NCBI RefSeq assembly: GCF_000148725.1
Contig: NZ_GL476320.1
Span: forward strand, 885,175 to 949,174
Direction of reading: 5' to 3'
Source: Roseibium sp. TrichSKD4
GTDB lineage: Bacteria > Pseudomonadota > Alphaproteobacteria > Rhizobiales > Stappiaceae
Length of the DNA stretch: 64,000 bases
The notes under the pieces are model-generated. The model saw nothing but the letters and a program-made list of their open reading frames with translations. It had not been told where the DNA came from and ran no database searches. Shown here piece after piece: positions 1 to 64,000 of this stretch (its first letter is position 1; each line of letters begins with the position of its first letter). Position numbers and translations under genes: made by a program.

Positions 1-2
1 CC

Positions 3-896
3 AAGCCGCTGGATGGCACCGCCATCCACGATGTGGAGGCCTTTGGCCCGGTGGCGACCGTCATGCCTTACGACGATATCGAAGAGGCCGTTGAGTTGGC
101 GAAGCGCGGCAAGGGATCGCTGGTCGCCTCTGTCTTCACCAATGATCCGAAGGTCGCCGAGGAAGTGGTCATCGGCATGGCTCCGCTTCATGGCCGTGTA
201 CTGATCGGCAACCGCGACAGCGCCAAGACCTCTACGGGTCATGGTTCTCCGTTGCCGATGCTGGTTCATGGCGGTCCGGGACGGGCGGGCGGCGGCGAGG
301 AAATGGGCGGCATGCGCGGTGTGAAGCACTACATGCAGCGCACCGCCGTTCAGGGAACGCCACGTCTTCTTTCTGCGGTCACAGGTCGCTGGATTGCTGG
401 GGCTAGTGGCCTTGATACGCCGGTGCATCCGTTCCGCAAGTCTTTGGCTGAACTCAATATTGGCGATCAACTGATCACCAAGTCGCGGGAAGTCACGCTT
501 GCCGATATCGAGCATTTCGCGACCTTCACCGGCGACACATTCTATGCCCACATGGACGAGGAAAGCGCCCGCGCCAATCCGTTTTTCGAAGGCCGTGTCG
601 CGCATGGCTATCTGATCGTGTCCTTTGCCGCCGGTCTCTTTGTAGACCCGGCTCCGGGGCCTGTTCTCGCCAATTACGGCGTCGACAACCTGCGTTTCCT
701 CACACCGGTCAATCCGGGTGATGAACTGAAAGTTCAGCTGACGGCCAAGGAAATCAACCCGCGCATTACCGCCGATTATGGCGAAGTCCGCTGGGATTGC
801 TGCGTCACCAACCAGAACGACGAAGTCGTCGCCCAATACGACGTCCTGACCATGGTTGCCAAGACCTGGCCGCAAGTCGCGCAGGCTGCTGAGTAG
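3..896 (+). CDS. paaZ: PaaZ, C-terminal part (oxepin-CoA hydrolase / semialdehyde dehydrogenase), cut by window start
   Basis: Only the last 297 residues are present; the reading frame is open from base 3 and the start lies outside the window. The first ~110 residues are the end of an aldehyde dehydrogenase domain, and the remainder is a MaoC-type hydratase domain with GDTFYAHMD and VAHGYL, the Asp/His hydratase motif. In PaaZ the hydratase opens the oxepin-CoA ring and the dehydrogenase oxidises the resulting semialdehyde in aerobic phenylacetate degradation. The fusion order (dehydrogenase then MaoC) is diagnostic. It is convergent with the paaG-paaI-paaK group, so the rest of the paa genes probably lie to the left of the window. 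Confidence 0.93.
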   Translation, partial: KPLDGTAIHDVEAFGPVATVMPYDDIEEAVELAKRGKGSLVASVFTNDPKVAEEVVIGMAPLHGRVLIGNRDSAKTSTGHGSPLPMLVHGGPGRAGGGEEMGGMRGVKHYMQRTAVQGTPRLLSAVTGRWIAGASGLDTPVHPFRKSLAELNIGDQLITKSREVTLADIEHFATFTGDTFYAHMDEESARANPFFEGRVAHGYLIVSFAAGLFVDPAPGPVLANYGVDNLRFLTPVNPGDELKVQLTAKEINPRITADYGEVRWDCCVTNQNDEVVAQYDVLTMVAKTWPQVAQAAE

Positions 897-920
897 GGTT
901 TGGCGCAATTTGTGAGAAGC

Positions 921-1105
921 TGTCGTCCCGGCCTTGCGCCGGGACCTGCTGTCTTGCGGAAAAGGCCCCGGATCCGGCGTCCGGGTTGGCGTGAGTGTTT
1001 CCATGCTTCGTGTGGTCACCCAATGGCTTGACCATGGGGTCCATACCGTTCATTGGCCGTTTCGGGAGCTATTACGGATTGGATCACCGGATCAAGTCCG
1101 GTCAT
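921..1105. repeat. Intergenic block with three hairpins between convergent genes
   Basis: The 279-bp gap between paaZ and tetR holds no convincing gene. It contains three inverted repeats: GTCCCGGC/GCCGGGAC (925-932 and 938-945), CCCGGA/TCCGGG (967-972 and 980-985) and ACCGGA/TCCGGT (1086-1091 and 1097-1102). None is followed by a T-run. Short hairpins of this wording (gatccgg, gtccgg, gtcatgac) resemble dispersed intergenic repeats of alphaproteobacteria; they may help end transcription from both sides. That they are repeated elsewhere in the genome is inference. Confidence 0.5.
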
Positions 1106-1175
1106 GACGATCGAGTTGGGTGGCCAAATCTGGCGGAACGGATCGGAGTGCAGACTTTAATGTGCACTCACCCAA

Positions 1176-1775
1176 TCACTTCACCGATTTCGCGCCTTCC
1201 AGAATGAGTTGGGTGGCCAGGTCGGCGTAGTTTTCGCGGGTGACCGGGCCGCCGTCGCGGAACCACATGTAGACCCAGTTCATCATGCCGAAGAGGCTCA
1301 TGGTGACCGGCATCAGGAGTGGTTTTTCCGGGTTTTCGAGGTTCGGATTAATCTCTTTCAGGATCGTCGAAAAGCGGCGGACGATCCGGCGTTCCAGAGC
1401 CGTGATCTCGCTTTTCTGCTCGTCGCTGAGGAGCGGGCCCGCGTTGAGCTGCACCTTGTGCAGGTCGTCTGCGTCTTTGTAGTTTTCCAGAACCGCGCGA
1501 ACGAGGTGCTTCAGCCGTTTTTCGGTTTCGAGATCCGGCTGATCAGCTTTTTCAATATCCCGATCAAGGTCTTCCAGATGGCTGCGAATGATCTCGAAGA
1601 TCAAGGCGTCCTTGTTCGGGTAGTAGTGGTAGAGAAGCGACTTGGAGACTCCCGATGCGGTGGCGATTGCGGACATGGACGCCTTTTCCATGCCCTGTTC
1701 CGCAAAGACGGAGGCGGCCTGGATCAGGATATGCCGTTGTTTGTCCTCAAAATCGTCGGCGCGGGTGCGAGCCAT
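1176..1775 (-). CDS. paaR: TetR-family regulator, probable repressor of the paa genes
   Basis: 199 residues, a normal TetR length. The N-terminal helix-turn-helix lies at about residues 35-54 (IATASGVSKSLLYHYYP), followed by a helical ligand-binding region. It lies 60 bp downstream of paaK on the same strand and could share its transcript. PaaR proteins of the TetR family repress phenylacetate genes and respond to phenylacetyl-CoA; a TetR-like box sits in the paaG promoter here (4498-4509). The family is clear; the paa-specific role rests on context. Confidence 0.8.
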   Translation of the reverse strand: MARTRADDFEDKQRHILIQAASVFAEQGMEKASMSAIATASGVSKSLLYHYYPNKDALIFEIIRSHLEDLDRDIEKADQPDLETEKRLKHLVRAVLENYKDADDLHKVQLNAGPLLSDEQKSEITALERRIVRRFSTILKEINPNLENPEKPLLMPVTMSLFGMMNWVYMWFRDGGPVTRENYADLATQLILEGAKSVK

Positions 1776-1835
1776 ATTTATCTCTTCTGTTACAGTATCT
1801 TGTGATCAATAGTCGACAAAATGAATCAGCTATAA

Positions 1836-3149
1836 TCACGATTCCTTTGGCCGGTTGTCGACCACGCGCTTTGCCTTGCCTTCCGAACGGGCAACTTTGC
1901 CGGGCTCCCTTACATCAATTTTCGTGGAAACGCCAACCACGCTCTTGATGTGATGGGAAAGCTCCTTGGCAGACGCAGCGCGGGCCTTGGACGAGGACAT
2001 CGCTTCCGTTGCCTCGACCAGAACCGTCATGTTGTCCATGCGGCCTTCGCGTAACAGTTCGATCTGGAAGTGCGGGGCAAGACCATCGCATTTCAAGATC
2101 TGCTCTTCGATCTGGGTCGGGAACACATTGACGCCGCGCAGGATGATCATGTCGTCGGAGCGACCTGTGACCTTTTCCATGCGGCGCATAGAGCGGGCTG
2201 TGCCCGGCAACAGGCGGGTGAGGTCGCGGGTCCGATACCGGACCATCGGCAGGCCTTCCTTGGTCAGGGTGGTGAAGACAAGCTCTCCAATTTCGCCGTC
2301 GGGCAGGACTTCACCGGTCTCCGGATTGATCACTTCGGGATAGAAATGGTCTTCCCAGATATGAAGGCCATCCTTGGTTTCCACGCATTCATTTGCAACG
2401 CCGGGGCCCATGATTTCCGAAAGGCCGTAAATGTCGACAGCGTGCATGTTGAAGGCCTGTTCGATTTCACGGCGCATGGAATTGGTCCAGGGTTCAGCGC
2501 CGAAAATGCCGACCTGCAGTGAGCTTTCGCGTGGGTCGATTCCTTGGCGGCGGAACTCGTCCAGAATGGAGAGCATGTAGGACGGTGTGACCATGATGAT
2601 CTTCGGCTTGAAGTCCGTGATCAGGGTCACCTGTCGCTCAGTCATGCCGCCTGAAACCGGAACTACCGTACAGCCGAGCTTTTCTGCCCCGTAATGCGCG
2701 CCAAGGCCGCCGGTGAAAAGTCCATAGCCATAGGCGATGTGCACAATGTCCCCGGCGCGTCCGCCTGACGCGCGGATGGAGCGGGCGACAAGGTCGGCCC
2801 AAGTGTCGATGTCCTTTTGGGTGTAGCCGACAACTGTCGGCTTTCCGGTCGTGCCGGAGGAGGCGTGAAGGCGGGCAATCTTGTCCTGCGGGGCGGCAAA
2901 CATGCCAAACGGATAAGTGTCGCGGAGGTCCGTCTTCACCGTGAAGGGGAATTTTGCGAGGTCTGCCAGGGTTTTGAAGTCATCCGGGTGGCAATCGTGC
3001 GCGTCAAACCGTTTTTTGTAGAAAGGTGAGTTCTCGTAGGTATGGCGCAACGACCATGCCATACGCTCCTGCTGCAGGGTCTCAATTTCATCGCGCGAGG
3101 CGGTTTCAATCGGCTCCAGATCGCCCTGGCGCGGTGAAAGATCCTTCAT
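1836..3149 (-). CDS. paaK: Phenylacetate-CoA ligase
   Basis: 437 residues, standard for PaaK. It activates phenylacetate to phenylacetyl-CoA with ATP and CoA in the cytoplasm, the entry step of the pathway. The AMP-binding P-loop ASSGTTGKPTV is at residues 96-106, and the GYGLFTGGLGAHYG and YGLSEIMGPG stretches are typical of PaaK rather than of general acyl-CoA ligases. The start has a clear ribosome site (GGAGG on the minus strand, 3155-3160 region). It follows paaI after 38 bp, third in the paaG-paaI-paaK group. Confidence 0.95.
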   Translation of the reverse strand: MKDLSPRQGDLEPIETASRDEIETLQQERMAWSLRHTYENSPFYKKRFDAHDCHPDDFKTLADLAKFPFTVKTDLRDTYPFGMFAAPQDKIARLHASSGTTGKPTVVGYTQKDIDTWADLVARSIRASGGRAGDIVHIAYGYGLFTGGLGAHYGAEKLGCTVVPVSGGMTERQVTLITDFKPKIIMVTPSYMLSILDEFRRQGIDPRESSLQVGIFGAEPWTNSMRREIEQAFNMHAVDIYGLSEIMGPGVANECVETKDGLHIWEDHFYPEVINPETGEVLPDGEIGELVFTTLTKEGLPMVRYRTRDLTRLLPGTARSMRRMEKVTGRSDDMIILRGVNVFPTQIEEQILKCDGLAPHFQIELLREGRMDNMTVLVEATEAMSSSKARAASAKELSHHIKSVVGVSTKIDVREPGKVARSEGKAKRVVDNRPKES

Positions 3150-3187
3150 GCGTCTCCTCCCAAAGACTGTGATTTCAGAACCGGGAC

Positions 3188-3643
3188 TTATTCAGGCAGG
3201 TGGGTCCCCTTGACCGTGCGAGAATGTCCTCTGAATTCGGCGATCAACTCGCCGGACTGATTGGTGATGGAAATGTCATAGATGCCGGAGCGGCCTTGAC
3301 GGGTCACTTCCTTCGCTGTGGCGGTCAGCCGGTCGCCGATACGGCCCGGCCTCAGATAGGTCACCGAGCAATGTTGGGCGACGGTCAGCTGGTTGTAGGT
3401 GTTGCAGGCAAAGGCAAAAGCACTGTCGCCAAGGGTAAAGAGATAGCCGCCGTGGCAATTGCCGTGTCCGTTGGCCATCTTTTCAGTGAGTTCCATGGAC
3501 AGGATTGCGTGACCCGGAGAGACCTGTTCGATCTTCATGCCAAGGTTCTGCGAGGCATGGTCGGTGGACCACATGGCTGCAGCGCAGGCTTCGGCAAGTT
3601 GTTGCGGTGAAAGCTCCGATGCCCTCAGATGGAGGTCGCTCAT
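3188..3643 (-). CDS. paaI: Hydroxyphenylacetyl-CoA thioesterase PaaI
   Basis: 151 residues with a single hotdog fold. The motif GHGNCHGGYLFTLGD spans residues 59-73, with the HGG turn at 64-66 and the catalytic acid D73. PaaI removes CoA from dead-end ring-hydroxylated phenylacetyl-CoA products and rescues CoA. The gene starts inside the paaG stop region (ATGA overlap at 3640-3643), showing translational coupling. Confidence 0.92.
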   Translation of the reverse strand: MSDLHLRASELSPQQLAEACAAAMWSTDHASQNLGMKIEQVSPGHAILSMELTEKMANGHGNCHGGYLFTLGDSAFAFACNTYNQLTVAQHCSVTYLRPGRIGDRLTATAKEVTRQGRSGIYDISITNQSGELIAEFRGHSRTVKGTHLPE

Positions 3644-4431
3644 TTGCCGGAAAACTCCGGTGCACGTTTTTCCAGAAATGCGGTTACGCCTTCTGCATAG
3701 TCCGCGCTGTATCCGGCCTCGCGCTGCAGATCGCGCTCCAGATCCAGCTGTTGGTCTAGCGTTTGGCAGGCGGCTTTCTGGATGGCCCGCTTTGTCAGGC
3801 CATAACCTTTGGTCGGGCCGACCGCAAACTTGGCAGCTTGTTCGCGTGCGGTTTCCAGCAAAGCGTCATCCTCAACAGCCTTCCAGATCAGGCCCCAGTT
3901 TTCGGCCTGCTCGGCAAAGACGGGCTCGCCGGTGAGGGCGAGAGCCTTGGCGCGGGCTTCGCCAATCAGACGGGCAAGGTGCCAGCTGCCGCCCGCGTCC
4001 GGCACAAGGCCCAGCTTGCAGAAGGCCTGAATGAAGCGGGCAGACTTGGCGGCAAACACCATGTCACAAGCAAAGGCGACATTGGCGCCGGCACCAGCGG
4101 CCACACCATTGACCGCGCAAACAATCGGCTTGCCTATGGAGCGGATCAGGCGAACGGTGGGATTGTAGAAGGTATCGAGAGTATGGCCGAGGTCAGGTAC
4201 GCCGCCCTTACGTGGGTCGCGGTCGCCAAGGTCTTGCCCTGCACAAAAGGCTCGGCCAGCGCCGGTTAGAAGAACCGAGCGTACGGTGTCGTCATCGCGG
4301 GCACGTTCAAAGGCGGCACGGAGAGCGAGGTGCATTTCATCATTGAAGGAATTCAGTTTGTCCGGGCGGTTCAAAGTGATCGTCAGGATGCCGCCATCCA
4401 GATCCGTCAAGACAGTGTCTGAAGCACTCAT
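3640..4431 (-). CDS. paaG: Epoxyphenylacetyl-CoA isomerase (crotonase family)
   Basis: The reading frame is open further upstream, but the ATG at 4431 is chosen because GGGAGAGG lies 5 bases before it and homologues begin there; this gives 263 residues. Crotonase features: AFCAGQDLGDRD (61-72, oxyanion hole), GVAAGAGANVAFACD (109-123), and VPDAGG with the catalytic Asp at 145. PaaG converts the ring-1,2-epoxide of phenylacetyl-CoA to oxepin-CoA and later shifts a double bond in the beta-oxidation steps. First gene of the paaG-paaI-paaK group. A plain enoyl-CoA hydratase (PaaF) is a less likely reading. Confidence 0.88.
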   Translation of the reverse strand: MSASDTVLTDLDGGILTITLNRPDKLNSFNDEMHLALRAAFERARDDDTVRSVLLTGAGRAFCAGQDLGDRDPRKGGVPDLGHTLDTFYNPTVRLIRSIGKPIVCAVNGVAAGAGANVAFACDMVFAAKSARFIQAFCKLGLVPDAGGSWHLARLIGEARAKALALTGEPVFAEQAENWGLIWKAVEDDALLETAREQAAKFAVGPTKGYGLTKRAIQKAACQTLDQQLDLERDLQREAGYSADYAEGVTAFLEKRAPEFSGK

Positions 4432-4490
4432 GAACCTCTCCCGCGTTGGTTCTGGCCACTTGTGAAATGACCCGTTCTTTTGACAAGTAT

Positions 4491-4515
4491 TTACATAGAC
4501 CGAACGGTCAGTCAA
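4491..4515 (-). promoter_or_regulatory. paaG promoter with TetR-type operator in the spacer
   Basis: On the minus strand TTGACT (4515-4510) can serve as -35, followed 16 bases later by TAAATA as a weak -10. The spacer carries GACCG-N2-CGGTC (4498-4509), a perfect 5-bp inverted repeat. On the minus strand it reads ACTGACCGTTCGGT, close to the ACCGACCG-N-TCGGT type box described for PaaR-like TetR proteins. Binding by the TetR protein encoded at 1176-1775 is inferred. Confidence 0.62.
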
Positions 4516-4578
4516 TTCCTTGGATTGTTCGAAACGAGGAGACCAGATCGGAGTGGAAGGCAAGCGTTTAGGAGGGGG

Positions 4579-5394
4579 CTAGACCCTCCAACTCAAGACA
4601 CGTTTCTCAACCCTCCCAACAGCAGAACTAACCAAAACCCCAAGCACCGACAGAATGACGACTCCGGCGAATAAACGGTCCAGATCGTAAAGGGACCCAG
4701 CCTGAAGGATATAGGCGCCGATGCCGTATTCTGCGCCGAGCATTTCAGCTGCGACCAGCAGAATGATAGCGATGGCCAAACTGATCCTGAGGCCGGACAA
4801 GATGCCGGGCATCGCCCCCGGCAAAACGATCTTGCGCACAATGGAGAACCAAGTGAGCCCGAAGCTTTGCCCCATCCGGATGAGCGTCCGATCAACATTG
4901 TCGACCGCACCGTAGGTGGCAACGACTGTCGGGGTGAAGGTGCCGAAGGCGATGAGGGCGTATTTGGAGCCCTCGTCAATGCCGAACCAGATTACAAAGA
5001 GGGGCAGGAGCGCGATTTTAGGGATTGGAAAGATCGCGGCAATCAGGGGAACCAGTCCGGCGCGGACGAAGGAAAACAGACCGATCAGCAGGCCGACGCC
5101 AATGCCCAATGACGCGCCAAGGGCAGCACCAATGGCAAGGCGGGACAGGGATGGCAGGAGGTTCAGGGTCAATTGGCCGGACTTGTAGAACTCGATCAGT
5201 GTCTGAATAACATCGCTTGGCTTTGGCAAGGTGAGTGCCGAAATCCCCCCTTGTCTTGTGCCGAGTTCCGCCAACCCAAGCAGGAGAACAAAAACCAAAA
5301 GGCCGATGCCGCGCCGTGTTTGCGGTTTGAAACCACCGCCGCGAAACGGCACTGGTTGCTCAGAAGATCTTTGTGCATGTGAGGTGTCAGGCAT
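4579..5394 (-). CDS. ABC transporter permease, SsuC/TauC type
   Basis: Inner-membrane permease of the nitrate/sulfonate/taurine family, 271 residues from the ATG at 5394. That start overlaps the ATPase stop by 8 bases; an upstream in-frame ATG at 5427 would overlap by 41 and is less likely. About six membrane helices are visible, with the ATPase-contact loop GQSFGLTWFSIVRKIVLPGAMPG near residues 175-200. Third gene of a binding protein - ATPase - permease operon. The substrate is not evident; nearness to phenylacetate genes suggests an aromatic or sulfonated compound, but that is only context. Confidence 0.85.
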   Translation of the reverse strand: MPDTSHAQRSSEQPVPFRGGGFKPQTRRGIGLLVFVLLLGLAELGTRQGGISALTLPKPSDVIQTLIEFYKSGQLTLNLLPSLSRLAIGAALGASLGIGVGLLIGLFSFVRAGLVPLIAAIFPIPKIALLPLFVIWFGIDEGSKYALIAFGTFTPTVVATYGAVDNVDRTLIRMGQSFGLTWFSIVRKIVLPGAMPGILSGLRISLAIAIILLVAAEMLGAEYGIGAYILQAGSLYDLDRLFAGVVILSVLGVLVSSAVGRVEKRVLSWRV

Positions 5395-6154
5395 GAAGAA
5401 GCTCCGCATCTGCTGCGCGGGCTTCATCCCGCATCAATTGCCACAAGTGGTCGTGCTTGTTCTGAAGGTCAGGATTCGATGCTATGCGTTGGTCGAGAGG
5501 GGTGTCGATTGTCACCACCTGATGAATTTGTCCGGGACGCCGGGACAAGACGACAATCTGATGCCCCAGCCGGACGGCTTCTTGCAAGTTATGGGTGACA
5601 TACACCGCTGTAAACGGTGTTCGTGTCCACAGCGAAACAAGGTCTTCCATCAGGAGATCGCGGGTCTGACTGTCGAGCGCGGAGAGCGGCTCGTCCATCA
5701 ACAAGACGGCTGGATTGACTGCGAGCGCTCTAGCGATGGCAACGCGCTGTTTCATGCCGCCTGACAATTGCTTGGGAAGAGCCTTGGCAAAGTCTGATAG
5801 CTTGGTCCGTGCCAGCACATTTTCGATAATCGCCTTTGTTTTCTCTGTAGGCAGGCGATGGTCCTCCAGCACCAGCGAGATGTTGTCTTCCACGGTGCGC
5901 CAAGGCAGGAGTGCGAAATCCTGAAAGATGTAGGTGAGGGCGTTGAGACTGCCCTCAGGGGCGGTTCCGAGCTGAAGCACATCACCTGAGGAGGGTTTCT
6001 CCAATCCTCCCATGAACCGGAGAAGAGTGGATTTACCGCAGCCTGAAGGGCCAATGATGCAAGTGATCTTGTGGGCCGGAATGGTGAGCGTGATGTCGCT
6101 CAGAACCTCCACCGCTTCATAGCGATGTCCGACCGCATTCAGGCGGATTTCCAT
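5387..6154 (-). CDS. ABC transporter ATP-binding protein, SsuB/TauB type
   Basis: 255 residues with all ABC ATPase motifs: Walker A GPSGCGKST (35-43), Q-loop YIFQDFALLPW (about 75-85), signature LSGGMKQR (130-137), Walker B VLLMDEP (150-156). The ALLPW wording after the Q-loop is typical of the SsuB/TauB/NrtD group. It energises the permease encoded immediately downstream, with which it overlaps by 8 bases. Confidence 0.92.
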   Translation of the reverse strand: MEIRLNAVGHRYEAVEVLSDITLTIPAHKITCIIGPSGCGKSTLLRFMGGLEKPSSGDVLQLGTAPEGSLNALTYIFQDFALLPWRTVEDNISLVLEDHRLPTEKTKAIIENVLARTKLSDFAKALPKQLSGGMKQRVAIARALAVNPAVLLMDEPLSALDSQTRDLLMEDLVSLWTRTPFTAVYVTHNLQEAVRLGHQIVVLSRRPGQIHQVVTIDTPLDQRIASNPDLQNKHDHLWQLMRDEARAADAELLHA

Positions 6155-6172
6155 AATGAAACTCTGTGATTG

Positions 6173-6192
6173 GGCGGGAGAAATCTCCCGCC
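6173..6192 (-). other. Intercistronic hairpin after the binding-protein gene
   Basis: A perfect 8-bp inverted repeat GGCGGGAG/CTCCCGCC with a 4-base loop lies between the periplasmic binding protein gene and the ATPase gene. There is no T-run after it, so it is more likely an RNA-stabilising or partial-attenuation hairpin that lets the binding protein be made in excess than a full terminator. Confidence 0.6.
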
Positions 6193-6213
6193 TTATGCTG
6201 TCGTGAAAGGTTG

Positions 6214-7233
6214 TTAGCCGCGTGCTTCGACAAAACTGGCGTCAACCAGTGTGTCGAGCGAAATGTGCTTGCTGACCAGATCCTCTGATTGGAACCAAGC
6301 CAACTGATCTTTGACGGACGCCATGTTAAGCGCCGCGCCCTCATTCAAGCGCATCGTCCCGTTGATGATGGACGGGGCTGCCTTTTCGCGCGGACGGTCC
6401 GCATAGACATATTTGTGAATGAGATCGACCATCTCGTTCACGCCTTCTTCGCCGCTTTGTTTTGCGATCATGGTCGCGTTGTAGTCGGCAACGCCTTTGG
6501 AAAAGCCGCCAAGGAAGTCCTTGGTGAGGGCCTTTTCATCAGCTGCGTTTTTCGCAGACGTAAACACGGTGGTCACCTGGTAATCAGGCAAGTAGTCGGC
6601 AACATTTCCGATGATGTGAACCGCGCCAGATCCGGCGAGGGGCTTGGCAATGTGTGGAACGATTGACCACGCATCGATCTGACCGGATTTCAGCGCGCCA
6701 ATGACCGCACCGACTTTTTGAAGCGGCTTGAACTTGAGGTTCGCGCCTTCTGCTGCGGCGACCTTTGAGCCCATGTAATGGAACGACGAGCCAGCGGTGG
6801 TCATGCCAAATGTTTTGCCGTCCAGCGCTGCGGGCGAGGTCAGGCCTGCCTTGAAGGCGGCATCAGAGGCGAGAATCTTTTGGCCATCAATGCCTTTTTC
6901 TTCTGACAAGGCACCGCCAATGACCTTCACCGCACCTTTGTCGGCGAGTGATATCAGGCCGCCTGAAATGGCCGTGATACCGTAGTCAACATCACCGGAT
7001 GCAATCGCAACGGCCATTGGTTGTGCTGCCTGAAAGAATTTCAGCTCCACATCCAGACCGGCGTCAGCGAAGTACCCGCGTTCGAACGCAATAAAACTGC
7101 CTGAGTGGCTTGTGAAACGTAGCGCCCCGAGAACGATCTTGCGGTTCTTGGCAATGGCCGGGGCAGGCAACGTTGCCAGTGCGGCAGCGCCACCGAGCAG
7201 ACCAAGAGCCTGACGGCGATTGAAATTGGACAT
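6214..7233 (-). CDS. ABC transporter substrate-binding protein, NMT1/SsuA-like
   Basis: 339 residues with an export signal: NRRQALGLLGGAAALATLP is twin-arginine-like, and cleavage is likely after AIA at residue 28. The mature protein has the NMT1/THI5-like fold (GALRFTSHSGSFIAFERGYFADAGLDVEL), as in nitrate, sulfonate and taurine receptors. First gene of the ABC operon, with its promoter in the 214-bp gap to the right (7234-7447), where no other gene was seen. The ligand is unknown. Confidence 0.85.
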   Translation of the reverse strand: MSNFNRRQALGLLGGAAALATLPAPAIAKNRKIVLGALRFTSHSGSFIAFERGYFADAGLDVELKFFQAAQPMAVAIASGDVDYGITAISGGLISLADKGAVKVIGGALSEEKGIDGQKILASDAAFKAGLTSPAALDGKTFGMTTAGSSFHYMGSKVAAAEGANLKFKPLQKVGAVIGALKSGQIDAWSIVPHIAKPLAGSGAVHIIGNVADYLPDYQVTTVFTSAKNAADEKALTKDFLGGFSKGVADYNATMIAKQSGEEGVNEMVDLIHKYVYADRPREKAAPSIINGTMRLNEGAALNMASVKDQLAWFQSEDLVSKHISLDTLVDASFVEARG

Positions 7234-7447
7234 GAAACCCTCCCAAAACTTTTAATTGTTTCTCAGCGCCGGTTGGCCCGAAATGGGCTCAAGACCGTTC
7301 AGAGCATATTGGAATGGTGCATGTTGAAAGAAATCAGGGGCAGGTTGCAAGGCCTCGAAACGCTAAAGCTGTACATATAGGAGCGCTGTGTCTGAAAAGG
7401 CGGTGCTATCTTGTCTCGCGCCGCCTGTTCATCTTTATCAGACGAAC

Positions 7448-8259
7448 TTATTTTGCGATCTTGTCCGCCATGACTGAAATTGTCTGAACATAGACGCTTG
7501 CCTTGTTCCACTCGCGCAACACCCGGTAGTTTGCTGTGCCCGGCCCCCAAGGCTGTCCGGCTCGCCAGCCTTTATTCTTCAGGTAATTGGCAGTCGATGC
7601 GAGAACATCGGGGATCGAGCGGATCAAGTCCCGGCGACCATCGCGATCATAATCCACCGCGTATTTCATGTAAGAGGATGCCAAAAACTGGGTTTGTCCG
7701 ATCTCGCCAGCCCATGCGCCGCGCATCTGGTTCGGGGCCATATCCCGGCGTTTGATAATCTTTAGTGCGTTCACAAGTTCGTTGGTGAAGAACTTTGAGC
7801 GGCGGCAATCATAGGCAAGAGTCGCAAGTGAGCGAATGATCGACATTCTCCCGGTGTAGCCGCCGAAATTTGTTTCCAGCCCCCAGATCGACAAAATGAC
7901 GGGCGCAGGGACGCCGTATTTTTTTCAATGCGGTTAAACAGCCGCTGATATTTTGTTTCAAGCCGCTTGGCCTTGTTGATCATCGCGTTGTTCACGCGCT
8001 TGGCATAGAACTGATTAAAAGACAGCTTGAAAGATTTCTGGTTGCGGTCCAGTCGGATCACTTTTTTGTTGTAGGTGACCCCCTTCAAGGTGGATGCAAC
8101 CATCCCTGACCGCAATCTGTATTTTGGCGCTTCTTTGATAAAGGCAGCCTTCCAAGCCTCATAACCTGAGGCGTTGTTCCCACATTTGGCAGCTTGTGCT
8201 GCACCAGTCTGAAGGAAAACGACCGCAAATACGGCCATAACAACTTTTCGCAAAAACAT
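7448..8259 (-). pseudogene. Lytic murein transglycosylase (MltB-like) split by a one-base frameshift
   Basis: Two frames together make one protein. The first (from ATG 8259) carries a signal peptide (AVFAVVFLQTGAAQAA) and the N-terminal part to LFNRIEK. The second carries LSIWGLETNFGGYTG, with the catalytic Glu of the SLT/MltB fold, and GEIGQTQFLASSYMKYAVDYDRDG. The break is at a run of seven T on the plus strand (7919-7925). With eight, the text reads IEKKYGVPAPVILSIWGLETNFG, exactly as expected, and the protein is 270 residues, a normal size. The enzyme would cleave peptidoglycan glycan strands in the periplasm. It is either a sequencing error, a true null allele, or a slippage site. Confidence 0.85.
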
Positions 8260-8361
8260 GAGGAGACCTCTGTCCCAAAAATTACCTATAGGAAGAGTGC
8301 TACCCCATTTTATTTTAGACGTCCATAAATGGTGCCTATGACCTCGGCGCGGGCTATTCGA

Positions 8362-8760
8362 TTAATTGGCCAAAACTGCCGTTGCCTCGATTTCGACCAA
8401 GGCTTCGTCTTCGACCAATTCGGACACGACCAGCATTGACATGGCGGGAAAGTGTTTACCGAAATACTTTTGGTAGGCTTTACCGACCGCGCGTTGATTG
8501 TCGACATAAGTCTTCTTGTTAGTCACGAACCAGGTCAGGCGGACAACGTCAGTCGCCTTTCCTCCTGCCGCCTCGACAACTGCGATGATATTTTCAAGCG
8601 CTTGTTCCATCTGGCCAATAAAGTCATGACGTTCGAATGTCAGGTCCGCAGTCCAGCCGATTTGCCCGCCAATATAGAGTGTGCCGTCTGGTGTCAGCAT
8701 ACCGTTGGCGTAGCCTTTGGCCGGGGCCCAGCCTTCGGGCTGAATGACTTTGTGGGACAT
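8362..8760 (-). CDS. RidA/YjgF-family protein lacking the usual catalytic arginine
   Basis: 132 residues from the ATG at 8760; the 31 extra upstream codons in frame are not part of the family. The fold is a RidA trimer-type (GTLYIGGQIGWTADL, VEIEATAVLAN). The arginine that follows FPA in active RidA imine deaminases is Met107 here (FPAMSM), so classical imine hydrolysis is doubtful. It is the last gene of the kyn/abm operon, 50 bp after kynU. The pathway makes an amino-cyclohexenone-type CoA intermediate that must lose ammonia, so a role in enamine hydrolysis is a reasonable guess. Confidence 0.8.
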   Translation of the reverse strand: MSHKVIQPEGWAPAKGYANGMLTPDGTLYIGGQIGWTADLTFERHDFIGQMEQALENIIAVVEAAGGKATDVVRLTWFVTNKKTYVDNQRAVGKAYQKYFGKHFPAMSMLVVSELVEDEALVEIEATAVLAN

Positions 8761-8810
8761 GAGAGGTTTCCAGTTTGATGAAATGGGATGATCGACAGGG
8801 AGATTGACGG

Positions 8811-10022
8811 TCAGGTCACGCGTGAGCGCACTGCATATTTCGGGTCTTTCCATGCCTCTGTTTTCATGACGTCTTCCAGAATTTCTGATGCGCGAACAAC
8901 GTCTGCTTCATCCAGATAAAGTGGGGTAAAGCCGAAGCGCATGATGTTTGGCGCCCGAAAATCTCCGATCACGCTGCGGTCAATCAGGGCCTGAACAGCT
9001 TCATAGCCTTTTTCAAACTTGAAAGAGACCTGCGACCCACGTTCGGCCGCGTTGCGCGGGGAGGCAAGTGTCAGCATCGGGCATCGGCGTTCCACTTCTT
9101 GAATAAAGCGTTCAGACAGGCGAATGGAGGCTTCTCGAATATCGTCCATTGTCACGCCTTCAAACGCGTCCAAAGCTTCATCAAGTATGGAAAGCTGCAC
9201 GATGGCGGGCGTGCCGATGCGCAGCCGTTCGGTGCTCATGGCCGGGCGATAATCCAGTTCCATGGCAAAGGGGGCATCGTGACCGAGCCAGCCAGCAAGT
9301 GCAGGTTCCACTTCTTCGATAATATCTGGGCGCGCATAGATGAAGGCCGGCGCTCCGGGGCCGCCATTGAGGTATTTATAAGTGCAGCCAACGGCAAACT
9401 CAGCGTTTGAGCGCGTCAGGTCGACGGGAACGGCTCCTGCCGAATGCGCCAGATCCCAGATCATCACAGCTCCGGCCTCATGCGCTTTCTTCGTAATTGC
9501 ATCCATGTCGTGCATGCGGCCGGTTCGGTAATCAACCTGAGTGAGCATGACTGCAGCGACTTCATCGGTAATCGCGTCCGCGACTGCTTCGGGGTCCACC
9601 ACCCGCAATTCATGGTCCTTGCCGATGGTGTCGATGAGCCCGCGGGCCATATAAAGATCGGTTGGGAAATTGCCATTGTCGGACAGGATGACTTTTCGGG
9701 TTGGGCGCATGCGAAGGGCTGCAGCAACGGCCTGATAAACCTTGATGGAGAGCGTGTCGCCGGTGGCAATGGTGCCTTGCTGTGCGCCGACCAGTGGCGC
9801 GATCTTGTCGCCAACGACCTTGGGCAAGGCCATCCAGCCCGCCGTGTTCCACGCTTTTATGAGGTCTTGACCCCATTCTGCTGTGATCGTTTTTGCGGCA
9901 CGGTCTGCTGCGCCTTTTGGCAAGACGCCAAGGGAATTGCCATCCAGATAAATGACGCCGTCTGGAATTTCGAAACGGTCCTTACGCGGGAAAATACCGG
10001 CTTGAGGGATGGGGGCATTCAT
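8811..10022 (-). CDS. kynU: Kynureninase
   Basis: 403 residues, the usual length. A PLP enzyme that splits kynurenine into anthranilate and alanine. The PLP lysine is K216 in CTYKYLNGGPGAP, with D190 and H193 (MIWDLAHSAG) as cofactor partners; YLDGNSLG at 25-32 is a kynureninase hallmark. It lies 3 bases after kynA in the same operon. Its product is the substrate of the 2-aminobenzoate-CoA ligase encoded two genes upstream. Confidence 0.96.
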   Translation of the reverse strand: MNAPIPQAGIFPRKDRFEIPDGVIYLDGNSLGVLPKGAADRAAKTITAEWGQDLIKAWNTAGWMALPKVVGDKIAPLVGAQQGTIATGDTLSIKVYQAVAAALRMRPTRKVILSDNGNFPTDLYMARGLIDTIGKDHELRVVDPEAVADAITDEVAAVMLTQVDYRTGRMHDMDAITKKAHEAGAVMIWDLAHSAGAVPVDLTRSNAEFAVGCTYKYLNGGPGAPAFIYARPDIIEEVEPALAGWLGHDAPFAMELDYRPAMSTERLRIGTPAIVQLSILDEALDAFEGVTMDDIREASIRLSERFIQEVERRCPMLTLASPRNAAERGSQVSFKFEKGYEAVQALIDRSVIGDFRAPNIMRFGFTPLYLDEADVVRASEILEDVMKTEAWKDPKYAVRSRVT

Positions 10023-10025
10023 TTC

Positions 10026-10865
10026 TTATAGGTCTCCGCGTACGTGCCAAAGCTCGGGGAAGAGCTGGACGTCCAACATTTTTTTGAGGTAACTCACACC
10101 CGGCGTGCCGCCGGTGCCGCGTTTAAAGCCGATCACGCGCTCGACAGTTGTCACATGGTTGAAACGCCAGCGCCGGAAATAGTCTTCCAGATCGACCAGC
10201 TTTTCGGCCAGTTCATAGAGTTCCCAGTAGTCCGCAACATTTTCGTAGACGACTTTCCAGTGGTTTCGAATGTCTTCGTTTGCTTCGTGCGGCGCTTCCA
10301 ATTGGGGCGGCGGTGGGGCCGCACCTTCACCATCCAGCGTTCTATAAAGCAGGGTGATTGCATCGTCATAGAAACTGGGGCGCTTGAGTTCCGCTTCTAG
10401 AAGCACGGTGACGTCCGGGTCGTGAGCGTGGGATTTCAGCATGTTCGGATTGCGATTGCCGAGCACAAATTCAATCATGCGGTATTGCCAAGACTGGAAT
10501 CCGGAAGAGGGCCCGAGGGAATCTCGAAATTGGGTGTATTCGCTCGGCGTCATGGTGCGCAGAACATCCCACGCGCCATTCAACTGTTCGAAGATCCGGG
10601 CAACGCGTGTCAACATCTTGAATGCATGGGGCATGTTGCCAGCATTCATTTGCTCGCGGGCGCTCGCCAACTCATGAATGGCAAGTTTCATCCAGAGTTC
10701 ACTTGTCTGGTGCTGGATGATGAACAGCATTTCATCATGAGCATCGGAAAGCGGATGTTGCGCGGTGGTTATCGGTTCAAGATGAAGGTAGTCGCCATAG
10801 GACATGGCATCCTTGAAATCCATCTTCGCACCGGCTTTACCCGGATCATAGGCTGAGGAAGACAT
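10026..10865 (-). CDS. kynA: Tryptophan 2,3-dioxygenase
   Basis: 279 residues, typical of bacterial enzymes. It opens the indole ring of tryptophan to N-formylkynurenine using heme and O2. Visible landmarks are [12 protein letters not shown] (substrate His at 52), the heme-ligand region [16 protein letters not shown] (His 237) and the [13 protein letters not shown] substrate loop. The start overlaps the ligase stop by one base (TGATG), so translation is coupled. Confidence 0.96.
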
Positions 10866-12487
10866 CAGGCTGGGTCCTTCAGGCGGAAACGCTGGATTTT
10901 GCCGGTTGCTGTTTTCGGCAGGGTGTCGGTGAAGATGACCGAGCGGGGATATTTGTAAGGCGCAATGCTCTGTTTGACATGGTCCTGCAGCGCTTTGGTC
11001 ATAGCCTCGTCAGGCTCCAGTCCTTCCAACAGCACGACATGAGCCTGAACGATGGAGCCTCGTTCGTCGTCGGCCACTCCGATAACAGCACATTCCGCAA
11101 CAGATTCGTGCGAGAGAAGGGCGGCTTCCACTTCGGGCCCGGCAATGTTGTAGCCAGCTGAAATGATCATATCGTCATTTCGGGCGGCAAAGTGGAAATA
11201 GCCGTCCTTATCGCGCACGAATGTATCGCCCGTGACGTTCCAGCCGTTTTGAACATACTCTGTTTGACGCGCGCCGCGCAGGTAGCGGCAGCCGGTTGGG
11301 CCACGCACTGCCAATCTCCCGATTTCGCCATCGGGCAGGTCTTCACCATTGTGGCCGATAATCTTCGCCTCATAGCCGTTGACCGGTTTTCCGGTACAGG
11401 CCGGGCGATGGTCGGTAAAGCGGTTGGAGATGAAAATATGCAGCATTTCTGTTGCGCCGATCCCGTCCAGCATAGGCTTTCCGGTCTTTGCCATCCACTC
11501 GTCATAGACCGGGGCTGGCAAGGTTTCACCAGCCGAGACGGCAGCGCGTAGGGAAGATAAATCTGCACCTTCATCCATGGCCTTCATCATGGCACGGTAG
11601 GCCGTTGGCGCTGTGAAGCAGACGGTCGCCTTATATTTTTGAATAATCTCAATCATGTTGGGCGGTGTTGTCTGCTCCAGCAAGGTGGCAGCTGCCCCGA
11701 AGCGCAGCGGAAACACGGCCAGTCCGCCGAGGCCAAATGTGAAGGCGAGTGGAGGCGAGCCGACGAACACGTCCTCAGACTGCACGTTGAGCACTTCTTT
11801 CGCATACCCGTCTGCAATGATGAGCAAATCGCGGTGGAAATGCATGGTGGCTTTTGGGATACCCGTTGAGCCAGAGGTAAAGCCAAGCAGCGCGACATCG
11901 TCTTGCGCCGTTTTTACCGCATCGAAACGAACCGGTTTTCCAGTGCAAGACGGTCCAGTTCGGCATCGTGGTTGGACGTTCGTCGAAGCCGACAACTGTA
12001 TTAAAAAGGGGCTGTCTTTCGCGCAGGCCGCCATTTCGTCCATCAACCGCGTATCACACAGCGCGTGAGTGATTTCGGCCAGCTCGACATATTTGGTGAG
12101 CTCGGCGGCGCGCAGCATTGGCATCGTGTTGACCACCACGGCACCCGCTTTTGTGGCGGCCAGCCAACAGGCCACCATGGCCGGATTGTTGGCTGAGCGG
12201 ATGAGGACACGATTTCCGGGTTTGACGCCCAAATCATCAACCAGCGCATGGGCGAGCCGATTGGTCCAGTCCGTCAGTTCCTTGTAGGTTCTGCGACGAC
12301 CATTTCCGATCAGCGCCGTGTGGTCACCAAAACCTTTTTCCACCGTCGCATCGGTCAGTTCTACCGCTGCATTCAGCATCTCCGGATACTCAAAATGACC
12401 GAGTTTCAAGTCTGGCCATGTGTCAAAGGCAGGCAGGTTGTCACGGGCAAATGTATCAATATGGGCTGACGGCGTGAGCATGTTCAT
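10865..12487 (-). CDS. 2-aminobenzoate (anthranilate)-CoA ligase, with a garbled 60-base segment
   Basis: 540 residues of the benzoate-CoA ligase group; P-loop [15 protein letters not shown] (200-214), motifs [13 protein letters not shown] and [12 protein letters not shown]. It makes 2-aminobenzoyl-CoA from the anthranilate released by KynU. Residues 163-182 (11942-12001) do not look like the family. Adding one base at each of three short repeats turns this stretch into [20 protein letters not shown], which does. The net change is three bases, so the overall frame survives. A 4-base ATGA overlap links it to the acyl-CoA dehydrogenase gene. The substrate follows from operon context; benzoate is the alternative. 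Confidence 0.85.
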
Positions 12488-13647
12488 TCTCCCTGGAACG
12501 CACCAAGCGTTTGCCTTGCAATGACGATTTTCTGAACATCGGATGCGCCTTCGTAGATCCGAAGCGCACGTATTTCGCGGTAGAGCTTTTCGACAGTTTC
12601 GCCTGACCGCACCCCATCGCCGCCATGTAATTGGACAGCTTTGTCGATCACGATTTGAGCCTGTTCGGTTGAGAAGAGCTTGGCCATGGCTGCTTCGCGG
12701 GTTACGCGCGGCGCGCCACTGTCTTTGGTCCAGGCTGCGCGATAAACCAACAGGGCTGCTGCATCCACATCAAGCGCCATGTCCGCGATATGTCCTTGAA
12801 CCATTTGCAGGGCGAAGAGCGGTTTTTCGCGGATTTCCCGTTTGACGACCCGGTCCAGTGCTTCATCGAGCGCCCGACGGGCAAAACCGAGCGCAGCGGC
12901 GGCGACTGTAGAACGGAATACATCCAGAACGGACATGGCGATCTTGAAGCCCGCACCGCGTTTACCAATCAGATTTGAAGCCGGGATACGGCAATCTGTG
13001 AAACGCAGTGTTGCAAGTGGGTGCGGGGCGATTGTGTCCAATCGCTCGACCACCTCAAGGCCCGGCGTGTCTGCGGGAACAATGAAAGTCGACAAGCCTT
13101 TTGCCCCCGGCGCTTCACCTGTTCTTGCAAACACCGTGTAGACGTCAGCAATGCCGCCATTTGAGATCCAGGTTTTTTCGCCATTCAAAAGGAAGTCGTC
13201 ACCGTCAACGGTCGCGGTCATTGTGCTACTGGCGACATCCGAGCCGGAATGCGGTTCGGTCAAGGCAAAAGCGGCAATGGCTTTTCCCTGACGTGTGAGC
13301 GGCAGCCAGTCCGCCTTTTGGGTGAGCGTACCAAACAGGGAAATGGCGCCGGTGCCGAGCCCTTGCATGGCGAAGGCAAAATCCGCCAAACCATCATGGC
13401 GAGCAAGCGTTTCGCGGATCAGGCAAAGGGAGCGAACATCAAGCGGAAAGTCGCTGTTCGGTTCGACACCGGAGTAGGTCAGATAGCCGCCATGACCCAG
13501 TATGGTCACAAGCTCTCGACAAGCAGCTTCGGTGTCCGAGTGATCGACCGATCCAAGATTGCGTGTCGCCCAATCTTCCAGATCGTTCTGGAGCCGACGG
13601 TGCCGGTCTTCGAAAAACGGCCAATTGAGGTAGCTTGTGTCAGCCAT
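12484..13647 (-). CDS. Acyl-CoA dehydrogenase of the 2-aminobenzoyl-CoA pathway
   Basis: 387 residues with standard FAD acyl-CoA dehydrogenase signatures: [14 protein letters not shown] (128-140) and, near the C-terminus, LHGGDGV and [16 protein letters not shown]. It probably oxidises a cyclic or ring-opened CoA ester made after the flavin monooxygenase/reductase step. It is embedded between the CoA ligase and the enoyl-CoA hydratase with start/stop overlaps on both sides. The precise substrate cannot be read from sequence. Confidence 0.87.
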
Positions 13648-14453
13648 CAGTTGCCCTCAAAAACCGGACGTCTTTTGGCAACAAAAGCCTCATAGGCGCT
13701 CTTGAAGTCTTGCGTTTGCATGCACAGGGCCTGTGCCTGCGCTTCAGCTTCAATGGCTTGTTCGATGGACATGGACCATTCCTGATTGAGCATGGTCTTG
13801 GTCATCATGTTGGCAAAGCCCGGGCCTTCCGCGATCCTCAGCGCCAACTCGGTTGCCACGCCATCCAGTTCGCCAGTCTCAACCAGCCGATTGAAAAAGC
13901 CCCAATTCAGCCCTTCTGTGGCGGACATGGATCTACCGAGATAGAGCAGTTCTGCCGCACGGCCCTGTCCGATGATGCGAGGTAGGATGGCGCAGGCCCC
14001 CATATCACATCCGGCCAAACCAACCCGATTAAACAGGAAGGCGACCTTGGCATCTGGCGCAGCAATACGCAGATCAGAGGCCATCGCGATAATGGCTCCA
14101 GCACCGGCACAAACACCTTCTACCGCTGCAATGATGGGCTTTCCGCAATTCATCATCGCCTTGACCAGATCACCAGTCATGCGGGTGAAGGTGAGAAGCT
14201 CTTTGGTGGTCATGTCCACCAAGGGTCCGATAATGTCGTGCACGTCTCCGCCGGAGCAGAAGTTGCCGCCATTGGAGCCAAAGATGACGACCTTCACGTC
14301 ATCGGCATAATGCAGGTCCCGGAACCAGTCCCGTAGCTCTGCATAGCTTTCGAAGGTCAGCGGGTTTTTTCGATCGGACCTGTTTAGGGAAATACGGGCA
14401 ATTCCGTCGGAAATCGTGCAGTTAAAGTGCTTTACATCTGAATGCATGGTCAT
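13647..14453 (-). CDS. Enoyl-CoA hydratase/isomerase family protein
   Basis: 268 residues of the crotonase fold: [11 protein letters not shown] (about 64-74) and [15 protein letters not shown] (about 113-127) form the oxyanion hole. It is expected to hydrate or hydrolytically open a CoA-ester intermediate in the anthranilyl-CoA pathway. It overlaps the dehydrogenase gene by one base and the marR gene by four. Related crotonases can also open rings, so ring cleavage is possible but not shown. Confidence 0.85.
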
Positions 14454-14920
14454 CCCCGCTTGCCCTCAAGGCTGTCGGTGAGTGTGTCGAGCCGTTTGAT
14501 CATCCCGAGCGTGTCGTCTTCGGTCAGATCAGAAAGGAGATTGTCGATCCATTTTTCATGGGCAGCTGCATGTTCTGCAAAGGCGGTTCGTCCGGCGTCC
14601 GTCAGCTGAACGAGGGACGCACGGCGATCACCGGGCACGGCCACCCGTTCGGCCAGTCCTTCTTGTGCCAGCCGATCAACGATCCCGGTGATGTTGCCAT
14701 TGGAGACGCGGAGCAATTCAGAGATAGCACTCATTTTGAGGCCGTCGGGATAACGATAAAGCGCTGACATGACATCGAAACGGGGCAGGGTCGAACTGAA
14801 ATCTTCCCGCAGTTTGCGTCGCAATTCGTCTTCAATACGGCTGCTTGCTTTCAAGAGCTTCAACCAGAGACGAAGCCGCGTTTTGGAAAGTGGTTCAGTA
14901 TCCGAAGTCGGTTTGTCCAT
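14450..14920 (-). CDS. MarR-family regulator inside the kyn/abm operon
   Basis: 156 residues from the ATG at 14920, preceded by GGAGGAGAG and lying 2 bases after the SDR stop; an upstream in-frame ATG inside the SDR gene is rejected. The winged helix is clear ([39 protein letters not shown]). Regulators of this group often sense aromatic acyl-CoA esters. The palindrome TTTCAAGATTGAAA in the abmA/kynB promoter region (18028-18041) is its best candidate target. Confidence 0.87.
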
Positions 14921-14922
14921 CG

Positions 14923-15663
14923 TCAAATCTCTCCTCCGGATAGGGCCAGTGCGTGGCCATTGACAGACCTTGCGGCATCTGAACACAGCCAAAGAGCCGT
15001 TCCGGCGACCTCATCAGTCTGAATAAAACGGTTCTGCGGATTGTTTTTCTTCAAAGCTGCTTCAGCGTCATCATTGCTCATGCCTGTCTTTGCGACAATG
15101 GTGTTGATCGACCGGGTCAGCATCGGGGTTTCAATAAACCCCGGGCAAATCGCATTGGCGGTGACGCCGCTGGTACCCAGTTCAATTGCAACTGATCGGG
15201 TCAGCCCGACCACGGCATGTTTGGCGGCAACATAGCCGGACACATAAGGATAGCCCTTCAGACCGGCGGTTGACGCAACAGCGATTAACCGACCCCAGCC
15301 GCCGGCTTTCATGCTGGGCAGGGTCGCTTGCCACAAGTTGAAGACGCCTGTCAGGTTGACGGCGAGCATCTTGTTGAGATCATCAAAAGACATTTTGGAG
15401 AACGGAACACTTTCCGCTGCACCTGCGTTGGCGATGGCAACATCCACGGGACCATGATGCTCAATTGCGGCCTGAACGGCGGATTGAACCTGTTCAACAG
15501 AGGTCACGTCGCAGACTTGATAGGCGTGTCCCTGGGCCTTCAGCTTTTCCTCGTTGCGCCCGAATATCGTGACCTTGGCACCAGTTTGGGCAAAGTCCCT
15601 GGCGATTTCAGCGCCAACGCCTGAGCCTCCGCCGGTGATGATGATGTGCTTGTCGGTCAGCAT
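14923..15663 (-). CDS. SDR-family dehydrogenase (probable 3-hydroxyacyl-CoA dehydrogenase)
   Basis: 246 residues, classical short-chain dehydrogenase/reductase. The NAD(P)-binding motif TGGGSGVG is at 10-17, with the catalytic set S131, Y144 and K148 (GYVAAKHA). Within this operon it probably oxidises a hydroxyacyl-CoA intermediate formed after hydratase action. The start overlaps the abmA stop by one base. Confidence 0.86.
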   Translation of the reverse strand: MLTDKHIIITGGGSGVGAEIARDFAQTGAKVTIFGRNEEKLKAQGHAYQVCDVTSVEQVQSAVQAAIEHHGPVDVAIANAGAAESVPFSKMSFDDLNKMLAVNLTGVFNLWQATLPSMKAGGWGRLIAVASTAGLKGYPYVSGYVAAKHAVVGLTRSVAIELGTSGVTANAICPGFIETPMLTRSINTIVAKTGMSNDDAEAALKKNNPQNRFIQTDEVAGTALWLCSDAARSVNGHALALSGGEI

Positions 15664-17960
15664 CAGACTTTCACCACGGTTTCAGCTTCACGATCTGCAA
15701 GGCGCCAAGCCTGATCCCGTCCCGCCAGATATGGAAGCGGCCAAGCTTCATGACGGTCGCCGATCTTGGCTCCTTCATGCATGGTCCAATAGGGGTTGGC
15801 GAGATGCGTGCGGCCAACACAAACAAGGTCTGCGCGCCCGGCCATCAGGATAGAGTTTGCATGGTCAGCCTCGTAGATGTTGCCGACTGCCATTGTTTTG
15901 ATCCCGGCCTCGTTGCGAATGCGGTCCGAGAACGGTGTCTGGAACATCCGCCCATAAACGGGCTTGGCGTCAATGGTGGTTTGTCCTGCGGAAACATCGA
16001 TAATGTCTGCGCCCGCCGATTCAAACATTTTTGCGATTTGCACCGCTTCTTCCGGGGTTACACCATCGCTACCGACCCAATCGTTGGCCGAGATGCGCAC
16101 CGACATCGGCTTGTTTGCAGGCCAGACGGCGCGCATGGCTTCAAACACTTCCAGCGGATAGCGCATCCGGTTTTCCAGCGAGCCGCCATAGTCATCCGTG
16201 CGTGTGTTGGAAACGGGGGTGATGAAGGATGAAATCAGATACCCATGCGCGGCATGGAGCTCGATCATATCGAAACCGGCTCGGTCGGCCATTTCGGCTG
16301 AGGCCGCAAATTGCGCCTTGATCGCCTGCATGTCTTCAACCGAGAGTTCCCACGGAATAGCATTGTCCGAAGACCATGGAATGGCGGAGGCGGAGACAAG
16401 TTCCCAATTGCCGTCGGCCAGCGGCTTATCCATGCCTTGCCAGCCGATATTGGTCGAACCTTTTCGTCCGGAATGGCCGATCTGACAGCAAATCTTTGCT
16501 GCCGTTTCGGCATGAACAAAGTTGGTCAGGCGCTTCCAAGCCGCTTCATGTTCTGGAGCGTAAAGCCCCGGACATCCCGGCGTGATGCGACCGGTTGGTG
16601 AAACGCAAGTCATTTCCGTATAGACGAGACCTGCGCCGCCCTTTGCCCGCTCGCCGTAGTGGATCAAATGCCAGTCCGTCGGGCACCCGTCGACCGCCTT
16701 GTATTGGGCCATGGGAGAGACCACGATGCGGTTCTTCAGCTCCATGTCGCGCAGCTTGAAGGGGGCGAACATCGGCGCTCTGGTTGGTCCGTTGGTCGGT
16801 GCGCCCGCCGTTTCCTGAAACCATTTTTCTGCAGAGGACAGCCAGTTGGCATCGCGCAACCGCAAGTTTTCGTGGCTGATGCGCTGGGAGCGAGTTAGCA
16901 GGGAATAGTTGAACTGAACGGGATCAAGATCGAGATAGCGTTCAACTTCCTCAAACCACTCCAGCGAGTTGCGGGCCGCTGACTGCAAGCGCAAGACTTC
17001 CAGACGCCGCTCTTCCTGATAGCGCTCGAAGGCCGCTTCCAGCGTGTCTTCGGAATGAAGGTAATCGGCAAGGGCGATGGCACTGTCGAAGGCGAGACGC
17101 GAGCCTGAGCCGATGGAAAAATGTGCGGTTGCAGAGGCATCCCCCAGCAGGACGACATTCTCGTGATACCAACGCTCACACAGCACCCGCGGGAAGTTCA
17201 TCCAGACGGCGGACCCGCGCAAATGCGCGGCGTTGGACATCAGCTCATGTCCGCCAAGGTGGTCAGCAAAGACCTGTTCGCAAGTGGCGATGGTCTCTTC
17301 CTTGGACATCGTCTCATAGCCGACTTTGTCCCATGTCTCCTGCGAGCACTCCACAATGAATGTCGCTGTGTCGGCATCGAATTGGTAGACATGCGCCCAG
17401 ATCCAACCGTGCTCGGTTTTCTCGAAGATGAACGTGAAAGCGTCGTCAAATTTCTGGTGTGTTCCAAGCCAGACAAACTTGCATTTGCGCACGTCGATTT
17501 CCGGCTTGAAATGCTCGGCGTATTGTGTGCGCACGCGAGAATTGATGCCATCGCAGGCAATCACGAGGTCATAGTCTTTCTTGTAAGTCTCTACATCCTC
17601 GAACTCGGTTTCAAAGCGCATATCAACACCGAGTTCACGTGCGCGCTCCTGCAGGAGAATCAACATTTGCTTGCGGCCTATGCCCGCAAACCCATGGCCC
17701 CCGGAGACGGTCCGCACACCGTCGTGCACCACTGCGAGATCGTCCCAATAGGCAAAATGGCTGCGAATGGCTTCAGCGCTTTTCGGATCGTTTTGGGCGA
17801 GATTGTCGAGCGCGTCGTCGGACAGAACCACGCCCCAGCCAAAGGTGTCGTTGGCCCGGTTGCGCTCGATCACAACCACTTCGTGGTTCGGATCACGTAG
17901 TTTCATGGAAATTGCGAAATAGAGGCCAGCAGGTCCTCCGCCCAGACAGGCAATGCGCAT
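15663..17960 (-). CDS. abmA: 2-aminobenzoyl-CoA monooxygenase/reductase (bifunctional flavoenzyme)
   Basis: 765 residues with two flavin modules. The N-terminal ~390 residues are an FAD aromatic hydroxylase: GGGPAGLYFAIS (7-18) and VVLLGDASATAHFSIGSG. The C-terminal part is an old-yellow-enzyme-type FMN reductase: MFAPFKLRDMELKNRIV, HSGRKGS, HAAHGYLISSFITP, NTRTDDYGGSLENRMRYPLE. This fusion is the hallmark of the enzyme known from Azoarcus evansii, which hydroxylates and then reduces the ring of 2-aminobenzoyl-CoA. It is first in the operon, downstream of a strong promoter. Salicylyl-CoA 5-hydroxylase is a close relative, but the kyn context favours 2-aminobenzoyl-CoA. Confidence 0.93.
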   Translation of the reverse strand: MRIACLGGGPAGLYFAISMKLRDPNHEVVVIERNRANDTFGWGVVLSDDALDNLAQNDPKSAEAIRSHFAYWDDLAVVHDGVRTVSGGHGFAGIGRKQMLILLQERARELGVDMRFETEFEDVETYKKDYDLVIACDGINSRVRTQYAEHFKPEIDVRKCKFVWLGTHQKFDDAFTFIFEKTEHGWIWAHVYQFDADTATFIVECSQETWDKVGYETMSKEETIATCEQVFADHLGGHELMSNAAHLRGSAVWMNFPRVLCERWYHENVVLLGDASATAHFSIGSGSRLAFDSAIALADYLHSEDTLEAAFERYQEERRLEVLRLQSAARNSLEWFEEVERYLDLDPVQFNYSLLTRSQRISHENLRLRDANWLSSAEKWFQETAGAPTNGPTRAPMFAPFKLRDMELKNRIVVSPMAQYKAVDGCPTDWHLIHYGERAKGGAGLVYTEMTCVSPTGRITPGCPGLYAPEHEAAWKRLTNFVHAETAAKICCQIGHSGRKGSTNIGWQGMDKPLADGNWELVSASAIPWSSDNAIPWELSVEDMQAIKAQFAASAEMADRAGFDMIELHAAHGYLISSFITPVSNTRTDDYGGSLENRMRYPLEVFEAMRAVWPANKPMSVRISANDWVGSDGVTPEEAVQIAKMFESAGADIIDVSAGQTTIDAKPVYGRMFQTPFSDRIRNEAGIKTMAVGNIYEADHANSILMAGRADLVCVGRTHLANPYWTMHEGAKIGDRHEAWPLPYLAGRDQAWRLADREAETVVKV

Positions 17961-18004
17961 GGTCCAATCTCCTCCAGGTCCATTCCATCTTGTCGATATC
18001 GGAG

Positions 18005-18041
18005 AGTATATGCTTCATGTTTAAATGTTTCAAGATTGAAA
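18005..18041 (-). promoter_or_regulatory. abmA promoter and overlapping palindromic operator
   Basis: On the minus strand TTGAAA (18033-18028) and TATACT (18010-18005) are separated by exactly 17 bases, a near-consensus housekeeping promoter for the abm/kyn operon. The -35 box is one arm of TTTCAA-GA-TTGAAA (18028-18041), a perfect 6-bp inverted repeat, with two further matched pairs outside a single mismatch. The other arm points toward kynB. This is the layout expected for a MarR-type repressor covering divergent promoters; the regulator encoded at 14450-14920 is the likely ligand. Confidence 0.75.
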
Positions 18042-18096
18042 TATCGCAATTGCGTCTATATCGTTCTATGGCTTGAAGGAGCGGGCAGGAGGCAAC

Positions 18097-18915
18097 ATGA
18101 CTGACATGACCAGGATTGACTGGGACGATGCGTTTTCCAACGGGTCCTATATTGAGGGAGCCGAGGCATATGTTGATCATTGGGCCAGCAAGGCTGCCGC
18201 CTTTCGGGCAAGTCACCCATTGGCAAAACTGGATGTTCCCTATGGGGCTGGTGACCGGCAACGGCTGGATCTGTTCTTGCCCGAAGCGCCCCCAAAAGGC
18301 CTCGCGGTTTTCGTTCACGGTGGCTACTGGCTGAAGTTTGACAAATTATGGTGGTCGCATCTGGCTGGCGGGGCGCTTAGTCGTGGCTGGGCCGTTGCAC
18401 TGCCAAGTTACAACCTCGCGCCAAAGGCCCGGATTTCGGACATCACTAAGGATGTTGGTGCGGCAATCTGCAAAGCTGCCTCGCTGGTCCACGGACCGAT
18501 CCATTTGTCGGGGCATTCAGCCGGTGGTCATCTTGTCAGCCGAATGGCATGCGAAACCGGGCCCTTGCCCCAAGATGTTCAAGATCGGCTCAAACGGGTC
18601 GTCTCCATCAGCGGGTTGCATCACCTTGAGCCTCTTATGTTGACCGATATGAACGCTGATTTACGGCTGGATGGCGATGAAGCCCGCGCTGAAAGCGCAG
18701 CGCTGCTTGACCCGGTGTCAGGTGTTGAAACCATCTGCTGGGTCGGCGCACAGGAGCGCCCCGAATTCCTGCGCCAGAACCGTCTTCTGGAAGAACGCTG
18801 GTCACGAAAAGGCGCAACCATTTCCGCCGTCTACGATCCCGGAAAGCACCATTTCAACGTGATCAACGGACTGGCTGATCCGGACAGCGCACTGACACGG
18901 GCATTTGTGGGTTAG
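18097..18915 (+). CDS. kynB: Kynurenine formamidase, alpha/beta-hydrolase (AFMID-like) type
   Basis: 272 residues from the ATG at 18097, which has AGGAGG 4 bases upstream. The oxyanion motif HGGYW is at 74-78, the nucleophile S141 in GHSAGG, and the probable catalytic His at 251/252 (PGKHHFN). HGGYW is typical of the animal- and yeast-like arylformamidases, not the metal-dependent bacterial KynB family, so the symbol is used by function only. It hydrolyses N-formylkynurenine from KynA to kynurenine for KynU. It is transcribed away from abmA. A general esterase is the alternative; the context argues strongly for the formamidase. Confidence 0.85.
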   Translation: MTDMTRIDWDDAFSNGSYIEGAEAYVDHWASKAAAFRASHPLAKLDVPYGAGDRQRLDLFLPEAPPKGLAVFVHGGYWLKFDKLWWSHLAGGALSRGWAVALPSYNLAPKARISDITKDVGAAICKAASLVHGPIHLSGHSAGGHLVSRMACETGPLPQDVQDRLKRVVSISGLHHLEPLMLTDMNADLRLDGDEARAESAALLDPVSGVETICWVGAQERPEFLRQNRLLEERWSRKGATISAVYDPGKHHFNVINGLADPDSALTRAFVG

Positions 18916-18942
18916 GGCGCCTCTCCACCTGTACGACTCTGC

Positions 18943-20592
18943 CTAATCAACAAACTTCTGCTTCACCTTGCCGCGGAATTTTGCGGTGAGGTCTTCCGGC
19001 ACTTCGGTTCCGTCATAGAGGAAGGGCAGGATGCCGCGGCGGCCTGAGGCGCCGCGCATCTTTGCCAGATCCTCGTCCGACACCGTCACCCGCTGGGACA
19101 TGCGCCGTCCCCATTCGGCAAGGCAGTCATAGAGACGGTCCATGACCTCTTTGTGGTCGGGGCTGGCTCCAAGGTCACGATATTCCTTCGGGTCTTCATG
19201 CAAGTCGAAGAGCATCGGGCGGAAGCCGCCTTCAGCGTGGATCATCTTGTAGCGACCATCAAAAATCATGAAGAGCCGCGCATCTCGGATGGAAACGCAC
19301 AGTTCCTGCCGCTGGGAGGTCTGGGAATAGTTGTATTCGCTGATGGCATAGTCTCGCCATTCGGGCGTCTTGCCGTGGAGCCAGGGCAGGAGGGAGCGTC
19401 CCTCAATGATATGGTCCGGCACCTTGCCGCCCGCCGCCTCCACGAAGGTTGCAGCCATATCGATGGCTTCCACCAGCGCATCGCATGTTGTGCCCCGCGT
19501 TGCGTCGGCTTCCTTTCGCGGGTCGTAGACAATCATCGGGATCTTCACCGACGGGTCGTGGAACATGTCCTTTTCGCCCAGCCAGTGATCGCCGAGATAG
19601 TCGCCATGATCTGAGGTGAGCACGATCATGGTGTTGTCAAGCTCGCCGGTCGCCTCCAGATGGTCCAGCAGGCGGCCCAGTTGATCGTCGCATTGCTTGA
19701 TCAGGCCCATATAGGCCGGAATCACCTTTTCTCGTACCTCATCACGCTGGAACGCTGATGCCACTTTGCCCTTCATGTAGGCGGCAAAGACGGGATGCGG
19801 GTTGTCGCACTCGGACGGATCGCGCGCCACATCGATCATGTCGTTTGCGGAATACATATCGTGATAAGGGGCGGGGACGATGTAGGGCCAGTGCGGCTTG
19901 ATGTAGCTGACATGAGCGCACCAGGGGCGAGCGCCGTTGGCCTTTTGCTCGTCCATGAAGCGGATGGTTTCGCTTGTCAGCCACGGGGTTTCGCTGTCTT
20001 CCTCGCGAATGTTTGCCGGTTTGTCGGCGTTCTTGAACATCCACCCGGAGGCGACTTCATCGCCCTCAACCCCGGCATTGGCGTGATCCGACCATGGGTT
20101 TTCGGCCTCATAACCCCTTGATTTCAGATACTCGTTATAGGGCGAGCGCTTTTCATCATAAAAACCGTCAGGGCCTTCGCCCCACAAGCCGTCGTCCCGA
20201 ATGATCGCATCAAAGCCGCATTCGGTCTGCCGCGCGCCGATCATCGTGTCGGGAGACAGGCCGAGGCGTTCCATACCCTTCTTGTCGACCTTCATATGAG
20301 TCTTGCCGATCAAAAAGCAGTCCATGCCGTTGTCACGGAGGTGATCGCCAAGGGTCATTTCGCCGACACGCAAGGGAAAGCCATTCCACATGGCCCCATG
20401 GCTGGACGTGTAGCGTCCGGTGTAAAAGCTCATGCGCGATGCACCGCAGATCGGCGACTGGCAATAGGCGTTGGTGAAACGCACGCCCATCTTTGCAACA
20501 CGATCAAAATTCGGGGTCTCAAGGGTCGGGTGACCGGCGCAGCTGAGATAATCGAAGCGCAGCTGGTCATACATGATGAAAAGAATGTTCAA
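18943..20592 (-). CDS. Sulfatase / phosphonate-monoester-hydrolase family enzyme
   Basis: 549 residues, no signal peptide, so cytoplasmic. It has the alkaline-phosphatase-superfamily core: MYDQLRFD (7-14), the formylglycine-type motif CGASR with Cys49 (CGASRMSFYTGR), GKTHMK, and VLTSDHGDYLGDHWLGEK for metal binding. Active sulfatases convert this Cys to formylglycine. The length and CGASR wording resemble choline sulfatases and phosphonate monoester hydrolases; the exact substrate is not clear. Convergent with kynB, divergent from the multicopper oxidase gene. Confidence 0.85.
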   Translation of the reverse strand: MNILFIMYDQLRFDYLSCAGHPTLETPNFDRVAKMGVRFTNAYCQSPICGASRMSFYTGRYTSSHGAMWNGFPLRVGEMTLGDHLRDNGMDCFLIGKTHMKVDKKGMERLGLSPDTMIGARQTECGFDAIIRDDGLWGEGPDGFYDEKRSPYNEYLKSRGYEAENPWSDHANAGVEGDEVASGWMFKNADKPANIREEDSETPWLTSETIRFMDEQKANGARPWCAHVSYIKPHWPYIVPAPYHDMYSANDMIDVARDPSECDNPHPVFAAYMKGKVASAFQRDEVREKVIPAYMGLIKQCDDQLGRLLDHLEATGELDNTMIVLTSDHGDYLGDHWLGEKDMFHDPSVKIPMIVYDPRKEADATRGTTCDALVEAIDMAATFVEAAGGKVPDHIIEGRSLLPWLHGKTPEWRDYAISEYNYSQTSQRQELCVSIRDARLFMIFDGRYKMIHAEGGFRPMLFDLHEDPKEYRDLGASPDHKEVMDRLYDCLAEWGRRMSQRVTVSDEDLAKMRGASGRRGILPFLYDGTEVPEDLTAKFRGKVKQKFVD

Positions 20593-20611
20593 AATCAGTC
20601 TCCCCGTCCGT

Positions 20612-20639
20612 CCTTAAAACCCTCCAGGGCTTTTAAAGG
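20612..20639. promoter_or_regulatory. Inverted repeat in the sulfatase leader
   Basis: CCTTAAAA-C-CCT then CC then AGGG-C-TTTTAAAGG forms a near-perfect inverted repeat 20 bases upstream of the sulfatase start, with TTAAAA/TTTTAA arms. It may be an operator or a leader hairpin. The rest of the 268-bp gap to the multicopper oxidase gene (20593-20860) shows no gene; both promoters must lie there. Confidence 0.4.
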
Positions 20640-20860
20640 TGGCGCATGTTGTTCTTCAAACAGGTATTGAAATCAAGGTGCAGACCATAGCCGCGTTCGC
20701 CTTTGACTGTCGAAATGGCAAAGCCTGAAAAGCACAAGTTATATTCAGGAAAACGCATCATTTAAAAAGTTCATTTGCCAGCGGGGTGGGAAAGGCGAAA
20801 ATTTGCGTTAGGTAAGGAATGGCAGGAAAGGACTCAGGCATCGCCAACTGGAGCATATTG

Positions 20861-22276
20861 ATGACGGACTGGACATCTCTTTTGAACAGGCGTCAGATGC
20901 TGGCGTTCTCCGGAGCCGCTTTGGCGACAGCTGCGGTGGGGCCGACCTTCCATGTTGCCCGGGCTGACGATGGATTTCTGGAAATTGCTGCAGGGCCTGC
21001 CAAAAAGAAGCTCTTGTCGGAAGGGACTGCGGAAGCAGACCTTTGGCTTTTCGGTGGAAGCCTGCTGGGACCGGAAATCCGCGTTACGGTTGGAGAGCGG
21101 GTGAAGGTGCGGCTCGTCAACAACCTTGAGGAACCAACCTCTATTCATTGGCACGGCATACGCATTCAAAACGACATGGACGGGGTCTCCGGTCTGACGC
21201 AGGAGGCCGTGGCACCGGGGGAGAGTTTTGAGTATGATTTTGTAGCCCCGGACGCCGGAACTTATTGGTATCACGCACATAATCGCAGTTGGAACCAGGT
21301 GGGCCGCGGGCTTTATGGCGCGTTGATTGTCGAAGAGGTGGTGCCGGTTTTTGATCGTGAGCACGATCTGACGGTTGTGATTGATGACTGGCGGATTCTT
21401 GAAGATGGCAATCTCGATCAGCAAACCTTTGGCAGCCTGATGGATTGGAGCCATGCGGGCCGCCTCGGCAACTTTCTAACGATCAATGGGGTTAGCGATC
21501 CCGAATTTCGTCTCAGTCGCGGCGAAAAATATCGTTTGCGACTGATCAATGTTGCGAATGCGCGTGTGATGCCGCTGAACCTTGCAACGGAAAAAACCAA
21601 AGTGCTTGCCTATGACGGTCAGTCACTTCCGGAACCGGAAGAAGGGCCGCCTGCAGAGTTTTTCCTCGGACCTGCCCAGCGCGTGGATGTGATGGTTGAG
21701 GCTGATGAGGACTTCTCGCTCAATTTTGTTGCGCGCGATGATAGTTTTCCATTTGCCCGTTTTAATGTGACTGACAGCGATGGATCTCAAGGGCATATCG
21801 TTTGGAAGCCTGCGATCTCTAATCTACCCGAACCTGACCTTGAAACCGCCAATACCTACTCGTTGGAAATGACGGGCGGGGCCATGGGGCAGATGGGGGA
21901 GATGATCTATAACGGCAAGGTTCTGGAGCGCAGCGACATGCGCGAAACCGGACAGCTTTGGGCCTTTAATGGCGTTGCAAATCTGGCGAAGGAGCCGTTC
22001 TTCTCCGTTCAGAAGGGGGAAACCGTTGTAATTGACTTGACCAACAACACCGCCTTTGAACACGCGATGCATACCCACGGCCATCATTTCCGCATTGTTG
22101 AACGGGAAGGAGCCGAAGCTGATGAGAGCGCATATTGGCGTGACACGTTTCTCATCCTTCCGCGTCAGCGGGTGAAAATCGCATTTGTGGCCGACAATCC
22201 CGGCAAGTGGTTGTTCCACTGCCATATGCTGGAACATGCCGCTGCTGGCATGAACACCTGGTTTGAAGTGGTGTGA
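20861..22276 (+). CDS. Multicopper oxidase with Tat signal
   Basis: 471 residues from the ATG at 20861, preceded by GGAG at 7-base spacing. The leader NRRQMLAFSGAALATAA is a twin-arginine signal, so the folded copper enzyme is exported to the periplasm. All copper ligands are visible: HWHG (96-99), HAH (138-140), HAMHTHGHH, and HCHMLEHAAAGM at the C-terminus, with an axial Met. Such enzymes oxidise Cu(I), metals or phenols with O2. Unlike CueO it shows no long Met-rich insert. It is 9 kb from the copper efflux genes, so a copper role is only possible. Confidence 0.9.
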   Translation: MTDWTSLLNRRQMLAFSGAALATAAVGPTFHVARADDGFLEIAAGPAKKKLLSEGTAEADLWLFGGSLLGPEIRVTVGERVKVRLVNNLEEPTSIHWHGIRIQNDMDGVSGLTQEAVAPGESFEYDFVAPDAGTYWYHAHNRSWNQVGRGLYGALIVEEVVPVFDREHDLTVVIDDWRILEDGNLDQQTFGSLMDWSHAGRLGNFLTINGVSDPEFRLSRGEKYRLRLINVANARVMPLNLATEKTKVLAYDGQSLPEPEEGPPAEFFLGPAQRVDVMVEADEDFSLNFVARDDSFPFARFNVTDSDGSQGHIVWKPAISNLPEPDLETANTYSLEMTGGAMGQMGEMIYNGKVLERSDMRETGQLWAFNGVANLAKEPFFSVQKGETVVIDLTNNTAFEHAMHTHGHHFRIVEREGAEADESAYWRDTFLILPRQRVKIAFVADNPGKWLFHCHMLEHAAAGMNTWFEVV

Positions 22277-22288
22277 GACGCCGAAAGG

Positions 22289-22993
22289 CTATTGAACCGG
22301 GATTTCCCGAAACGCTGTTTCTAGCTTTTGGGCGAAGGCCAACTTCGATATCTCGCCGGGCAGGCTGGCATGAGCTGCAATGTTGATCTGTCGGTCTTCG
22401 CCAAGCAGGGTCAGAAACTGGTTGATGGCTTCAATGGCATTCAATGAGACCGGTTCGATCAACATGATGGCATGAGCCAGCACAGAGCTTTGTGTTTTGT
22501 CTGCTTTTCCGCGCCGGATGCGCATGGCGGTGCCCGCGAATTTCAGCCCGTTTAGTTGCACATTATATTCGCCATCACAAAAAGCCCCGGGTTGCCAGCC
22601 ACGACTGGCCCCATCGCCCAGCGTCTTTTCGATCGGCGTGCAGAGTTTGTCGTATTCGCGTTTCAGGTCAACGGCTTGACCCGGCTTAGTGGCGTAGACG
22701 TGCGTGATGTTCAAAATGCCAGCACCTTGCGGTGTCACGTCGCCGCCGGTGCTGCGTAAATTGATCGGCCATCCCTTGGCTTTCATCTCCTCGACACTGT
22801 CCGCAAACGTTGCCTTGGTGCTGAGGCTTTTTGGTGAGACCAGACACTGCGGACTTTCCCAGAGCCAGACATGCCGATGCGACGGGTTCTGGCTGACATC
22901 CTCAAGATGGTCCAGTTCCCGTGCCAGCGCCTCGCCAGCGTCCAGAAAATCAATCTTGGTCAAAGTCTCAGTCCTGTCCCATGCATCAAGCAT
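22289..22993 (-). CDS. Lipoate-protein-ligase-A-like protein
   Basis: 234 residues resembling the biotin/lipoate A/B ligase fold. Key stretches are WPINLRSTGGDVTPQGAGILNI (compare the RRTGGG...HGPGDLN motif of LplA/LipB) and LNGLKFAGTAMR, where the Lys matches the reactive lysine position of LplA-like enzymes. The third Gly of the usual GGG is Asp here. It follows the ArgE-type deacetylase by 25 bp on the same strand, so it appears to be in the doeA operon. It may be a true lipoate ligase or an acyltransferase adapted to another acyl group; function is unassigned. Confidence 0.65.
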   Translation of the reverse strand: MLDAWDRTETLTKIDFLDAGEALARELDHLEDVSQNPSHRHVWLWESPQCLVSPKSLSTKATFADSVEEMKAKGWPINLRSTGGDVTPQGAGILNITHVYATKPGQAVDLKREYDKLCTPIEKTLGDGASRGWQPGAFCDGEYNVQLNGLKFAGTAMRIRRGKADKTQSSVLAHAIMLIEPVSLNAIEAINQFLTLLGEDRQINIAAHASLPGEISKLAFAQKLETAFREIPVQ

Positions 22994-23018
22994 CGATCCC
23001 GTTAGCTTGCTGTATGGT

Positions 23019-24185
23019 CTATGTCAGGCGTTCGCTCAAGCCTTCCAGCATATCGAGACATTTGCTGAGCTGGTCGATGCTGATGAATTCATCTGGCTGA
23101 TGGGCTTGTGCGATGGAGCCGGGGCCGCAGACGACAACCGACATGCCACATTCCTGGAACAGACCCGCTTCGGTTCCGAAAGCCACCACCTCGCAATGCT
23201 CATGCCCGGTGAGTGCGCAGACTATATCGCGCGCCTCATTTTCGTCCACGACCTGTAATCCGGCGACCTCGCCAACAACTTCTGTGGTGATACTGGCGTC
23301 CGGATAGACCTTCTGCATTTCCGGTAGAAGCGTATGATCACAATAGTGGGAAAGCACGCTTTTGACGTCCTCGCCGTCTTTGGGATCAACAGGCCGCATT
23401 TCCCATTCCACAGCGCAATTGCGGGCCAATACGTTTCGCGCCAGACCACCTTCAATCCTCCCAACTTGCACCGTGGTCCAAGGGGGATCAAAACGGTTCG
23501 CGGAAGGGTGTTGACGGGTTTTCATCTCATTGCCGACATCCAGCAATTTTGTGATGTATTGGGCAGCGAAATGGATGGCGTTGACGCCTTTGTCCGGCTC
23601 AGAGCCGTGGCCGTCGGTGCCACAAAAATGTGTCGTGTATTCATAACAGCCCTTGTGGCCCTCAATCACACGTAGTTCTGTCGGTTCACCAATGATTGCG
23701 ACAGATGGCTTGATGCCAAAATTCGGTAGTTCCTCCAACAGATGACGTGCGCCAAAGCAACCGACTTCCTCATCATAAGTGAATGCGAAATGGACAGGGC
23801 GCTTGAGGTCTAGGCTCGCATAGTGCGAAGCCATGGCCAGACAGGCGGCGATAAAGCCCTTCATGTCGCAGGTACCGCGCCCATAAAGCAGGCCATCATC
23901 CTCGCGTAGCTCAAAGGGATCGCTGGTCCAGTCTGAGGCTTCAGCGGGCACCACATCAGAATGCCCTGACAAGACAATGTCTCCGTCTATATCCGGACCA
24001 AGAGTGGCAAACAGATTGGCCTTTTTCCCACAAGGAGACACGATTACCTTTGTCCGCGCCCCGGTCTTTTCCAGAAGCGATTTGGTATAGTCGATCAGGT
24101 CCCGATTGCTGTCGGCAGACACGGTGGGAAAGGCGATCAGGTCTGCGAGGATCTGCTTTGTATCGTCGATTGCTGAATGGGGCAT
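23019..24185 (-). CDS. M20 deacetylase of the ArgE type, probable N-acetyl-diaminobutyrate deacetylase
   Basis: 388 residues from the ATG at 24185 (AAGGTG upstream); a GTG two codons earlier is also possible. The ArgE/DapE zinc set is intact: LSGHSDVVP (H75, D77), GTCDMKG (D107) and YDEEVG (E139, E140). Acetylornithine deacetylase is the family name. It sits 7 bp after the ectoine hydrolase gene, where known clusters carry the unrelated DoeB/EutE deacetylase. N-acetyl-2,4-diaminobutyrate is one carbon shorter than N-acetylornithine, so this enzyme may replace DoeB. Confidence 0.8.
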   Translation of the reverse strand: MPHSAIDDTKQILADLIAFPTVSADSNRDLIDYTKSLLEKTGARTKVIVSPCGKKANLFATLGPDIDGDIVLSGHSDVVPAEASDWTSDPFELREDDGLLYGRGTCDMKGFIAACLAMASHYASLDLKRPVHFAFTYDEEVGCFGARHLLEELPNFGIKPSVAIIGEPTELRVIEGHKGCYEYTTHFCGTDGHGSEPDKGVNAIHFAAQYITKLLDVGNEMKTRQHPSANRFDPPWTTVQVGRIEGGLARNVLARNCAVEWEMRPVDPKDGEDVKSVLSHYCDHTLLPEMQKVYPDASITTEVVGEVAGLQVVDENEARDIVCALTGHEHCEVVAFGTEAGLFQECGMSVVVCGPGSIAQAHQPDEFISIDQLSKCLDMLEGLSERLT

Positions 24186-24192
24186 AATCACC

Positions 24193-25377
24193 TTAGGTCT
24201 TCACATGCAGTTCACGCGGCTTGCTGCAGAAGGTTTCTGCAGGACCGCTTTCTGTAATGAGAATGCTTTCCGTGATTTCCATACCCCAATCATCCATCCA
24301 AAGGCCTGGCATGAAGTGGAATGTCATGCCGGGTTGAAGGATAGTCGTGTCTTCATCGCGAATGGAAACCGTGCGCTCGCCCCAATCCGGCGGATATGAG
24401 ATGCCAATCGGATAGCCAGCACGTGCACCACGCTCAATGCCGGCGCGCTCCAGTGGTCCTGAGAGGGCACGGTAAATATCCCCAGCGGTGTTTCCTGCCC
24501 GTGCCGCATCCAGTCCCGCTTCAAGACCTTCGACAAGCGCCTGTTCTGCATCGCGCATGAACTTGGGTGGTTCACCGAGGAATACCGTTCGACAGAGTGG
24601 AGCGTGATAGCGGCGGTAGCAGCCGGAAATCTCGAAGAAGGTTGCTTCGCCGGCCTGCAGAACCTGCCCATCCCATGTCAGGTGTGGGGCAGCAGCTGAT
24701 GATCCGCTCGGCAGGAGAGGAACAATCGCCGGGTAGTCGCCCCACGCATCATCCAGCCCACGCAAGGCATCCGCATATATTTCAGCAACCAGATCAGCTT
24801 TGCGCACGCCGGGGTCGGCGCGGTAGTAAATGCCGTCCATGATCTTTTCTGAAATGCGGGCGGCCTTGCGCATGAAGACGATTTCTTCGTCCGACTTGAT
24901 CCCGCGCTTCCAGTTCACAAGCGATGTAGCATCCACAAATACAGCATTTGGGAGTTCCGCCTGTATCGTCAGGAAGGCTTTGGCAGAGAAATAGTAGTTT
25001 TCCAGCTCCACCCCGATCCGCTTGTTGGCGTATCCCTTGCGCGAGAGGATCGCGGAGAGATCCTGCATGGGGTGACGAACGGTGGATTGCACAAAATTGT
25101 CGGCATAAAAATGCACGTGATCGTCGGACATCCAGACCGTGCGTTTCGCACCGTTGGAATCCTGACCGCGACCCCACCAGATTGGCGGTTCGTCGTGAAA
25201 AACAATTACGCCCTGATGGACATAAAACGACCAACCGTCATAACCGGTCAGCCAGTTCATATTCGACGGGTCTTCGATAAACAGCACATCAATGCCGCGA
25301 TCAGCCATCTCTTGACGGACAATCCTTAAACGTCTTTCATACTCAGCCATGCTGAATGGCAAATCATGACCCGGCAT
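24193..25377 (-). CDS. doeA: Ectoine hydrolase (M24 peptidase-like)
   Basis: 394 residues of the creatinase/Xaa-Pro peptidase fold, with FIEDPSNMNWLTGYDGWSFY near residues 34-53 and a C-terminal TFHFMPGLW-type region. DoeA/EutD opens ectoine to N-acetyl-2,4-diaminobutyrate. Assignment over a plain Xaa-Pro aminopeptidase rests on its place directly beside eutB, eutC, doeX, doeC and doeD. It is divergent from eutB across a 150-bp control region. Confidence 0.88.
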   Translation of the reverse strand: MPGHDLPFSMAEYERRLRIVRQEMADRGIDVLFIEDPSNMNWLTGYDGWSFYVHQGVIVFHDEPPIWWGRGQDSNGAKRTVWMSDDHVHFYADNFVQSTVRHPMQDLSAILSRKGYANKRIGVELENYYFSAKAFLTIQAELPNAVFVDATSLVNWKRGIKSDEEIVFMRKAARISEKIMDGIYYRADPGVRKADLVAEIYADALRGLDDAWGDYPAIVPLLPSGSSAAAPHLTWDGQVLQAGEATFFEISGCYRRYHAPLCRTVFLGEPPKFMRDAEQALVEGLEAGLDAARAGNTAGDIYRALSGPLERAGIERGARAGYPIGISYPPDWGERTVSIRDEDTTILQPGMTFHFMPGLWMDDWGMEITESILITESGPAETFCSKPRELHVKT

Positions 25378-25527
25378 GTTCGACTTCTCTCCCCGAACTG
25401 ATTTGAGATCGGCTCACCCTGCATTGAGAAACTTGCCTATTTCAAGGGGGGGTCGTGTCGAAAATAAACTATGCCGGTTCCGCGTCAGGGGTGACGTGTC
25501 CACCGGTAGATCAAAACTGGGGGAACC
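25378..25527. promoter_or_regulatory. Divergent control region doeA / eutB
   Basis: This 150-bp gap must carry both promoters of the ectoine genes. CGAACTGAT at 25396-25404 is repeated exactly at 28112-28120, inside the long inverted repeat upstream of doeC. A shared target of the Lrp-type regulator encoded at 27573-28073 is possible. No clear -10/-35 pair was found. Confidence 0.4.
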
Positions 25528-26547
25528 GTGACGCATCGCACTGACATCACACTGGCTGATATATTGAAAGCACGCCAAACCATTCGGGGCAAGGTGATGG
25601 AAACCCCGCTCTTGCCCTCAAGGTTTCTGTCTGAGCGAGCGGGAGTACCCTTTTTCCTGAAGATGGAAACGATGCAGCCCACTGGAGCCTTCAAACTGCG
25701 CGGGGCGACGAATGCTGTGTTGAATGTTGCGAGCGGCACACAGGCGGTCACCTGTTGTTCTACGGGCAATCATGGACGCGGCGTTGCGTATGCAGCTCGG
25801 GCCAGCGGTATGAGATCCGTCATCTGCATGTCTTCACTTGTTCCCAAGATCAAGATTGATGGCATTACGGCACTTGGTGCTGACATTCGCATTGTTGGGA
25901 CCAGTCAGGACGACGCGTTGGCGGAAAGCCTGCGCTTGTGTGAAAGCGAAGGCTGCGTGGAGATTTCGCCCTTTGATGATCCGTTTGTGATTGCAGGTCA
26001 GGGGACCATTGGTCTGGAGATGATTGAACACCAGCCAGACCTGGAGACTGTTCTAATTCCTTTGTCTGGCGGCGGACTTGCGGCCGGTGTGGCGTTTGCG
26101 CTGAAAACCGCCAAGCCATCCATAAAGGTGATTGGCATTTCGATGGATCAGGGTGCAGCTATGGATGCGTCTCTCAAAGCTGGCAGGCCGGTTGAGGTCA
26201 CCGAGGTGCCGAGCCTTGCTGATTCGCTTGGCGGCGGGATCGGGCTTAACAACAAGCTCTCTTTTGCCATGTGCCGTGATTTGCTGGATGACGTTGTGCT
26301 GGTCAGTGAAGAAGAAATCTACCGGGCCATGCAGGTGCTTTATTACGAGGACAGTCATGTGGCTGAAGGCGCGTGCGTTGTTGGGATTGCCGCCCTTCTT
26401 GCGGGTAAATTGCCAAAATCAAATGGCCCGATTGGCACCATCATCACCGGACGAAATGTGGATATGACCCAGTTTACAAAGGTCATGACGGGTCAGGATA
26501 TTCAGCTCGGGGAGCGGATTGTGAAAGGGCAAACCTATGGTGCATGA
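25528..26547 (+). CDS. eutB: Hydroxyectoine utilization dehydratase EutB (threonine dehydratase-like)
   Basis: 339 residues, fold type II PLP enzyme. The PLP lysine is K56 in PTGAFKLRGATNAV, and the phosphate loop is PLSGGGLAAG. Start is GTG at 25528 with a GGGGGA ribosome site. In ectoine clusters EutB and EutC act with EutA to turn hydroxyectoine into ectoine. It overlaps eutC by 11 bases. A threonine/serine dehydratase would look the same; the EutC partner decides the name. Confidence 0.85.
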   Translation: MTHRTDITLADILKARQTIRGKVMETPLLPSRFLSERAGVPFFLKMETMQPTGAFKLRGATNAVLNVASGTQAVTCCSTGNHGRGVAYAARASGMRSVICMSSLVPKIKIDGITALGADIRIVGTSQDDALAESLRLCESEGCVEISPFDDPFVIAGQGTIGLEMIEHQPDLETVLIPLSGGGLAAGVAFALKTAKPSIKVIGISMDQGAAMDASLKAGRPVEVTEVPSLADSLGGGIGLNNKLSFAMCRDLLDDVVLVSEEEIYRAMQVLYYEDSHVAEGACVVGIAALLAGKLPKSNGPIGTIITGRNVDMTQFTKVMTGQDIQLGERIVKGQTYGA

Positions 26548-27532
26548 CATTCAAGTCGTGACCGAGCAGCAGTTGCGCGGCGCTGTTCATCTGGACCTTG
26601 CAGCTATTGATTGCGTGGAAAACGCTTTTGCGAAACTTGCGTCTGGAACCGTCGTGATGCCGCCGGTTCTTTCTATGGCGTTGAGAGAGACCAACGCCGA
26701 GGTGGACGTAAAAACCGCTTATGTTCCGGGTCTTGAGGGATTTGCCATCAAGGTCAGTCCGGGTTTCTTCAACAATCCCTCCATTGGCTTGCCCAGTCTC
26801 AACGGGTTGATGATCCTGTTTTCTGCAAAGACCGGCATGGTGGAAGCGGTTTTCCTCGATAATGGCTATTTGACGGATGTGCGCACAGCTGCCGCTGGGG
26901 CCGTCGCTGCCCGCCATTTGGCACCGAAATCTGTCATGACGGCTGGCGTGATGGGCACGGGTGTGCAGGCGCGCTTGCAGTTGGAAGCCGCTCGTCTCGT
27001 GCGTCCGTTCAAACAGGCGCTAGTTTGGGGGCGCTCCAAAGAAAAAGCTGAAGCGACCGCGAATGATTTGGAAAAATGTCTTGGGATCCCTGTGTCTGCA
27101 GAGAGTGATCCGGAAAAGCTGGTGCGGGAGAGTCAGCTGGTTGTGACGACGACACCGGCGACGACACCCATTCTCAAAGCCGATTGGTTGCATGAGGGGC
27201 TGCATATCACCGCAATGGGGAGCGATCAGGAAGACAAGAACGAATTGGATCCGGCGTGTTTTTCAAAGGCCGACCTGACGGTGTGCGACCGGATTTCGCA
27301 ATGCGAGGTGATGGGTGAACTTCGCAGTGCTCTGAGCAGTGGCATGATCAAAGAGACTGGGGAAATTGCCGAAATCGGGCAGGTGATTGCAGGAACACAT
27401 AATGGACGACAGAGTGAATCCGATATCACCTTATGCGATTTGACGGGCACGGGCGTTCAGGATACCGCTATTGCAACCTACACCCGTACTCTGCTTGCCG
27501 GATCAAACGTTGTAACGACGATAACCGTCTGA
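26537..27532 (+). CDS. eutC: EutC, ornithine cyclodeaminase family
   Basis: 331 residues of the ornithine cyclodeaminase/mu-crystallin family: MGTGVQARLQLEAARLVR in the Rossmann region and ITAMGSDQEDKNELDP. The family reduces imines or deaminates cyclically with NAD. Overlapping eutB at its start, it belongs to the hydroxyectoine step. No eutA gene is present in the window. Confidence 0.87.
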   Translation: MVHDIQVVTEQQLRGAVHLDLAAIDCVENAFAKLASGTVVMPPVLSMALRETNAEVDVKTAYVPGLEGFAIKVSPGFFNNPSIGLPSLNGLMILFSAKTGMVEAVFLDNGYLTDVRTAAAGAVAARHLAPKSVMTAGVMGTGVQARLQLEAARLVRPFKQALVWGRSKEKAEATANDLEKCLGIPVSAESDPEKLVRESQLVVTTTPATTPILKADWLHEGLHITAMGSDQEDKNELDPACFSKADLTVCDRISQCEVMGELRSALSSGMIKETGEIAEIGQVIAGTHNGRQSESDITLCDLTGTGVQDTAIATYTRTLLAGSNVVTTITV

Positions 27533-27572
27533 TCCATGTGTTTGATATTGGACAGCTATTCTGGACGACTTG

Positions 27573-28073
27573 ATGTTTAAACTTGATGACAGAGACCTAC
27601 AGATTCTGAAGGTTCTGGCAAAGGAAGCTCGTATTTCAAAAGCCGATCTCGCCAAGCGGATCAACCTTAGCCCAAGTCCGTGCTGGAAGCGGTTGGAACG
27701 GCTGGAAAAGGTAGGCGTCATTGAGGGCTATAACGCTCAGATTTCGCTGAAAAACATTGCGCCGCATGTGACCGTGTTTGTCACGATCGAGTTAGAGCAT
27801 CATCGTACGACCTATTTTCAGGCTTTTGAGGTGCTCGTGCAAAAGCGTCCTGAAATCACCGCGTGCTGGGCGCTGGGCGGGGGGCTCGACTATCTGGTTC
27901 AGATCGTCACCAAGGATATCGATGCCTATCAACGGCTGATGGATGATCTTCTGGATCAGGGAATCGGCATTGTGCGCTACTTCACCTATGTGGTGACAAA
28001 ACCGCTCAAGGGGCCTGCTATTTTGCCACTTGAGGACCTGGTTGCAATTTCCAACGACGAATCGTCTGTCTAA
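27573..28073 (+). CDS. doeX: Lrp/AsnC-family regulator of ectoine catabolism
   Basis: 166 residues from the ATG at 27573; the preceding TTG is in frame but less likely. An N-terminal helix-turn-helix (LAKEARISKADLAKRINLSPSPCWKRLERLEKVGVIEGY) is followed by an effector-binding RAM domain. AsnC-type regulators called DoeX/AsnC sit in many ectoine degradation operons and respond to intermediates. It lies 40 bp after eutC and just before the inverted repeat ahead of doeC. Confidence 0.87.
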   Translation: MFKLDDRDLQILKVLAKEARISKADLAKRINLSPSPCWKRLERLEKVGVIEGYNAQISLKNIAPHVTVFVTIELEHHRTTYFQAFEVLVQKRPEITACWALGGGLDYLVQIVTKDIDAYQRLMDDLLDQGIGIVRYFTYVVTKPLKGPAILPLEDLVAISNDESSV

Positions 28074-28085
28074 AGCAGAAAATTA

Positions 28086-28130
28086 GAACGAAATGATCAG
28101 TTTGTAACCGCCGAACTGATCATTTCGTTC
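28086..28130 (+). terminator. 17-bp perfect inverted repeat between doeX and doeC
   Basis: Arms of 17 bases (28086-28102 and 28114-28130, starting GAACGAAATGATC) flank an 11-base loop. The stem is AT-rich and no T-run follows, so it is not a textbook terminator. It may be a terminator or processing hairpin, or a double-stranded operator for the adjacent Lrp-type regulator. It starts 13 bases after the doeX stop. Confidence 0.55.
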
Positions 28131-28195
28131 TCTGGTTCGGACTTAGCCTCTTCTCATCGCCACCTTGAGTGGCACACATCGATTGGAGGCTGACC

Positions 28196-29680
28196 ATGCA
28201 CGAGCTGACGCCGCTGGCGACATCTGCCTTTTCCCAATTGTCCAATAAACATCTTATCCGCCAGTTCGGATATGTTGATGGGCGCTGGATTGCAGGCGAA
28301 CGGCAGGATGATTTTGCCGTTACAGACCCTTCTGACGGGAGTTGGCTTGGCGATGTTGCGGCCATGACTGCTGTGCAAAGCATTGAAGCGGTGACAGTTG
28401 CTGACCGTGCCTTTGGTGCATGGTCTGCGTTGCTGCCGCAGGCCCGTGCCGATTATCTGGAAAAATGGCATGCGCTGATTTTGCAGAACAAGGAAGATCT
28501 TGCTATTTTGATGTGCCGGGGGCAGGGGAAACCCTTGTCCGAGGCGCGTGGCGAAATCGATTATGCTGCGTCGTTCGTCAAATATTACGCTGAAGAAGCC
28601 ATCCGTCCGAACATTGAAGGGGTCACCTCGCATCTTGCAGATGCTGAGATGGAAGTCTGGCGCGAGCCGGTTGGTGTCGCGGCGCTGATTACCCCGTGGA
28701 ATTTTCCTTCTGCCATGATTACACGCAAAGCAGCAGCTGCGCTGGCGGCAGGATGCACGGTGATTGTTCACCCGTCCGCTGAGACCCCGTATTCAGCGCT
28801 GGCATTGGCCGAACTTGCAGATCAAGCCGGGTTTCCGGCTGGTGTCTTCAATGTCTTGCCGGGGTATGCGCCAGAGATTGTCACACCCTGGACGGAAGAT
28901 GCCCGTGTTCGCGCGTTATCTTTCACCGGATCAACGGAAATTGGCCGTTTGCTCTATCGCCAGAGCGCATCAACCATCAAACGCCTCGTGCTTGAACTGG
29001 GCGGTCATGCACCGCTGTTGGTGTTTGATGATGCCGACATTGACCGTGCAGCCGGATTGGCTGTTTCCGCAAAGTTTGCCACATCCGGTCAGGACTGTCT
29101 GGCCGCAAACCGCATCTATGTCCAAGAAGGGGTTTATGATGCGTTTTGCGAAGCCTTTGCAGAGAAGGTCTCGAAACTGACCCTTGGGCCGTGGCATGAA
29201 GACCCGGATATTGGTCCATTGATGAATGAGAAAGCGGTGGCCAAGCAGGAAGCCCATGTGGCGGATGCAGTGGACCACGGAGCCCGCGTCTTTCTTGGTG
29301 GGCAGCGGCAAATGTCGGGCTCGCTTTACTTTCAGCCGACGGTTTTGGCTGATGTTCCCGATACAGCGGCAATCATGCGGGAAGAAACATTCGGGCCGGT
29401 TGCTGGGATCTCGCCTTTCAAGAGCGAAGATGAAGTTCTGACGCGGGCCAATGATAGTGAATATGGACTTGTTGCTTATCTTCATACCGACGATCCGCGT
29501 CGCATTTATCGACTAAGCCGGGGTCTCGCCTACGGTATGGTTGCGGTCAATCGCACCAAGGTCACCGGGGCGCCGATCCCCTTTGGCGGGATAAAACAAT
29601 CCGGCATCGGACGAGAAGGCGCCCGCTTCGGGATGGAAGCCTTTATGGATGTGAAATACGTTTGCCGGGACTGGGCGTAA
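28196..29680 (+). CDS. doeC: Aspartate-semialdehyde dehydrogenase DoeC (NAD(P) aldehyde dehydrogenase)
   Basis: 494 residues from the ATG at 28196, chosen for its GGAGG at 6-base spacing; a GTG upstream at 28169 is rejected. Aldehyde dehydrogenase landmarks: TPWNFPSAMITRKAAAAL, LELGGHAPLLVF (catalytic Glu) and SGQDCLAANR (catalytic Cys). By sequence it is close to succinate-semialdehyde dehydrogenases. In the ectoine route it oxidises aspartate semialdehyde made by DoeD to aspartate. Confidence 0.87.
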   Translation: MHELTPLATSAFSQLSNKHLIRQFGYVDGRWIAGERQDDFAVTDPSDGSWLGDVAAMTAVQSIEAVTVADRAFGAWSALLPQARADYLEKWHALILQNKEDLAILMCRGQGKPLSEARGEIDYAASFVKYYAEEAIRPNIEGVTSHLADAEMEVWREPVGVAALITPWNFPSAMITRKAAAALAAGCTVIVHPSAETPYSALALAELADQAGFPAGVFNVLPGYAPEIVTPWTEDARVRALSFTGSTEIGRLLYRQSASTIKRLVLELGGHAPLLVFDDADIDRAAGLAVSAKFATSGQDCLAANRIYVQEGVYDAFCEAFAEKVSKLTLGPWHEDPDIGPLMNEKAVAKQEAHVADAVDHGARVFLGGQRQMSGSLYFQPTVLADVPDTAAIMREETFGPVAGISPFKSEDEVLTRANDSEYGLVAYLHTDDPRRIYRLSRGLAYGMVAVNRTKVTGAPIPFGGIKQSGIGREGARFGMEAFMDVKYVCRDWA

Positions 29681-29716
29681 CACCCGCCGGTCTGAATTGA
29701 AAGAGGACGAAAATAC

Positions 29717-31090
29717 ATGCTGAAAAATGATCAGCTCGACGCTTGGGATCGCGAGAACTTTTTCCATCCCTCGACCCATTTGGCCCAGCATGCCCGCGGT
29801 GAAAGCCCGAACCGCATCGTAACCGGTGGGTCTGGTGTTTACATTGAAGACCGGGACGGCAAAAAGCTGCTGGATGCCTTTGCAGGTCTTTACTGCGTTA
29901 ATGTGGGATATGGTCGGACCGAAATTGCCGAGGCCATTGCAGAACAGGCCAAGGAACTGGCCTATTATCATTCCTATGTTGGGCACGGAACGGAATGCTC
30001 GATTACGTTGGCCAAAATGATCATGGACCGCGCACCGTCGCACATGTCCAAGGTCTATTTCGGTCTCGGCGGGTCAGACGCCAATGAAACCAATATCAAG
30101 CTGGTTTGGTACTACAACAACATTCTTGGTCGCCCGGAGAAAAAGAAGATCATCTCCCGTTGGCGTGGCTATCATGGTTCTGGTTTGATGACCGGTTCAC
30201 TTACCGGCCTTGAACTCTTCCATAAGAAATTTGACCTGCCTCTGGACACGGTTCTCCATACGGTCGCACCGGATTATTTCCGCCGCGAAGACCTGTCGAT
30301 GAGCGAGGCGGATTTTGTGGCCCATTGTGCGGCTGAGTTGGAAGCGTTGATCGAACGGGAAGGGGCCGATACCATTGCAGCCTTCATTGGCGAACCTGCG
30401 CTGGGCACGGGCGGCATTGTACCGCCGCCAGCAGGCTATTGGGAAGCCATTCAGCCGATCCTGAAAAAGCACGACATTTTGCTGATCGCAGATGAAGTCG
30501 TATCCGGCTTTGGCCGTCTGGGAACCATGTTTGGGTCAGCGCATTATGGACTGGAGCCAGACTTCATCACCATTGCAAAGGGTCTAACTTCTGCCTACGC
30601 GCCGCTGTCCGGCTCCATCGTGTCCGACAAGGTTTGGAAAGTGCTGGAAGATGGCACCGACGAGTTTGGTCCAATCGGGCATGGCTGGACCTACTCCGCC
30701 CACCCGATAGGCGCTGCTGCCGGAGTTGCCAACCTTGAACTGATCGACAAGCTGGGTCTTGTTGAAAACGCAAAAACCGCCGGGACCTACATGAAGGCGG
30801 CTTTGGTTGAAGCGCTTGGCGATCATCCAAATGTCGGTGACATTCGCGGTGATGGTCTGCTGTGTGCGGTTGAGTTTGTCGAAGATCGGGAAACCCGGAC
30901 CTTCTTCGATCCAGCCAAGAAAACCGGACCGCAGATTGCCGGTGCTCTGCTCAATGACGGGGTTATCGGACGGGCCATGCCGCAGGGCGATATTCTGGGC
31001 TTTGCGCCGCCGCTGTGCATCACGGAAAGTGAAATCGACACAGTAGTTGCTGCTGCAAAGAAGGCTGTGACCTCGGTGCTTGGCAGCTAA
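29717..31090 (+). CDS. doeD: Diaminobutyrate transaminase DoeD (class III)
   Basis: 457 residues, class III aminotransferase. PLP-site landmarks are IADEVVSGFGRLG and TIAKGLTSAYAPLSG, with the Schiff-base Lys in the second. DoeD converts 2,4-diaminobutyrate to aspartate semialdehyde, feeding DoeC directly upstream. The start has GAGGAC 8-9 bases before ATG. Last gene of the ectoine block, followed by a terminator-like hairpin. Related omega-transaminases cannot be separated by motif alone. Confidence 0.87.
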   Translation: MLKNDQLDAWDRENFFHPSTHLAQHARGESPNRIVTGGSGVYIEDRDGKKLLDAFAGLYCVNVGYGRTEIAEAIAEQAKELAYYHSYVGHGTECSITLAKMIMDRAPSHMSKVYFGLGGSDANETNIKLVWYYNNILGRPEKKKIISRWRGYHGSGLMTGSLTGLELFHKKFDLPLDTVLHTVAPDYFRREDLSMSEADFVAHCAAELEALIEREGADTIAAFIGEPALGTGGIVPPPAGYWEAIQPILKKHDILLIADEVVSGFGRLGTMFGSAHYGLEPDFITIAKGLTSAYAPLSGSIVSDKVWKVLEDGTDEFGPIGHGWTYSAHPIGAAAGVANLELIDKLGLVENAKTAGTYMKAALVEALGDHPNVGDIRGDGLLCAVEFVEDRETRTFFDPAKKTGPQIAGALLNDGVIGRAMPQGDILGFAPPLCITESEIDTVVAAAKKAVTSVLGS

Positions 31091-31118
31091 GCCCGGTAGT
31101 CAATGCGAGTTGAAGAGA

Positions 31119-31153
31119 AGCGCCCGCGGTTCAATGGTGGCCGCTTTTATTTT
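31119..31153 (+). terminator. Rho-independent-type terminator after doeD
   Basis: AGCGCCC pairs with GGCCGCT (one mismatch) around a loop of 13 bases, and the run TTTTATTTT follows at once. The position, 28 bases after the doeD stop, suits an operon end. Confidence 0.6.
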
Positions 31154-31167
31154 AGTGGTGCCACACA

Positions 31168-31371
31168 TCAATCGGACGGTACGACTTCCGGCTCAAAGCC
31201 TATCTTGCGCAAGGCTGCTTCGACGTTTTCGGCGGGTGTTTTGGTCTCGATAGCGACCGTGCGGTTCTCAAGATCACATGCCACGGAGGCATTGGTATCC
31301 AAGGCGATGATTGCTTTTTCGATTGAGGCCACGCAGTGGCCGCAGCTCATGTCGGGAATACTGTATTTCAT
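31168..31371 (-). CDS. copZ: Copper chaperone CopZ
   Basis: 67 residues, a single heavy-metal-associated (HMA) domain with the Cu(I) site MSCGHC at residues 8-13. It hands Cu(I) to the P-type ATPase CopA and buffers copper in the cytoplasm. It is divergent from copA. An imperfect inverted repeat (31419-31438, arms GTCTTTCGC and GCGGAAGAC) lies upstream and may belong to its control. Confidence 0.92.
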   Translation of the reverse strand: MKYSIPDMSCGHCVASIEKAIIALDTNASVACDLENRTVAIETKTPAENVEAALRKIGFEPEVVPSD

Positions 31372-31466
31372 TTTTGGGTCTCGTTTAGAACTTCAGGCCT
31401 TTTTGCGATTTTGTTCTCGTCTTTCGCAAGCGGAAGACTACGTAGTGTTCCGATTTGCAAAATGGG

Positions 31467-31497
31467 TTGACCTTCCAGTAACTGGAAGCACTATCTA
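31467..31497 (+). promoter_or_regulatory. CueR-type promoter of copA with 19-bp spacer
   Basis: TTGACC (31467-31472) and TATCTA (31492-31497) are 19 bases apart, the overlong spacing typical of MerR-family activation. Between them lies CCTTCC-AGTAACT-GGAAG (31471-31488), the CueR copper-box pattern ACCTTCC-N7-GGAAGGT with a slightly decayed right arm. CueR, encoded downstream at 34061-34447, is the expected activator when Cu(I) is present. Confidence 0.87.
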
Positions 31498-31541
31498 GGG
31501 TCAGAGTCCCAGGATGGGAAACAGAGAAACTGGAGTCTGTC

Positions 31542-34064
31542 ATGCCGTCGCCCAAGCCCCTTGTTCTGTCCATTGAGTGCCTGTCCTGTGCCTCCTGTGT
31601 GGGGCGTGTTGAACGCGGGCTTTCTCAGCTCGATGGCGTTTCGAATGTCGCCGTCAATCTGGCAACCGAACGGGCGCATCTTGACCGCACTGGCGACGCC
31701 CAACCGCAGGATGTCGTTCAAAAACTTGCAGAGCTTGGTTATCCGGCGCGTACAAACACAATTACGTTTTCCGTGCAGTCCATGTCCTGCGCCTCTTGTA
31801 CAGGACGGGTTGCAAGGCTGCTCCAGGCACAAGACGGGGTTCTGACTGCAGACGTCAATTTGGCAACTGAAACAGCCACCGTTGCCTTCATTGAAGGGGC
31901 TGTCGAGCCAGACAGCCTTGCCCACATTGTTTCGGAAGCTGGTTTTCCAGCCGAAATAAAGGATGGTTCGCAATCGCAGGATCAGGCGGAGCGGCGAGCC
32001 GAGGAAGCGACCGAGCTTTCTCGCAAGTTGCTGATTGCGAGCGTATTCGCGCTCCCTGTTTTCATCATGGAGATGGGAAGTCATGCTTTCCCGCCGTTTC
32101 ACCATCTGATCCATGAAACAATCGGGCAAAAAGCCAGCTGGGTTCTCCAGTTTGTGCTGACAACCGTAGTTCTGTTTGGTCCCGGGCGGATGTTTTATCA
32201 AAAGGGTATTCCCGCACTAGTGAAGGGTGCGCCTGATATGAACAGTCTGGTCGCGGTTGGAACGTCTGCTGCCTGTCTTTATTCCGTGGTTGCGACTTTT
32301 TTCCCTGCGTTGATTCCTGCTGCTGTTCGGGCTGTCTATTTTGAAGCCACTGCCGTGATTGTTGTTCTCATTTTGCTGGGGCGGTTTCTGGAAGCTCGCG
32401 CCAAGGGCAAGACCGGCGCAGCGATCCAGAAGCTTTTGGGTCTTCAAGTCAAAACCGCAAACGTGTTGCGCAATGGCGAGATTGCCAGCGTTCCGATTGA
32501 CGCACTTGCTCTCGGGGATGTTGTGGTTGTCAAACCCGGTGAACGGGTTGCTGTTGATGGCGAAGTATTGAGCGGTCAGTCGCACATTGATGAAAGCATG
32601 ATTACGGGCGAACCGGTCCCGGTTGAAAAGGGGGTAGGGAGCCCGGTAACAGGCGGGACGGTCAACGGGGCTGGAAGCCTACAGTTCAAGGCCACACGGG
32701 TCGGGTCAGAAACAACACTGGCGCAAATCATCAAGATGGTGGAAGAGGCTCAAGGCGCCAAATTGTCCATTCAAGGGTTGGTGGACAAGATCACGCTGTG
32801 GTTCGTGCCTGCGGTTATGATGGTGGCCGCACTAACAGTTTTTGTCTGGCTGATTTTTGGACCTGATCCGGCGCCTACACTTGCCTTGGTGGCCGGGGTG
32901 TCTGTTCTGATCATTGCTTGCCCCTGCGCGATGGGGTTGGCGACACCGACCTCGATTATGGTCGGAACCAGACGGGCCGCGGAGTTGGGTGTGTTGTTTC
33001 GAAAGGGCGATGCCCTGCAGCAATTGAATGACATCGATGTTATCGCGCTCGATAAGACCGGAACAATCACCGAAGGCCGGCCGGAACTGACTGATCTTGG
33101 GGTTGTAGACGGATTTGATCGTACCGAGGTGCTTTGCAAGATCTCATCCGTCGAGGTTCTGTCAGAGCATCCGATTGCGGATGCGCTCGTGCGCGCCGCT
33201 GAACGCGAGCAGGTGGAGCGTAAGGCCGTCAGCGACTTTGAGGCTATTGCCGGACACGGTGTGGGTGGCTCGGTCGACGGGGAAAAGGTTCTGGTAGGTG
33301 CGGACCGTCTGATGGCTCTGCAGGGAATAGATGTGACAGCTTTGCAAGCGGTTGAACGAGAATTGGCCGAGCGGGGGCGAACCGCGCTCTATGCAGCAAT
33401 TGGCGGAAAAATTGCTGCGGTGATTGGCGTTTCGGACCCCATCAAGGCGCACATTGCAACGGCTATCAAAGCGCTGCATGCGCAGGGCTTGAAGGTCGCC
33501 ATGATTACAGGGGACAAGCAAGCAACAGCTGATGTGATTGCGCAAGAGATTGGAGTTGATACGGTCATCGCTGGTGTCTTGCCGGAGGGCAAGGTCAAGG
33601 CTTTGGAGAGCCTAAGCGGCGATGGTGCGCGTGTTGCCTTTGTCGGTGACGGGATCAACGATGCGCCCGCACTCGCCAGTGCCGATGTGGGTATCGCGAT
33701 TGGCACGGGCACGGATGTTGCCATTGAATCGGCTGACGTTGTGCTGATGTCTGGCGATCTCAGAGGCGTGGTCAACGCTTTGGAGGTGTCCCGGCGCACC
33801 ATGCGCAACATCAAGGAAAACCTGTTCTGGGCATTTGCCTATAACACTGCATTGATACCCGTAGCGGCTGGTGTTCTCTATCCGGCGTTTGGCGTGTTGT
33901 TGTCGCCGGTCTTGGCGGCTGGGGCGATGGCGTTGTCATCCGTTTTTGTTCTCACCAACGCCCTACGACTGTGCCGTATTACTCCGATCCTGTCCGAGCA
34001 GGAGGCTGTGGTTCACCCCAAATCGACATCAAAGCTGGTTGTTGCAGAAGGAGGAGTGTCGTGA
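31542..34064 (+). CDS. copA: Cu(I)-exporting P1B-type ATPase
   Basis: 840 residues. Two N-terminal HMA domains carry CASC (16-19 and 83-86). Then come the transmembrane region, the actuator motif TGEP, the CPC metal site (460-462), DKTGTIT with the phosphorylated Asp504, the SEHP nucleotide-domain motif and GDGINDAPA. It pumps Cu(I) from the cytoplasm to the periplasm. Transcribed from the CueR-type promoter at 31467; its stop overlaps the cueR start (GTGA). Confidence 0.97.
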
Positions 34065-34447
34065 ATATTGGCGACGTTGCAAGCAAAAGCGGTTTGCCTG
34101 CCAAAACCATCCGATACTACGAGGAAATTGGTCTTGTTTGCCCACCGAGGGGTGAAAATGGCTACCGGAGTTTTGGTGAAGATGAACTGCACAAGTTGGC
34201 GTTTTTAGGCCGGGCACGCGCCCTCGGGTTTTCTATTGAAGACTGCCGTATCCTGCTTGCCCTTTATGAAGATGATGGCCGTGAAAGCGCCCAAGTGAAA
34301 AAGGTTGCAGAAGACCACCTGAAGCGCATTGAAGAGAAGATTGCACAACTTCAATCCATGCGGAGTACGCTAAAGCACCTCGTTAGCTCCTGCGCAGGTG
34401 ACAATCGTCCGAATTGCCCAATCCTGAATGATCTAGCGCGGGATTGA
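34061..34447 (+). CDS. cueR: MerR-family copper-responsive regulator
   Basis: 128 residues from the GTG at 34061, which overlaps the copA stop by 4 bases and has AGGAGG upstream; longer in-frame ORFs inside copA are rejected. The winged helix ([24 protein letters not shown]) is followed by a dimerisation coil and the Cu(I)-binding pair C111-x7-C119, the CueR signature. It activates copA, and so itself, through the 19-bp-spacer promoter. Confidence 0.94.
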
Positions 34448-34468
34448 TTGAGAAGCTTCAAGGCGCGC

Positions 34469-34945
34469 TTATTCTGGCACCTTGGTCGTGACCAGCATGG
34501 GGGCTGCATCCAGTTTGTGTGCATTCAGCATTTCCGCGATCTGTTCAATGGAACGCAGCAGGGTTTCTTGTTCGGATCGTGTACATTGATCGAATTTATT
34601 CTCAAATTCCTCGTGCAACAAACCGGGCAGATTTGAAACCATTTCCAATCCGGCTTTTGTCAGTTTGGCGTGAACAATCCGACGATCAGACTTGGAGCGA
34701 TAACGCTCGATCAGGCCTTTTTCCTCAACTTTGTCCAAGATCGTCACCACGGTTGCTGAGCTCAAGTCAGCATTTTCTGACAGTGCTTTGGTGGTGACCT
34801 CGCCCAAATCGCGAATGCTTTGCAAAACAACGATTTGCGGGATGGTGAGCCCCGTTTTGCGAGAGACTTCCCGCGAACGAAGGTCAATCGCCCGAACGAT
34901 CCGGCGAATGGCCTTGAAGACTTGCAACGAGGTCACTTCATTCAT
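34469..34945 (-). CDS. MarR-family regulator divergent from the NAGGN genes
   Basis: 158 residues from the ATG at 34945 (GGGGTGA upstream). Codons further upstream are open but overlap the divergent promoter region and are rejected. Winged-helix core: TTKALSENADLSSATVVTILDKVEEKGLIERYRSKSDRRIVHAKLT. MarR genes commonly sit beside NAGGN biosynthesis genes. The palindrome at 34969-34983 is its likely operator. Confidence 0.85.
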   Translation of the reverse strand: MNEVTSLQVFKAIRRIVRAIDLRSREVSRKTGLTIPQIVVLQSIRDLGEVTTKALSENADLSSATVVTILDKVEEKGLIERYRSKSDRRIVHAKLTKAGLEMVSNLPGLLHEEFENKFDQCTRSEQETLLRSIEQIAEMLNAHKLDAAPMLVTTKVPE

Positions 34946-34954
34946 AATTTCACC

Positions 34955-34983
34955 CCTAATGATTTGAACTCTAATGATTAGAG
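34955..34983. promoter_or_regulatory. Palindromic operator between marR and the NAGGN operon
   Basis: CTCTAAT-G-ATTAGAG (34969-34983) is a perfect 7-bp inverted repeat with one central base. CCTAATGATTTGAA (34955-34968) directly before it repeats the CTAATGATT core, making a second half-conserved site. Position and symmetry fit autoregulation by the MarR protein and control of the operon starting at 35029. Confidence 0.75.
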
Positions 34984-35028
34984 CTATATACAAACCAGCG
35001 TCAAGTTTGTTTAGGAGATATCTGATAC

Positions 35029-36804
35029 ATGTGCGGCATATGCGGCGAAATCGTTTTTGGCACTGATCTGGCAAGTTCGACACGGGTGGATGCCATGGCG
35101 CAAGCCATGGCCGCGCGGGGGCCGGATGGCATGGGTGTAACGATGCGCGGGCGTGTCGCATTTGGCCATCGGCGGCTGAAGATCATTGATTCGAGTGATC
35201 GCGGCGCACAGCCAATGACAGATGTCGAAGCAGGCCTCAGCCTTGTCTTCAACGGATGTATCTACAATTATCAGGAGTTGCGGGCTGATTTGTCTGCCAA
35301 AGGGCACCGGTTCTTTTCGACCAGTGATACGGAAGTCATTTTGCGCGCTTGGGCGGAATGGGGCAAAGACTGCTTTTCCAAATTTCATGGCATGTTCGCT
35401 GTCGCCATTCATGAGCATGACAGCGGCCGTGTTCATCTGGCGCGGGACCGGTTTGGCATCAAACCTCTGTACTTGAACGAGGCAGGCGGCAGGTTGGGAT
35501 TTGCGTCGTCGCTTCCGGCCTTGCTGGCAGGCGGCGGTATTGATCGCGATATCGATCCGGTTGCGCTCCACCATTATATGAGCTGGCACGCAGTGGTCCC
35601 CGCACCTCGGACAATTCTCAAAGGTGTTCGCAAGCTTCCGGCGGCAACGATCCGTACCTACGAAGTCGACGGTAGCTTCAAAGATCAAACCTATTGGACG
35701 CCGAGTTTTGAGCGTTCGGCAGAAGATCTGGCGCGAAGCGCCGATGATTGGCGCGACATGGTGCTGGAGGGTTTGCGCACTGCTGTTCGTCGCCGGATTG
35801 TGGCTGATGTTCCAGTTGGCGTTCTTCTGTCAGGTGGTGTGGACTCCAGCCTGATTGTAGGTCTTCTTGCGGAAGAGGGGCAGAAGGATCTAGCGACCTT
35901 CTCTATTGGGTTTGAAGAAGCGCACGGTGAGAAAGGCGATGAATTCCAGTATTCTGACCTGATTGCCGAGCATTATGGCACCAACCACCACAAGATTTTC
36001 ATTCCGCATTCCGAGCTTCAGGACAATCTTCCAGGAGCCATTAAGGCGATGTCGGAACCGATGGTGTCCTATGACAATATCGGTTTCTATTTGCTGTCTC
36101 GCGAGGTCTCGAAGCACATCAAGGTGGTGCAATCCGGGCAGGGGGCAGATGAGGTCTTTGCTGGGTATCACTGGTATCCGGAACTGAATGGGTCCAACCA
36201 ACCTGTTATGGACTACCGAGCCGCTTTTTTTGATCGCAGTCAGGCTCAAATGGCTGAGGCGATTTCATCTGATTACATGTGCGACAGGGACGAAAGTCTC
36301 GCATTTGTGGAAGCCCATTTTGCCGGAGCTCGAGCTGAAGATCCGGTCGACAAGGCACTGCATTTAGACACCAACGTGATGCTGGTGGATGATCCGGTCA
36401 AACGGGTCGATAACCATTCCATGGCATGGGGCCTTGAGGCACGCGTTCCGTTCCTTGACCACGAACTTGTGGAACTCGCTGGCCGAATTCCGGCACAGCA
36501 TAAACTCGCTCAAGGCGGCAAAGGCGTGTTGAAGGAAGCTGCGCGTCTTGTGGTGCCCAGTGCCGTTATTGACCGTCCGAAGGGGTACTTCCCGGTTCCG
36601 GCGTTGAAATACATTCAGGGAGACTATCTCACGCTTGTAAGAGATACGTTGACAAATGACGCGGCGCGCAATCGTGGGTTATTTAATCAGGCGTATCTGA
36701 ACAAACTGTTTGCCAATCCGACCGACTACATCACCAAGCTTCGCGGGTCAGAACTGTGGCATGTTGCCTTGCTGGAAATGTGGTTGCAGGGGCAGGAGGT
36801 CTGA
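35029..36804 (+). CDS. N-acetylglutaminylglutamine amidotransferase (asparagine-synthase-like)
   Basis: 591 residues. The N-terminal glutaminase begins MCGICGE with nucleophile Cys2 and has RGPDGMG; the C-terminal AMP-forming domain carries LLSGGVDSS (266-274). The paired GNAT/ATP-grasp gene 3 bp downstream identifies it as the amidating enzyme of the NAGGN (N-acetylglutaminylglutamine amide) compatible-solute pathway, not ordinary asparagine synthetase. Cytoplasmic. AGGAG lies upstream of the start at somewhat long spacing. Confidence 0.92.
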   Translation: MCGICGEIVFGTDLASSTRVDAMAQAMAARGPDGMGVTMRGRVAFGHRRLKIIDSSDRGAQPMTDVEAGLSLVFNGCIYNYQELRADLSAKGHRFFSTSDTEVILRAWAEWGKDCFSKFHGMFAVAIHEHDSGRVHLARDRFGIKPLYLNEAGGRLGFASSLPALLAGGGIDRDIDPVALHHYMSWHAVVPAPRTILKGVRKLPAATIRTYEVDGSFKDQTYWTPSFERSAEDLARSADDWRDMVLEGLRTAVRRRIVADVPVGVLLSGGVDSSLIVGLLAEEGQKDLATFSIGFEEAHGEKGDEFQYSDLIAEHYGTNHHKIFIPHSELQDNLPGAIKAMSEPMVSYDNIGFYLLSREVSKHIKVVQSGQGADEVFAGYHWYPELNGSNQPVMDYRAAFFDRSQAQMAEAISSDYMCDRDESLAFVEAHFAGARAEDPVDKALHLDTNVMLVDDPVKRVDNHSMAWGLEARVPFLDHELVELAGRIPAQHKLAQGGKGVLKEAARLVVPSAVIDRPKGYFPVPALKYIQGDYLTLVRDTLTNDAARNRGLFNQAYLNKLFANPTDYITKLRGSELWHVALLEMWLQGQEV

Positions 36805-36807
36805 GCC

Positions 36808-38592
36808 ATGGCCGAACAGGAACGGCAGCGCCCCAAGGGTGCGTTTGATCATCGCCTGAAGCGCATGCGCGCGCACGGTATGAAACCCGAATATCGTGAG
36901 GATGGAACGCCTTTTGAGAAAAACCAGACGGTCAATTGTGGGTGGGGCCGACTTGTTCTGGCCAATACCTTTGATGATCCGAGAGAACTGATCGACCAAT
37001 TGCGCAAGGAAGGACCTGATCAGCGAGATATCGCGTTTTATGTGCGTGATCCGCATGTCCTGATCGGCCTTGCTCCGCAGGAACTTTTCTTGGACCCGTC
37101 CCATACTTACCGGCTTGATTTGTCGACATATCGGGTGGCACGCAGCCGGCGGAAAGGGTTCACCATCCGGCGGCTTTCCTCCCGGCGCGATGCAGATGCG
37201 ATCAATGAGCTCTATTCGAGCCGAGGCATGGTTCCAATTGCCCCGGATGTCATGTGGTCTGATCTCGACCCTCGGGCCATATCCGTTCTGGTCGCAGAGG
37301 AAGATGAAACCGGCATGATCGTCGGGACCGCCATGGGGATTGATCACAGGCGGGCAACAGATGAAACGGATGATGGCTCGTCCCTTTGGTGTCTTGCCGT
37401 TTCCGCTCAAGCCCGGTTCCCGGGTATCGGTGAGGCCCTGGTTCGCCGTCTTGCCGAGATCTTTAAGGGGCGGGGCATTCCATTTATGGACCTGTCAGTG
37501 CTGCACGATAATGATCTGGCGATCCAGCTTTATGAAAAGCTGGGTTTTGAGCGTGTTCCATATTTTACCGTCAAACGGAAAAACACCATCAACGAGGCGC
37601 TCTTTGCTGGTCCAGCACTTGAGGAAAAGCTCAATCCATATGCGACGATCATCGTGAATGAGGCCCGCCGCCGGGGGATCTGGACGGAAATTCTGGATGC
37701 TGAGGGAGGCTTCTTCCGATTGTCCTATGGCGGACGCTCGGTTCGTTGCCGAGAAGCCCTGAGCGAATTTACAAGCGCCGTGGCTATGTCAATCTGCGAT
37801 GACAAGGCCGCGACCCGCAGGGTTGTTGAGGCTGCTGGAATTTCTGTGCCAGCACAAAATTCGGCGGGTGATAAGGCCGAGGAACTGGCTTTTCTCGAAC
37901 GTTATGGCTCAGTGGTCGTAAAACCCGCCAGAGGCGAGCAAGGCAAGGGAATTGCGATTGGGTTGACCGATCCAGAGAGTTTGCAGCAAGCAATCGAAGC
38001 TGCGCGTTCGTTTTCAAATGACGTTCTGATTGAAGAATGCGTTGAAGGTTTTGATCTTCGTCTCGTTGTGATTGATTTCAAAGTGGTGGCGACGGCCATC
38101 CGCAAACCCGCAGAAGTGATCGGGGACGGGACAAGGTCGATTGTAGATTTGATCAAGGCACAGTCGCGCCGCCGGGCAGCTGCAACAGGTGGTGAGTCGA
38201 CCATAGAGATTGATGATGAGGTTCACCGGTGTCTCGAAACAGCCGGGTTTAATCTGGCGAATGTTTTACCACAGGGACAGGTTTTGCCGGTGCGGCGGAC
38301 TGCCAATCTTCATACAGGTGGGACGATCCACGATGTGACCGAAGAGACCCATCCGGTGTTGATTGAAGCGGCTATCAACGCCGCACGCGCAATTGATATT
38401 CCTGTGACGGGTATCGACCTCATGGTCAAAGACCACCGCCGCCCGGAATATAATTTTATTGAAGCAAATGAACGCCCGGGTCTTGCCAATCACGAACCTC
38501 AACCAACTGCAGAGCGGTTTGTTGATTTTTTGTTTCCGTTGTCGGTTCCACAGCCGGTCCGCGAGACGGGCAAGTCGTATGCTAAAGGGTAG
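36808..38592 (+). CDS. ngg: N-acetylglutaminylglutamine synthetase (GNAT + ATP-grasp)
   Basis: 594 residues. The first half holds a GNAT acetyltransferase (LWCLAVSAQARFPGIGEALVRRLAEIF, LYEKLGFERVPYFTV); the second half is an ATP-grasp ligase like the glutathione/cyanophycin synthetase type (VVVKPARGEQGKGIAIG, FIEANERPGLANHEPQ). Together they join and acetylate two glutamines to make the osmolyte precursor, which the preceding gene product then amidates. 3 bp after that gene. Confidence 0.93.
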   Translation: MAEQERQRPKGAFDHRLKRMRAHGMKPEYREDGTPFEKNQTVNCGWGRLVLANTFDDPRELIDQLRKEGPDQRDIAFYVRDPHVLIGLAPQELFLDPSHTYRLDLSTYRVARSRRKGFTIRRLSSRRDADAINELYSSRGMVPIAPDVMWSDLDPRAISVLVAEEDETGMIVGTAMGIDHRRATDETDDGSSLWCLAVSAQARFPGIGEALVRRLAEIFKGRGIPFMDLSVLHDNDLAIQLYEKLGFERVPYFTVKRKNTINEALFAGPALEEKLNPYATIIVNEARRRGIWTEILDAEGGFFRLSYGGRSVRCREALSEFTSAVAMSICDDKAATRRVVEAAGISVPAQNSAGDKAEELAFLERYGSVVVKPARGEQGKGIAIGLTDPESLQQAIEAARSFSNDVLIEECVEGFDLRLVVIDFKVVATAIRKPAEVIGDGTRSIVDLIKAQSRRRAAATGGESTIEIDDEVHRCLETAGFNLANVLPQGQVLPVRRTANLHTGGTIHDVTEETHPVLIEAAINAARAIDIPVTGIDLMVKDHRRPEYNFIEANERPGLANHEPQPTAERFVDFLFPLSVPQPVRETGKSYAKG

Positions 38593-38599
38593 TCGCGCT

Positions 38600-39052
38600 T
38601 TAGACTGACGGTGATGAGGATGGTGCCCCGACCAGTTGTCCGTTTGGCAGTTTTTCTTCCATGACGGCAGGGTCTACCCCCAACCATCTAATTGCATCGC
38701 CAATTTTCATAAACGCAGAGCACGGGTTCTGTGTGTGCCGAGCGTAATAATCCGAATAATCACGGGCCACGACCAGATGTGGAATGTTTCCTGCGACAAT
38801 TGCCATGCGATGCGCAATGCCTTTCTCTTGGAGGCCTGTTGCGACCAATTCCGCTTGACTGGTCAAGGCTTGCTCCGGCATGCGCATATCGGTCATGTTA
38901 CGCATATCATTGAGCGAATATTTGACCGTTTCGGAGAATGGTTTTTCTACGAAGTCTTGAAAGCCGGTCGCGAGTTCTCCAAAGGTGACGACACCCCAAT
39001 AGTCGACATGAAGAAATTCAAACTGCGGAAGGACTGTCAATTCGATCGGCAT
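38600..39052 (-). CDS. Small STAS/SpoIIAA-like protein of unknown function
   Basis: 150 residues, no signal peptide or membrane segment. The pattern of a short beta strand (FLHVDYWGVVTFGEL) followed by alternating helices and strands (YSLNDMRNMTDMRM, HRMAIVAGNIPHLVVARDYSDYYA) recalls SpoIIAA/STAS-like domains, but this is a weak call. It begins one base before the stop of the solute-binding protein gene, so the two form an operon within the NAGGN locus. It may be a regulatory partner. Confidence 0.65.
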   Translation of the reverse strand: MPIELTVLPQFEFLHVDYWGVVTFGELATGFQDFVEKPFSETVKYSLNDMRNMTDMRMPEQALTSQAELVATGLQEKGIAHRMAIVAGNIPHLVVARDYSDYYARHTQNPCSAFMKIGDAIRWLGVDPAVMEEKLPNGQLVGAPSSSPSV

Positions 39053-39053
39053 C

Positions 39054-40319
39054 TTACGGCCAGCCCGGGAGTTTGAGTTCCAACGCGCGTTTTAAAAGAT
39101 CTCTGTCGTACCTGTCAGCGGCTTCCTGTGCCGTAATCTCACCGAGAAGCAGCTGCTTTGTCAGGACTTCCAGAGAAGGACCCTTGAGGGGTGTTAGAAA
39201 CTCAAGCGCAGGCGTTGCACCTTTGTCATCAAAATGACGCTCTATCTCCATCTCATAAAGTGGCTGATTTTCGTCCCATGTGCAGGTGTCAATCGCGAAA
39301 GGACCGAATGCGATATCTGTTTGTTTCAACAATTCGCAGTTTGCCTCATCCATTACAAAGTCGATGAATTTCAGTGCGGCTTTTCGGTTTTGACCGGCTA
39401 TAGGCACATACAAACCAAGCGGCATCCAAAGTGTTGCCCCAGAGTTTTGTGTTTTTCCGGGTATTGGAAAAAAACCAATCTGATCAGGGGCAGCGGGATC
39501 CAAATCGTTGAGGAGACCCACCACAACACTCAAACCGATTGTATGCGCTGCGCGCCCACTTGCGAGATCGGTGACACTTTCGCGCAATATCCGACTTCCA
39601 GCTTTTCGGTCGACGTAACCCAAGTTCTGAAGTTGGCTTAGTTTCTCAAAGCTGATCCGCGCCTTGTTGTCAGACCCGTACTTGATTTGTCCGTTTGTAA
39701 GGCGTGTGGGGAAATTCGGATCATCGGCAAGTACATTATGAAAATCTGCCAGAAACAACACCTGTGTTGTCCAGGTTGTTTCCAGCGAGAAAGAAATTGG
39801 AGATACTCCAGCTGCTGCAACTTTGGCGCAGTTTTCAAGAAATTCGTTCCAGGTTTCTGGCTCTTCCAAGCCCAGACTGCGGTAGATTTTCTTGTTATAG
39901 AAGATGCCGCCCACGAGCATCGATCCATAAGGAGCTGCGAGGAGTTTTCCGTTTTGGCTTGCTGATAGGGCAAAAGATGGATTGACGTGTTGGCTAAAGG
40001 CGCGGTCCGACAAGTCAAACAGATGGTTAGCAGGTTTTGCGGCGTGCAGGATCGATCCGGTCAAATACGCCATTACATCCGGTGGGGTATCGGATAGAAG
40101 TTGGGCCTTGAAACGCGCTTCTCGGGTAATTCCTCCGGGGCGCTCGGTTACTTTGACTTTTATCTCTGTGTGTTTTCTCTCAAATTCCCGAGCAATCCGT
40201 ATCAGTCCGGGGCTCAGGGATTTGTCAGCTTGAACAACAAGGGTTTCCGCATTCGATGTTGACAACGGAGACCCGATTACAACGCATAACAGCAGGAAAA
40301 ACTGAACCGCGGCCCGCAT
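39054..40319 (-). CDS. Extracellular solute-binding protein (family 1), orphan
   Basis: 421 residues with a Sec signal (VQFFLLLCVVIGSPLSTSNA). The mature part has the sugar-type binding-protein fold: LVVQADKSLSPGLIRIAREFERKH, GSMLVGGIFYNKKIYRSLGLEEPETWNEF. No ABC permease or ATPase gene is near. It pairs with the STAS-like gene downstream and is divergent from a hybrid histidine kinase with a short periplasmic part, so it may be a sensory receptor rather than a transporter part. Ligand unknown. Confidence 0.85.
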   Translation of the reverse strand: MRAAVQFFLLLCVVIGSPLSTSNAETLVVQADKSLSPGLIRIAREFERKHTEIKVKVTERPGGITREARFKAQLLSDTPPDVMAYLTGSILHAAKPANHLFDLSDRAFSQHVNPSFALSASQNGKLLAAPYGSMLVGGIFYNKKIYRSLGLEEPETWNEFLENCAKVAAAGVSPISFSLETTWTTQVLFLADFHNVLADDPNFPTRLTNGQIKYGSDNKARISFEKLSQLQNLGYVDRKAGSRILRESVTDLASGRAAHTIGLSVVVGLLNDLDPAAPDQIGFFPIPGKTQNSGATLWMPLGLYVPIAGQNRKAALKFIDFVMDEANCELLKQTDIAFGPFAIDTCTWDENQPLYEMEIERHFDDKGATPALEFLTPLKGPSLEVLTKQLLLGEITAQEAADRYDRDLLKRALELKLPGWP

Positions 40320-40471
40320 TATAACCCAATCGTTGCTAGTAAATATAATTACGTTTATACAGCATGTTACCTTGCGTCAAACAATTCAGCCCGGATCTGA
40401 ATTTCGTCCTCAAAACGAGCGTTGGAGCGGTCTAGGGTGGCACATTTTGGCAATTCCCAAAAAATCAACCG

Positions 40472-42668
40472 ATGTATGTTCGGATCGCCGGGCCACTTGT
40501 TCTAGTTTTGATGGCGGTTTTGACACTTTCCGTGTTTTTAGGCTTTAGGTTCGTGTCCGGGGCATTTGAGCGTCAGTATTATGAACACTCGGATGGCGCA
40601 TACGCATGCTCTCGCGAGAACGCTTGGGCCAGTCCTAAACTCTTCGGATATCGCATTGGGGATATGGATCGGTGAGGGCGTCCTCGCATATGACGAAGTC
40701 ATTTCAGTTGAAATTGAAAATTTGCTGGGCAATGCCGTTTTTGAGCAAAAAAAGGGTGATGCAGGGAATGTGGGAAAAACAATTGATCTGGAAATCGTAA
40801 GTCCTCTAGACGGTCGATCTCAGATTGGCTCGTTGCGAGTTGCTGTTCGTGTTCCACAGGCGCCCTCAGCTCAACCGTTTTTTCTGATTGCCGGCTTCCT
40901 ATGGCCCGTGGGAGTTTTGGGCCTGCTTGCCGGGTCGGTCTATTTGCTTATTCGTTCTCGGGTTTTGCTTCCCATACAGGCCTTGCATGACAAGGTAGTC
41001 GTTTCCGGCACCGACGCGTCCCAATTGTTAAGCCGATCTGATGATTTTGGGGCGTCGGAGCTAAATGAACTTGATGCCGCGTTCACGCAGACCTTTTGGA
41101 CCATTCATGAAAAGGAAAAACTGGAACGGGAGATACTCCAGGAACGTGCAATCCTCTTCGATGCTGCAGATAAGGCCTTGAAAACAATAGATATGGGTAT
41201 GGTCTGTATCGGCGTCGATGGCGAGAGCGGTGTTCCCATGCGGATGGGGTTGCCGCTGCCTGACGAATTGACCTTTCTTGAAACAGCCTTTCTTGAAGGT
41301 GGCAAAGATTTCGGCGATGAGTTGCAGAAGGCGAAATTTGCATATGACGAGACAAGTATTGCAAGTACTCCGGATGACGAAGATACGCCGTCGCACATTT
41401 CCTATGAAGTTGAAATAAAACTCTCCAAGCTGGTTGGCTGGTATCTGACTGTTGCCGAACTTGCTGGTGGCGCGATCGCCTTAATTTTCCGTGATGTCTC
41501 TTCTGAGTTGCGGCTTCGGCAACAAATTGCGTTGGCTCACAAAAACGAGACGATTGGCCGGCTTACCGGTGGCGTCGCACACGACTTCAACAATCTGCTC
41601 AACATCGTTCATGGCAATCTGGAAGTGTTTTTGGAGAAGCACCCGGAATACAGCGAAAATGAGTGGCTATTAGCTGGATTGTCTGCGTCACGAAAAGGTG
41701 GGCAATTGACCCGAAGCCTGCTGACGTTCGCGCGCGAAAGCCAACTAAAGCAGGAAGTGGTCGACTTGAATGAACATGTCGGTCAGACCATGCGGTGGAT
41801 GATCCGCATCTTGCCTGAAAACATCAGTGTTGAAACCGTCCTGCAACAAGGGCTGTGGAGCACGACGGCCGATGTTGCGATGACGGAAAATGCGCTTTTG
41901 AACTTGGTGATCAATGCCCGCGATGCCATGGCCGATGGTGGCAGCCTGACGATTGAGACAGCAAACGTTCGTATCGAGCAGGATTACATTGCCGAGAGGG
42001 GAGAGACACTGAAACCCGGACGATATGTTGCTGTCTCTGTTTCCGACACAGGAACGGGTATAACTGAAGACATCATCGACAAGATTTTTGATCCGTTTTT
42101 TACAACCAAGGAGACGGGGAAGGGCTCAGGGGTTGGATTGTCGATGGTCATTGGTTTCATGAAGCAATCCAATGGAACTGTCCGCGTTTATTCCGAGCCT
42201 GGTGTCGGGACGACCTTCAAACTTTTCTTCCCGGCAACTTATGGCGAGCGGTCGAATGACAATGCAATAAGGACCCAACTTACCCGCCCAACAAATGGTG
42301 CATCGGTTCTGCTGGTTGAGGATGACCCGTTGCTCAGAAGGACCATTCAGGAACTTCTTGAAGTCTCCAGTTACATCGTGACAGTCGCCGAAAATGGCCA
42401 AAAGGGCCTACAAATGTACAAGGCAACCCCGGATTCCTTTGACGTGGTTTTGACGGACGTTGTAATGCCCGGGAACTATATGGGGCCACAGATGATCCGC
42501 GAAATGCGGAAGATCAGGAAAAACCTTCGAGTTATTTTTATGTCGGGCTATTCACAAGAAGCCACGGTCCACGGCAACGGGGTCTCTCCAAAAGACCTGC
42601 GCTTGATCAAGCCGGTTAGTCGTCAGCTCTTGGTAGAAGTGATTGAAAGACTACTGACAGAAGAGTAA
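40472..42668 (+). pseudogene. Membrane hybrid histidine kinase, split by a one-base frameshift near its N-terminus
   Basis: Frame one (40472-40591) gives MYVRIAGPLVLVLMAVLTLSV, a membrane helix, and continues to QYYEHS. Removing one G at 40591-40592 continues into MAHTHALARTLGPVLNSSD in the second frame, making a protein of 731 residues. The order is: helix 1, a short periplasmic stretch, helix 2 (FFLIAGFLWPVGVLGLLAGSVYLL), a HAMP-like linker, a linker domain, the H-box GGVAHDFNNLL (His370), an ATPase domain ([27 protein letters not shown]) and a C-terminal receiver (VLLVEDDPLLR, VVLTDVVMPG). A start at 40593 or 40566 without helix 1 is the alternative. Confidence 0.8.
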
Positions 42669-42829
42669 AATTAAATCTGCTGACGGTTGCTGAACCTCAA
42701 TGATTCCCGTAGGTTAATGGTCTCAATTGGGTCCTGTTTTGGCTTGTCGACAGCCCTTGGCAACAGGATAGCCACCGCTCTTTATTGCCACCTTGCCCGT
42801 GGCGCGAAACACCGAAAAACGGACCAGAC

Positions 42830-44032
42830 ATGACGCGACTTGCGATTGACATTCCTTATCTGACACGCGTTTTGAAGGAGCTTCTCGCAGTCCCCAGTCC
42901 AACGGGCTACACCGATGAAATTGTCCGGTGTGTGTCTCAAGAACTGGAAGCGCTCGGCGTCTTTTATGAAATCACGCGGCGGGGGGCAGTCAGAGCCAGA
43001 CTTGATGGGCGCAAGTCCAAACCTGCTCGGGCCTTTGTGTCCCACCTGGATACGCTGGGTGCTCAGGTCAAGGCTCTGAAGGACAATGGCCGTCTTGAAT
43101 TGGTGCCCATCGGGCATTGGTCTGCGCGGTTTGCTGAGGGGGCTCGCACGACCATCTATTCTGACAGCGGCGCTTATTGGGGCACAATCTTACCCATCAA
43201 GGCCTCCGGTCACACCTACAATGACGGCATCGATACGTTGCCGGTTGGCTGGGAATATGTTGAGCTGCGGGTAGACGCCTATTCCAAAAACTCCGAAGAC
43301 CTGAAACGGCTCGGAATTGATGTTGGCGATATCGTCTCAATTGATCCTGCTCCGGAGTTTCTGGAAAACGGGTTCATTGTTTCGCGCCACTTGGACAACA
43401 AGGCAGGCGTTGCAATTATGCTAGCCGCGCTAAAGGCCATGATTGATGAGGGTGTGGAGCCTGAAGTTGATATCTATTGGCTGTTCACCATTGCGGAGGA
43501 GATCGGGCATGGGGCAACGTCGGTACTAACCCCAGAGATCGCTTCAATGGTCGCGATTGACAACGGCACATCGGCTCCGGGACAGAATTCAGATGAATTC
43601 GGTGTCACGATTGGAATGGCCGACCAAACTGGTCCGTTTGATTTTCACCTGACCCGCAAGATGGTTCAGATTTGCCGGGACAATGACATATCGTTCCAGA
43701 AGGATGTCTTTCGCTATTATCGATCAGATGCGGCTTCGGCCATTGAGGCGGGCGCGGACGTGCGCACGGCTCTCATTACATTTGGGGTCGATGCCAGCCA
43801 CGGCTATGAACGGATCCACATGCATGCGCTGCGGTCTGTTGCAGAGCTAGCCACCGCCTATGCTGTCAGCCCGGTCGAAATCAAACGGGATGCGCGGGAA
43901 TACTCAAGCCTGAAAGGCTTCACCGTTCAGCCGACAGAAGATGCCGATCAGGCGCTTCATCCAGAAACTGATGAACCTGCAGCTGAGCCCGTCCACGAAC
44001 CGCTGGATCATGATGCGACAGGCAATACTTGA
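42830..44032 (+). CDS. M42-family peptidase of the NAGGN system
   Basis: 400 residues from the ATG at 42830; an in-frame TTG earlier is rejected. M42/M20-like zinc peptidase features: FVSHLDTLGAQV, ASGHTYNDGIDT, VSRHLDNKAGVAIMLAAL, TIAEEIGHG, FGVDASHGYERIHM. An M42 peptidase of this kind accompanies NAGGN synthesis genes in many genomes and may recycle the dipeptide osmolyte. Here it is separated from them by the kinase block. The acidic C-terminal tail looks disordered. Confidence 0.85.
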   Translation: MTRLAIDIPYLTRVLKELLAVPSPTGYTDEIVRCVSQELEALGVFYEITRRGAVRARLDGRKSKPARAFVSHLDTLGAQVKALKDNGRLELVPIGHWSARFAEGARTTIYSDSGAYWGTILPIKASGHTYNDGIDTLPVGWEYVELRVDAYSKNSEDLKRLGIDVGDIVSIDPAPEFLENGFIVSRHLDNKAGVAIMLAALKAMIDEGVEPEVDIYWLFTIAEEIGHGATSVLTPEIASMVAIDNGTSAPGQNSDEFGVTIGMADQTGPFDFHLTRKMVQICRDNDISFQKDVFRYYRSDAASAIEAGADVRTALITFGVDASHGYERIHMHALRSVAELATAYAVSPVEIKRDAREYSSLKGFTVQPTEDADQALHPETDEPAAEPVHEPLDHDATGNT

Positions 44033-44044
44033 ATGAAATGAACA

Positions 44045-44806
44045 TTATTTTCCGGGCGTGCGCATTGTTGCACGCTCCAGCATGTAAACTTCCGCATGCT
44101 CCATATGCTCACGCATGATGTCCCGGCAAAGCTGTTTGTCTCCGGCCTTGATCGTGCGTAGCAGGCGAACTTGGTAGTGCAGGCCGGTTTCTCTTAAGGC
44201 TGGATTTGGCTCTTTGTAGATGGACCGGCACACCGTCATGTCGCGCAGCAGGCTCAAAAGAAAATTGCAGGTAAAGGCCAGCAACGGATTGGGGCAATGA
44301 CGCGCTAACTCCTCATGAAACTCAAGTTCAGCCAGCCGCTGCGCGTATTCTTCTTCTGCCGTTTTTGGCTCGTCTTCATAAAGCCGTATACAGCCTTGCA
44401 GAGCCACAAAAGTCTCCTCTGAGAGGGAGCCTGCCACGGACGCCGCGAGTTCTGGTTCAAGCTGCTTTCTAAGGGCGTAAATATCTGAGATCGTTGGTGT
44501 GTTGAATAGAAAAAGGTTATCCAGCAATCGGATCGCTTCGCCCGGCTCGACTGCAGAGACAAATATTCCACCACCCGGACCGCTTTTTGTCGTGATCAGG
44601 CCCTGAAATTCCAGCACCTTCAGGGCTTCTCGGAGAGTACCACGGGAAACCTTCACGACCTCCGGCTGGAGCCAGTCGTTCGGTAAACGATCTCCCGGCT
44701 GAAGATTTGCCTCAACAATTCTTTCGCGGATCTGTTGCGCGACCTTGTCGGGTCGGCGGAGGCGTCTACCCTGTTTTTGATCGTTTTCTGGCTGTGTTTG
44801 GGGCAT
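44045..44806 (-). CDS. GntR-family regulator (FadR/FCD type)
   Basis: 253 residues. The winged helix lies at about 15-75 (KVAQQIRERIVEANLQPGDRLPNDW, SRGTLREALKVLEFQGLI), followed by an all-helical FCD ligand domain. It is convergent with the M42 gene and lies 32 bp downstream of the dipeptide transporter operon on the same strand, so that operon is its most likely target. Confidence 0.86.
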   Translation of the reverse strand: MPQTQPENDQKQGRRLRRPDKVAQQIRERIVEANLQPGDRLPNDWLQPEVVKVSRGTLREALKVLEFQGLITTKSGPGGGIFVSAVEPGEAIRLLDNLFLFNTPTISDIYALRKQLEPELAASVAGSLSEETFVALQGCIRLYEDEPKTAEEEYAQRLAELEFHEELARHCPNPLLAFTCNFLLSLLRDMTVCRSIYKEPNPALRETGLHYQVRLLRTIKAGDKQLCRDIMREHMEHAEVYMLERATMRTPGK

Positions 44807-44838
44807 GCCGGATATCCGAACCTGTACGCTTTAACTGG

Positions 44839-45843
44839 CTATGCACTTGCAAGCGGATGATAGCAAGCGGCAAAATGGTCGGCCTGACCGCCAGTTGCTT
44901 CACTTGGTGATGGTTTGCCTGCGAGACACTTGTCTGTTTTGTAAGCGCAACGTGCCGCAAAGGCACATCCAAGTGGCGGATTATATGGGTCGGGTAATTC
45001 CGCGCTGGCATCCTCGGCCAGAAGCTCATGACGTCCCGGCGCAGGGGCAGATCGCATGAGCAAGTCGGTATAAGGGTGGAGTGGTTTTGCAAAGACATCT
45101 CGTGCCGGGCCTAATTCTGCAAGGCGGCCAAAATACATGACGGCCACCCGATCACTCACGCTTTCGACGACCGATAGATCATGGCTGATGAAAACATATG
45201 TCAGTCCGAACCGGTCTTTCAGATCATCCAGCAGATTGAGAACCTGTGCTTGTACAGAAACATCCAACGCAGAAACGGGTTCATCCAGAACGATTAACTC
45301 GGGGCCAGCTGCAAGCGCGCGGGCAATTCCGATGCGCTGTGCCTGACCACCCGAAAACTCATGCGGGTACCGCTCCAAAAACTCTGGAGCTAGGTTCACC
45401 GCTTCAAGAAGCTCTTCAAGTCGTTGTTCTCGGCCTTGGCTTTTTAGTTCGGTCAGGTGTTTCAGAGGGGCTTCCAGTATGGTACGAATGGTCTTTCGCG
45501 GATTGAGTGAGGCGACCGGGTCTTGAAAGACATACTGAACCTTGCGAGCAAGGGCGCGACGGTCGGCTTTTGCCAGTTCGCTCAAATCCGTTCCATCAAA
45601 ATGGATCGTGCCGCCCGTTGGTCTGTCGAGCCCGACAATCAGCCGAGCTAGCGTTGACTTTCCACAACCGGATTCTCCAACCACACCAAGGGTTTCACCT
45701 TTACGTACATCAAGTGAGACGCTCTGAACGGCGTGCACTGCCGGTGTCTGGCCGCCAAACAGCTTACGCTCGCCGCCGAATACACGTTCCACGTCGCTGA
45801 TGGAAAGCAGTGTGCCGGATACCGGTTCAGGATGCTTGGTCAT
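44839..45843 (-). CDS. Dipeptide/oligopeptide ABC transporter ATP-binding protein (DppF-like)
   Basis: 334 residues from the ATG at 45843 (GGAGC upstream); a GTG one codon earlier is possible. Walker A GESGCGKST, signature FSGGQAQRIGIARALA, Walker B IVLDEPVSALD, and the C-terminal oligopeptide-ABC zone with Cys residues (LGCAFAARCAYKTDKC). Last gene of the transporter operon, overlapping the fused permease-ATPase gene by 17 bases. Confidence 0.92.
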   Translation of the reverse strand: MTKHPEPVSGTLLSISDVERVFGGERKLFGGQTPAVHAVQSVSLDVRKGETLGVVGESGCGKSTLARLIVGLDRPTGGTIHFDGTDLSELAKADRRALARKVQYVFQDPVASLNPRKTIRTILEAPLKHLTELKSQGREQRLEELLEAVNLAPEFLERYPHEFSGGQAQRIGIARALAAGPELIVLDEPVSALDVSVQAQVLNLLDDLKDRFGLTYVFISHDLSVVESVSDRVAVMYFGRLAELGPARDVFAKPLHPYTDLLMRSAPAPGRHELLAEDASAELPDPYNPPLGCAFAARCAYKTDKCLAGKPSPSEATGGQADHFAACYHPLASA

Positions 45844-47779
45844 CACGTAGCTCCTTGTTCATGGGAAAGAGGCAACTGACACCGCGGGTTTCATTCGCCA
45901 TTTCAAGTTCAATCAGACCAACTCGACAGGCAGTTTGCACGCGCGGGCAGCGGTCTGCGAAGGCGCAGCCATCGGGGAGGTTGTTCACAACGGGTGGGCG
46001 GCCTTCAATGGCATCTGTTCGCCGCTCTGGTTGACCAAGAACCGGCACACAGTCAATCAGCTTGGCAGTGTACGGATGCTGTGGATTGGCCAGCACTTCG
46101 GCAGTTACACCAGTTTCAACAATGCGTCCGGCATACATAACCGCAACGCGGTCACAAAGTGCTGACACAACACCGAAATCGTGGGTGATGAACAAGATGG
46201 CTGCATCCCGCTCGCGCCGCAGCCCGTTCATCAAAGTGAGGATCTGGGACTGAACGGTCACATCAAGCGCGGTTGTGGGTTCATCGGCAATCAGAACATT
46301 CGCATCATTGGCAAGTGCCATCGCGATGCAAACACGTTGTCGCATGCCGCCGGAAAGCTCATGCGGGTAAGCCGATAGACGCTCTGGTGCATTTGGAATT
46401 CGAACCAGCGACAGAAGTTCGATTGCTTTTTCTTTTGCTTCGGATCCGCTGAGTGGCTGGTGGGCCTGAATGGCCTCGATTAACTGGTCTCCAACAGTAA
46501 ACAGCGGATGTAGGGTGGATAGGGGGTCTTGAAACACATAGGCGACCGATCCACCGCGCAGGTCGCGAACTCTTTTGTCACTCGCGCCAAAAAGATCTTC
46601 ACCGTTCAGATAGGCCGCGCCACCAACTATGCGGCCTGGTGGAGTTGGTACAAGTCCCATCACCGACATGGCTGTAACTGATTTTCCGGAACCGGATTCA
46701 CCGATAATTCCAATGCATTCGCCTTTTTTCAGATGAAGGTCAACGCCGCCGACCGCCTTGTAAACCGAGCCGCCAATTTGAAACTCTGTCCGCATGTCGC
46801 GAACGTCCAGGACGCCGGGTTCAAGAGACGGCGGAGGGATGTCTTTCGGGTCTCTGATGACCTTGGTCCGGGCAACCGGGCGCGTGAGAGATCCGGCGCG
46901 CAGGCGTGGATCGAGAATATCGCGGATGCCATCGCCCAAAAGGTTGATGCTCATCACGAGTGCGAAAATCATCAATCCGGGAATGATGGAGACATGGGGT
47001 GCCGTGAATAGGATCTTGCGGCCTTCTCCGAGCATGGAGCCAAGATCGGCCTGAGGCGGCTGTGCACCGAGTCCAAGAAATGAAAGCCCCGCCGTTTCCA
47101 GCACCATCCAGCCAACCGTTGTCGACATGGTGATAACGATCACAGGCAGGACATTTGGCAGGATTTCAATGAACAGGATTTGGGGTGGAGATTTTCCGGC
47201 AAGTCTGGCTGCGTCGACAAACTCGCGCCGGGAGAGACCGAGCGTGATGCCACGGATGTTTCGAGCGAAAAACGGTATATTGACCAAGGCAATCGCGTAG
47301 AGCGCATTTAAGAGGCCGGGGCCCAACACTGCGACAATCGCAAGCGCCAGAAGGATGTAGGGAAAGGCCATGACCATGTCGATGCCGCGCATGATCAAGG
47401 TATCAACACGCCCGCCTGCATAGCCAGCGACAAGACCGAGCAGCGATCCAAAGAATGCGGCAATGACGGTGGCGGACAGGCCAACGGCAAGTGAGACGCG
47501 TGTTCCCCAGATCAACCGGGAGAGAAGATCACGCCCCAGATGGTCCGTGCCGAGCAGATGGCCGTCAGAGAAAACAGGCATAAGCCGGTTTGCTGGAGCT
47601 GTCACATCCGGATCAGGCAGTGGCAGGAGCGGGGCTGCCAAGGCCGTTAGACAGATGAGTGCCAGAATGACAAGGCCGACGGTGGCCAAGGTATTGTTGA
47701 ATAAAAGAGCCAGAGTGCTCGGTCGGCCGGCTGGTTTCTTTTTCGCCTTTACTGGCGCGGTCATGGTTGCGTCAGTCAT
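45827..47779 (-). CDS. Fused peptide ABC permease and ATPase (DppC-DppD)
   Basis: 650 residues joining two usually separate proteins. Residues ~1-300 are a DppC-type permease (N-terminal helix, HLLGTDHLGRDLLSRLIWGTR, loop GLSRREFVDAARLAGKSP). From ~320 an ATPase follows: GIIGESGSGKS, LSGGMRQRVCIAMALA, VLIADEPTTALD and the Cys-containing CAFADRCPRVQTAC tail. The linker VIRDPKDIPPPSLEPG is proline-rich. No stop or frameshift lies at the junction, so the fusion is real in this sequence. Overlaps dppB by ATGA. Confidence 0.92.
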   Translation of the reverse strand: MTDATMTAPVKAKKKPAGRPSTLALLFNNTLATVGLVILALICLTALAAPLLPLPDPDVTAPANRLMPVFSDGHLLGTDHLGRDLLSRLIWGTRVSLAVGLSATVIAAFFGSLLGLVAGYAGGRVDTLIMRGIDMVMAFPYILLALAIVAVLGPGLLNALYAIALVNIPFFARNIRGITLGLSRREFVDAARLAGKSPPQILFIEILPNVLPVIVITMSTTVGWMVLETAGLSFLGLGAQPPQADLGSMLGEGRKILFTAPHVSIIPGLMIFALVMSINLLGDGIRDILDPRLRAGSLTRPVARTKVIRDPKDIPPPSLEPGVLDVRDMRTEFQIGGSVYKAVGGVDLHLKKGECIGIIGESGSGKSVTAMSVMGLVPTPPGRIVGGAAYLNGEDLFGASDKRVRDLRGGSVAYVFQDPLSTLHPLFTVGDQLIEAIQAHQPLSGSEAKEKAIELLSLVRIPNAPERLSAYPHELSGGMRQRVCIAMALANDANVLIADEPTTALDVTVQSQILTLMNGLRRERDAAILFITHDFGVVSALCDRVAVMYAGRIVETGVTAEVLANPQHPYTAKLIDCVPVLGQPERRTDAIEGRPPVVNNLPDGCAFADRCPRVQTACRVGLIELEMANETRGVSCLFPMNKELRDDQAS

Positions 47780-48723
47780 CAGCGAAGCCTCGGGTCAAGC
47801 ATTGTCTGGACCACATCGGCGGCCAGATTAAAGAGCACATAAGCACTGGCAACGACGAGAACGCCGCCTTGCACCAACAACAAGTCGCGGGTGGAGATTG
47901 CTTTCACCAGCATTGAGCCGATGCCCGGCCACTGAAACACTGTTTCGATATAGACCGCACCGCCGATCACGAACCCTGCCTGAATGCCGATAACGGGCAC
48001 GATGCTGACAAGTGCGGATTTGAACGCGTGTTTATAGATGACCTTGCGCTCGGAAAGCCCCTTGGCACGGGCTGTGCGGATGTAATCCTGCCGAAGCACT
48101 TCCAGCATGGCTGTTCGGGTAAGGCGAGCGATGACGCCCGTTGCGACAACCGAAAGTGTGAAGGCAGGCAAGGCGAGGTGGTGCAGAAGATCCTTCAGGT
48201 CGCCGCCACCATAAATCGCGTACATGCCAGAGGCGGGAAACAGGCGAAGATTGACTGCAAAAATCAGGATAAGAAGCAAACCCAGCCAGAAAGACGGCCT
48301 TGAAATGCCAACGAGGACAAGAAGCGTGATGGCCTTGTCGGCAAGGCCGTATTGTCTAACGGCGGAAACGACACCGGCCAGAAGGCCGAGAATAGAGCAG
48401 AGGAGGAGGGCTGTGCCCGCCAGAATGAGCGTTGCGGTAAATCGTTCCAACACTTCATCCAGAACTGGACGGTTTAATGTATAAGAGCGGCCGAGGTCGC
48501 CTTTAAACAGGTTGCCGATCCATATGACGTATTGTTCAAACAATGTCTTGTCGAGGCCAAGGTCCTTGTTGAGCTTGGCCACGTTTTCCGGGGTGGCATA
48601 AGAACCCAAAATGGCCGTCGCGGGATCGCCCGGGATCATCGCCATGATCAGAAATACGATGATGGTCAGCCCGAACAGGACCGGGATTGCGGCAAGCAAT
48701 CGCTTGGCTATGTAAGCCCCCAC
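47779..48723 (-). CDS. Peptide ABC transporter permease (DppB-like)
   Basis: 314 residues, six membrane helices, start GTG at 48723 after GGGAG. Family wording: MIPGDPATAILGSYATPENVAKLNKDLGLD, TRTAMLEVLRQDYIRTARAKGLSERKVIYKHAF (ATPase-contact loop). It pairs with the permease half of the fused protein encoded next. Confidence 0.92.
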   Translation of the reverse strand: MGAYIAKRLLAAIPVLFGLTIIVFLIMAMIPGDPATAILGSYATPENVAKLNKDLGLDKTLFEQYVIWIGNLFKGDLGRSYTLNRPVLDEVLERFTATLILAGTALLLCSILGLLAGVVSAVRQYGLADKAITLLVLVGISRPSFWLGLLLILIFAVNLRLFPASGMYAIYGGGDLKDLLHHLALPAFTLSVVATGVIARLTRTAMLEVLRQDYIRTARAKGLSERKVIYKHAFKSALVSIVPVIGIQAGFVIGGAVYIETVFQWPGIGSMLVKAISTRDLLLVQGGVLVVASAYVLFNLAADVVQTMLDPRLR

Positions 48724-48743
48724 GCCATTTCTCCCTCAAAATA

Positions 48744-48784
48744 CAAAAAGAAACCCTGGCAGAACGATAGCCCCGCCAAGGTTT
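48744..48784 (-). terminator. Terminator-like hairpin between binding protein and permease genes
   Basis: On the minus strand AAACCTTGGC (48784-48775) pairs with GCCAGGGTTT (48760-48751) over 10 bases including a G-U pair, and is followed by CTTTTTG. It sits between the dppA-like gene and dppB, as expected for partial termination that keeps the binding protein more abundant than the membrane parts. Confidence 0.6.
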
Positions 48785-48798
48785 AGACCCAACTTGGA

Positions 48799-50364
48799 TT
48801 ATTGGGGCTTTTTCACGTCCTGAAGCATCAGGAAGAATGACGGTTGAAGTTTGAAGTCTTCAACAGAGGCCTTGGTGACAGCGTTCTGTTTCCAGTTAGC
48901 AACAAAGACCCAAGGCGCATCTTCCTGAACGATCTCCTGCATTTCCTGATAGAGCTTCGCCCGTTCGGCCTGATCTGTGACCTGGCGTGCCTTTTCAAGA
49001 AGCTCATCCACCTTCGGGTTGGAATAGTAGCCGGAGTTGAAGCCACCCTTGTCCGGGAACGCTTCGGTGCGCAATGCAAGGAAGGGTAGCGTATCCGGGT
49101 CGTTTGTCATCCAGGCCATTTCGGCCATGGCTGCCTTGCCTTCCAGGCCGGGGTTCACCTTTCCAAGGAAGGTATTCCACTCATAGGTCTCGATCTTGAC
49201 GTTCATGCCAACAGCCTGAAGGTCCGCCTGAATGGCTGTGCCCATGGCAATCGGGTCAAGCATCCCAGAGCCGCCCTCGGTGATATAGAAGGTGAGCTCT
49301 TCACCATTGTAGCCAGCTTCTTTCAACAGCGCCCTGGCTTTTTCCGGATCATACGGGTAGGGCTCAAGGCCTTCGTTGTATGCCCAGGCAAAGGCAGGCG
49401 GGGTGGGGCCAGCGGCGACATCAGCCGTGCCTTGCAGGATGTTTTCAACCAGCGCAGTCTTGTCGATGGCGTAGTTGGCTGCCTGACGGGCTGCCTTGTT
49501 GTTGAACGGTGCCTCCTTGGCGTTCAGGATCAGGAACCAGACGTGCGGACCTGCTTGTTCGTGAACGGCGAAGGATGCATCGGACTTGAACTGTTGTAGG
49601 CTGTCTGGCGGAACTTCAACCATGATGTCCAAACCGCCAGACAGCATTTCGGCAATCCGGGTGTTGGCATCGGTGATCGGCCGGTAAATCACAGCTTCCA
49701 GATCTGGCGCACCGTCCCAGTAATCGTTGTTTTTGACGGCGACCACTTTGGCATTTGCCTCCCATTCGGCAAACTTGTAGGCACCTGTTCCGGACGGGTT
49801 CCGTCCGAATTCCTTGCCATGCTGCTTGACAGCTTCCGGTGAGACAATCAGGCCTGTTGGGTAAGCCAGATTGGACAGGAAAGGCGCGTATGGCGCGTTC
49901 AACGTAAAGGTTACAGTGTGTTCGTCGTCTGCTTTCAAGTCTTCGACTGATGAGAAGAAGAAGGAGAGTGGAAACGGGCCTGTTTCGTGATAGGGGTGCT
50001 CTTCATCCAGCATGCGCTTGAAATGGAAAACGACACTTTCGGCGTTGAACGCGGACCCATCATGGAAGGTAACACCGTCGCGCAGCTTGAAGGTGTACGT
50101 CTTACCGTCATCGGAGATGGTCCAGCTTTCAGCCAAAGCCGGCTCCACTTCCAGCGTGCCATCCTTGTAACGAACCAGCCCGTCGTAAACATTCATGAGA
50201 ATGCGGAAGTCGTTGACCGCGGTAATAGCATGCGGATCTAGCGACTTTGGTTCAGCGATCTGACCAACGATCAAAACGTTGGGCGGCGTCTGCGCTTCTA
50301 CCTCCGAACCGGGTGCAAAAGCGAGAAAGGCCGAGGCGAGCGCCGCGGCAAGATATCGTTTCAT
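48799..50364 (-). CDS. Peptide ABC transporter substrate-binding protein (DppA-like, SBP family 5)
   Basis: 521 residues with a Sec signal (AAALASAFLAFAPGSEVEA). Family 5 wording: EPKSLDPHAITAVNDFRILMNVYDGLVRY, AESWTISDDGKTYTFKLRDGVTFHDG. First gene of the transporter operon. The neighbouring peptidase-type hydrolase gene (50507) and GntR gene suggest uptake of a peptide or N-carbamoyl/amide compound, but the ligand cannot be read. Confidence 0.9.
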   Translation of the reverse strand: MKRYLAAALASAFLAFAPGSEVEAQTPPNVLIVGQIAEPKSLDPHAITAVNDFRILMNVYDGLVRYKDGTLEVEPALAESWTISDDGKTYTFKLRDGVTFHDGSAFNAESVVFHFKRMLDEEHPYHETGPFPLSFFFSSVEDLKADDEHTVTFTLNAPYAPFLSNLAYPTGLIVSPEAVKQHGKEFGRNPSGTGAYKFAEWEANAKVVAVKNNDYWDGAPDLEAVIYRPITDANTRIAEMLSGGLDIMVEVPPDSLQQFKSDASFAVHEQAGPHVWFLILNAKEAPFNNKAARQAANYAIDKTALVENILQGTADVAAGPTPPAFAWAYNEGLEPYPYDPEKARALLKEAGYNGEELTFYITEGGSGMLDPIAMGTAIQADLQAVGMNVKIETYEWNTFLGKVNPGLEGKAAMAEMAWMTNDPDTLPFLALRTEAFPDKGGFNSGYYSNPKVDELLEKARQVTDQAERAKLYQEMQEIVQEDAPWVFVANWKQNAVTKASVEDFKLQPSFFLMLQDVKKPQ

Positions 50365-50396
50365 TGTGCGTTCCCCTGTTTTTGATGTCTCTAATA

Positions 50397-50406
50397 AATC
50401 ATGATT
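50397..50406. promoter_or_regulatory. Palindrome in the AT-rich divergent promoter region
   Basis: AATCATGATT is a perfect 10-bp palindrome in the AT-rich gap between the dppA-like gene and the M20 hydrolase gene (50365-50506). It could be the site of the GntR regulator encoded at 44045. Weak evidence; short palindromes occur by chance in AT-rich DNA. Confidence 0.35.
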
Positions 50407-50506
50407 AATTGATCTGTCGCAATAATTATTTCATATTGATGATATCGAAGGCGCGTCGCGGTCAACGATCAAGAATATAAGTAATTGAAACATTGGAGGA
50501 AACCAC

Positions 50507-51750
50507 ATGGGCCGGTCTGAGGTGAGAATTGATCTTGAGCGTCTCAAGACACTGCTGGCCGGGGTGAATGCGTTTGGTTTCAATCCGGAAACGGGCGGTT
50601 ATAACCGTTTAGGATTCTCCGATGCACACATGGCCAGTATCGATTGGTTCGAAGGTCAAATGCGTCAGGATGGTCTCATCACAAGCCGGGATGGGGCTGC
50701 CAACCTTTTTGGTCGATACGGCGATGGCAACGGGCCGTCCATCATGATCGGGTCGCATCTTGATACGGTCATTGAAGGGGGCGCATTTGATGGCTCCCTT
50801 GGGGCCTGTGTCGCGCTGGAATGTGTTCGCACAATTAAGGATGCCGGTCTGTCACTCTCGTCACCGATCGAAGTTGTCGCAACCTCAGAAGAAGAAGGGC
50901 GTTTTGGGGGCATGCTCGGGTCGCAGACTATCAGTGGACAGGCGAGCGAGGAGTGGCTTGAGCAAGCGGCTGACGCCAATGGCATCCGCTTGATCGACGC
51001 CATGCGAGAACAGGGGCTGGATGCAGCAGAGATTATGTCGTCGTCACGTTCGCCAGAAAGCGTGAAAGCGTTTCTTGAGCTCCATATCGAGCAAGGGCCT
51101 GTGCTTGAAAAAGAACAGCTTGATATTGGGGTCGCCGATAGAGTGTCCGGGATATGCAATCTGGAATGCGTTTTGACGGGCGTTGCCAACCATTCCGGCA
51201 CGACGCCGATGAATATGCGGGCAGATGCTTTTGCCGGACTTGCGGAAGTCGGTGTGTCGATCCCGCGATTGATTGCCCAATACGGGACAGAATTTAGCCG
51301 GATTACCATCGGAAAGGTGGAGCTGACCCCAAACCATACTCATACGGTGCCGGGGGGGGGGCGGATTTTACAATCATCTTGCGGGACGCCGATGAAGAGG
51401 TGATGCGGCGATTGCGTAAAGAGTTGGAGGCGATCATCAACGATATCGCCGCCAAACATACTCTGGGTTTCAGGGTTCAAGAGCGTAGTTGGTTGTCACC
51501 AGTTCAACTGGACGAAGCGCTGGCAGAACAGTCTTTCGCCAGTGCCAAAGCCCTTGGGTATTCGGTCAAACGCATGCCGTCCGGGGCTGGGCATGATGCC
51601 CAGACGATGCAGGCACTCTGCCCCTCAACACTTGTGTTTATTCCGAGCAGAAACGGCATAAGTCATGCGCCCGAAGAGCACAGCGATTGGGCCGATATTG
51701 AAAAAGGTGCCAATGTCATGCTGCAGACGCTGATATCATTGGCGTCCTGA
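50507..51750 (+). pseudogene. M20 Zn-dependent amidohydrolase (allantoate / N-carbamoyl-amino-acid type) broken at a G10 tract
   Basis: Two frames make one enzyme. The first has GSHLDTVIEGGAFDGSLG, SEEEGRFGG and LHIEQGPVLE; the second has PSGAGHDAQTM and the end. They meet at ten G residues (51352-51361). With eight, the text reads HTVPGGADFTIILRDADEEV, the family's expected path, and the protein is 413 residues, a normal length. The enzyme removes carbamoyl or ureido groups, for instance in pyrimidine, hydantoin or purine breakdown. Good ribosome site (GGAGG) before 50507. Error, decay or slippage switching cannot be told apart here. Confidence 0.85.
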
Positions 51751-51776
51751 AATCAGTTGATGGCTGATCCCTTCGC

Positions 51777-53300
51777 TTAGGTGGTTTCAGGTGCAAATAG
51801 CGCAGCGTATTGCTCACGCAGGATGTTTTTCTGCACCTTACCCATCGTGTTGCGCGGCAGGCTGTCGACAACGATAAGCTTGCGCGGATGTTTGAAACGG
51901 GCAAGGTCTTCTGAAACAGCTGTCTGGATACTATCAAGGTCAGGTTCATGATTGGCTTGAGGCACAATCAGTCCGACGACTGTCTCACCAAAGTCAGCAT
52001 GAGGGACGCCGATCACGGCACTTTCCAATACGCCGGGCTGCTCGTCGAGGATCAGTTCAATTTCCTTTGGGTAGATGTTGTATCCACCTGAAATGATCAG
52101 ATCCTTGTTTCGCCCGACGATGTGGACATAACCATCCTCATCGACTTTGCCGAGGTCGCCGGTGATGAAGAACCCGTCCTGGCGTAGCTCAGCAGCCGTT
52201 TTATCCGGCATTTGCCAATAGCCCTTAAAGACATTTGGGCCACGGACCTCGATCTGCCCAACATCGCCGGCCGGGAGAGATTTGCCGCTTTCCGTGTCTG
52301 TAATTTTCAGCTCAACACCCGGCAAAGGGAAGCCGACAGTCCCGGCACGCCGTTCTCCGTCGTAGGGGTTCGAGGTGTTCATGTTGGTTTCGGTCATACC
52401 ATAGCGCTCAAGAATACGGTGACAGGTTTGTTCTTCAAACCGAACATGCGTTTCAGCGAGAAGCGGAGCGCTGCCGGAGATAAACAGACGCATGTGGCTG
52501 GTCAGTTCTTTTGTGAAGCGATCATCGTCAAGCAATCGGGTATAGAAGGTCGGAACCCCCATCATGGACGTCGCCTGAGGCATGTTGGCGATCATTGCGT
52601 CAAGATCGAATTTGGGTAGGAAGATCATGGACCCGCCGGCGGCGAGCATCACATTGGTTGCGACAAACAGTCCATGCGTGTGGAAAATTGGCAGGGCGTG
52701 CAGAAGAACGTCCGCGTCCGTAAACTTCCAATAGTGAACAAGAGTAACGGCGTTCGAAAGAAGGTTCGCCTGTGTCAGCATCGCGCCTTTGGAGCGACCT
52801 GTTGTGCCGGAGGTGTAAAGAAACGCAGCAAGGTCATCGGCAGTTCGGTCGACAATGTCAAAACTTGTTGGCTCGGTTTTGGCGGCGTCCGTAAGTGAGC
52901 CGGTCCCATCCCCATTTAGCGTTGCCAGTTTGGCCCCAAGGTCTGACGCAATTGGAGTGAGCGCTGCCTCGATGCGAGCATCACAAACTACCAGCTTTGC
53001 GCCGCTGTTTTCGATAAAATACGTCAATTCATCAACGGTATAGGCTGTGTTGAGTGGGAGGAATATGACCCCGGCCTGTACGCAGGCTGCATAAAGAGCG
53101 AGCGCTTCCGCTGATTTTTCGATCTGTGCTGCAAGCCGGTCTCCGGGCACCAGTCCGAATTTACTCAGAGCATGCGCGATTTGAGCGGCCTGGCCCAGAA
53201 AATCGGCATGTGTAAGGGTGGCTCCGCTCGCCAAATGTAAAAACGGCGTGGTCTTACCGGCATGTTTGCCGAACAGCTGATCATAGAGCGGGTTAGCCAT
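51777..53300 (-). CDS. matB: Malonyl-CoA synthetase MatB
   Basis: 507 residues from the ATG at 53300, which overlaps matA by 8 bases; the 25 upstream in-frame codons inside matA are rejected. AMP-binding P-loop FLYTSGTTGRSKGAM, then YGMTETNMNTSNPYDGERRAGTVG and MGKVQKNILREQ, the wording of malonyl-CoA synthetases. It makes malonyl-CoA from malonate, ATP and CoA. Last gene of matPQMAB. Confidence 0.93.
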   Translation of the reverse strand: MANPLYDQLFGKHAGKTTPFLHLASGATLTHADFLGQAAQIAHALSKFGLVPGDRLAAQIEKSAEALALYAACVQAGVIFLPLNTAYTVDELTYFIENSGAKLVVCDARIEAALTPIASDLGAKLATLNGDGTGSLTDAAKTEPTSFDIVDRTADDLAAFLYTSGTTGRSKGAMLTQANLLSNAVTLVHYWKFTDADVLLHALPIFHTHGLFVATNVMLAAGGSMIFLPKFDLDAMIANMPQATSMMGVPTFYTRLLDDDRFTKELTSHMRLFISGSAPLLAETHVRFEEQTCHRILERYGMTETNMNTSNPYDGERRAGTVGFPLPGVELKITDTESGKSLPAGDVGQIEVRGPNVFKGYWQMPDKTAAELRQDGFFITGDLGKVDEDGYVHIVGRNKDLIISGGYNIYPKEIELILDEQPGVLESAVIGVPHADFGETVVGLIVPQANHEPDLDSIQTAVSEDLARFKHPRKLIVVDSLPRNTMGKVQKNILREQYAALFAPETT

Positions 53301-54558
53301 CGTTCGGGCTCCTGTTGAGTAGCTTTTCTGCGGCCGCGCTGAGCGACTTGATATCCGAAGAGGCCGCAATGTCATGGGAGGTGGCGAAGCGTTCGTGGTT
53401 TTGCGAAACCTTCGCCAGATTGTAAAGGTAGTTGACCATCACACCGGCTGATTGCTGTTGACCTTTTGCAGAAAGGTCCGCGTCTGAATGAATCTGATGA
53501 ACCTCTGCGCCGTTGCCAAAATGGAAGCGTGCGACCGGGTCAAGCGGCATTCCATTTTTGCGCTTAGCGGCAATCAAATAATGCGCGGCAAGTGCCTTCA
53601 GGTGTTTAGGATCTTCTGGTGTCGGGCCGAGGTCTTTGCTTTCGATCCAGTTTCGGAAGCGCGGAATAGGTGACAGGGTAACAAAGGTCTTCAGGCCAGG
53701 GAGCTCAAGCGAAAGATCTGCTGCGACCTGTTTGATCAGGGAATTTCCGAAAGAAATGCCTGCCAGTCCCTTTTGGCAGTTTGAGATCGAATAGAACACG
53801 GCTGTGTTAGCATCTTCAGCTGCAATCGGGGCTCGGTCTTCGCTCAAGAGATCCTGTATCGATGACGGCACACCTTTGGTGAGCGCAACTTCAACAAAAA
53901 TCAGGGGTTCGTCCGGCATTGTTGGATGGAAGAAGGCAAAACAACGCCTGTCGACCGGCTGCAGGCGTCGTCTGAGGTCATCCCAGCTGTCGATGGCGTG
54001 CACGGCCTCATAAGCGATGATTTTTTCAAGAATATTGGCCGGGTTTTCCCAGTTGATTGGCCGAAGAACGAGGAAACCCCGGTTGAACCAACTGGCAAAC
54101 AGATGCCTAAAATCGACGTTAAGGGCCTGTAGCGCATCATCGTCTTTGCTGAACCGCAGAAGATCGGCTCGCATGGCGACCAGTGAGCGCGTGGCATCTG
54201 GCACCTGGTTCAGGCGACGGATCAGCTCCTGTCGTTTGGGTTCTGCTGCATTCACCAAGGCTTCATAGCTTGATTTCGTTTGTCCTTGCTCATACGTCTC
54301 CAGCGCCGCGCGTAGGGTCTCTGATGAGACGGCCATATCTTCTGCAAGATGCTGGAAGAAGGCTCGTTTTTCGTCCTCATTTGCCTTTTCATACTTGTCG
54401 AGAATGCTGCATGCGATGGTGCTGCCTGAAACTTCTCCTGCAGCGCCAAGAAGGGCAGCTGTGAGCTCTTCCATCGTTCTGTTGTCTGAGCCGCCGGGCA
54501 GGAAGGTTCCATACCGGCGGTCAAACAAAGAGGAGAGAAGATCTGCAAGTAGCGTCAT
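53293..54558 (-). CDS. matA: Malonyl-CoA decarboxylase MatA
   Basis: 421 residues from the ATG at 54558 (ATGA overlap with matM). MCD-family landmarks: HLFASWFNRGFLVLRPINWENPANILEKIIAYEAVH, RRCFAFFHPTMPDEPLIFVEVALTKG, FYSISNCQKGLAGISFGNSLIKQVA and LSPIPRFRNW. It converts malonyl-CoA from MatB to acetyl-CoA and CO2, so malonate can be used as carbon source. Cytoplasmic. Confidence 0.95.
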   Translation of the reverse strand: MTLLADLLSSLFDRRYGTFLPGGSDNRTMEELTAALLGAAGEVSGSTIACSILDKYEKANEDEKRAFFQHLAEDMAVSSETLRAALETYEQGQTKSSYEALVNAAEPKRQELIRRLNQVPDATRSLVAMRADLLRFSKDDDALQALNVDFRHLFASWFNRGFLVLRPINWENPANILEKIIAYEAVHAIDSWDDLRRRLQPVDRRCFAFFHPTMPDEPLIFVEVALTKGVPSSIQDLLSEDRAPIAAEDANTAVFYSISNCQKGLAGISFGNSLIKQVAADLSLELPGLKTFVTLSPIPRFRNWIESKDLGPTPEDPKHLKALAAHYLIAAKRKNGMPLDPVARFHFGNGAEVHQIHSDADLSAKGQQQSAGVMVNYLYNLAKVSQNHERFATSHDIAASSDIKSLSAAAEKLLNRSPNDG

Positions 54559-55871
54559 ATGGTTGCCCCCATGACAGCGTCTGGCAACCAGGTCGCAAGA
54601 CCGGGAAACAGGCATAGCAGAATGATTGCCAGCACCATGCAGCCGACAAAGGGCAGGGAGCCTTTCAATATGGTCTTCAGCGGAATGTCCGGAGCAATCC
54701 CGTTAATCACATAAAGATTGAGGCCAACCGGCGGCGAAATAAGACCGATTTCCATGTTGATTGTCAGGACGACGGCGAACCAGATCGGATCAAATCCGGC
54801 AGTGGTGATGATTGGCAACAAGATTGGTGCGGCCATCAAGATCACAGCAACGGGTGGCAGAAAGAAACCCGCGATGAGCAGGAAGATGTTCACGGTTCCC
54901 ATGAGAACCCAGCGGTTTACGTCCAGCGTTCCAATCCACTCGGCAATTGCCTGTGTGATGAAGAGTGATGACAGCATGTAGGAAAAGACACCGGCTGCAG
55001 CAATGATGAAAAGGATCATCACGCTTTCCTTGGTGCTATCTCGCAGGACAACCCAAAGGTCCACCGGATTCCAAAGCTTGTAAATCACCATCGCGATGAT
55101 GAGGCACATCAGCGCCCCAACTGCTGCGGTTTCTGACGGGGTCGCGATGCCGCCATACATGGCGTAGAGGACGTCGATGATAATGGCGATGAACGGCAAG
55201 ACGCGCGGCAGAATTTCAAAACGCTCTTTCCACGTGTAACTGCCTGCGCTCAGAACTGATGCCTCCCCGGAGCGCCAAGTGGAATAGAGCGACCACGCCA
55301 TAAACAGCCCAACGAGAAGCAATCCCGGAATAACACCGGCAAGGAACAGCCGTCCTATAGATGTCTCTGTGGCAATTCCATAGACGATCATGGTCACCGA
55401 TGGCGGGATCAAAATGCCGAGGGTTCCACCAGCGGCAATGGAACCGGCAGCAACACCATCTGGGTACCCGCGTTTGCGCATTTCTGGAATGCCCATTTTG
55501 CCAATCGCAGCACAGGTCGCCGGGCTGGAGCCGGACATCGCAGCAAACAAGGCGCAGGCACCCAGATTGGAAACGACCAACCCGCCGGGAACGCGCGCCA
55601 GCCAGCGTTCCAGAGCCTCATATAGGTCGGCCCCTGCACGGGTTGAGGCAATTGAAGCGCCCATGATGATGAACATCGGGATCGAGAACAGGGCAAAGTT
55701 GTCCAGTTTGCCGAAAAGGATTTCCGGCATCAGTTCCAGTGACCGCACTCCGTCAAATGCGATCAGGAACCCTGCGGACACAATCAGTAGACCCAAGGCC
55801 ACCGAGATGCCTGAGAACAGAACGAAAATCGTGGCGAATGCGACCAGCGCACTCAGAAGGAGCGGATCCAT
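54555..55871 (-). CDS. matM: TRAP transporter large membrane subunit MatM (DctM)
   Basis: 438 residues, about a dozen membrane helices, with DctM wording: GASIASTRAGADLYEALERWLARVPGG, AAMSGSSPATCAAIGKMGIPEM, AAGGTLGILIPPSVTMIVYG. It forms the sodium-driven translocation unit. One-base overlap with matQ, ATGA overlap with matA: a tightly coupled operon. Malonate as substrate follows from matA and matB. Confidence 0.92.
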   Translation of the reverse strand: MDPLLLSALVAFATIFVLFSGISVALGLLIVSAGFLIAFDGVRSLELMPEILFGKLDNFALFSIPMFIIMGASIASTRAGADLYEALERWLARVPGGLVVSNLGACALFAAMSGSSPATCAAIGKMGIPEMRKRGYPDGVAAGSIAAGGTLGILIPPSVTMIVYGIATETSIGRLFLAGVIPGLLLVGLFMAWSLYSTWRSGEASVLSAGSYTWKERFEILPRVLPFIAIIIDVLYAMYGGIATPSETAAVGALMCLIIAMVIYKLWNPVDLWVVLRDSTKESVMILFIIAAAGVFSYMLSSLFITQAIAEWIGTLDVNRWVLMGTVNIFLLIAGFFLPPVAVILMAAPILLPIITTAGFDPIWFAVVLTINMEIGLISPPVGLNLYVINGIAPDIPLKTILKGSLPFVGCMVLAIILLCLFPGLATWLPDAVMGATI

Positions 55872-56419
55872 TATGCGTCCTCCAGGCCAAACGGGCGGTC
55901 AACTCGGGTGATAACAGCGACAAGATCGGCAACCAGTTGCAAAAGCAGCAGTCCAAATCCGACGGGTAATGACAAATAGGGTATCCAAAGACGCACGCCC
56001 CAAATCGTGTCTGACCTCCAGCCACGGTCCCAAGCAAACTTCCTGTACTCAAAACCATAAAACAGCATGACGGCTACAATCAGGATTGAGACCGACAATG
56101 TCACCAGAGCAAGGAAGTATCTTGCGCGAGGGGCAAACCATAACGGGACCAAATCAACATTCACATGGCCGCGCAGACGCTGCACATAGGGCAGGCCAAC
56201 GAGTGTGGCAGCGATGACAAGATAGATTACCGCTTCCGTTTGCCAGACTGTTGACCCATTCAGCACAAAGCGAACAAAGATCATCTGACAGGTGATTGCG
56301 ACGGCTGCCACAATCATGGCTGCCGAACACCATCCGGCCAATGTCGAGATGGCTGCAACAGTGCGCAAAAAGGGATTGTTTCCGGCGCGCGCAACGGCTG
56401 CCGAGCTATGTCCCGCCAT
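55871..56419 (-). CDS. matQ: TRAP transporter small membrane subunit MatQ (DctQ)
   Basis: 182 residues, four membrane helices, normal DctQ length. Typical text: FVRFVLNGSTVWQTEAVIYLVIAATLVGLPYVQRLRGHVNVDLV. It bridges the membrane unit to the periplasmic receptor. Preceded by an intercistronic hairpin and the matP gene. Confidence 0.9.
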   Translation of the reverse strand: MAGHSSAAVARAGNNPFLRTVAAISTLAGWCSAAMIVAAVAITCQMIFVRFVLNGSTVWQTEAVIYLVIAATLVGLPYVQRLRGHVNVDLVPLWFAPRARYFLALVTLSVSILIVAVMLFYGFEYRKFAWDRGWRSDTIWGVRLWIPYLSLPVGFGLLLLQLVADLVAVITRVDRPFGLEDA

Positions 56420-56455
56420 GGGATGCTCCCGAAAATGAAGTTGGTAAGCAGGAAA

Positions 56456-56478
56456 CGGGGCGAAACGTGTTCGCCCCG
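56456..56478 (-). other. Intercistronic hairpin between matP and matQ
   Basis: CGGGGCGAA and TTCGCCCCG form a perfect 9-bp stem with a 5-base loop directly after the matP stop. It resembles the stabilising hairpins that favour the binding-protein message in transporter operons; the same arrangement occurs at 6173-6192 in this window. Confidence 0.65.
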
Positions 56479-56487
56479 ATCAATTGG

Positions 56488-57474
56488 TTACTCGACAGAC
56501 AGAGCCATATCGAGAAGTTCCTGACCGCCTGGAGTTTGCTCAACAAAGGCTTTGTACGAGGTCTCTTTTGCCAGATCACGCCATGCGTCGAATTCTTCTT
56601 GAGACATCTGCGCAATTTCAACGCCGTTTTCTGCAAAGATATCAGCAGAGGCCGCATCCTGCTTTTTGGCTTCTTCCAGATAAAAAGCTTCAGCCTTTGC
56701 CGCGCCAGCTTGCAGAGCTGCTTTCTGAGCGTCATTCAGTCCATCATAGGCGGATTTGTTCATCAACATTGGCTGGTACATGAACCAGAGCGCAAAGTCG
56801 CTGGCTGGCGTGTAACACTTGACCTGCTCGTAAATCCGGTAGCTGACGAAAGAGGACGAAGAGGTGTTGGCTGCAGTTAGAACGCCGGTTTGCATGGCGT
56901 TGTAGATTTCCGAAGACGCCATGGATGCAATGGATGCACCGGCGCCTGCCAACATTTGCTCAAAGGCCTTACCGGCCGCACGTGTCTGTTGGCCCTTCAC
57001 GTCTGCCGGGGATGTGATGCACTTGTCTTTGCCGACAAAACCTCCGGCCAGATATCCATGCACGAGAACCATGACATCGTCGCCAGCCATGATTTCCTCG
57101 ATTTTGCCCATGAAATCGCTCTCGTTCAGGCGGGCCGCATGGTCGTGGTTTTTCACCAGACCTGGCATCAAGGTGAGGTTGTAAGCAGGCTGTTGTCCCC
57201 CGGCATAGCTTAGAGGGAAAACGGTCATATCAAGCTGCCCACGGCTGAGCGGCTTGTATTGCTCGCGTGGCTTGAACAGTGATTTCGATGGGAAAATCTT
57301 GATTTCGAGATCGACGTTTGCAGCAGCAACTTCATTGGCAACAATCTCGGCCACCTTGTGGCGGACATCACTGGTGGACCATTGGTGCGACAGGCGCAGC
57401 TCGGTTGCGTTGGCGGCAAAAACTGTGCCGAGCAGCGCAACGGCTGCGACAGCAGATTTCAGTTTCATGATCAT
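56488..57474 (-). CDS. matP: TRAP transporter malonate-binding protein MatP (DctP)
   Basis: 328 residues with a Sec signal (LKSAVAAVALLGTVFAANA). DctP fold: LRLSHQWSTSDVRHKVAEIVANEV, and the TRAP signature region KGQQTRAAGKAFEQMLAGAGAS. Start at the ATG 57474, with GGAGG at 6-base spacing; a second ATG two codons later is possible. First gene of matPQMAB, divergent from the GntR gene. Confidence 0.9.
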   Translation of the reverse strand: MIMKLKSAVAAVALLGTVFAANATELRLSHQWSTSDVRHKVAEIVANEVAAANVDLEIKIFPSKSLFKPREQYKPLSRGQLDMTVFPLSYAGGQQPAYNLTLMPGLVKNHDHAARLNESDFMGKIEEIMAGDDVMVLVHGYLAGGFVGKDKCITSPADVKGQQTRAAGKAFEQMLAGAGASIASMASSEIYNAMQTGVLTAANTSSSSFVSYRIYEQVKCYTPASDFALWFMYQPMLMNKSAYDGLNDAQKAALQAGAAKAEAFYLEEAKKQDAASADIFAENGVEIAQMSQEEFDAWRDLAKETSYKAFVEQTPGGQELLDMALSVE

Positions 57475-57553
57475 GTTGTTCCTCCCAAGAGCTTGAGATG
57501 TGGGGCAAGCTCGACCGGTATCCTTGCACCGAATGTATGCTTCGTCATTTTTT

Positions 57554-57563
57554 TTGTATACAA
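57554..57563. promoter_or_regulatory. GntR-type operator between matP and its regulator
   Basis: TTGTATACAA is a perfect 10-bp palindrome in the middle of the divergent matP/gntR region, beside a run of eight T. FCD-type GntR proteins, including malonate regulators of rhizobia, bind TTGTATACA-like sites. GTATGC at 57535-57540 may be a second, partial half-site. Confidence 0.72.
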
Positions 57564-57604
57564 TATGTAATTTGTTGCGTGCATTGTTTGTGTGTGGTTA
57601 TCTC

Positions 57605-58267
57605 ATGCTCATGGACCGAAAACGTGCTGACCTTATTGCTGATGAACTCGAAGCGCTTATCTTGGAAGGGATCTTCAAGGACGGCATTCGTTTGGATGAA
57701 GTTCAGTTGGCTGAGCGATTTAATGTATCTCGCACCCCGATCCGCGAAGCATTGCAGCAGCTTTCTCTGTCGGGCCTTGTAGAGCAGATCCCGAGACGCG
57801 GTGTTTTTGTTCGACAACCGGGGCCGGTTGAACTTCTTGAAATGTTTGAAGTCATGGCCGAACTTGAAGCCGTTTGTGCTCGCTTGGCAGCCAGTCGTAT
57901 TTCAGATGCCGCATTGGCTGATTTGCACGAGGCCAATGCACGATGTGACGATGCGGTCACTGCACAAGATGCTGACGGCTACTATCTGGAAAATGAACGC
58001 TTCCACGCGATTTTGTATCGGCAGTCAGGCAATGGCTTTTTGGAACAGGAATGCTTGCGTCTTTATCGACGCCTTCAACCATTTCGGCGGATGCAATTGC
58101 GGGCGCGGGGGAGACTGGCGCAATCCATGGCAGAGCATAAAGCGATTGTCACAGCCTTGGAGCAAGGCAATGGTGACGCCGCAGCAATAGCGATCCGCGG
58201 TCACGTTGCTGTTCAGGGCGAAAAGTTCCACCACCTCATTGCCTCGCTCAAACCAGCAGCTGAATAA
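57605..58267 (+). CDS. GntR-family malonate regulator (FCD type)
   Basis: 220 residues from the ATG at 57605 (or 57611). Longer in-frame starts would run through the operator and encode an unlikely hydrophobic leader, so they are rejected. Winged helix: LEGIFKDGIRLDEVQLAERFNVSRTPIREALQQLSLSGLVEQIPRRGVFV; the rest is an FCD helical ligand domain. It matches the GtrA/MatR-type regulators of malonate operons by position and family. No strong ribosome site is seen. Confidence 0.85.
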   Translation: MLMDRKRADLIADELEALILEGIFKDGIRLDEVQLAERFNVSRTPIREALQQLSLSGLVEQIPRRGVFVRQPGPVELLEMFEVMAELEAVCARLAASRISDAALADLHEANARCDDAVTAQDADGYYLENERFHAILYRQSGNGFLEQECLRLYRRLQPFRRMQLRARGRLAQSMAEHKAIVTALEQGNGDAAAIAIRGHVAVQGEKFHHLIASLKPAAE

Positions 58268-58320
58268 GTTATTGAAAGTGTTCGAATGCCGACAGGTTTT
58301 TTGGCTGCTCGTGCAACGAT

Positions 58321-59250
58321 TCAACTGCCAGGGCCATGCAGGAATAAATCCGCCTTTTCTCGAATGCAGTTTAGGATCGTGACGGCAGCGCCCGAGGGCG
58401 TGAGGTCTTGTCTATGCAGTACATACCATTGCCGGATTATCGGCAAATGTTCTGCTTGAATGACTGCAAGGCGTCCCGTTTTCAGTTCTTCGATGACAGT
58501 GTGATAAGAAATCAATGCAATTCCGAGACCTGCGATCACAGCCTGTTTGATTGTCTCGTTTGAATTCATTTCCGTATAGGTGAAGGGGGTTCCTTCACCC
58601 ATTTGATCAAGAAATCGCATTGTGAGGATCCGTGTGCCGGAGCCTGTTTCGCGCATGAGAAAATGCTCGCGGACAATATCTGCAGGTGAGACATTCGGTT
58701 CTGACAGGAGTTCATGATCTGGTGGGGCGATCAGCACGTGCGGATGGTCGCCCATCGGATAGGCCGTGACGAGTGGACGCCTGGGTGGACGTCCCATGAT
58801 TGCAAGATCTATTCGGCCTGTTTCCAACGCCGCGATAATGGCGTCCCGATTGCCGACTTCCAGAACAACTTCAATATCCGGATAGAGCGACTTCAGTTTG
58901 GCGACGATGGCGGGTGCAAAATATTTGCCCGTTGAAACAACGCCCAACACGATGGTTCCCGATAGGCCGCGTTTGAGAGCGTCAATTTGGTGGATGGATT
59001 TAGCCAGGGCCGAATAAGCAGTCTCATAGCCCGACAAAAGCGTCTGGCCTTCGGGGGTCAGTTCAAAAAGTCCGTTCTTGCTGCGCTCCAGAAGGGCGCA
59101 CCCCAGGCAATCTTCTAGTGTTCTTATTTGGTTGTGAACGGCTGGTGAGGTCAATCCAAGGTGTTCGGCGGCAGAGCTGATCGTGCCTGATTCATGTATT
59201 GATTTCAGAGCCTTGAGTTGTTTCAACGTTATTGCATCAAGTTGTCGCAT
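58321..59250 (-). CDS. cbbR: LysR-family regulator of the Calvin-cycle operon
   Basis: 309 residues: helix-turn-helix at about 20-40 (SGTISSAAEHLGLTSPAVHNQIRTLE), then a periplasmic-binding-like effector domain with RQWYVLHRQ near the end, as in CbbR proteins. Divergent from cbbF across 95 bases, the standard CbbR arrangement. CbbR activates cbb genes in response to metabolites such as RuBP or NADPH. Confidence 0.9.
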   Translation of the reverse strand: MRQLDAITLKQLKALKSIHESGTISSAAEHLGLTSPAVHNQIRTLEDCLGCALLERSKNGLFELTPEGQTLLSGYETAYSALAKSIHQIDALKRGLSGTIVLGVVSTGKYFAPAIVAKLKSLYPDIEVVLEVGNRDAIIAALETGRIDLAIMGRPPRRPLVTAYPMGDHPHVLIAPPDHELLSEPNVSPADIVREHFLMRETGSGTRILTMRFLDQMGEGTPFTYTEMNSNETIKQAVIAGLGIALISYHTVIEELKTGRLAVIQAEHLPIIRQWYVLHRQDLTPSGAAVTILNCIREKADLFLHGPGS

Positions 59251-59345
59251 TAGAATTTTTTGAAGTTTGATTTCAGATTATTAAATTTTCTTAACGTTAG
59301 TTTTCAGGATGATCAAGGCCACTACATTGAGGACGGGAGGCCTTG
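59251..59345. promoter_or_regulatory. cbbR / cbbF divergent control region
   Basis: The 95-base gap is very AT-rich near cbbR. TTAAATTTTCTTAA (59280-59293) is an inverted TTAA-N6-TTAA pair that fits the T-N11-A LysR rule. GGGAGG close to 59340 serves cbbF. CbbR binding is inferred. Confidence 0.5.
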
Positions 59346-60353
59346 GTGACCATCAAATCCGCCATATTGCCGCTTCACGGGGTGCCTGAACCCCTGAATG
59401 AGATATTGACTGCGCTCTGCGTTGTGGGGCGCGATCTGTCCAGAACCATTGCTCAAGGGGTACTGGCCGCGGAACTTGGAGCGACCATAGGCGGCACGGC
59501 GCATGGCGATGATCAAAAGGCGCTGGATGTCATGGCCGATGAAGCCTTCGCCGAAGCGCTTATGGGTGTGGACGTTCGCTGGTACGCATCTGAAGAACGT
59601 GAGGACGTGATTGAGCTGGATTCAAAAGGCGAATACGCGCTGGCAATTGATCCGCTGGATGGTTCCTCAAATATTGATGTGAACGTGTCCATCGGCACCA
59701 TCTTTTCCATCTTCAAGGCCGAGCCGGAAGGCGAAGCTTCCTTCTTGCGGCCTGCCGGAGAGCAGGTGGCAGCTGGCTACCTGATTTACGGCCCTCAGAC
59801 GGCCTTGATGCTGACATATGGCGAGGGCGTCCGTCACTACATTTTGGACCCGGTTTCTCGGACATTCAAACTCGTGGATGCGAATGTGCGCATTCCCGAA
59901 AAGTCGAGTGAATTTGCCATCAATGCCTCCAACTATCGGCATTGGTCGAAGCCGATCCGTGCCTATATCGACGACTGCATCGCAGGGGCTGAAGGACCGC
60001 GTGAGAAGAACTTCAACATGCGCTGGGTTGCGTCGCTTGTCGCGGAAACCCATCGGATTATGAGCCGGGGCGGTTTGTTCCTTTATCCCGGTGATGACCG
60101 CGACGGTTACAAGCAGGGCCGACTTCGCATGATCTACGAATGTGCGCCGATCGCCTTTTTAATTGAGCAGGCTGGCGGCAAGGCCACAACGGCGGTGGAA
60201 CCCATTTTGAGCCAAACGGCCGGGACGCTTCATGCACGCACGCCCTTCGTCTTCGGATCTTCGGAAAAGGTAGAGCGTGTGGCTGCCTATCACGATCTGC
60301 CGGAAAAGGAAGTTTCGGCACTGTTTGGAAACCGCGGCCTGTTCCGCGCCTGA
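59346..60353 (+). CDS. cbbF: Fructose-1,6-bisphosphatase (class I)
   Basis: 335 residues from the GTG at 59346, 5 bases after GGGAGG; the TTG one codon earlier is too close to that site. The metal and phosphate motif [21 protein letters not shown] has its first Asp near residue 102, and [20 protein letters not shown] is typical. It removes phosphate from FBP (and often SBP) in the Calvin cycle. First gene of the cbb operon. Confidence 0.95.
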
Positions 60354-60414
60354 TCACAACACGTAAATCACGATCAATGACCGGCTGAGCATTTCGCCGG
60401 ATCGGGGAGACTTC

Positions 60415-61287
60415 ATGTCCAGAAAGCACCCAATCATATCGGTTACAGGGTCATCCGGTGCGGGCACAACAACCGTCAAGACCACCTTCGACCAGATCTT
60501 TCGCCGCGAGAGCGTGAAGGCCGTCTCTATCGAAGGCGATGCTTTTCACCGCTTTGATCGGGCGGAGATGAAAGCCGAATTGGAGCGGCGCAAGGCTTCT
60601 GGCGACGATACGTTCAGCCATTTCTCCTATGAAGCGAATATTCTGAGCAAGCTGGAAGAAGTGTTTCGCACCTATGGCCAGACAGGGACCGGTGAAACCC
60701 GCCATTACGTCCATGACGATCTTGAGGCGGAGAAGTGGGGTGTTGAACCGGGCAAATTTACCGACTGGAAGTCGTTTGAGGACGGGTCGGAGCTGCTCTT
60801 CTACGAAGGCCTTCACGGGGCCGTGGTCAATGACGAGGTCAATCTCGCGGAGCATGCTGACCTCAAGATTGGCGTTGTTCCGGTCATCAATCTGGAATGG
60901 ATCCAGAAAATTCATCGTGACAAGGCGAGCCGGGGTTATTCCACCGAAGCGGTGACCGACACCATCCTGCGCCGGATGCACGCCTATGTGCATTGCATCT
61001 GCCCGCAGTTCATCCAGACGGATGTCAACTTCCAGCGTGTGCCGGTTGTCGATACGTCTGATCCCTTTGTGGCCCGCTGGATACCGACGGCAGACGAGAG
61101 CCTCGTGGTGATCCGGTTCCGCAATCCGCGCGGCATCGATTTCCCCTATCTGACGTCCATGATCCACGGCAGCTGGATGAGCCGGGCCAATTCCATCGTC
61201 ATTCCCGGCGGCAAACTCGATCTCGCCATGCAGCTCATTTTCACCCCGATGGTGGACCGCCTTGTCCACGAATCCAAACGTGCGTGA
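60415..61287 (+). CDS. cbbP: Phosphoribulokinase
   Basis: 290 residues, the bacterial octameric type. P-loop [12 protein letters not shown] at 11-22, then [15 protein letters not shown] and [10 protein letters not shown] with the catalytic region. It makes ribulose 1,5-bisphosphate from ribulose 5-phosphate and ATP; its presence is diagnostic for a Calvin cycle. GGGGAGA lies 6 bases before the start. Confidence 0.97.
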
Positions 61288-61297
61288 GGGAGCGGTC

Positions 61298-63307
61298 ATG
61301 ACCCTTCATCCTGCTGTTCAAACCACTGAAGACCTGATGGCCAACGCGATCCGGGCGCTCGCCATGGATGCTATCCAGAAGGCCAATTCCGGACATCCCG
61401 GCGCGCCGATGGGGCTCGCGGATGTGGCGACCGTGTTGTTCAATCGCTTCATCGAGATCGATCCGTCAGAACCCGATTGGCCGGACAGGGACCGCTTTGT
61501 CCTATCAGCCGGTCATGCCTCCATGCTCGTTTACGCCATTAATCACTTGCTCGGGTTTGACGACATGGACATAGAGCAATTGAAGTCCTTCCGCCAACTG
61601 GGTGCGCGTACAGCCGGGCATCCGGAATATGGTCATGCCAAGGGCATTGAAACGACGACGGGGCCGCTGGGGCAGGGGATTTCAACCGCCGTCGGTATGG
61701 CGCTGGCAGAGCGCATGCACAATGCCCGCTTTGGCGATGATCTGGTCGATCACTTTACCTATGTGCTGGCCGGAGACGGGTGCCTGATGGAAGGCATCTC
61801 GCACGAAGCCAACGATATGGCTGGGCATTTGGGGCTTGGCCGTCTGATCGTCTTTTGGGATGACAACTCCATCACGATTGACGGCAAGACCGATCTGTCC
61901 ACCTCCATGGATCAAAAGGCCCGCTTTGCAGCGGCCGGTTGGCACGTTGTTGCGGTTGATGGTCACAACAAGCAGGAGATTGCCGCTGCTATCGAGGTCG
62001 CGCGGGCGGATGGTCGTCCGTCGCTGATCGCCTGCAAGACGATCATCGGGTTCGGTGCTCCAAACAAGCAGGGAAAGGCTGCGACACATGGCTCGCCACT
62101 GGGAGCAGACGAAATTGCTGCGACCCGCGCCCAGCTGAACTGGACGCATGAGGCTTTCCATGTACCAAATGAAGTTTATGAAGCATGGAGAGCAGTGGCG
62201 CGACGAGGTGCTGTTGCCCGCAGTGCCTGGTTCAAGCGGTGGGAAGGTGCATCGGCACGCGAAGTCTTTTCCAGGTCGCTGACCAAGCCGGATTCGAAGG
62301 CTATCTCCGAAGCGTTTCAAACTTACAAGAGCGCCCAGATTGCCGCTGCGCCCAAGATCGCGACTCGCAAGGCGTCGGAAATGGCGCTTGAAGTTCTAAA
62401 TGGCGTCATCAGCAATCTTGCTGGCGGATCGGCTGACCTCACGGGTTCCAACAATACCCGAACCAAGGAAATGACCGCAGTCAGCCGCGGCTGTTTCGGC
62501 GGCAATTACATTCACTATGGCGTCCGTGAACACGGCATGGCTGCAGCCATGAACGGGATCGCGCTCCATGGCGGGTTCATTCCCTATGGCGGGACATTCC
62601 TGGTCTTTGCCGATTATGCACGTGGGGCCATGCGCCTTTCAGCGCTGATGGGGGTGCCGGTCACCTATGTGATGACCCATGACTCTATCGGTCTAGGAGA
62701 AGATGGGCCCACCCACCAGCCGGTCGAAACACTGGCCAGTTTGAGGGCAATGCCGAACCTCACCGTGCTCCGCCCGGCGGATGTGATCGAGACGGCAGAA
62801 GCCTGGGAAATTGCCGTCACCTCCCGAAACACGCCAACGGTGTTGTGCCTGTCCCGACAAGGGTTGCCGACGCTCCGCAGGGATGGGGCGGCTGGCAACC
62901 CGACAGCCAAGGGCGCTTACCTCCTGAAGGAAGTCGGCGGCACACGGGATCTCACCCTTATTGCAACAGGCTCGGAAGTTGAGATTGCCATGTCCGCTGC
63001 CGAAAAACTGGAGGCGGACGGCCTGAAGGTTGCCGTAGTTTCTGCGCCATCCTTCGAGCTTTTTGCCGTGCAGCCAGAAACTTATCGGGAGGCCGTTCTG
63101 GGCCTTGCTCCGCGGATCGGAGTGGAAGCGGCCGTTCGGCAAGGTTGGGATCTGTTTCTGCGCCCGGATGATGCATTCATCGGCATGAACAGCTTTGGGG
63201 CCTCGGGCCCGGCGGCAGATCTCTACGGCCATTTCGGCATCACCAAGGAAGCGGTCATTGCAGCCGCGCGAGACCTCGTATCCGGAGACAAGAAGAATGA
63301 CAATTAA
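61298..63307 (+). CDS. cbbT: Transketolase
   Basis: 669 residues from the ATG at 61298 (GAGGGAGC upstream), 10 bp after cbbP; an earlier in-frame ATG inside cbbP is rejected. ThDP features: [10 protein letters not shown] (His33), [15 protein letters not shown], and [17 protein letters not shown]. It transfers two-carbon units in ribulose regeneration. It overlaps the next gene by 11 bases. Confidence 0.96.
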
Positions 63308-64000
63308 GGTTGGGATCAACGGCTTTGGTCGGATCGGACGCAATGTCCTCAGAGCCATCGCGGAATCCGGACGCACAGACATTCAGGTCGTTGCCATCAA
63401 CGATCTGGGGCCGGTTGAAACCAACGCGCATCTTTTGCGCTATGACAGTGTTCATGGCCGATTTCTGGGCACCGTTTCGGTCGAGGGAAACACCGTTGAT
63501 ATCGGTACCGGACCGATCCGTGTGACCTCTGAGCGTGATCCCAAGGATCTGCTGTGGGACGATGTCGATATCGCGATGGAATGCACCGGCATTTTCACTG
63601 CGCGGGACAAGGCCGCTCTTCATCTGGAAAACGGGTCCAAGCGTGTGCTGGTCTCCGCGCCCGCCACCGGGGCAGACAAGACAATCGTGTTTGGTGTCAA
63701 TCACGACGCTCTGGCCAGCGATGATCTCGTTGTCTCCAATGCGTCGTGCACGACCAACTGCCTGTCGCCGGTCGCGAAGTCGCTGAATGATGCAATCGGC
63801 ATCAATCGCGGGTTCATGACCACGATCCATTCCTACACCGGCGACCAGCCGACGCTCGATACGATGCACAAGGATCTGTACCGGGCACGGGCCGCGGCGC
63901 AATCCATGATCCCGACATCCACGGGGGCGGCCAAAGCGGTCGGGCTGGTGCTGCCGGAGTTGAACGGCAAGCTGGACGGCGTTGCGATCCGGGTACCGAC
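63297..64000 (+). CDS. cbbG: Glyceraldehyde-3-phosphate dehydrogenase, cut by window end
   Basis: The first 234 residues are present and the frame is open to the window end. Start ATG at 63297 lies inside the end of cbbT. NAD(P) site [10 protein letters not shown] near residues 6-15; catalytic Cys151 in [22 protein letters not shown]. Fourth gene of the cbbFPTG order; aldolase or RuBisCO genes probably follow outside the window. Confidence 0.95.

Follow-up and report, generated by a model that had tools for sequence, protein, structure and literature searches.

A kynurenine and 2-aminobenzoyl-CoA operon in Roseibium sp. TrichSKD4 and its Rid-family protein, a candidate enzyme for nitrogen removal

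The 2-aminobenzoyl-CoA (abm) pathway of Azoarcus evansii was reportedly described by Schuhle et al. (2001), and the product of Azoarcus AbmA is established as 2-amino-5-oxocyclohex-1-ene-1-carbonyl-CoA. In Phaeobacter inhibens, as Drueppel et al. (2014) reportedly found, tryptophan is converted through kynurenine to 2-aminobenzoate, which is then degraded as in A. evansii. The Azoarcus pathway is described in the available portions of PMC4539516 and PMC3534580, and the Phaeobacter study of tryptophan breakdown is cited in that of PMC5653290; as far as the available part of PMC9007349 goes, tryptophan degradation by way of anthraniloyl-CoA monooxygenase/reductase was omitted from one genome-annotation effort owing to a lack of knowledge. 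The locus analyzed here, which lies in a window of 64 kb (the whole stretch of DNA that was analyzed), is an ordinary member of this known kind, in which the kynurenine route is joined to the Azoarcus-type 2-aminobenzoyl-CoA route. The steps after AbmA have stayed vague, and the informative part of the locus is a small Rid gene that looks like a candidate for the missing enzyme of nitrogen removal; the original prediction listed this gene but overlooked its significance, as well as the fact that the pathway is a known one.

Nine minus-strand genes, all of them open and intact frames, run from position 17960 to 8362 in the following order: abmA (15663..17960), an SDR oxidoreductase of the abm core (14923..15663; PF13561/PF00106), a MarR-family regulator (14450..14920; PF12802/PF01047), a crotonase-fold enzyme (13647..14453), an acyl-CoA dehydrogenase (ACAD; 12484..13647; PF00441 and PF02770), a predicted 2-aminobenzoate (anthranilate)-CoA ligase (10865..12487), kynA for tryptophan 2,3-dioxygenase (10026..10865), kynU for kynureninase (8811..10022) and the Rid gene (8362..8760; PF01042). 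An alpha/beta hydrolase gene, also an intact open frame, diverges from abmA on the plus strand (18097..18915). The start codons of three genes are our own choice, namely 8760 as the more likely one for Rid (listed open reading frame 8362-8853), 14920 for marR and 18097 for the hydrolase. Neighboring genes overlap by 1–4 bases at five of the eight junctions (one base at abmA/SDR, crotonase/ACAD and ligase/kynA; four at marR/crotonase and ACAD/ligase), and gaps of 2, 3 and 50 bases separate SDR/marR, kynA/kynU and kynU/Rid, respectively, in agreement with the co-directional, mostly overlapping nine-gene set first proposed. A tRNA scan and an Rfam scan of the 64-kb window yielded no matches, and a plasmid search with two stretches gave no place that covered 80% of either one.

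The likeness to A. evansii lies in the CoA ligase and the bifunctional flavoenzyme, followed by beta-oxidation-type enzymes, whereas here a single operon combines the abm genes with kynA and kynU, and a Rid gene belongs to the unit. As to the suggested survey of genomes for such a joining, the same abmA-SDR-marR-crotonase-ACAD-ligase-kynA/kynU-Rid set is carried by a plasmid of Sagittula stellata E-37 (L005) and one of Thalassospira marina (L006). Unlike here, a thioesterase gene precedes Rid in both; kynU and kynA are swapped in Thalassospira, and in Sagittula an acyl-CoA dehydrogenase gene diverges from abmA in place of the hydrolase gene. Related arrangements were found in Ruegeria, Paracoccus and Phyllobacterium. 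With plasmid pAL1 of Arthrobacter Rue61a (L009), where the genes serve the anthranilate part of quinaldine breakdown, the ligase, AbmA and Rid are common, but that locus contains small cupin, FAH-family and thioesterase genes together with PaaX-type regulators, and a crotonase of the NF006107 group was not found in it. The activity of the Arthrobacter ligase has been demonstrated, according to the available part of PMC3534580. Speaking against a catabolic unit, C. metallidurans CH34 failed to use anthranilate for growth in one study (PMC8879955), although genes of both the abm and the kyn type are present in it.

Profile searches supported the kynurenine genes: KynU scored 282.2 bits against TIGR01814 (cut-off 246.4), and KynA was well over the cut-off of PF03301 (243.7 bits) and 2.3 bits under that of TIGR03036 (388.4; cut-off 390.7). 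The ligase fell just below the cut-off of TIGR02262 (369.7 bits; 375.25), and among solved proteins its best match was the anthranilate-CoA ligase 4wv3 (E 2.7e-83), by a small margin over benzoate ligases (3.8e-79). We take 4wv3 to be part of a biosynthetic pathway, which would suit an operon that supplies anthraniloyl-CoA for synthesis instead of degrading it as a nutrient; this can be given scarcely any credence, given that AbmA and the acyl-CoA dehydrogenase would use the thioester up, that a synthase gene is absent from the operon, and that a branched-chain-type transporter binding protein is encoded in 26 of 80 relative loci. The divergent hydrolase is a probable kynurenine (N-formylkynurenine) formamidase on the basis of its solved relatives, which are 2pbl (a putative esterase), 9n8r (a lipase) and the Drosophila kynurenine formamidase 4e11 (E 2.5e-13), its divergent position and the common operator. 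NCBIfam places it in a lipase family, NF058665 (382.6 bits against a cut-off of 320); the formamidase-like gene originally proposed stands as to its position and intact frame, with its specificity in doubt. Genome co-occurrence was uninformative on this point, since 212 of the 244 genomes sampled from the order contained homologues, many more than the 106 that contained AbmA.

AbmA, a two-domain FAD/FMN flavoenzyme in which both FAD_binding_3 and Oxidored_FMN were found, scored 1298.7 bits against NF006101 (cut-off 1078); it is 72–82% identical to six alphaproteobacterial relatives (L001–L006) and 49–55% to four more distant ones, and its best named matches, at 82%, are from roseobacters. NCBIfam names this family for salicylyl-CoA (salicylyl-CoA 5-hydroxylase), and under that name the locus would degrade salicylate via gentisate. 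Such a reading is likely to be real in L008 and L155, where an AbmA-like gene is paired with an FAH-family gene and a gentisate-dioxygenase-like gene (TIGR02272, 312 and 306 bits; cut-off 442), the latter occurring in only these 2 of 97 labelled loci. For the window locus it is very improbable and was rejected: gentisate dioxygenase is absent from the ten genes of the unit, kynA and kynU stand in the operon, the nearest solved relative of the ligase acts on anthranilate, and the two gentisate-type AbmA-like enzymes pair together with a support of 1.0, apart from the window AbmA. Breakdown of tryptophan through 2-aminobenzoyl-CoA, as the original prediction held, is the best reading in view of the kinship of the ligase, the operon lacking gentisate dioxygenase and the co-occurrence of kynA with AbmA, kynA being present in 101 of the 106 AbmA-bearing genomes versus 49 of the 138 without AbmA.

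The gene set is conserved well beyond chance. In 48 related loci whose flanks were near-full (21.2 kb or more), labelled by means of a single query protein for each gene and with score limits that we set ourselves, MarR was found in 48, crotonase in 47, SDR in 46, acyl-CoA dehydrogenase in 44 and the ligase in 40. With regard to the route without free catechol that was originally proposed, in 50 AbmA-bearing relatives, which were the best-scoring AbmA genomes and a non-random choice, anthranilate dioxygenase exceeded its cut-off in none (eight had weaker matches) and catechol dioxygenase in four (15 had any match at the limit). The title claim of a unit leading from tryptophan to anthranilyl-CoA is right in that these genes are present and stops too early in that the locus contains several later steps: beta-oxidation-type genes (SDR, crotonase and ACAD) adjoin abmA, and in some relatives FadJ-like and thiolase genes also adjoin the abm genes. 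The original label of hydratase is doubtful. The gene product belongs to the crotonase family (NF006107/PRK08258 group; 471.1 bits, cut-off 330) and keeps the Asp of GCDMG, but Ile and Arg are aligned with the two catalytic Glu residues of a hydratase, which we take to be E144 and E164 of rat enoyl-CoA hydratase and which were placed by their known motifs, as the alignment contained no canonical hydratase. A plain hydratase is accordingly doubted, and a ring hydrolase or isomerase is predicted.

We consider it probable that the locus is one catabolic unit leading from tryptophan to anthranilate and on to CoA-bound breakdown, with deamination by Rid and control by MarR. KynA, the divergent hydrolase and KynU would convert tryptophan to anthranilate and alanine, the ligase would form 2-aminobenzoyl-CoA, and AbmA would hydroxylate and reduce this to 2-amino-5-oxocyclohex-1-ene-1-carbonyl-CoA. 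The proposed role of Rid is to hydrolyze this enamine to ammonia and 2,5-dioxocyclohexane-1-carbonyl-CoA, after which the crotonase may open the ring of the resulting beta-keto thioester, and SDR, acyl-CoA dehydrogenase, and a FadJ-like enzyme and thiolase (the latter two known from relatives) may complete a beta-oxidation-like breakdown; the order of these steps after Rid (crotonase, SDR, acyl-CoA dehydrogenase, FadJ-like enzyme, thiolase) is a weak suggestion.

Arg105 of ordinary RidA binds the substrate carboxylate. The window Rid protein, a PF01042 member, has Met at this position, as do 66 of 67 abm-linked Rid rows (one has Leu and none Arg; five genes are counted twice, leaving 62 distinct genes), whereas, of the 25 other Rid proteins in that alignment, 18 kept Arg105 (19 of 24 in an earlier alignment, before one protein was added), both alignments drawing on 30 of the 46 Rid-family matches in six genomes. 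The abm-linked proteins form one clade (support 0.99). Counting against the proposal, none of six Rid-family genes looked at, out of 14 in a Pseudovibrio genome (G005), is Met-type. The Glu of the EIEA motif, presumably Glu120 of RidA, is shared with ordinary RidA and was present in all 58 rows inspected by eye. This Glu is important in RidA, and replacement of Arg105 by Ala almost abolished imine hydrolysis (PMC4433059, available part), which raises the possibility that the Met-type protein lacks deaminase activity altogether. The loss of a carboxylate-binding Arg nevertheless fits the proposed substrate, because its carboxyl group is masked by CoA.

Close homologues of Rid, defined by score alone and not by the Met residue, with E-value limits for Rid, AbmA and crotonase that were set after the scores were seen, coincided fully with AbmA in the order: of 244 genomes, the 106 that contained the one also contained the other, with zero discordant. 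In a sample of 299 genomes of the phylum, AbmA was found in 41, Rid in 41 and both in 40; one of the two discordant genomes does contain abmA (G267, locus L154), and in the other, G530, the locus is of the gentisate type. These counts bear on the possibility that Rid is a guard that quenches stray enamines or imines, for instance from kynureninase, as RidA does for 2-aminoacrylate. Such a role has been described for RidA (available part of PMC4433059), and the gene adjoins kynU, which encodes a PLP enzyme. We regard it as unlikely, however: the Arg needed by ordinary RidA is gone; five AbmA genomes without kynA still have the close homologue, whereas none was found at the limit in the 138 genomes that lack AbmA, although kynA is present in 49 of these; and Rid also occurs at abm loci where the stretch viewed shows no kyn genes (e.g. 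Paracoccus and Phyllobacterium) and beside quinaldine and quinolone genes. The Met-type group is tied to AbmA, not to PLP enzymes as ordinary RidA is.

An unlikely alternative, slightly more so than the guard role, is that the substrate of the Met-type Rid is not the cyclic enamine but an amino intermediate formed later, once the ring is open, as Rid-family 2-aminomuconate deaminases elsewhere work after ring opening (PMC6449761 and PMC7118221, in the parts available). Against this, Rid is common to loci with quite different later genes, and a CoA ester whose acid has the formula C7H8O4, as expected for the deaminated ring, appeared only in anthranilate-grown Arthrobacter, where the authors proposed that it might be cyclohexanedione-carboxyl-CoA (PMC3534580, available part). 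On balance we lean toward the Met-type Rid being a distinct, dedicated enamine deaminase for CoA thioesters that fills the nitrogen-release step of abm pathways in proteobacteria, in actinobacteria and possibly also in haloarchaea, and whose presence separates anthranilate from salicylate clusters; both loci with a gentisate-dioxygenase-like neighbor (L008 and L155) are without Rid. If this step is true, one small protein fills part of the gap after AbmA, a role is explained for a Rid group without Arg105, and database entries to which the name salicylyl-CoA 5-hydroxylase is ill-suited can be renamed. On the opposing side, 16 of the 48 near-full-flank loci showed no Rid gene within some 10 kb, and a transporter gene is present in 12 of these 16.

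The palindrome ATTTCAANNTTGAAAT between the divergent genes recurs before abmA in relatives. The operator itself (GTTTCAAGATTGAAAT, 18027..18042), 66 nt from the abmA start and 54 nt from the hydrolase start, is a probable MarR site. It overlaps the -35 boxes of two promoter-like sites, one for the abm-kyn operon (18005..18033, minus strand; TTGAAA, 17 nt, TATACT; 10/12 consensus positions) and one for the hydrolase gene (18036..18064, plus strand; TTGAAA, 17 nt, TATCGT; 9/12), matches of a kind no commoner in the region than in shuffles, as was true of the promoter and terminator scans of the region as a whole. MarR would repress both promoters from this single palindrome, and an intermediate of the pathway, for which 2-aminobenzoyl-CoA is a candidate, would lift the repression; the regulon originally proposed thereby gains a conserved element common to both promoters. 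Sites that match the operator at 10 or more of 12 positions precede abmA at 63 of 85 loci, versus about 1.8 in mononucleotide shuffles, with a pattern derived from the window, which is itself one of the 85 regions, and with related loci that are non-independent; 7 of 92 abmA loci were left out because our script located no start. The script's rule assigned 58 of 76 strong sites to abmA, and of the remaining 18 no fewer than six also lie directly before an abmA match (L025, L032, L045 twice, L060 and L072). Operator-like sites at 9010 (in kynU) and 17497 (in abmA), with 12/14 matches, and at 4334, 6147 and 10804, with 11/14, were taken as chance. The operator is a ready handle for finding remaining regulon members: abmA and Rid are no more than 20 kb apart in 84 of the 106 genomes, and Rid is unlinked in 22, at the end of an operon in 12 and alone in 10, and the operator precedes all ten stand-alone genes, which look mutually related and for two of which (L157 and L160) it was placed from the printed position.

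The abm–kyn unit comprises nine genes with intact frames on the minus strand, running from 17960 to 8362, and a hydrolase gene (18097–18915), likewise intact, that is divergent from abmA. Five of the eight junctions between the nine genes overlap by 1–4 bases and two have gaps of 2–3 bases, in agreement with the original prediction of co-directional genes, mostly with 1–4 base overlaps, and a divergent hydrolase; the Rid gene is the last and lies 50 bases beyond kynU. On the minus strand, abmA matched NF006101 with both flavin domains present, and profile searches assigned the genes that follow, in order, to an SDR oxidoreductase, MarR, a crotonase (NF006107 group), an acyl-CoA dehydrogenase (ACAD), a benzoate-CoA-ligase-family enzyme, tryptophan 2,3-dioxygenase, kynureninase and a PF01042 protein (Rid). 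The NCBIfam scores of kynA and the ligase were slightly below the cut-off, and both assignments were backed by Pfam and solved relatives.

The unit is a known kind of locus. Tryptophan is reportedly broken down by the same route in Phaeobacter inhibens, in work ascribed to Drueppel et al. (2014). PMC5653290 indicates that this 2014 study covered tryptophan, and the 2-aminobenzoyl-CoA route is described as established in Azoarcus evansii in a review (PMC4539516). The same joined kyn–abm set as in the window was found on plasmids of Sagittula stellata E-37 and Thalassospira marina. Ruegeria pomeroyi carries kynA and a hydrolase gene divergent from abmA. Paracoccus and Phyllobacterium contain the abm part with transporter genes close by. 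A small cupin without an NCBIfam family is also encoded within the Ruegeria abm operon (L003, 19279–19731), with relatives in several further abm loci. Scanning a species-genome collection for AbmA gave at least 593 relatives, and the best 80 (61–82% identity) were kept. Among the 48 of these best 80 with near-full flanks, the neighbourhood contained MarR in 48, crotonase in 47, SDR in 46, ACAD in 44, the ligase in 40, Rid in 32, a thioesterase in 22, kynA in 16, and kynU and the hydrolase in 9 each. A branched-chain-type transporter gene was present in 12 of the 16 Rid-less loci among these 48, and such genes may push Rid beyond the fetched edge.

We compared the distributions of AbmA and Rid in 244 genomes drawn evenly from the order of the genome titled Planktotalea arctica (G003, which carries locus L059). 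AbmA was found in 106 genomes, and a search with the window Rid as the query (E ≤ 1e-22) matched exactly the same 106. In a sample of 299 genomes across the phylum, AbmA and Rid (E ≤ 1e-18) were each found in 41 genomes, 40 of which were common to both. One discordant genome (G267) does contain abmA (locus L154), which the AbmA scan had missed. The other (G530), in which no Rid match was found, carries an AbmA-like gene and encodes a gentisate-dioxygenase-like cupin (TIGR02272, 306 bits against a cut-off of 442), and its locus also has FAH-family and thioesterase genes. The crotonase was detected in 39 of the 299 genomes, 38 of them AbmA-positive by the scan and the 39th being G267, and was not found at the chosen limit in three AbmA genomes of this sample. 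What makes the fit between AbmA and Rid striking is that the two genes are within 20 kb of each other in no more than 84 of those 106 genomes, although shared descent makes the counts non-independent.

In ordinary RidA, Arg105 is required and holds the substrate carboxylate, according to PMC4433059. At this place, 57 of 58 abm-linked Rid frames (four read by eye) have Met, and one, of haloarchaeal origin, has Leu. As a control, 30 of 46 Rid-family matches from six genomes were used. Met was found in six of the 30, all adjoining an abmA (in one case, L112, a second abmA), and the other 24, with duplicates removed, had Arg (19), Ala (2), Asn, Trp or Ser (1 each). When 67 abm-linked rows (62 distinct genes) were placed in a tree with 25 other Rid proteins, the abm-linked proteins formed one clade with support of 0.99. 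The Leu-type Rid belongs to a haloarchaeal plasmid locus (L011, 9366–22356) that also encodes an AbmA-like FAD monooxygenase, a benzoate-type ligase, ACAD, SDR and crotonase. One stop codon was reported within the matched Rid stretch in each of genomes G042 and G191, yet the Rid frames of loci L169 and L170 score well.

Rid was present in 68 of 97 labelled loci, none of which contained a gentisate-dioxygenase-like gene. Such a gene was found in two loci, L008 and L155, both without Rid, whose AbmA-like proteins pair in the AbmA tree with support of 1.0. Judged by their gene content, namely AbmA-like, gentisate-dioxygenase-like and FAH-family genes without Rid (L008, 14387–16533; L155, 7611–12508), these loci are likely a salicylyl-CoA/gentisate variant under the same NCBI name. 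Actinobacterial loci and one Rhizobium locus combine Rid with genes for a small cupin and an FAH-family protein, and two of them adjoin quinaldine or quinolone genes; quinaldine breakdown yields anthranilate, as stated in PMC3534580. Five anthranilate-type loci of this composition (L009, L010, L179, L180 and L184) lack the crotonase and perhaps take another route once the shared first steps are complete. Since Rid is absent from gentisate-type loci and present with differing later genes, it tracks the amino substrate rather than one later pathway, a thin contrast that rests on two gentisate-type loci.

The operon crotonase presumably lacks both hydratase Glu residues, and in our alignment it retains an Asp that lines up with the one in PaaG. 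The ligase and AbmA reactions have been shown in Azoarcus, and ligase activity in Arthrobacter (PMC4539516 and PMC3534580, respectively). The latter source also reports a CoA ester of an acid C7H8O4 in anthranilate-grown Arthrobacter only, which its authors thought might be cyclohexanedione-carboxyl-CoA. We propose that Rid would produce this deaminated ester, that the crotonase would open its ring, and that SDR and ACAD might work on the resulting chain. Our literature search, with most subscription papers outside its reach, found no paper linking Rid to the 2-aminobenzoyl-CoA pathway. The broader notion that Rid takes part in aromatic breakdown has a precedent, since Rid-family genes have been proposed as members of other aromatic regulons (PMC6449761).

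In the 244-genome sample, kynA (PF03301) was present in 101 of the 106 genomes with AbmA vs 49 of the 138 without it (odds ratio 37, ignoring kinship). In genomes of relatives, namely the 50 with the highest AbmA scores among the 106, no anthranilate 1,2-dioxygenase scored above the cut-off; weaker matches in eight are perhaps other ring dioxygenases. Catechol 1,2-dioxygenase was above the cut-off in four of these 50 genomes, and 15 gave some match at the limit, whatever its strength.

Between abmA and the hydrolase gene lies the palindrome GTTTCAAGATTGAAAT (18027–18042), whose two half-sites share bases with the –35 hexamers of a pair of promoter-like sites facing in opposite directions, and which MarR may bind. 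We counted the pattern TTTCAA-N(1–3)-TTGAAA in the 300 bases upstream of abmA in 85 loci (7 of 92 were dropped), and found matches of at least 10/12 in 63, compared with approximately 1.8 expected from mononucleotide shuffles. With a spacer of 2 and the window excluded, 31 of 84 loci scored at least 11/12. When 400 random AT-rich half-sites were put through the same test, two of the draws happened to be TTTCAA (31 each), the closely similar TTTTAA reached 15 and all others gave 3 or fewer. In 1.84 Mb, 76 sites scored at least 12/14; an automated rule assigned 58 to abmA, 6 to other members of the set and 12 to other places. Of the 18 not assigned to abmA, at least 6 are also directly upstream of an abmA match. 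In split clusters, the operator tracks the genes: L066 has it upstream of kynA, and L086 has it between the hydrolase gene and marR. A full-text literature search for TTTCAAGCTTGAAA found no paper.

In 22 of the 106 genomes Rid is not linked to abmA, being either on a separate contig or over 20 kb away, and all 22 were examined. Ten of these Rid genes stand alone relative to the set (flanks of 3 kb for seven and 18–19 kb for three). Each of the ten is preceded at short distance by the operator, at 11–13 of 14; shuffled upstream regions scored at least 11 in 0.5% of cases. The other 12 lie 3΄ of co-oriented transporter, thioesterase, ligase or kyn genes. In 11 of them, the highest-scoring site within 250 bases upstream of Rid had 9 or less; for the twelfth, a stretch of 11 kb contained no site of at least 11. 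Rid has therefore apparently been kept under the same control after leaving abmA; however, a small number of events may account for all ten cases.

Elsewhere in the window, a PF13406 transglycosylase domain at 7448–8259 (minus strand) is matched by two overlapping frames in different phases (profile positions 93–209 and 3–83), which suggests that a frame change has disrupted the gene, or that the sequence is in error there. At 3640–7233 (minus strand), an NMT1-type ABC transporter (binding protein, ATPase and permease) adjoins a second crotonase, 32% identical to the operon crotonase and with a PaaG-like motif by our reading. The operator-like site at 6147 in this transporter region is only a weak one (11/14).
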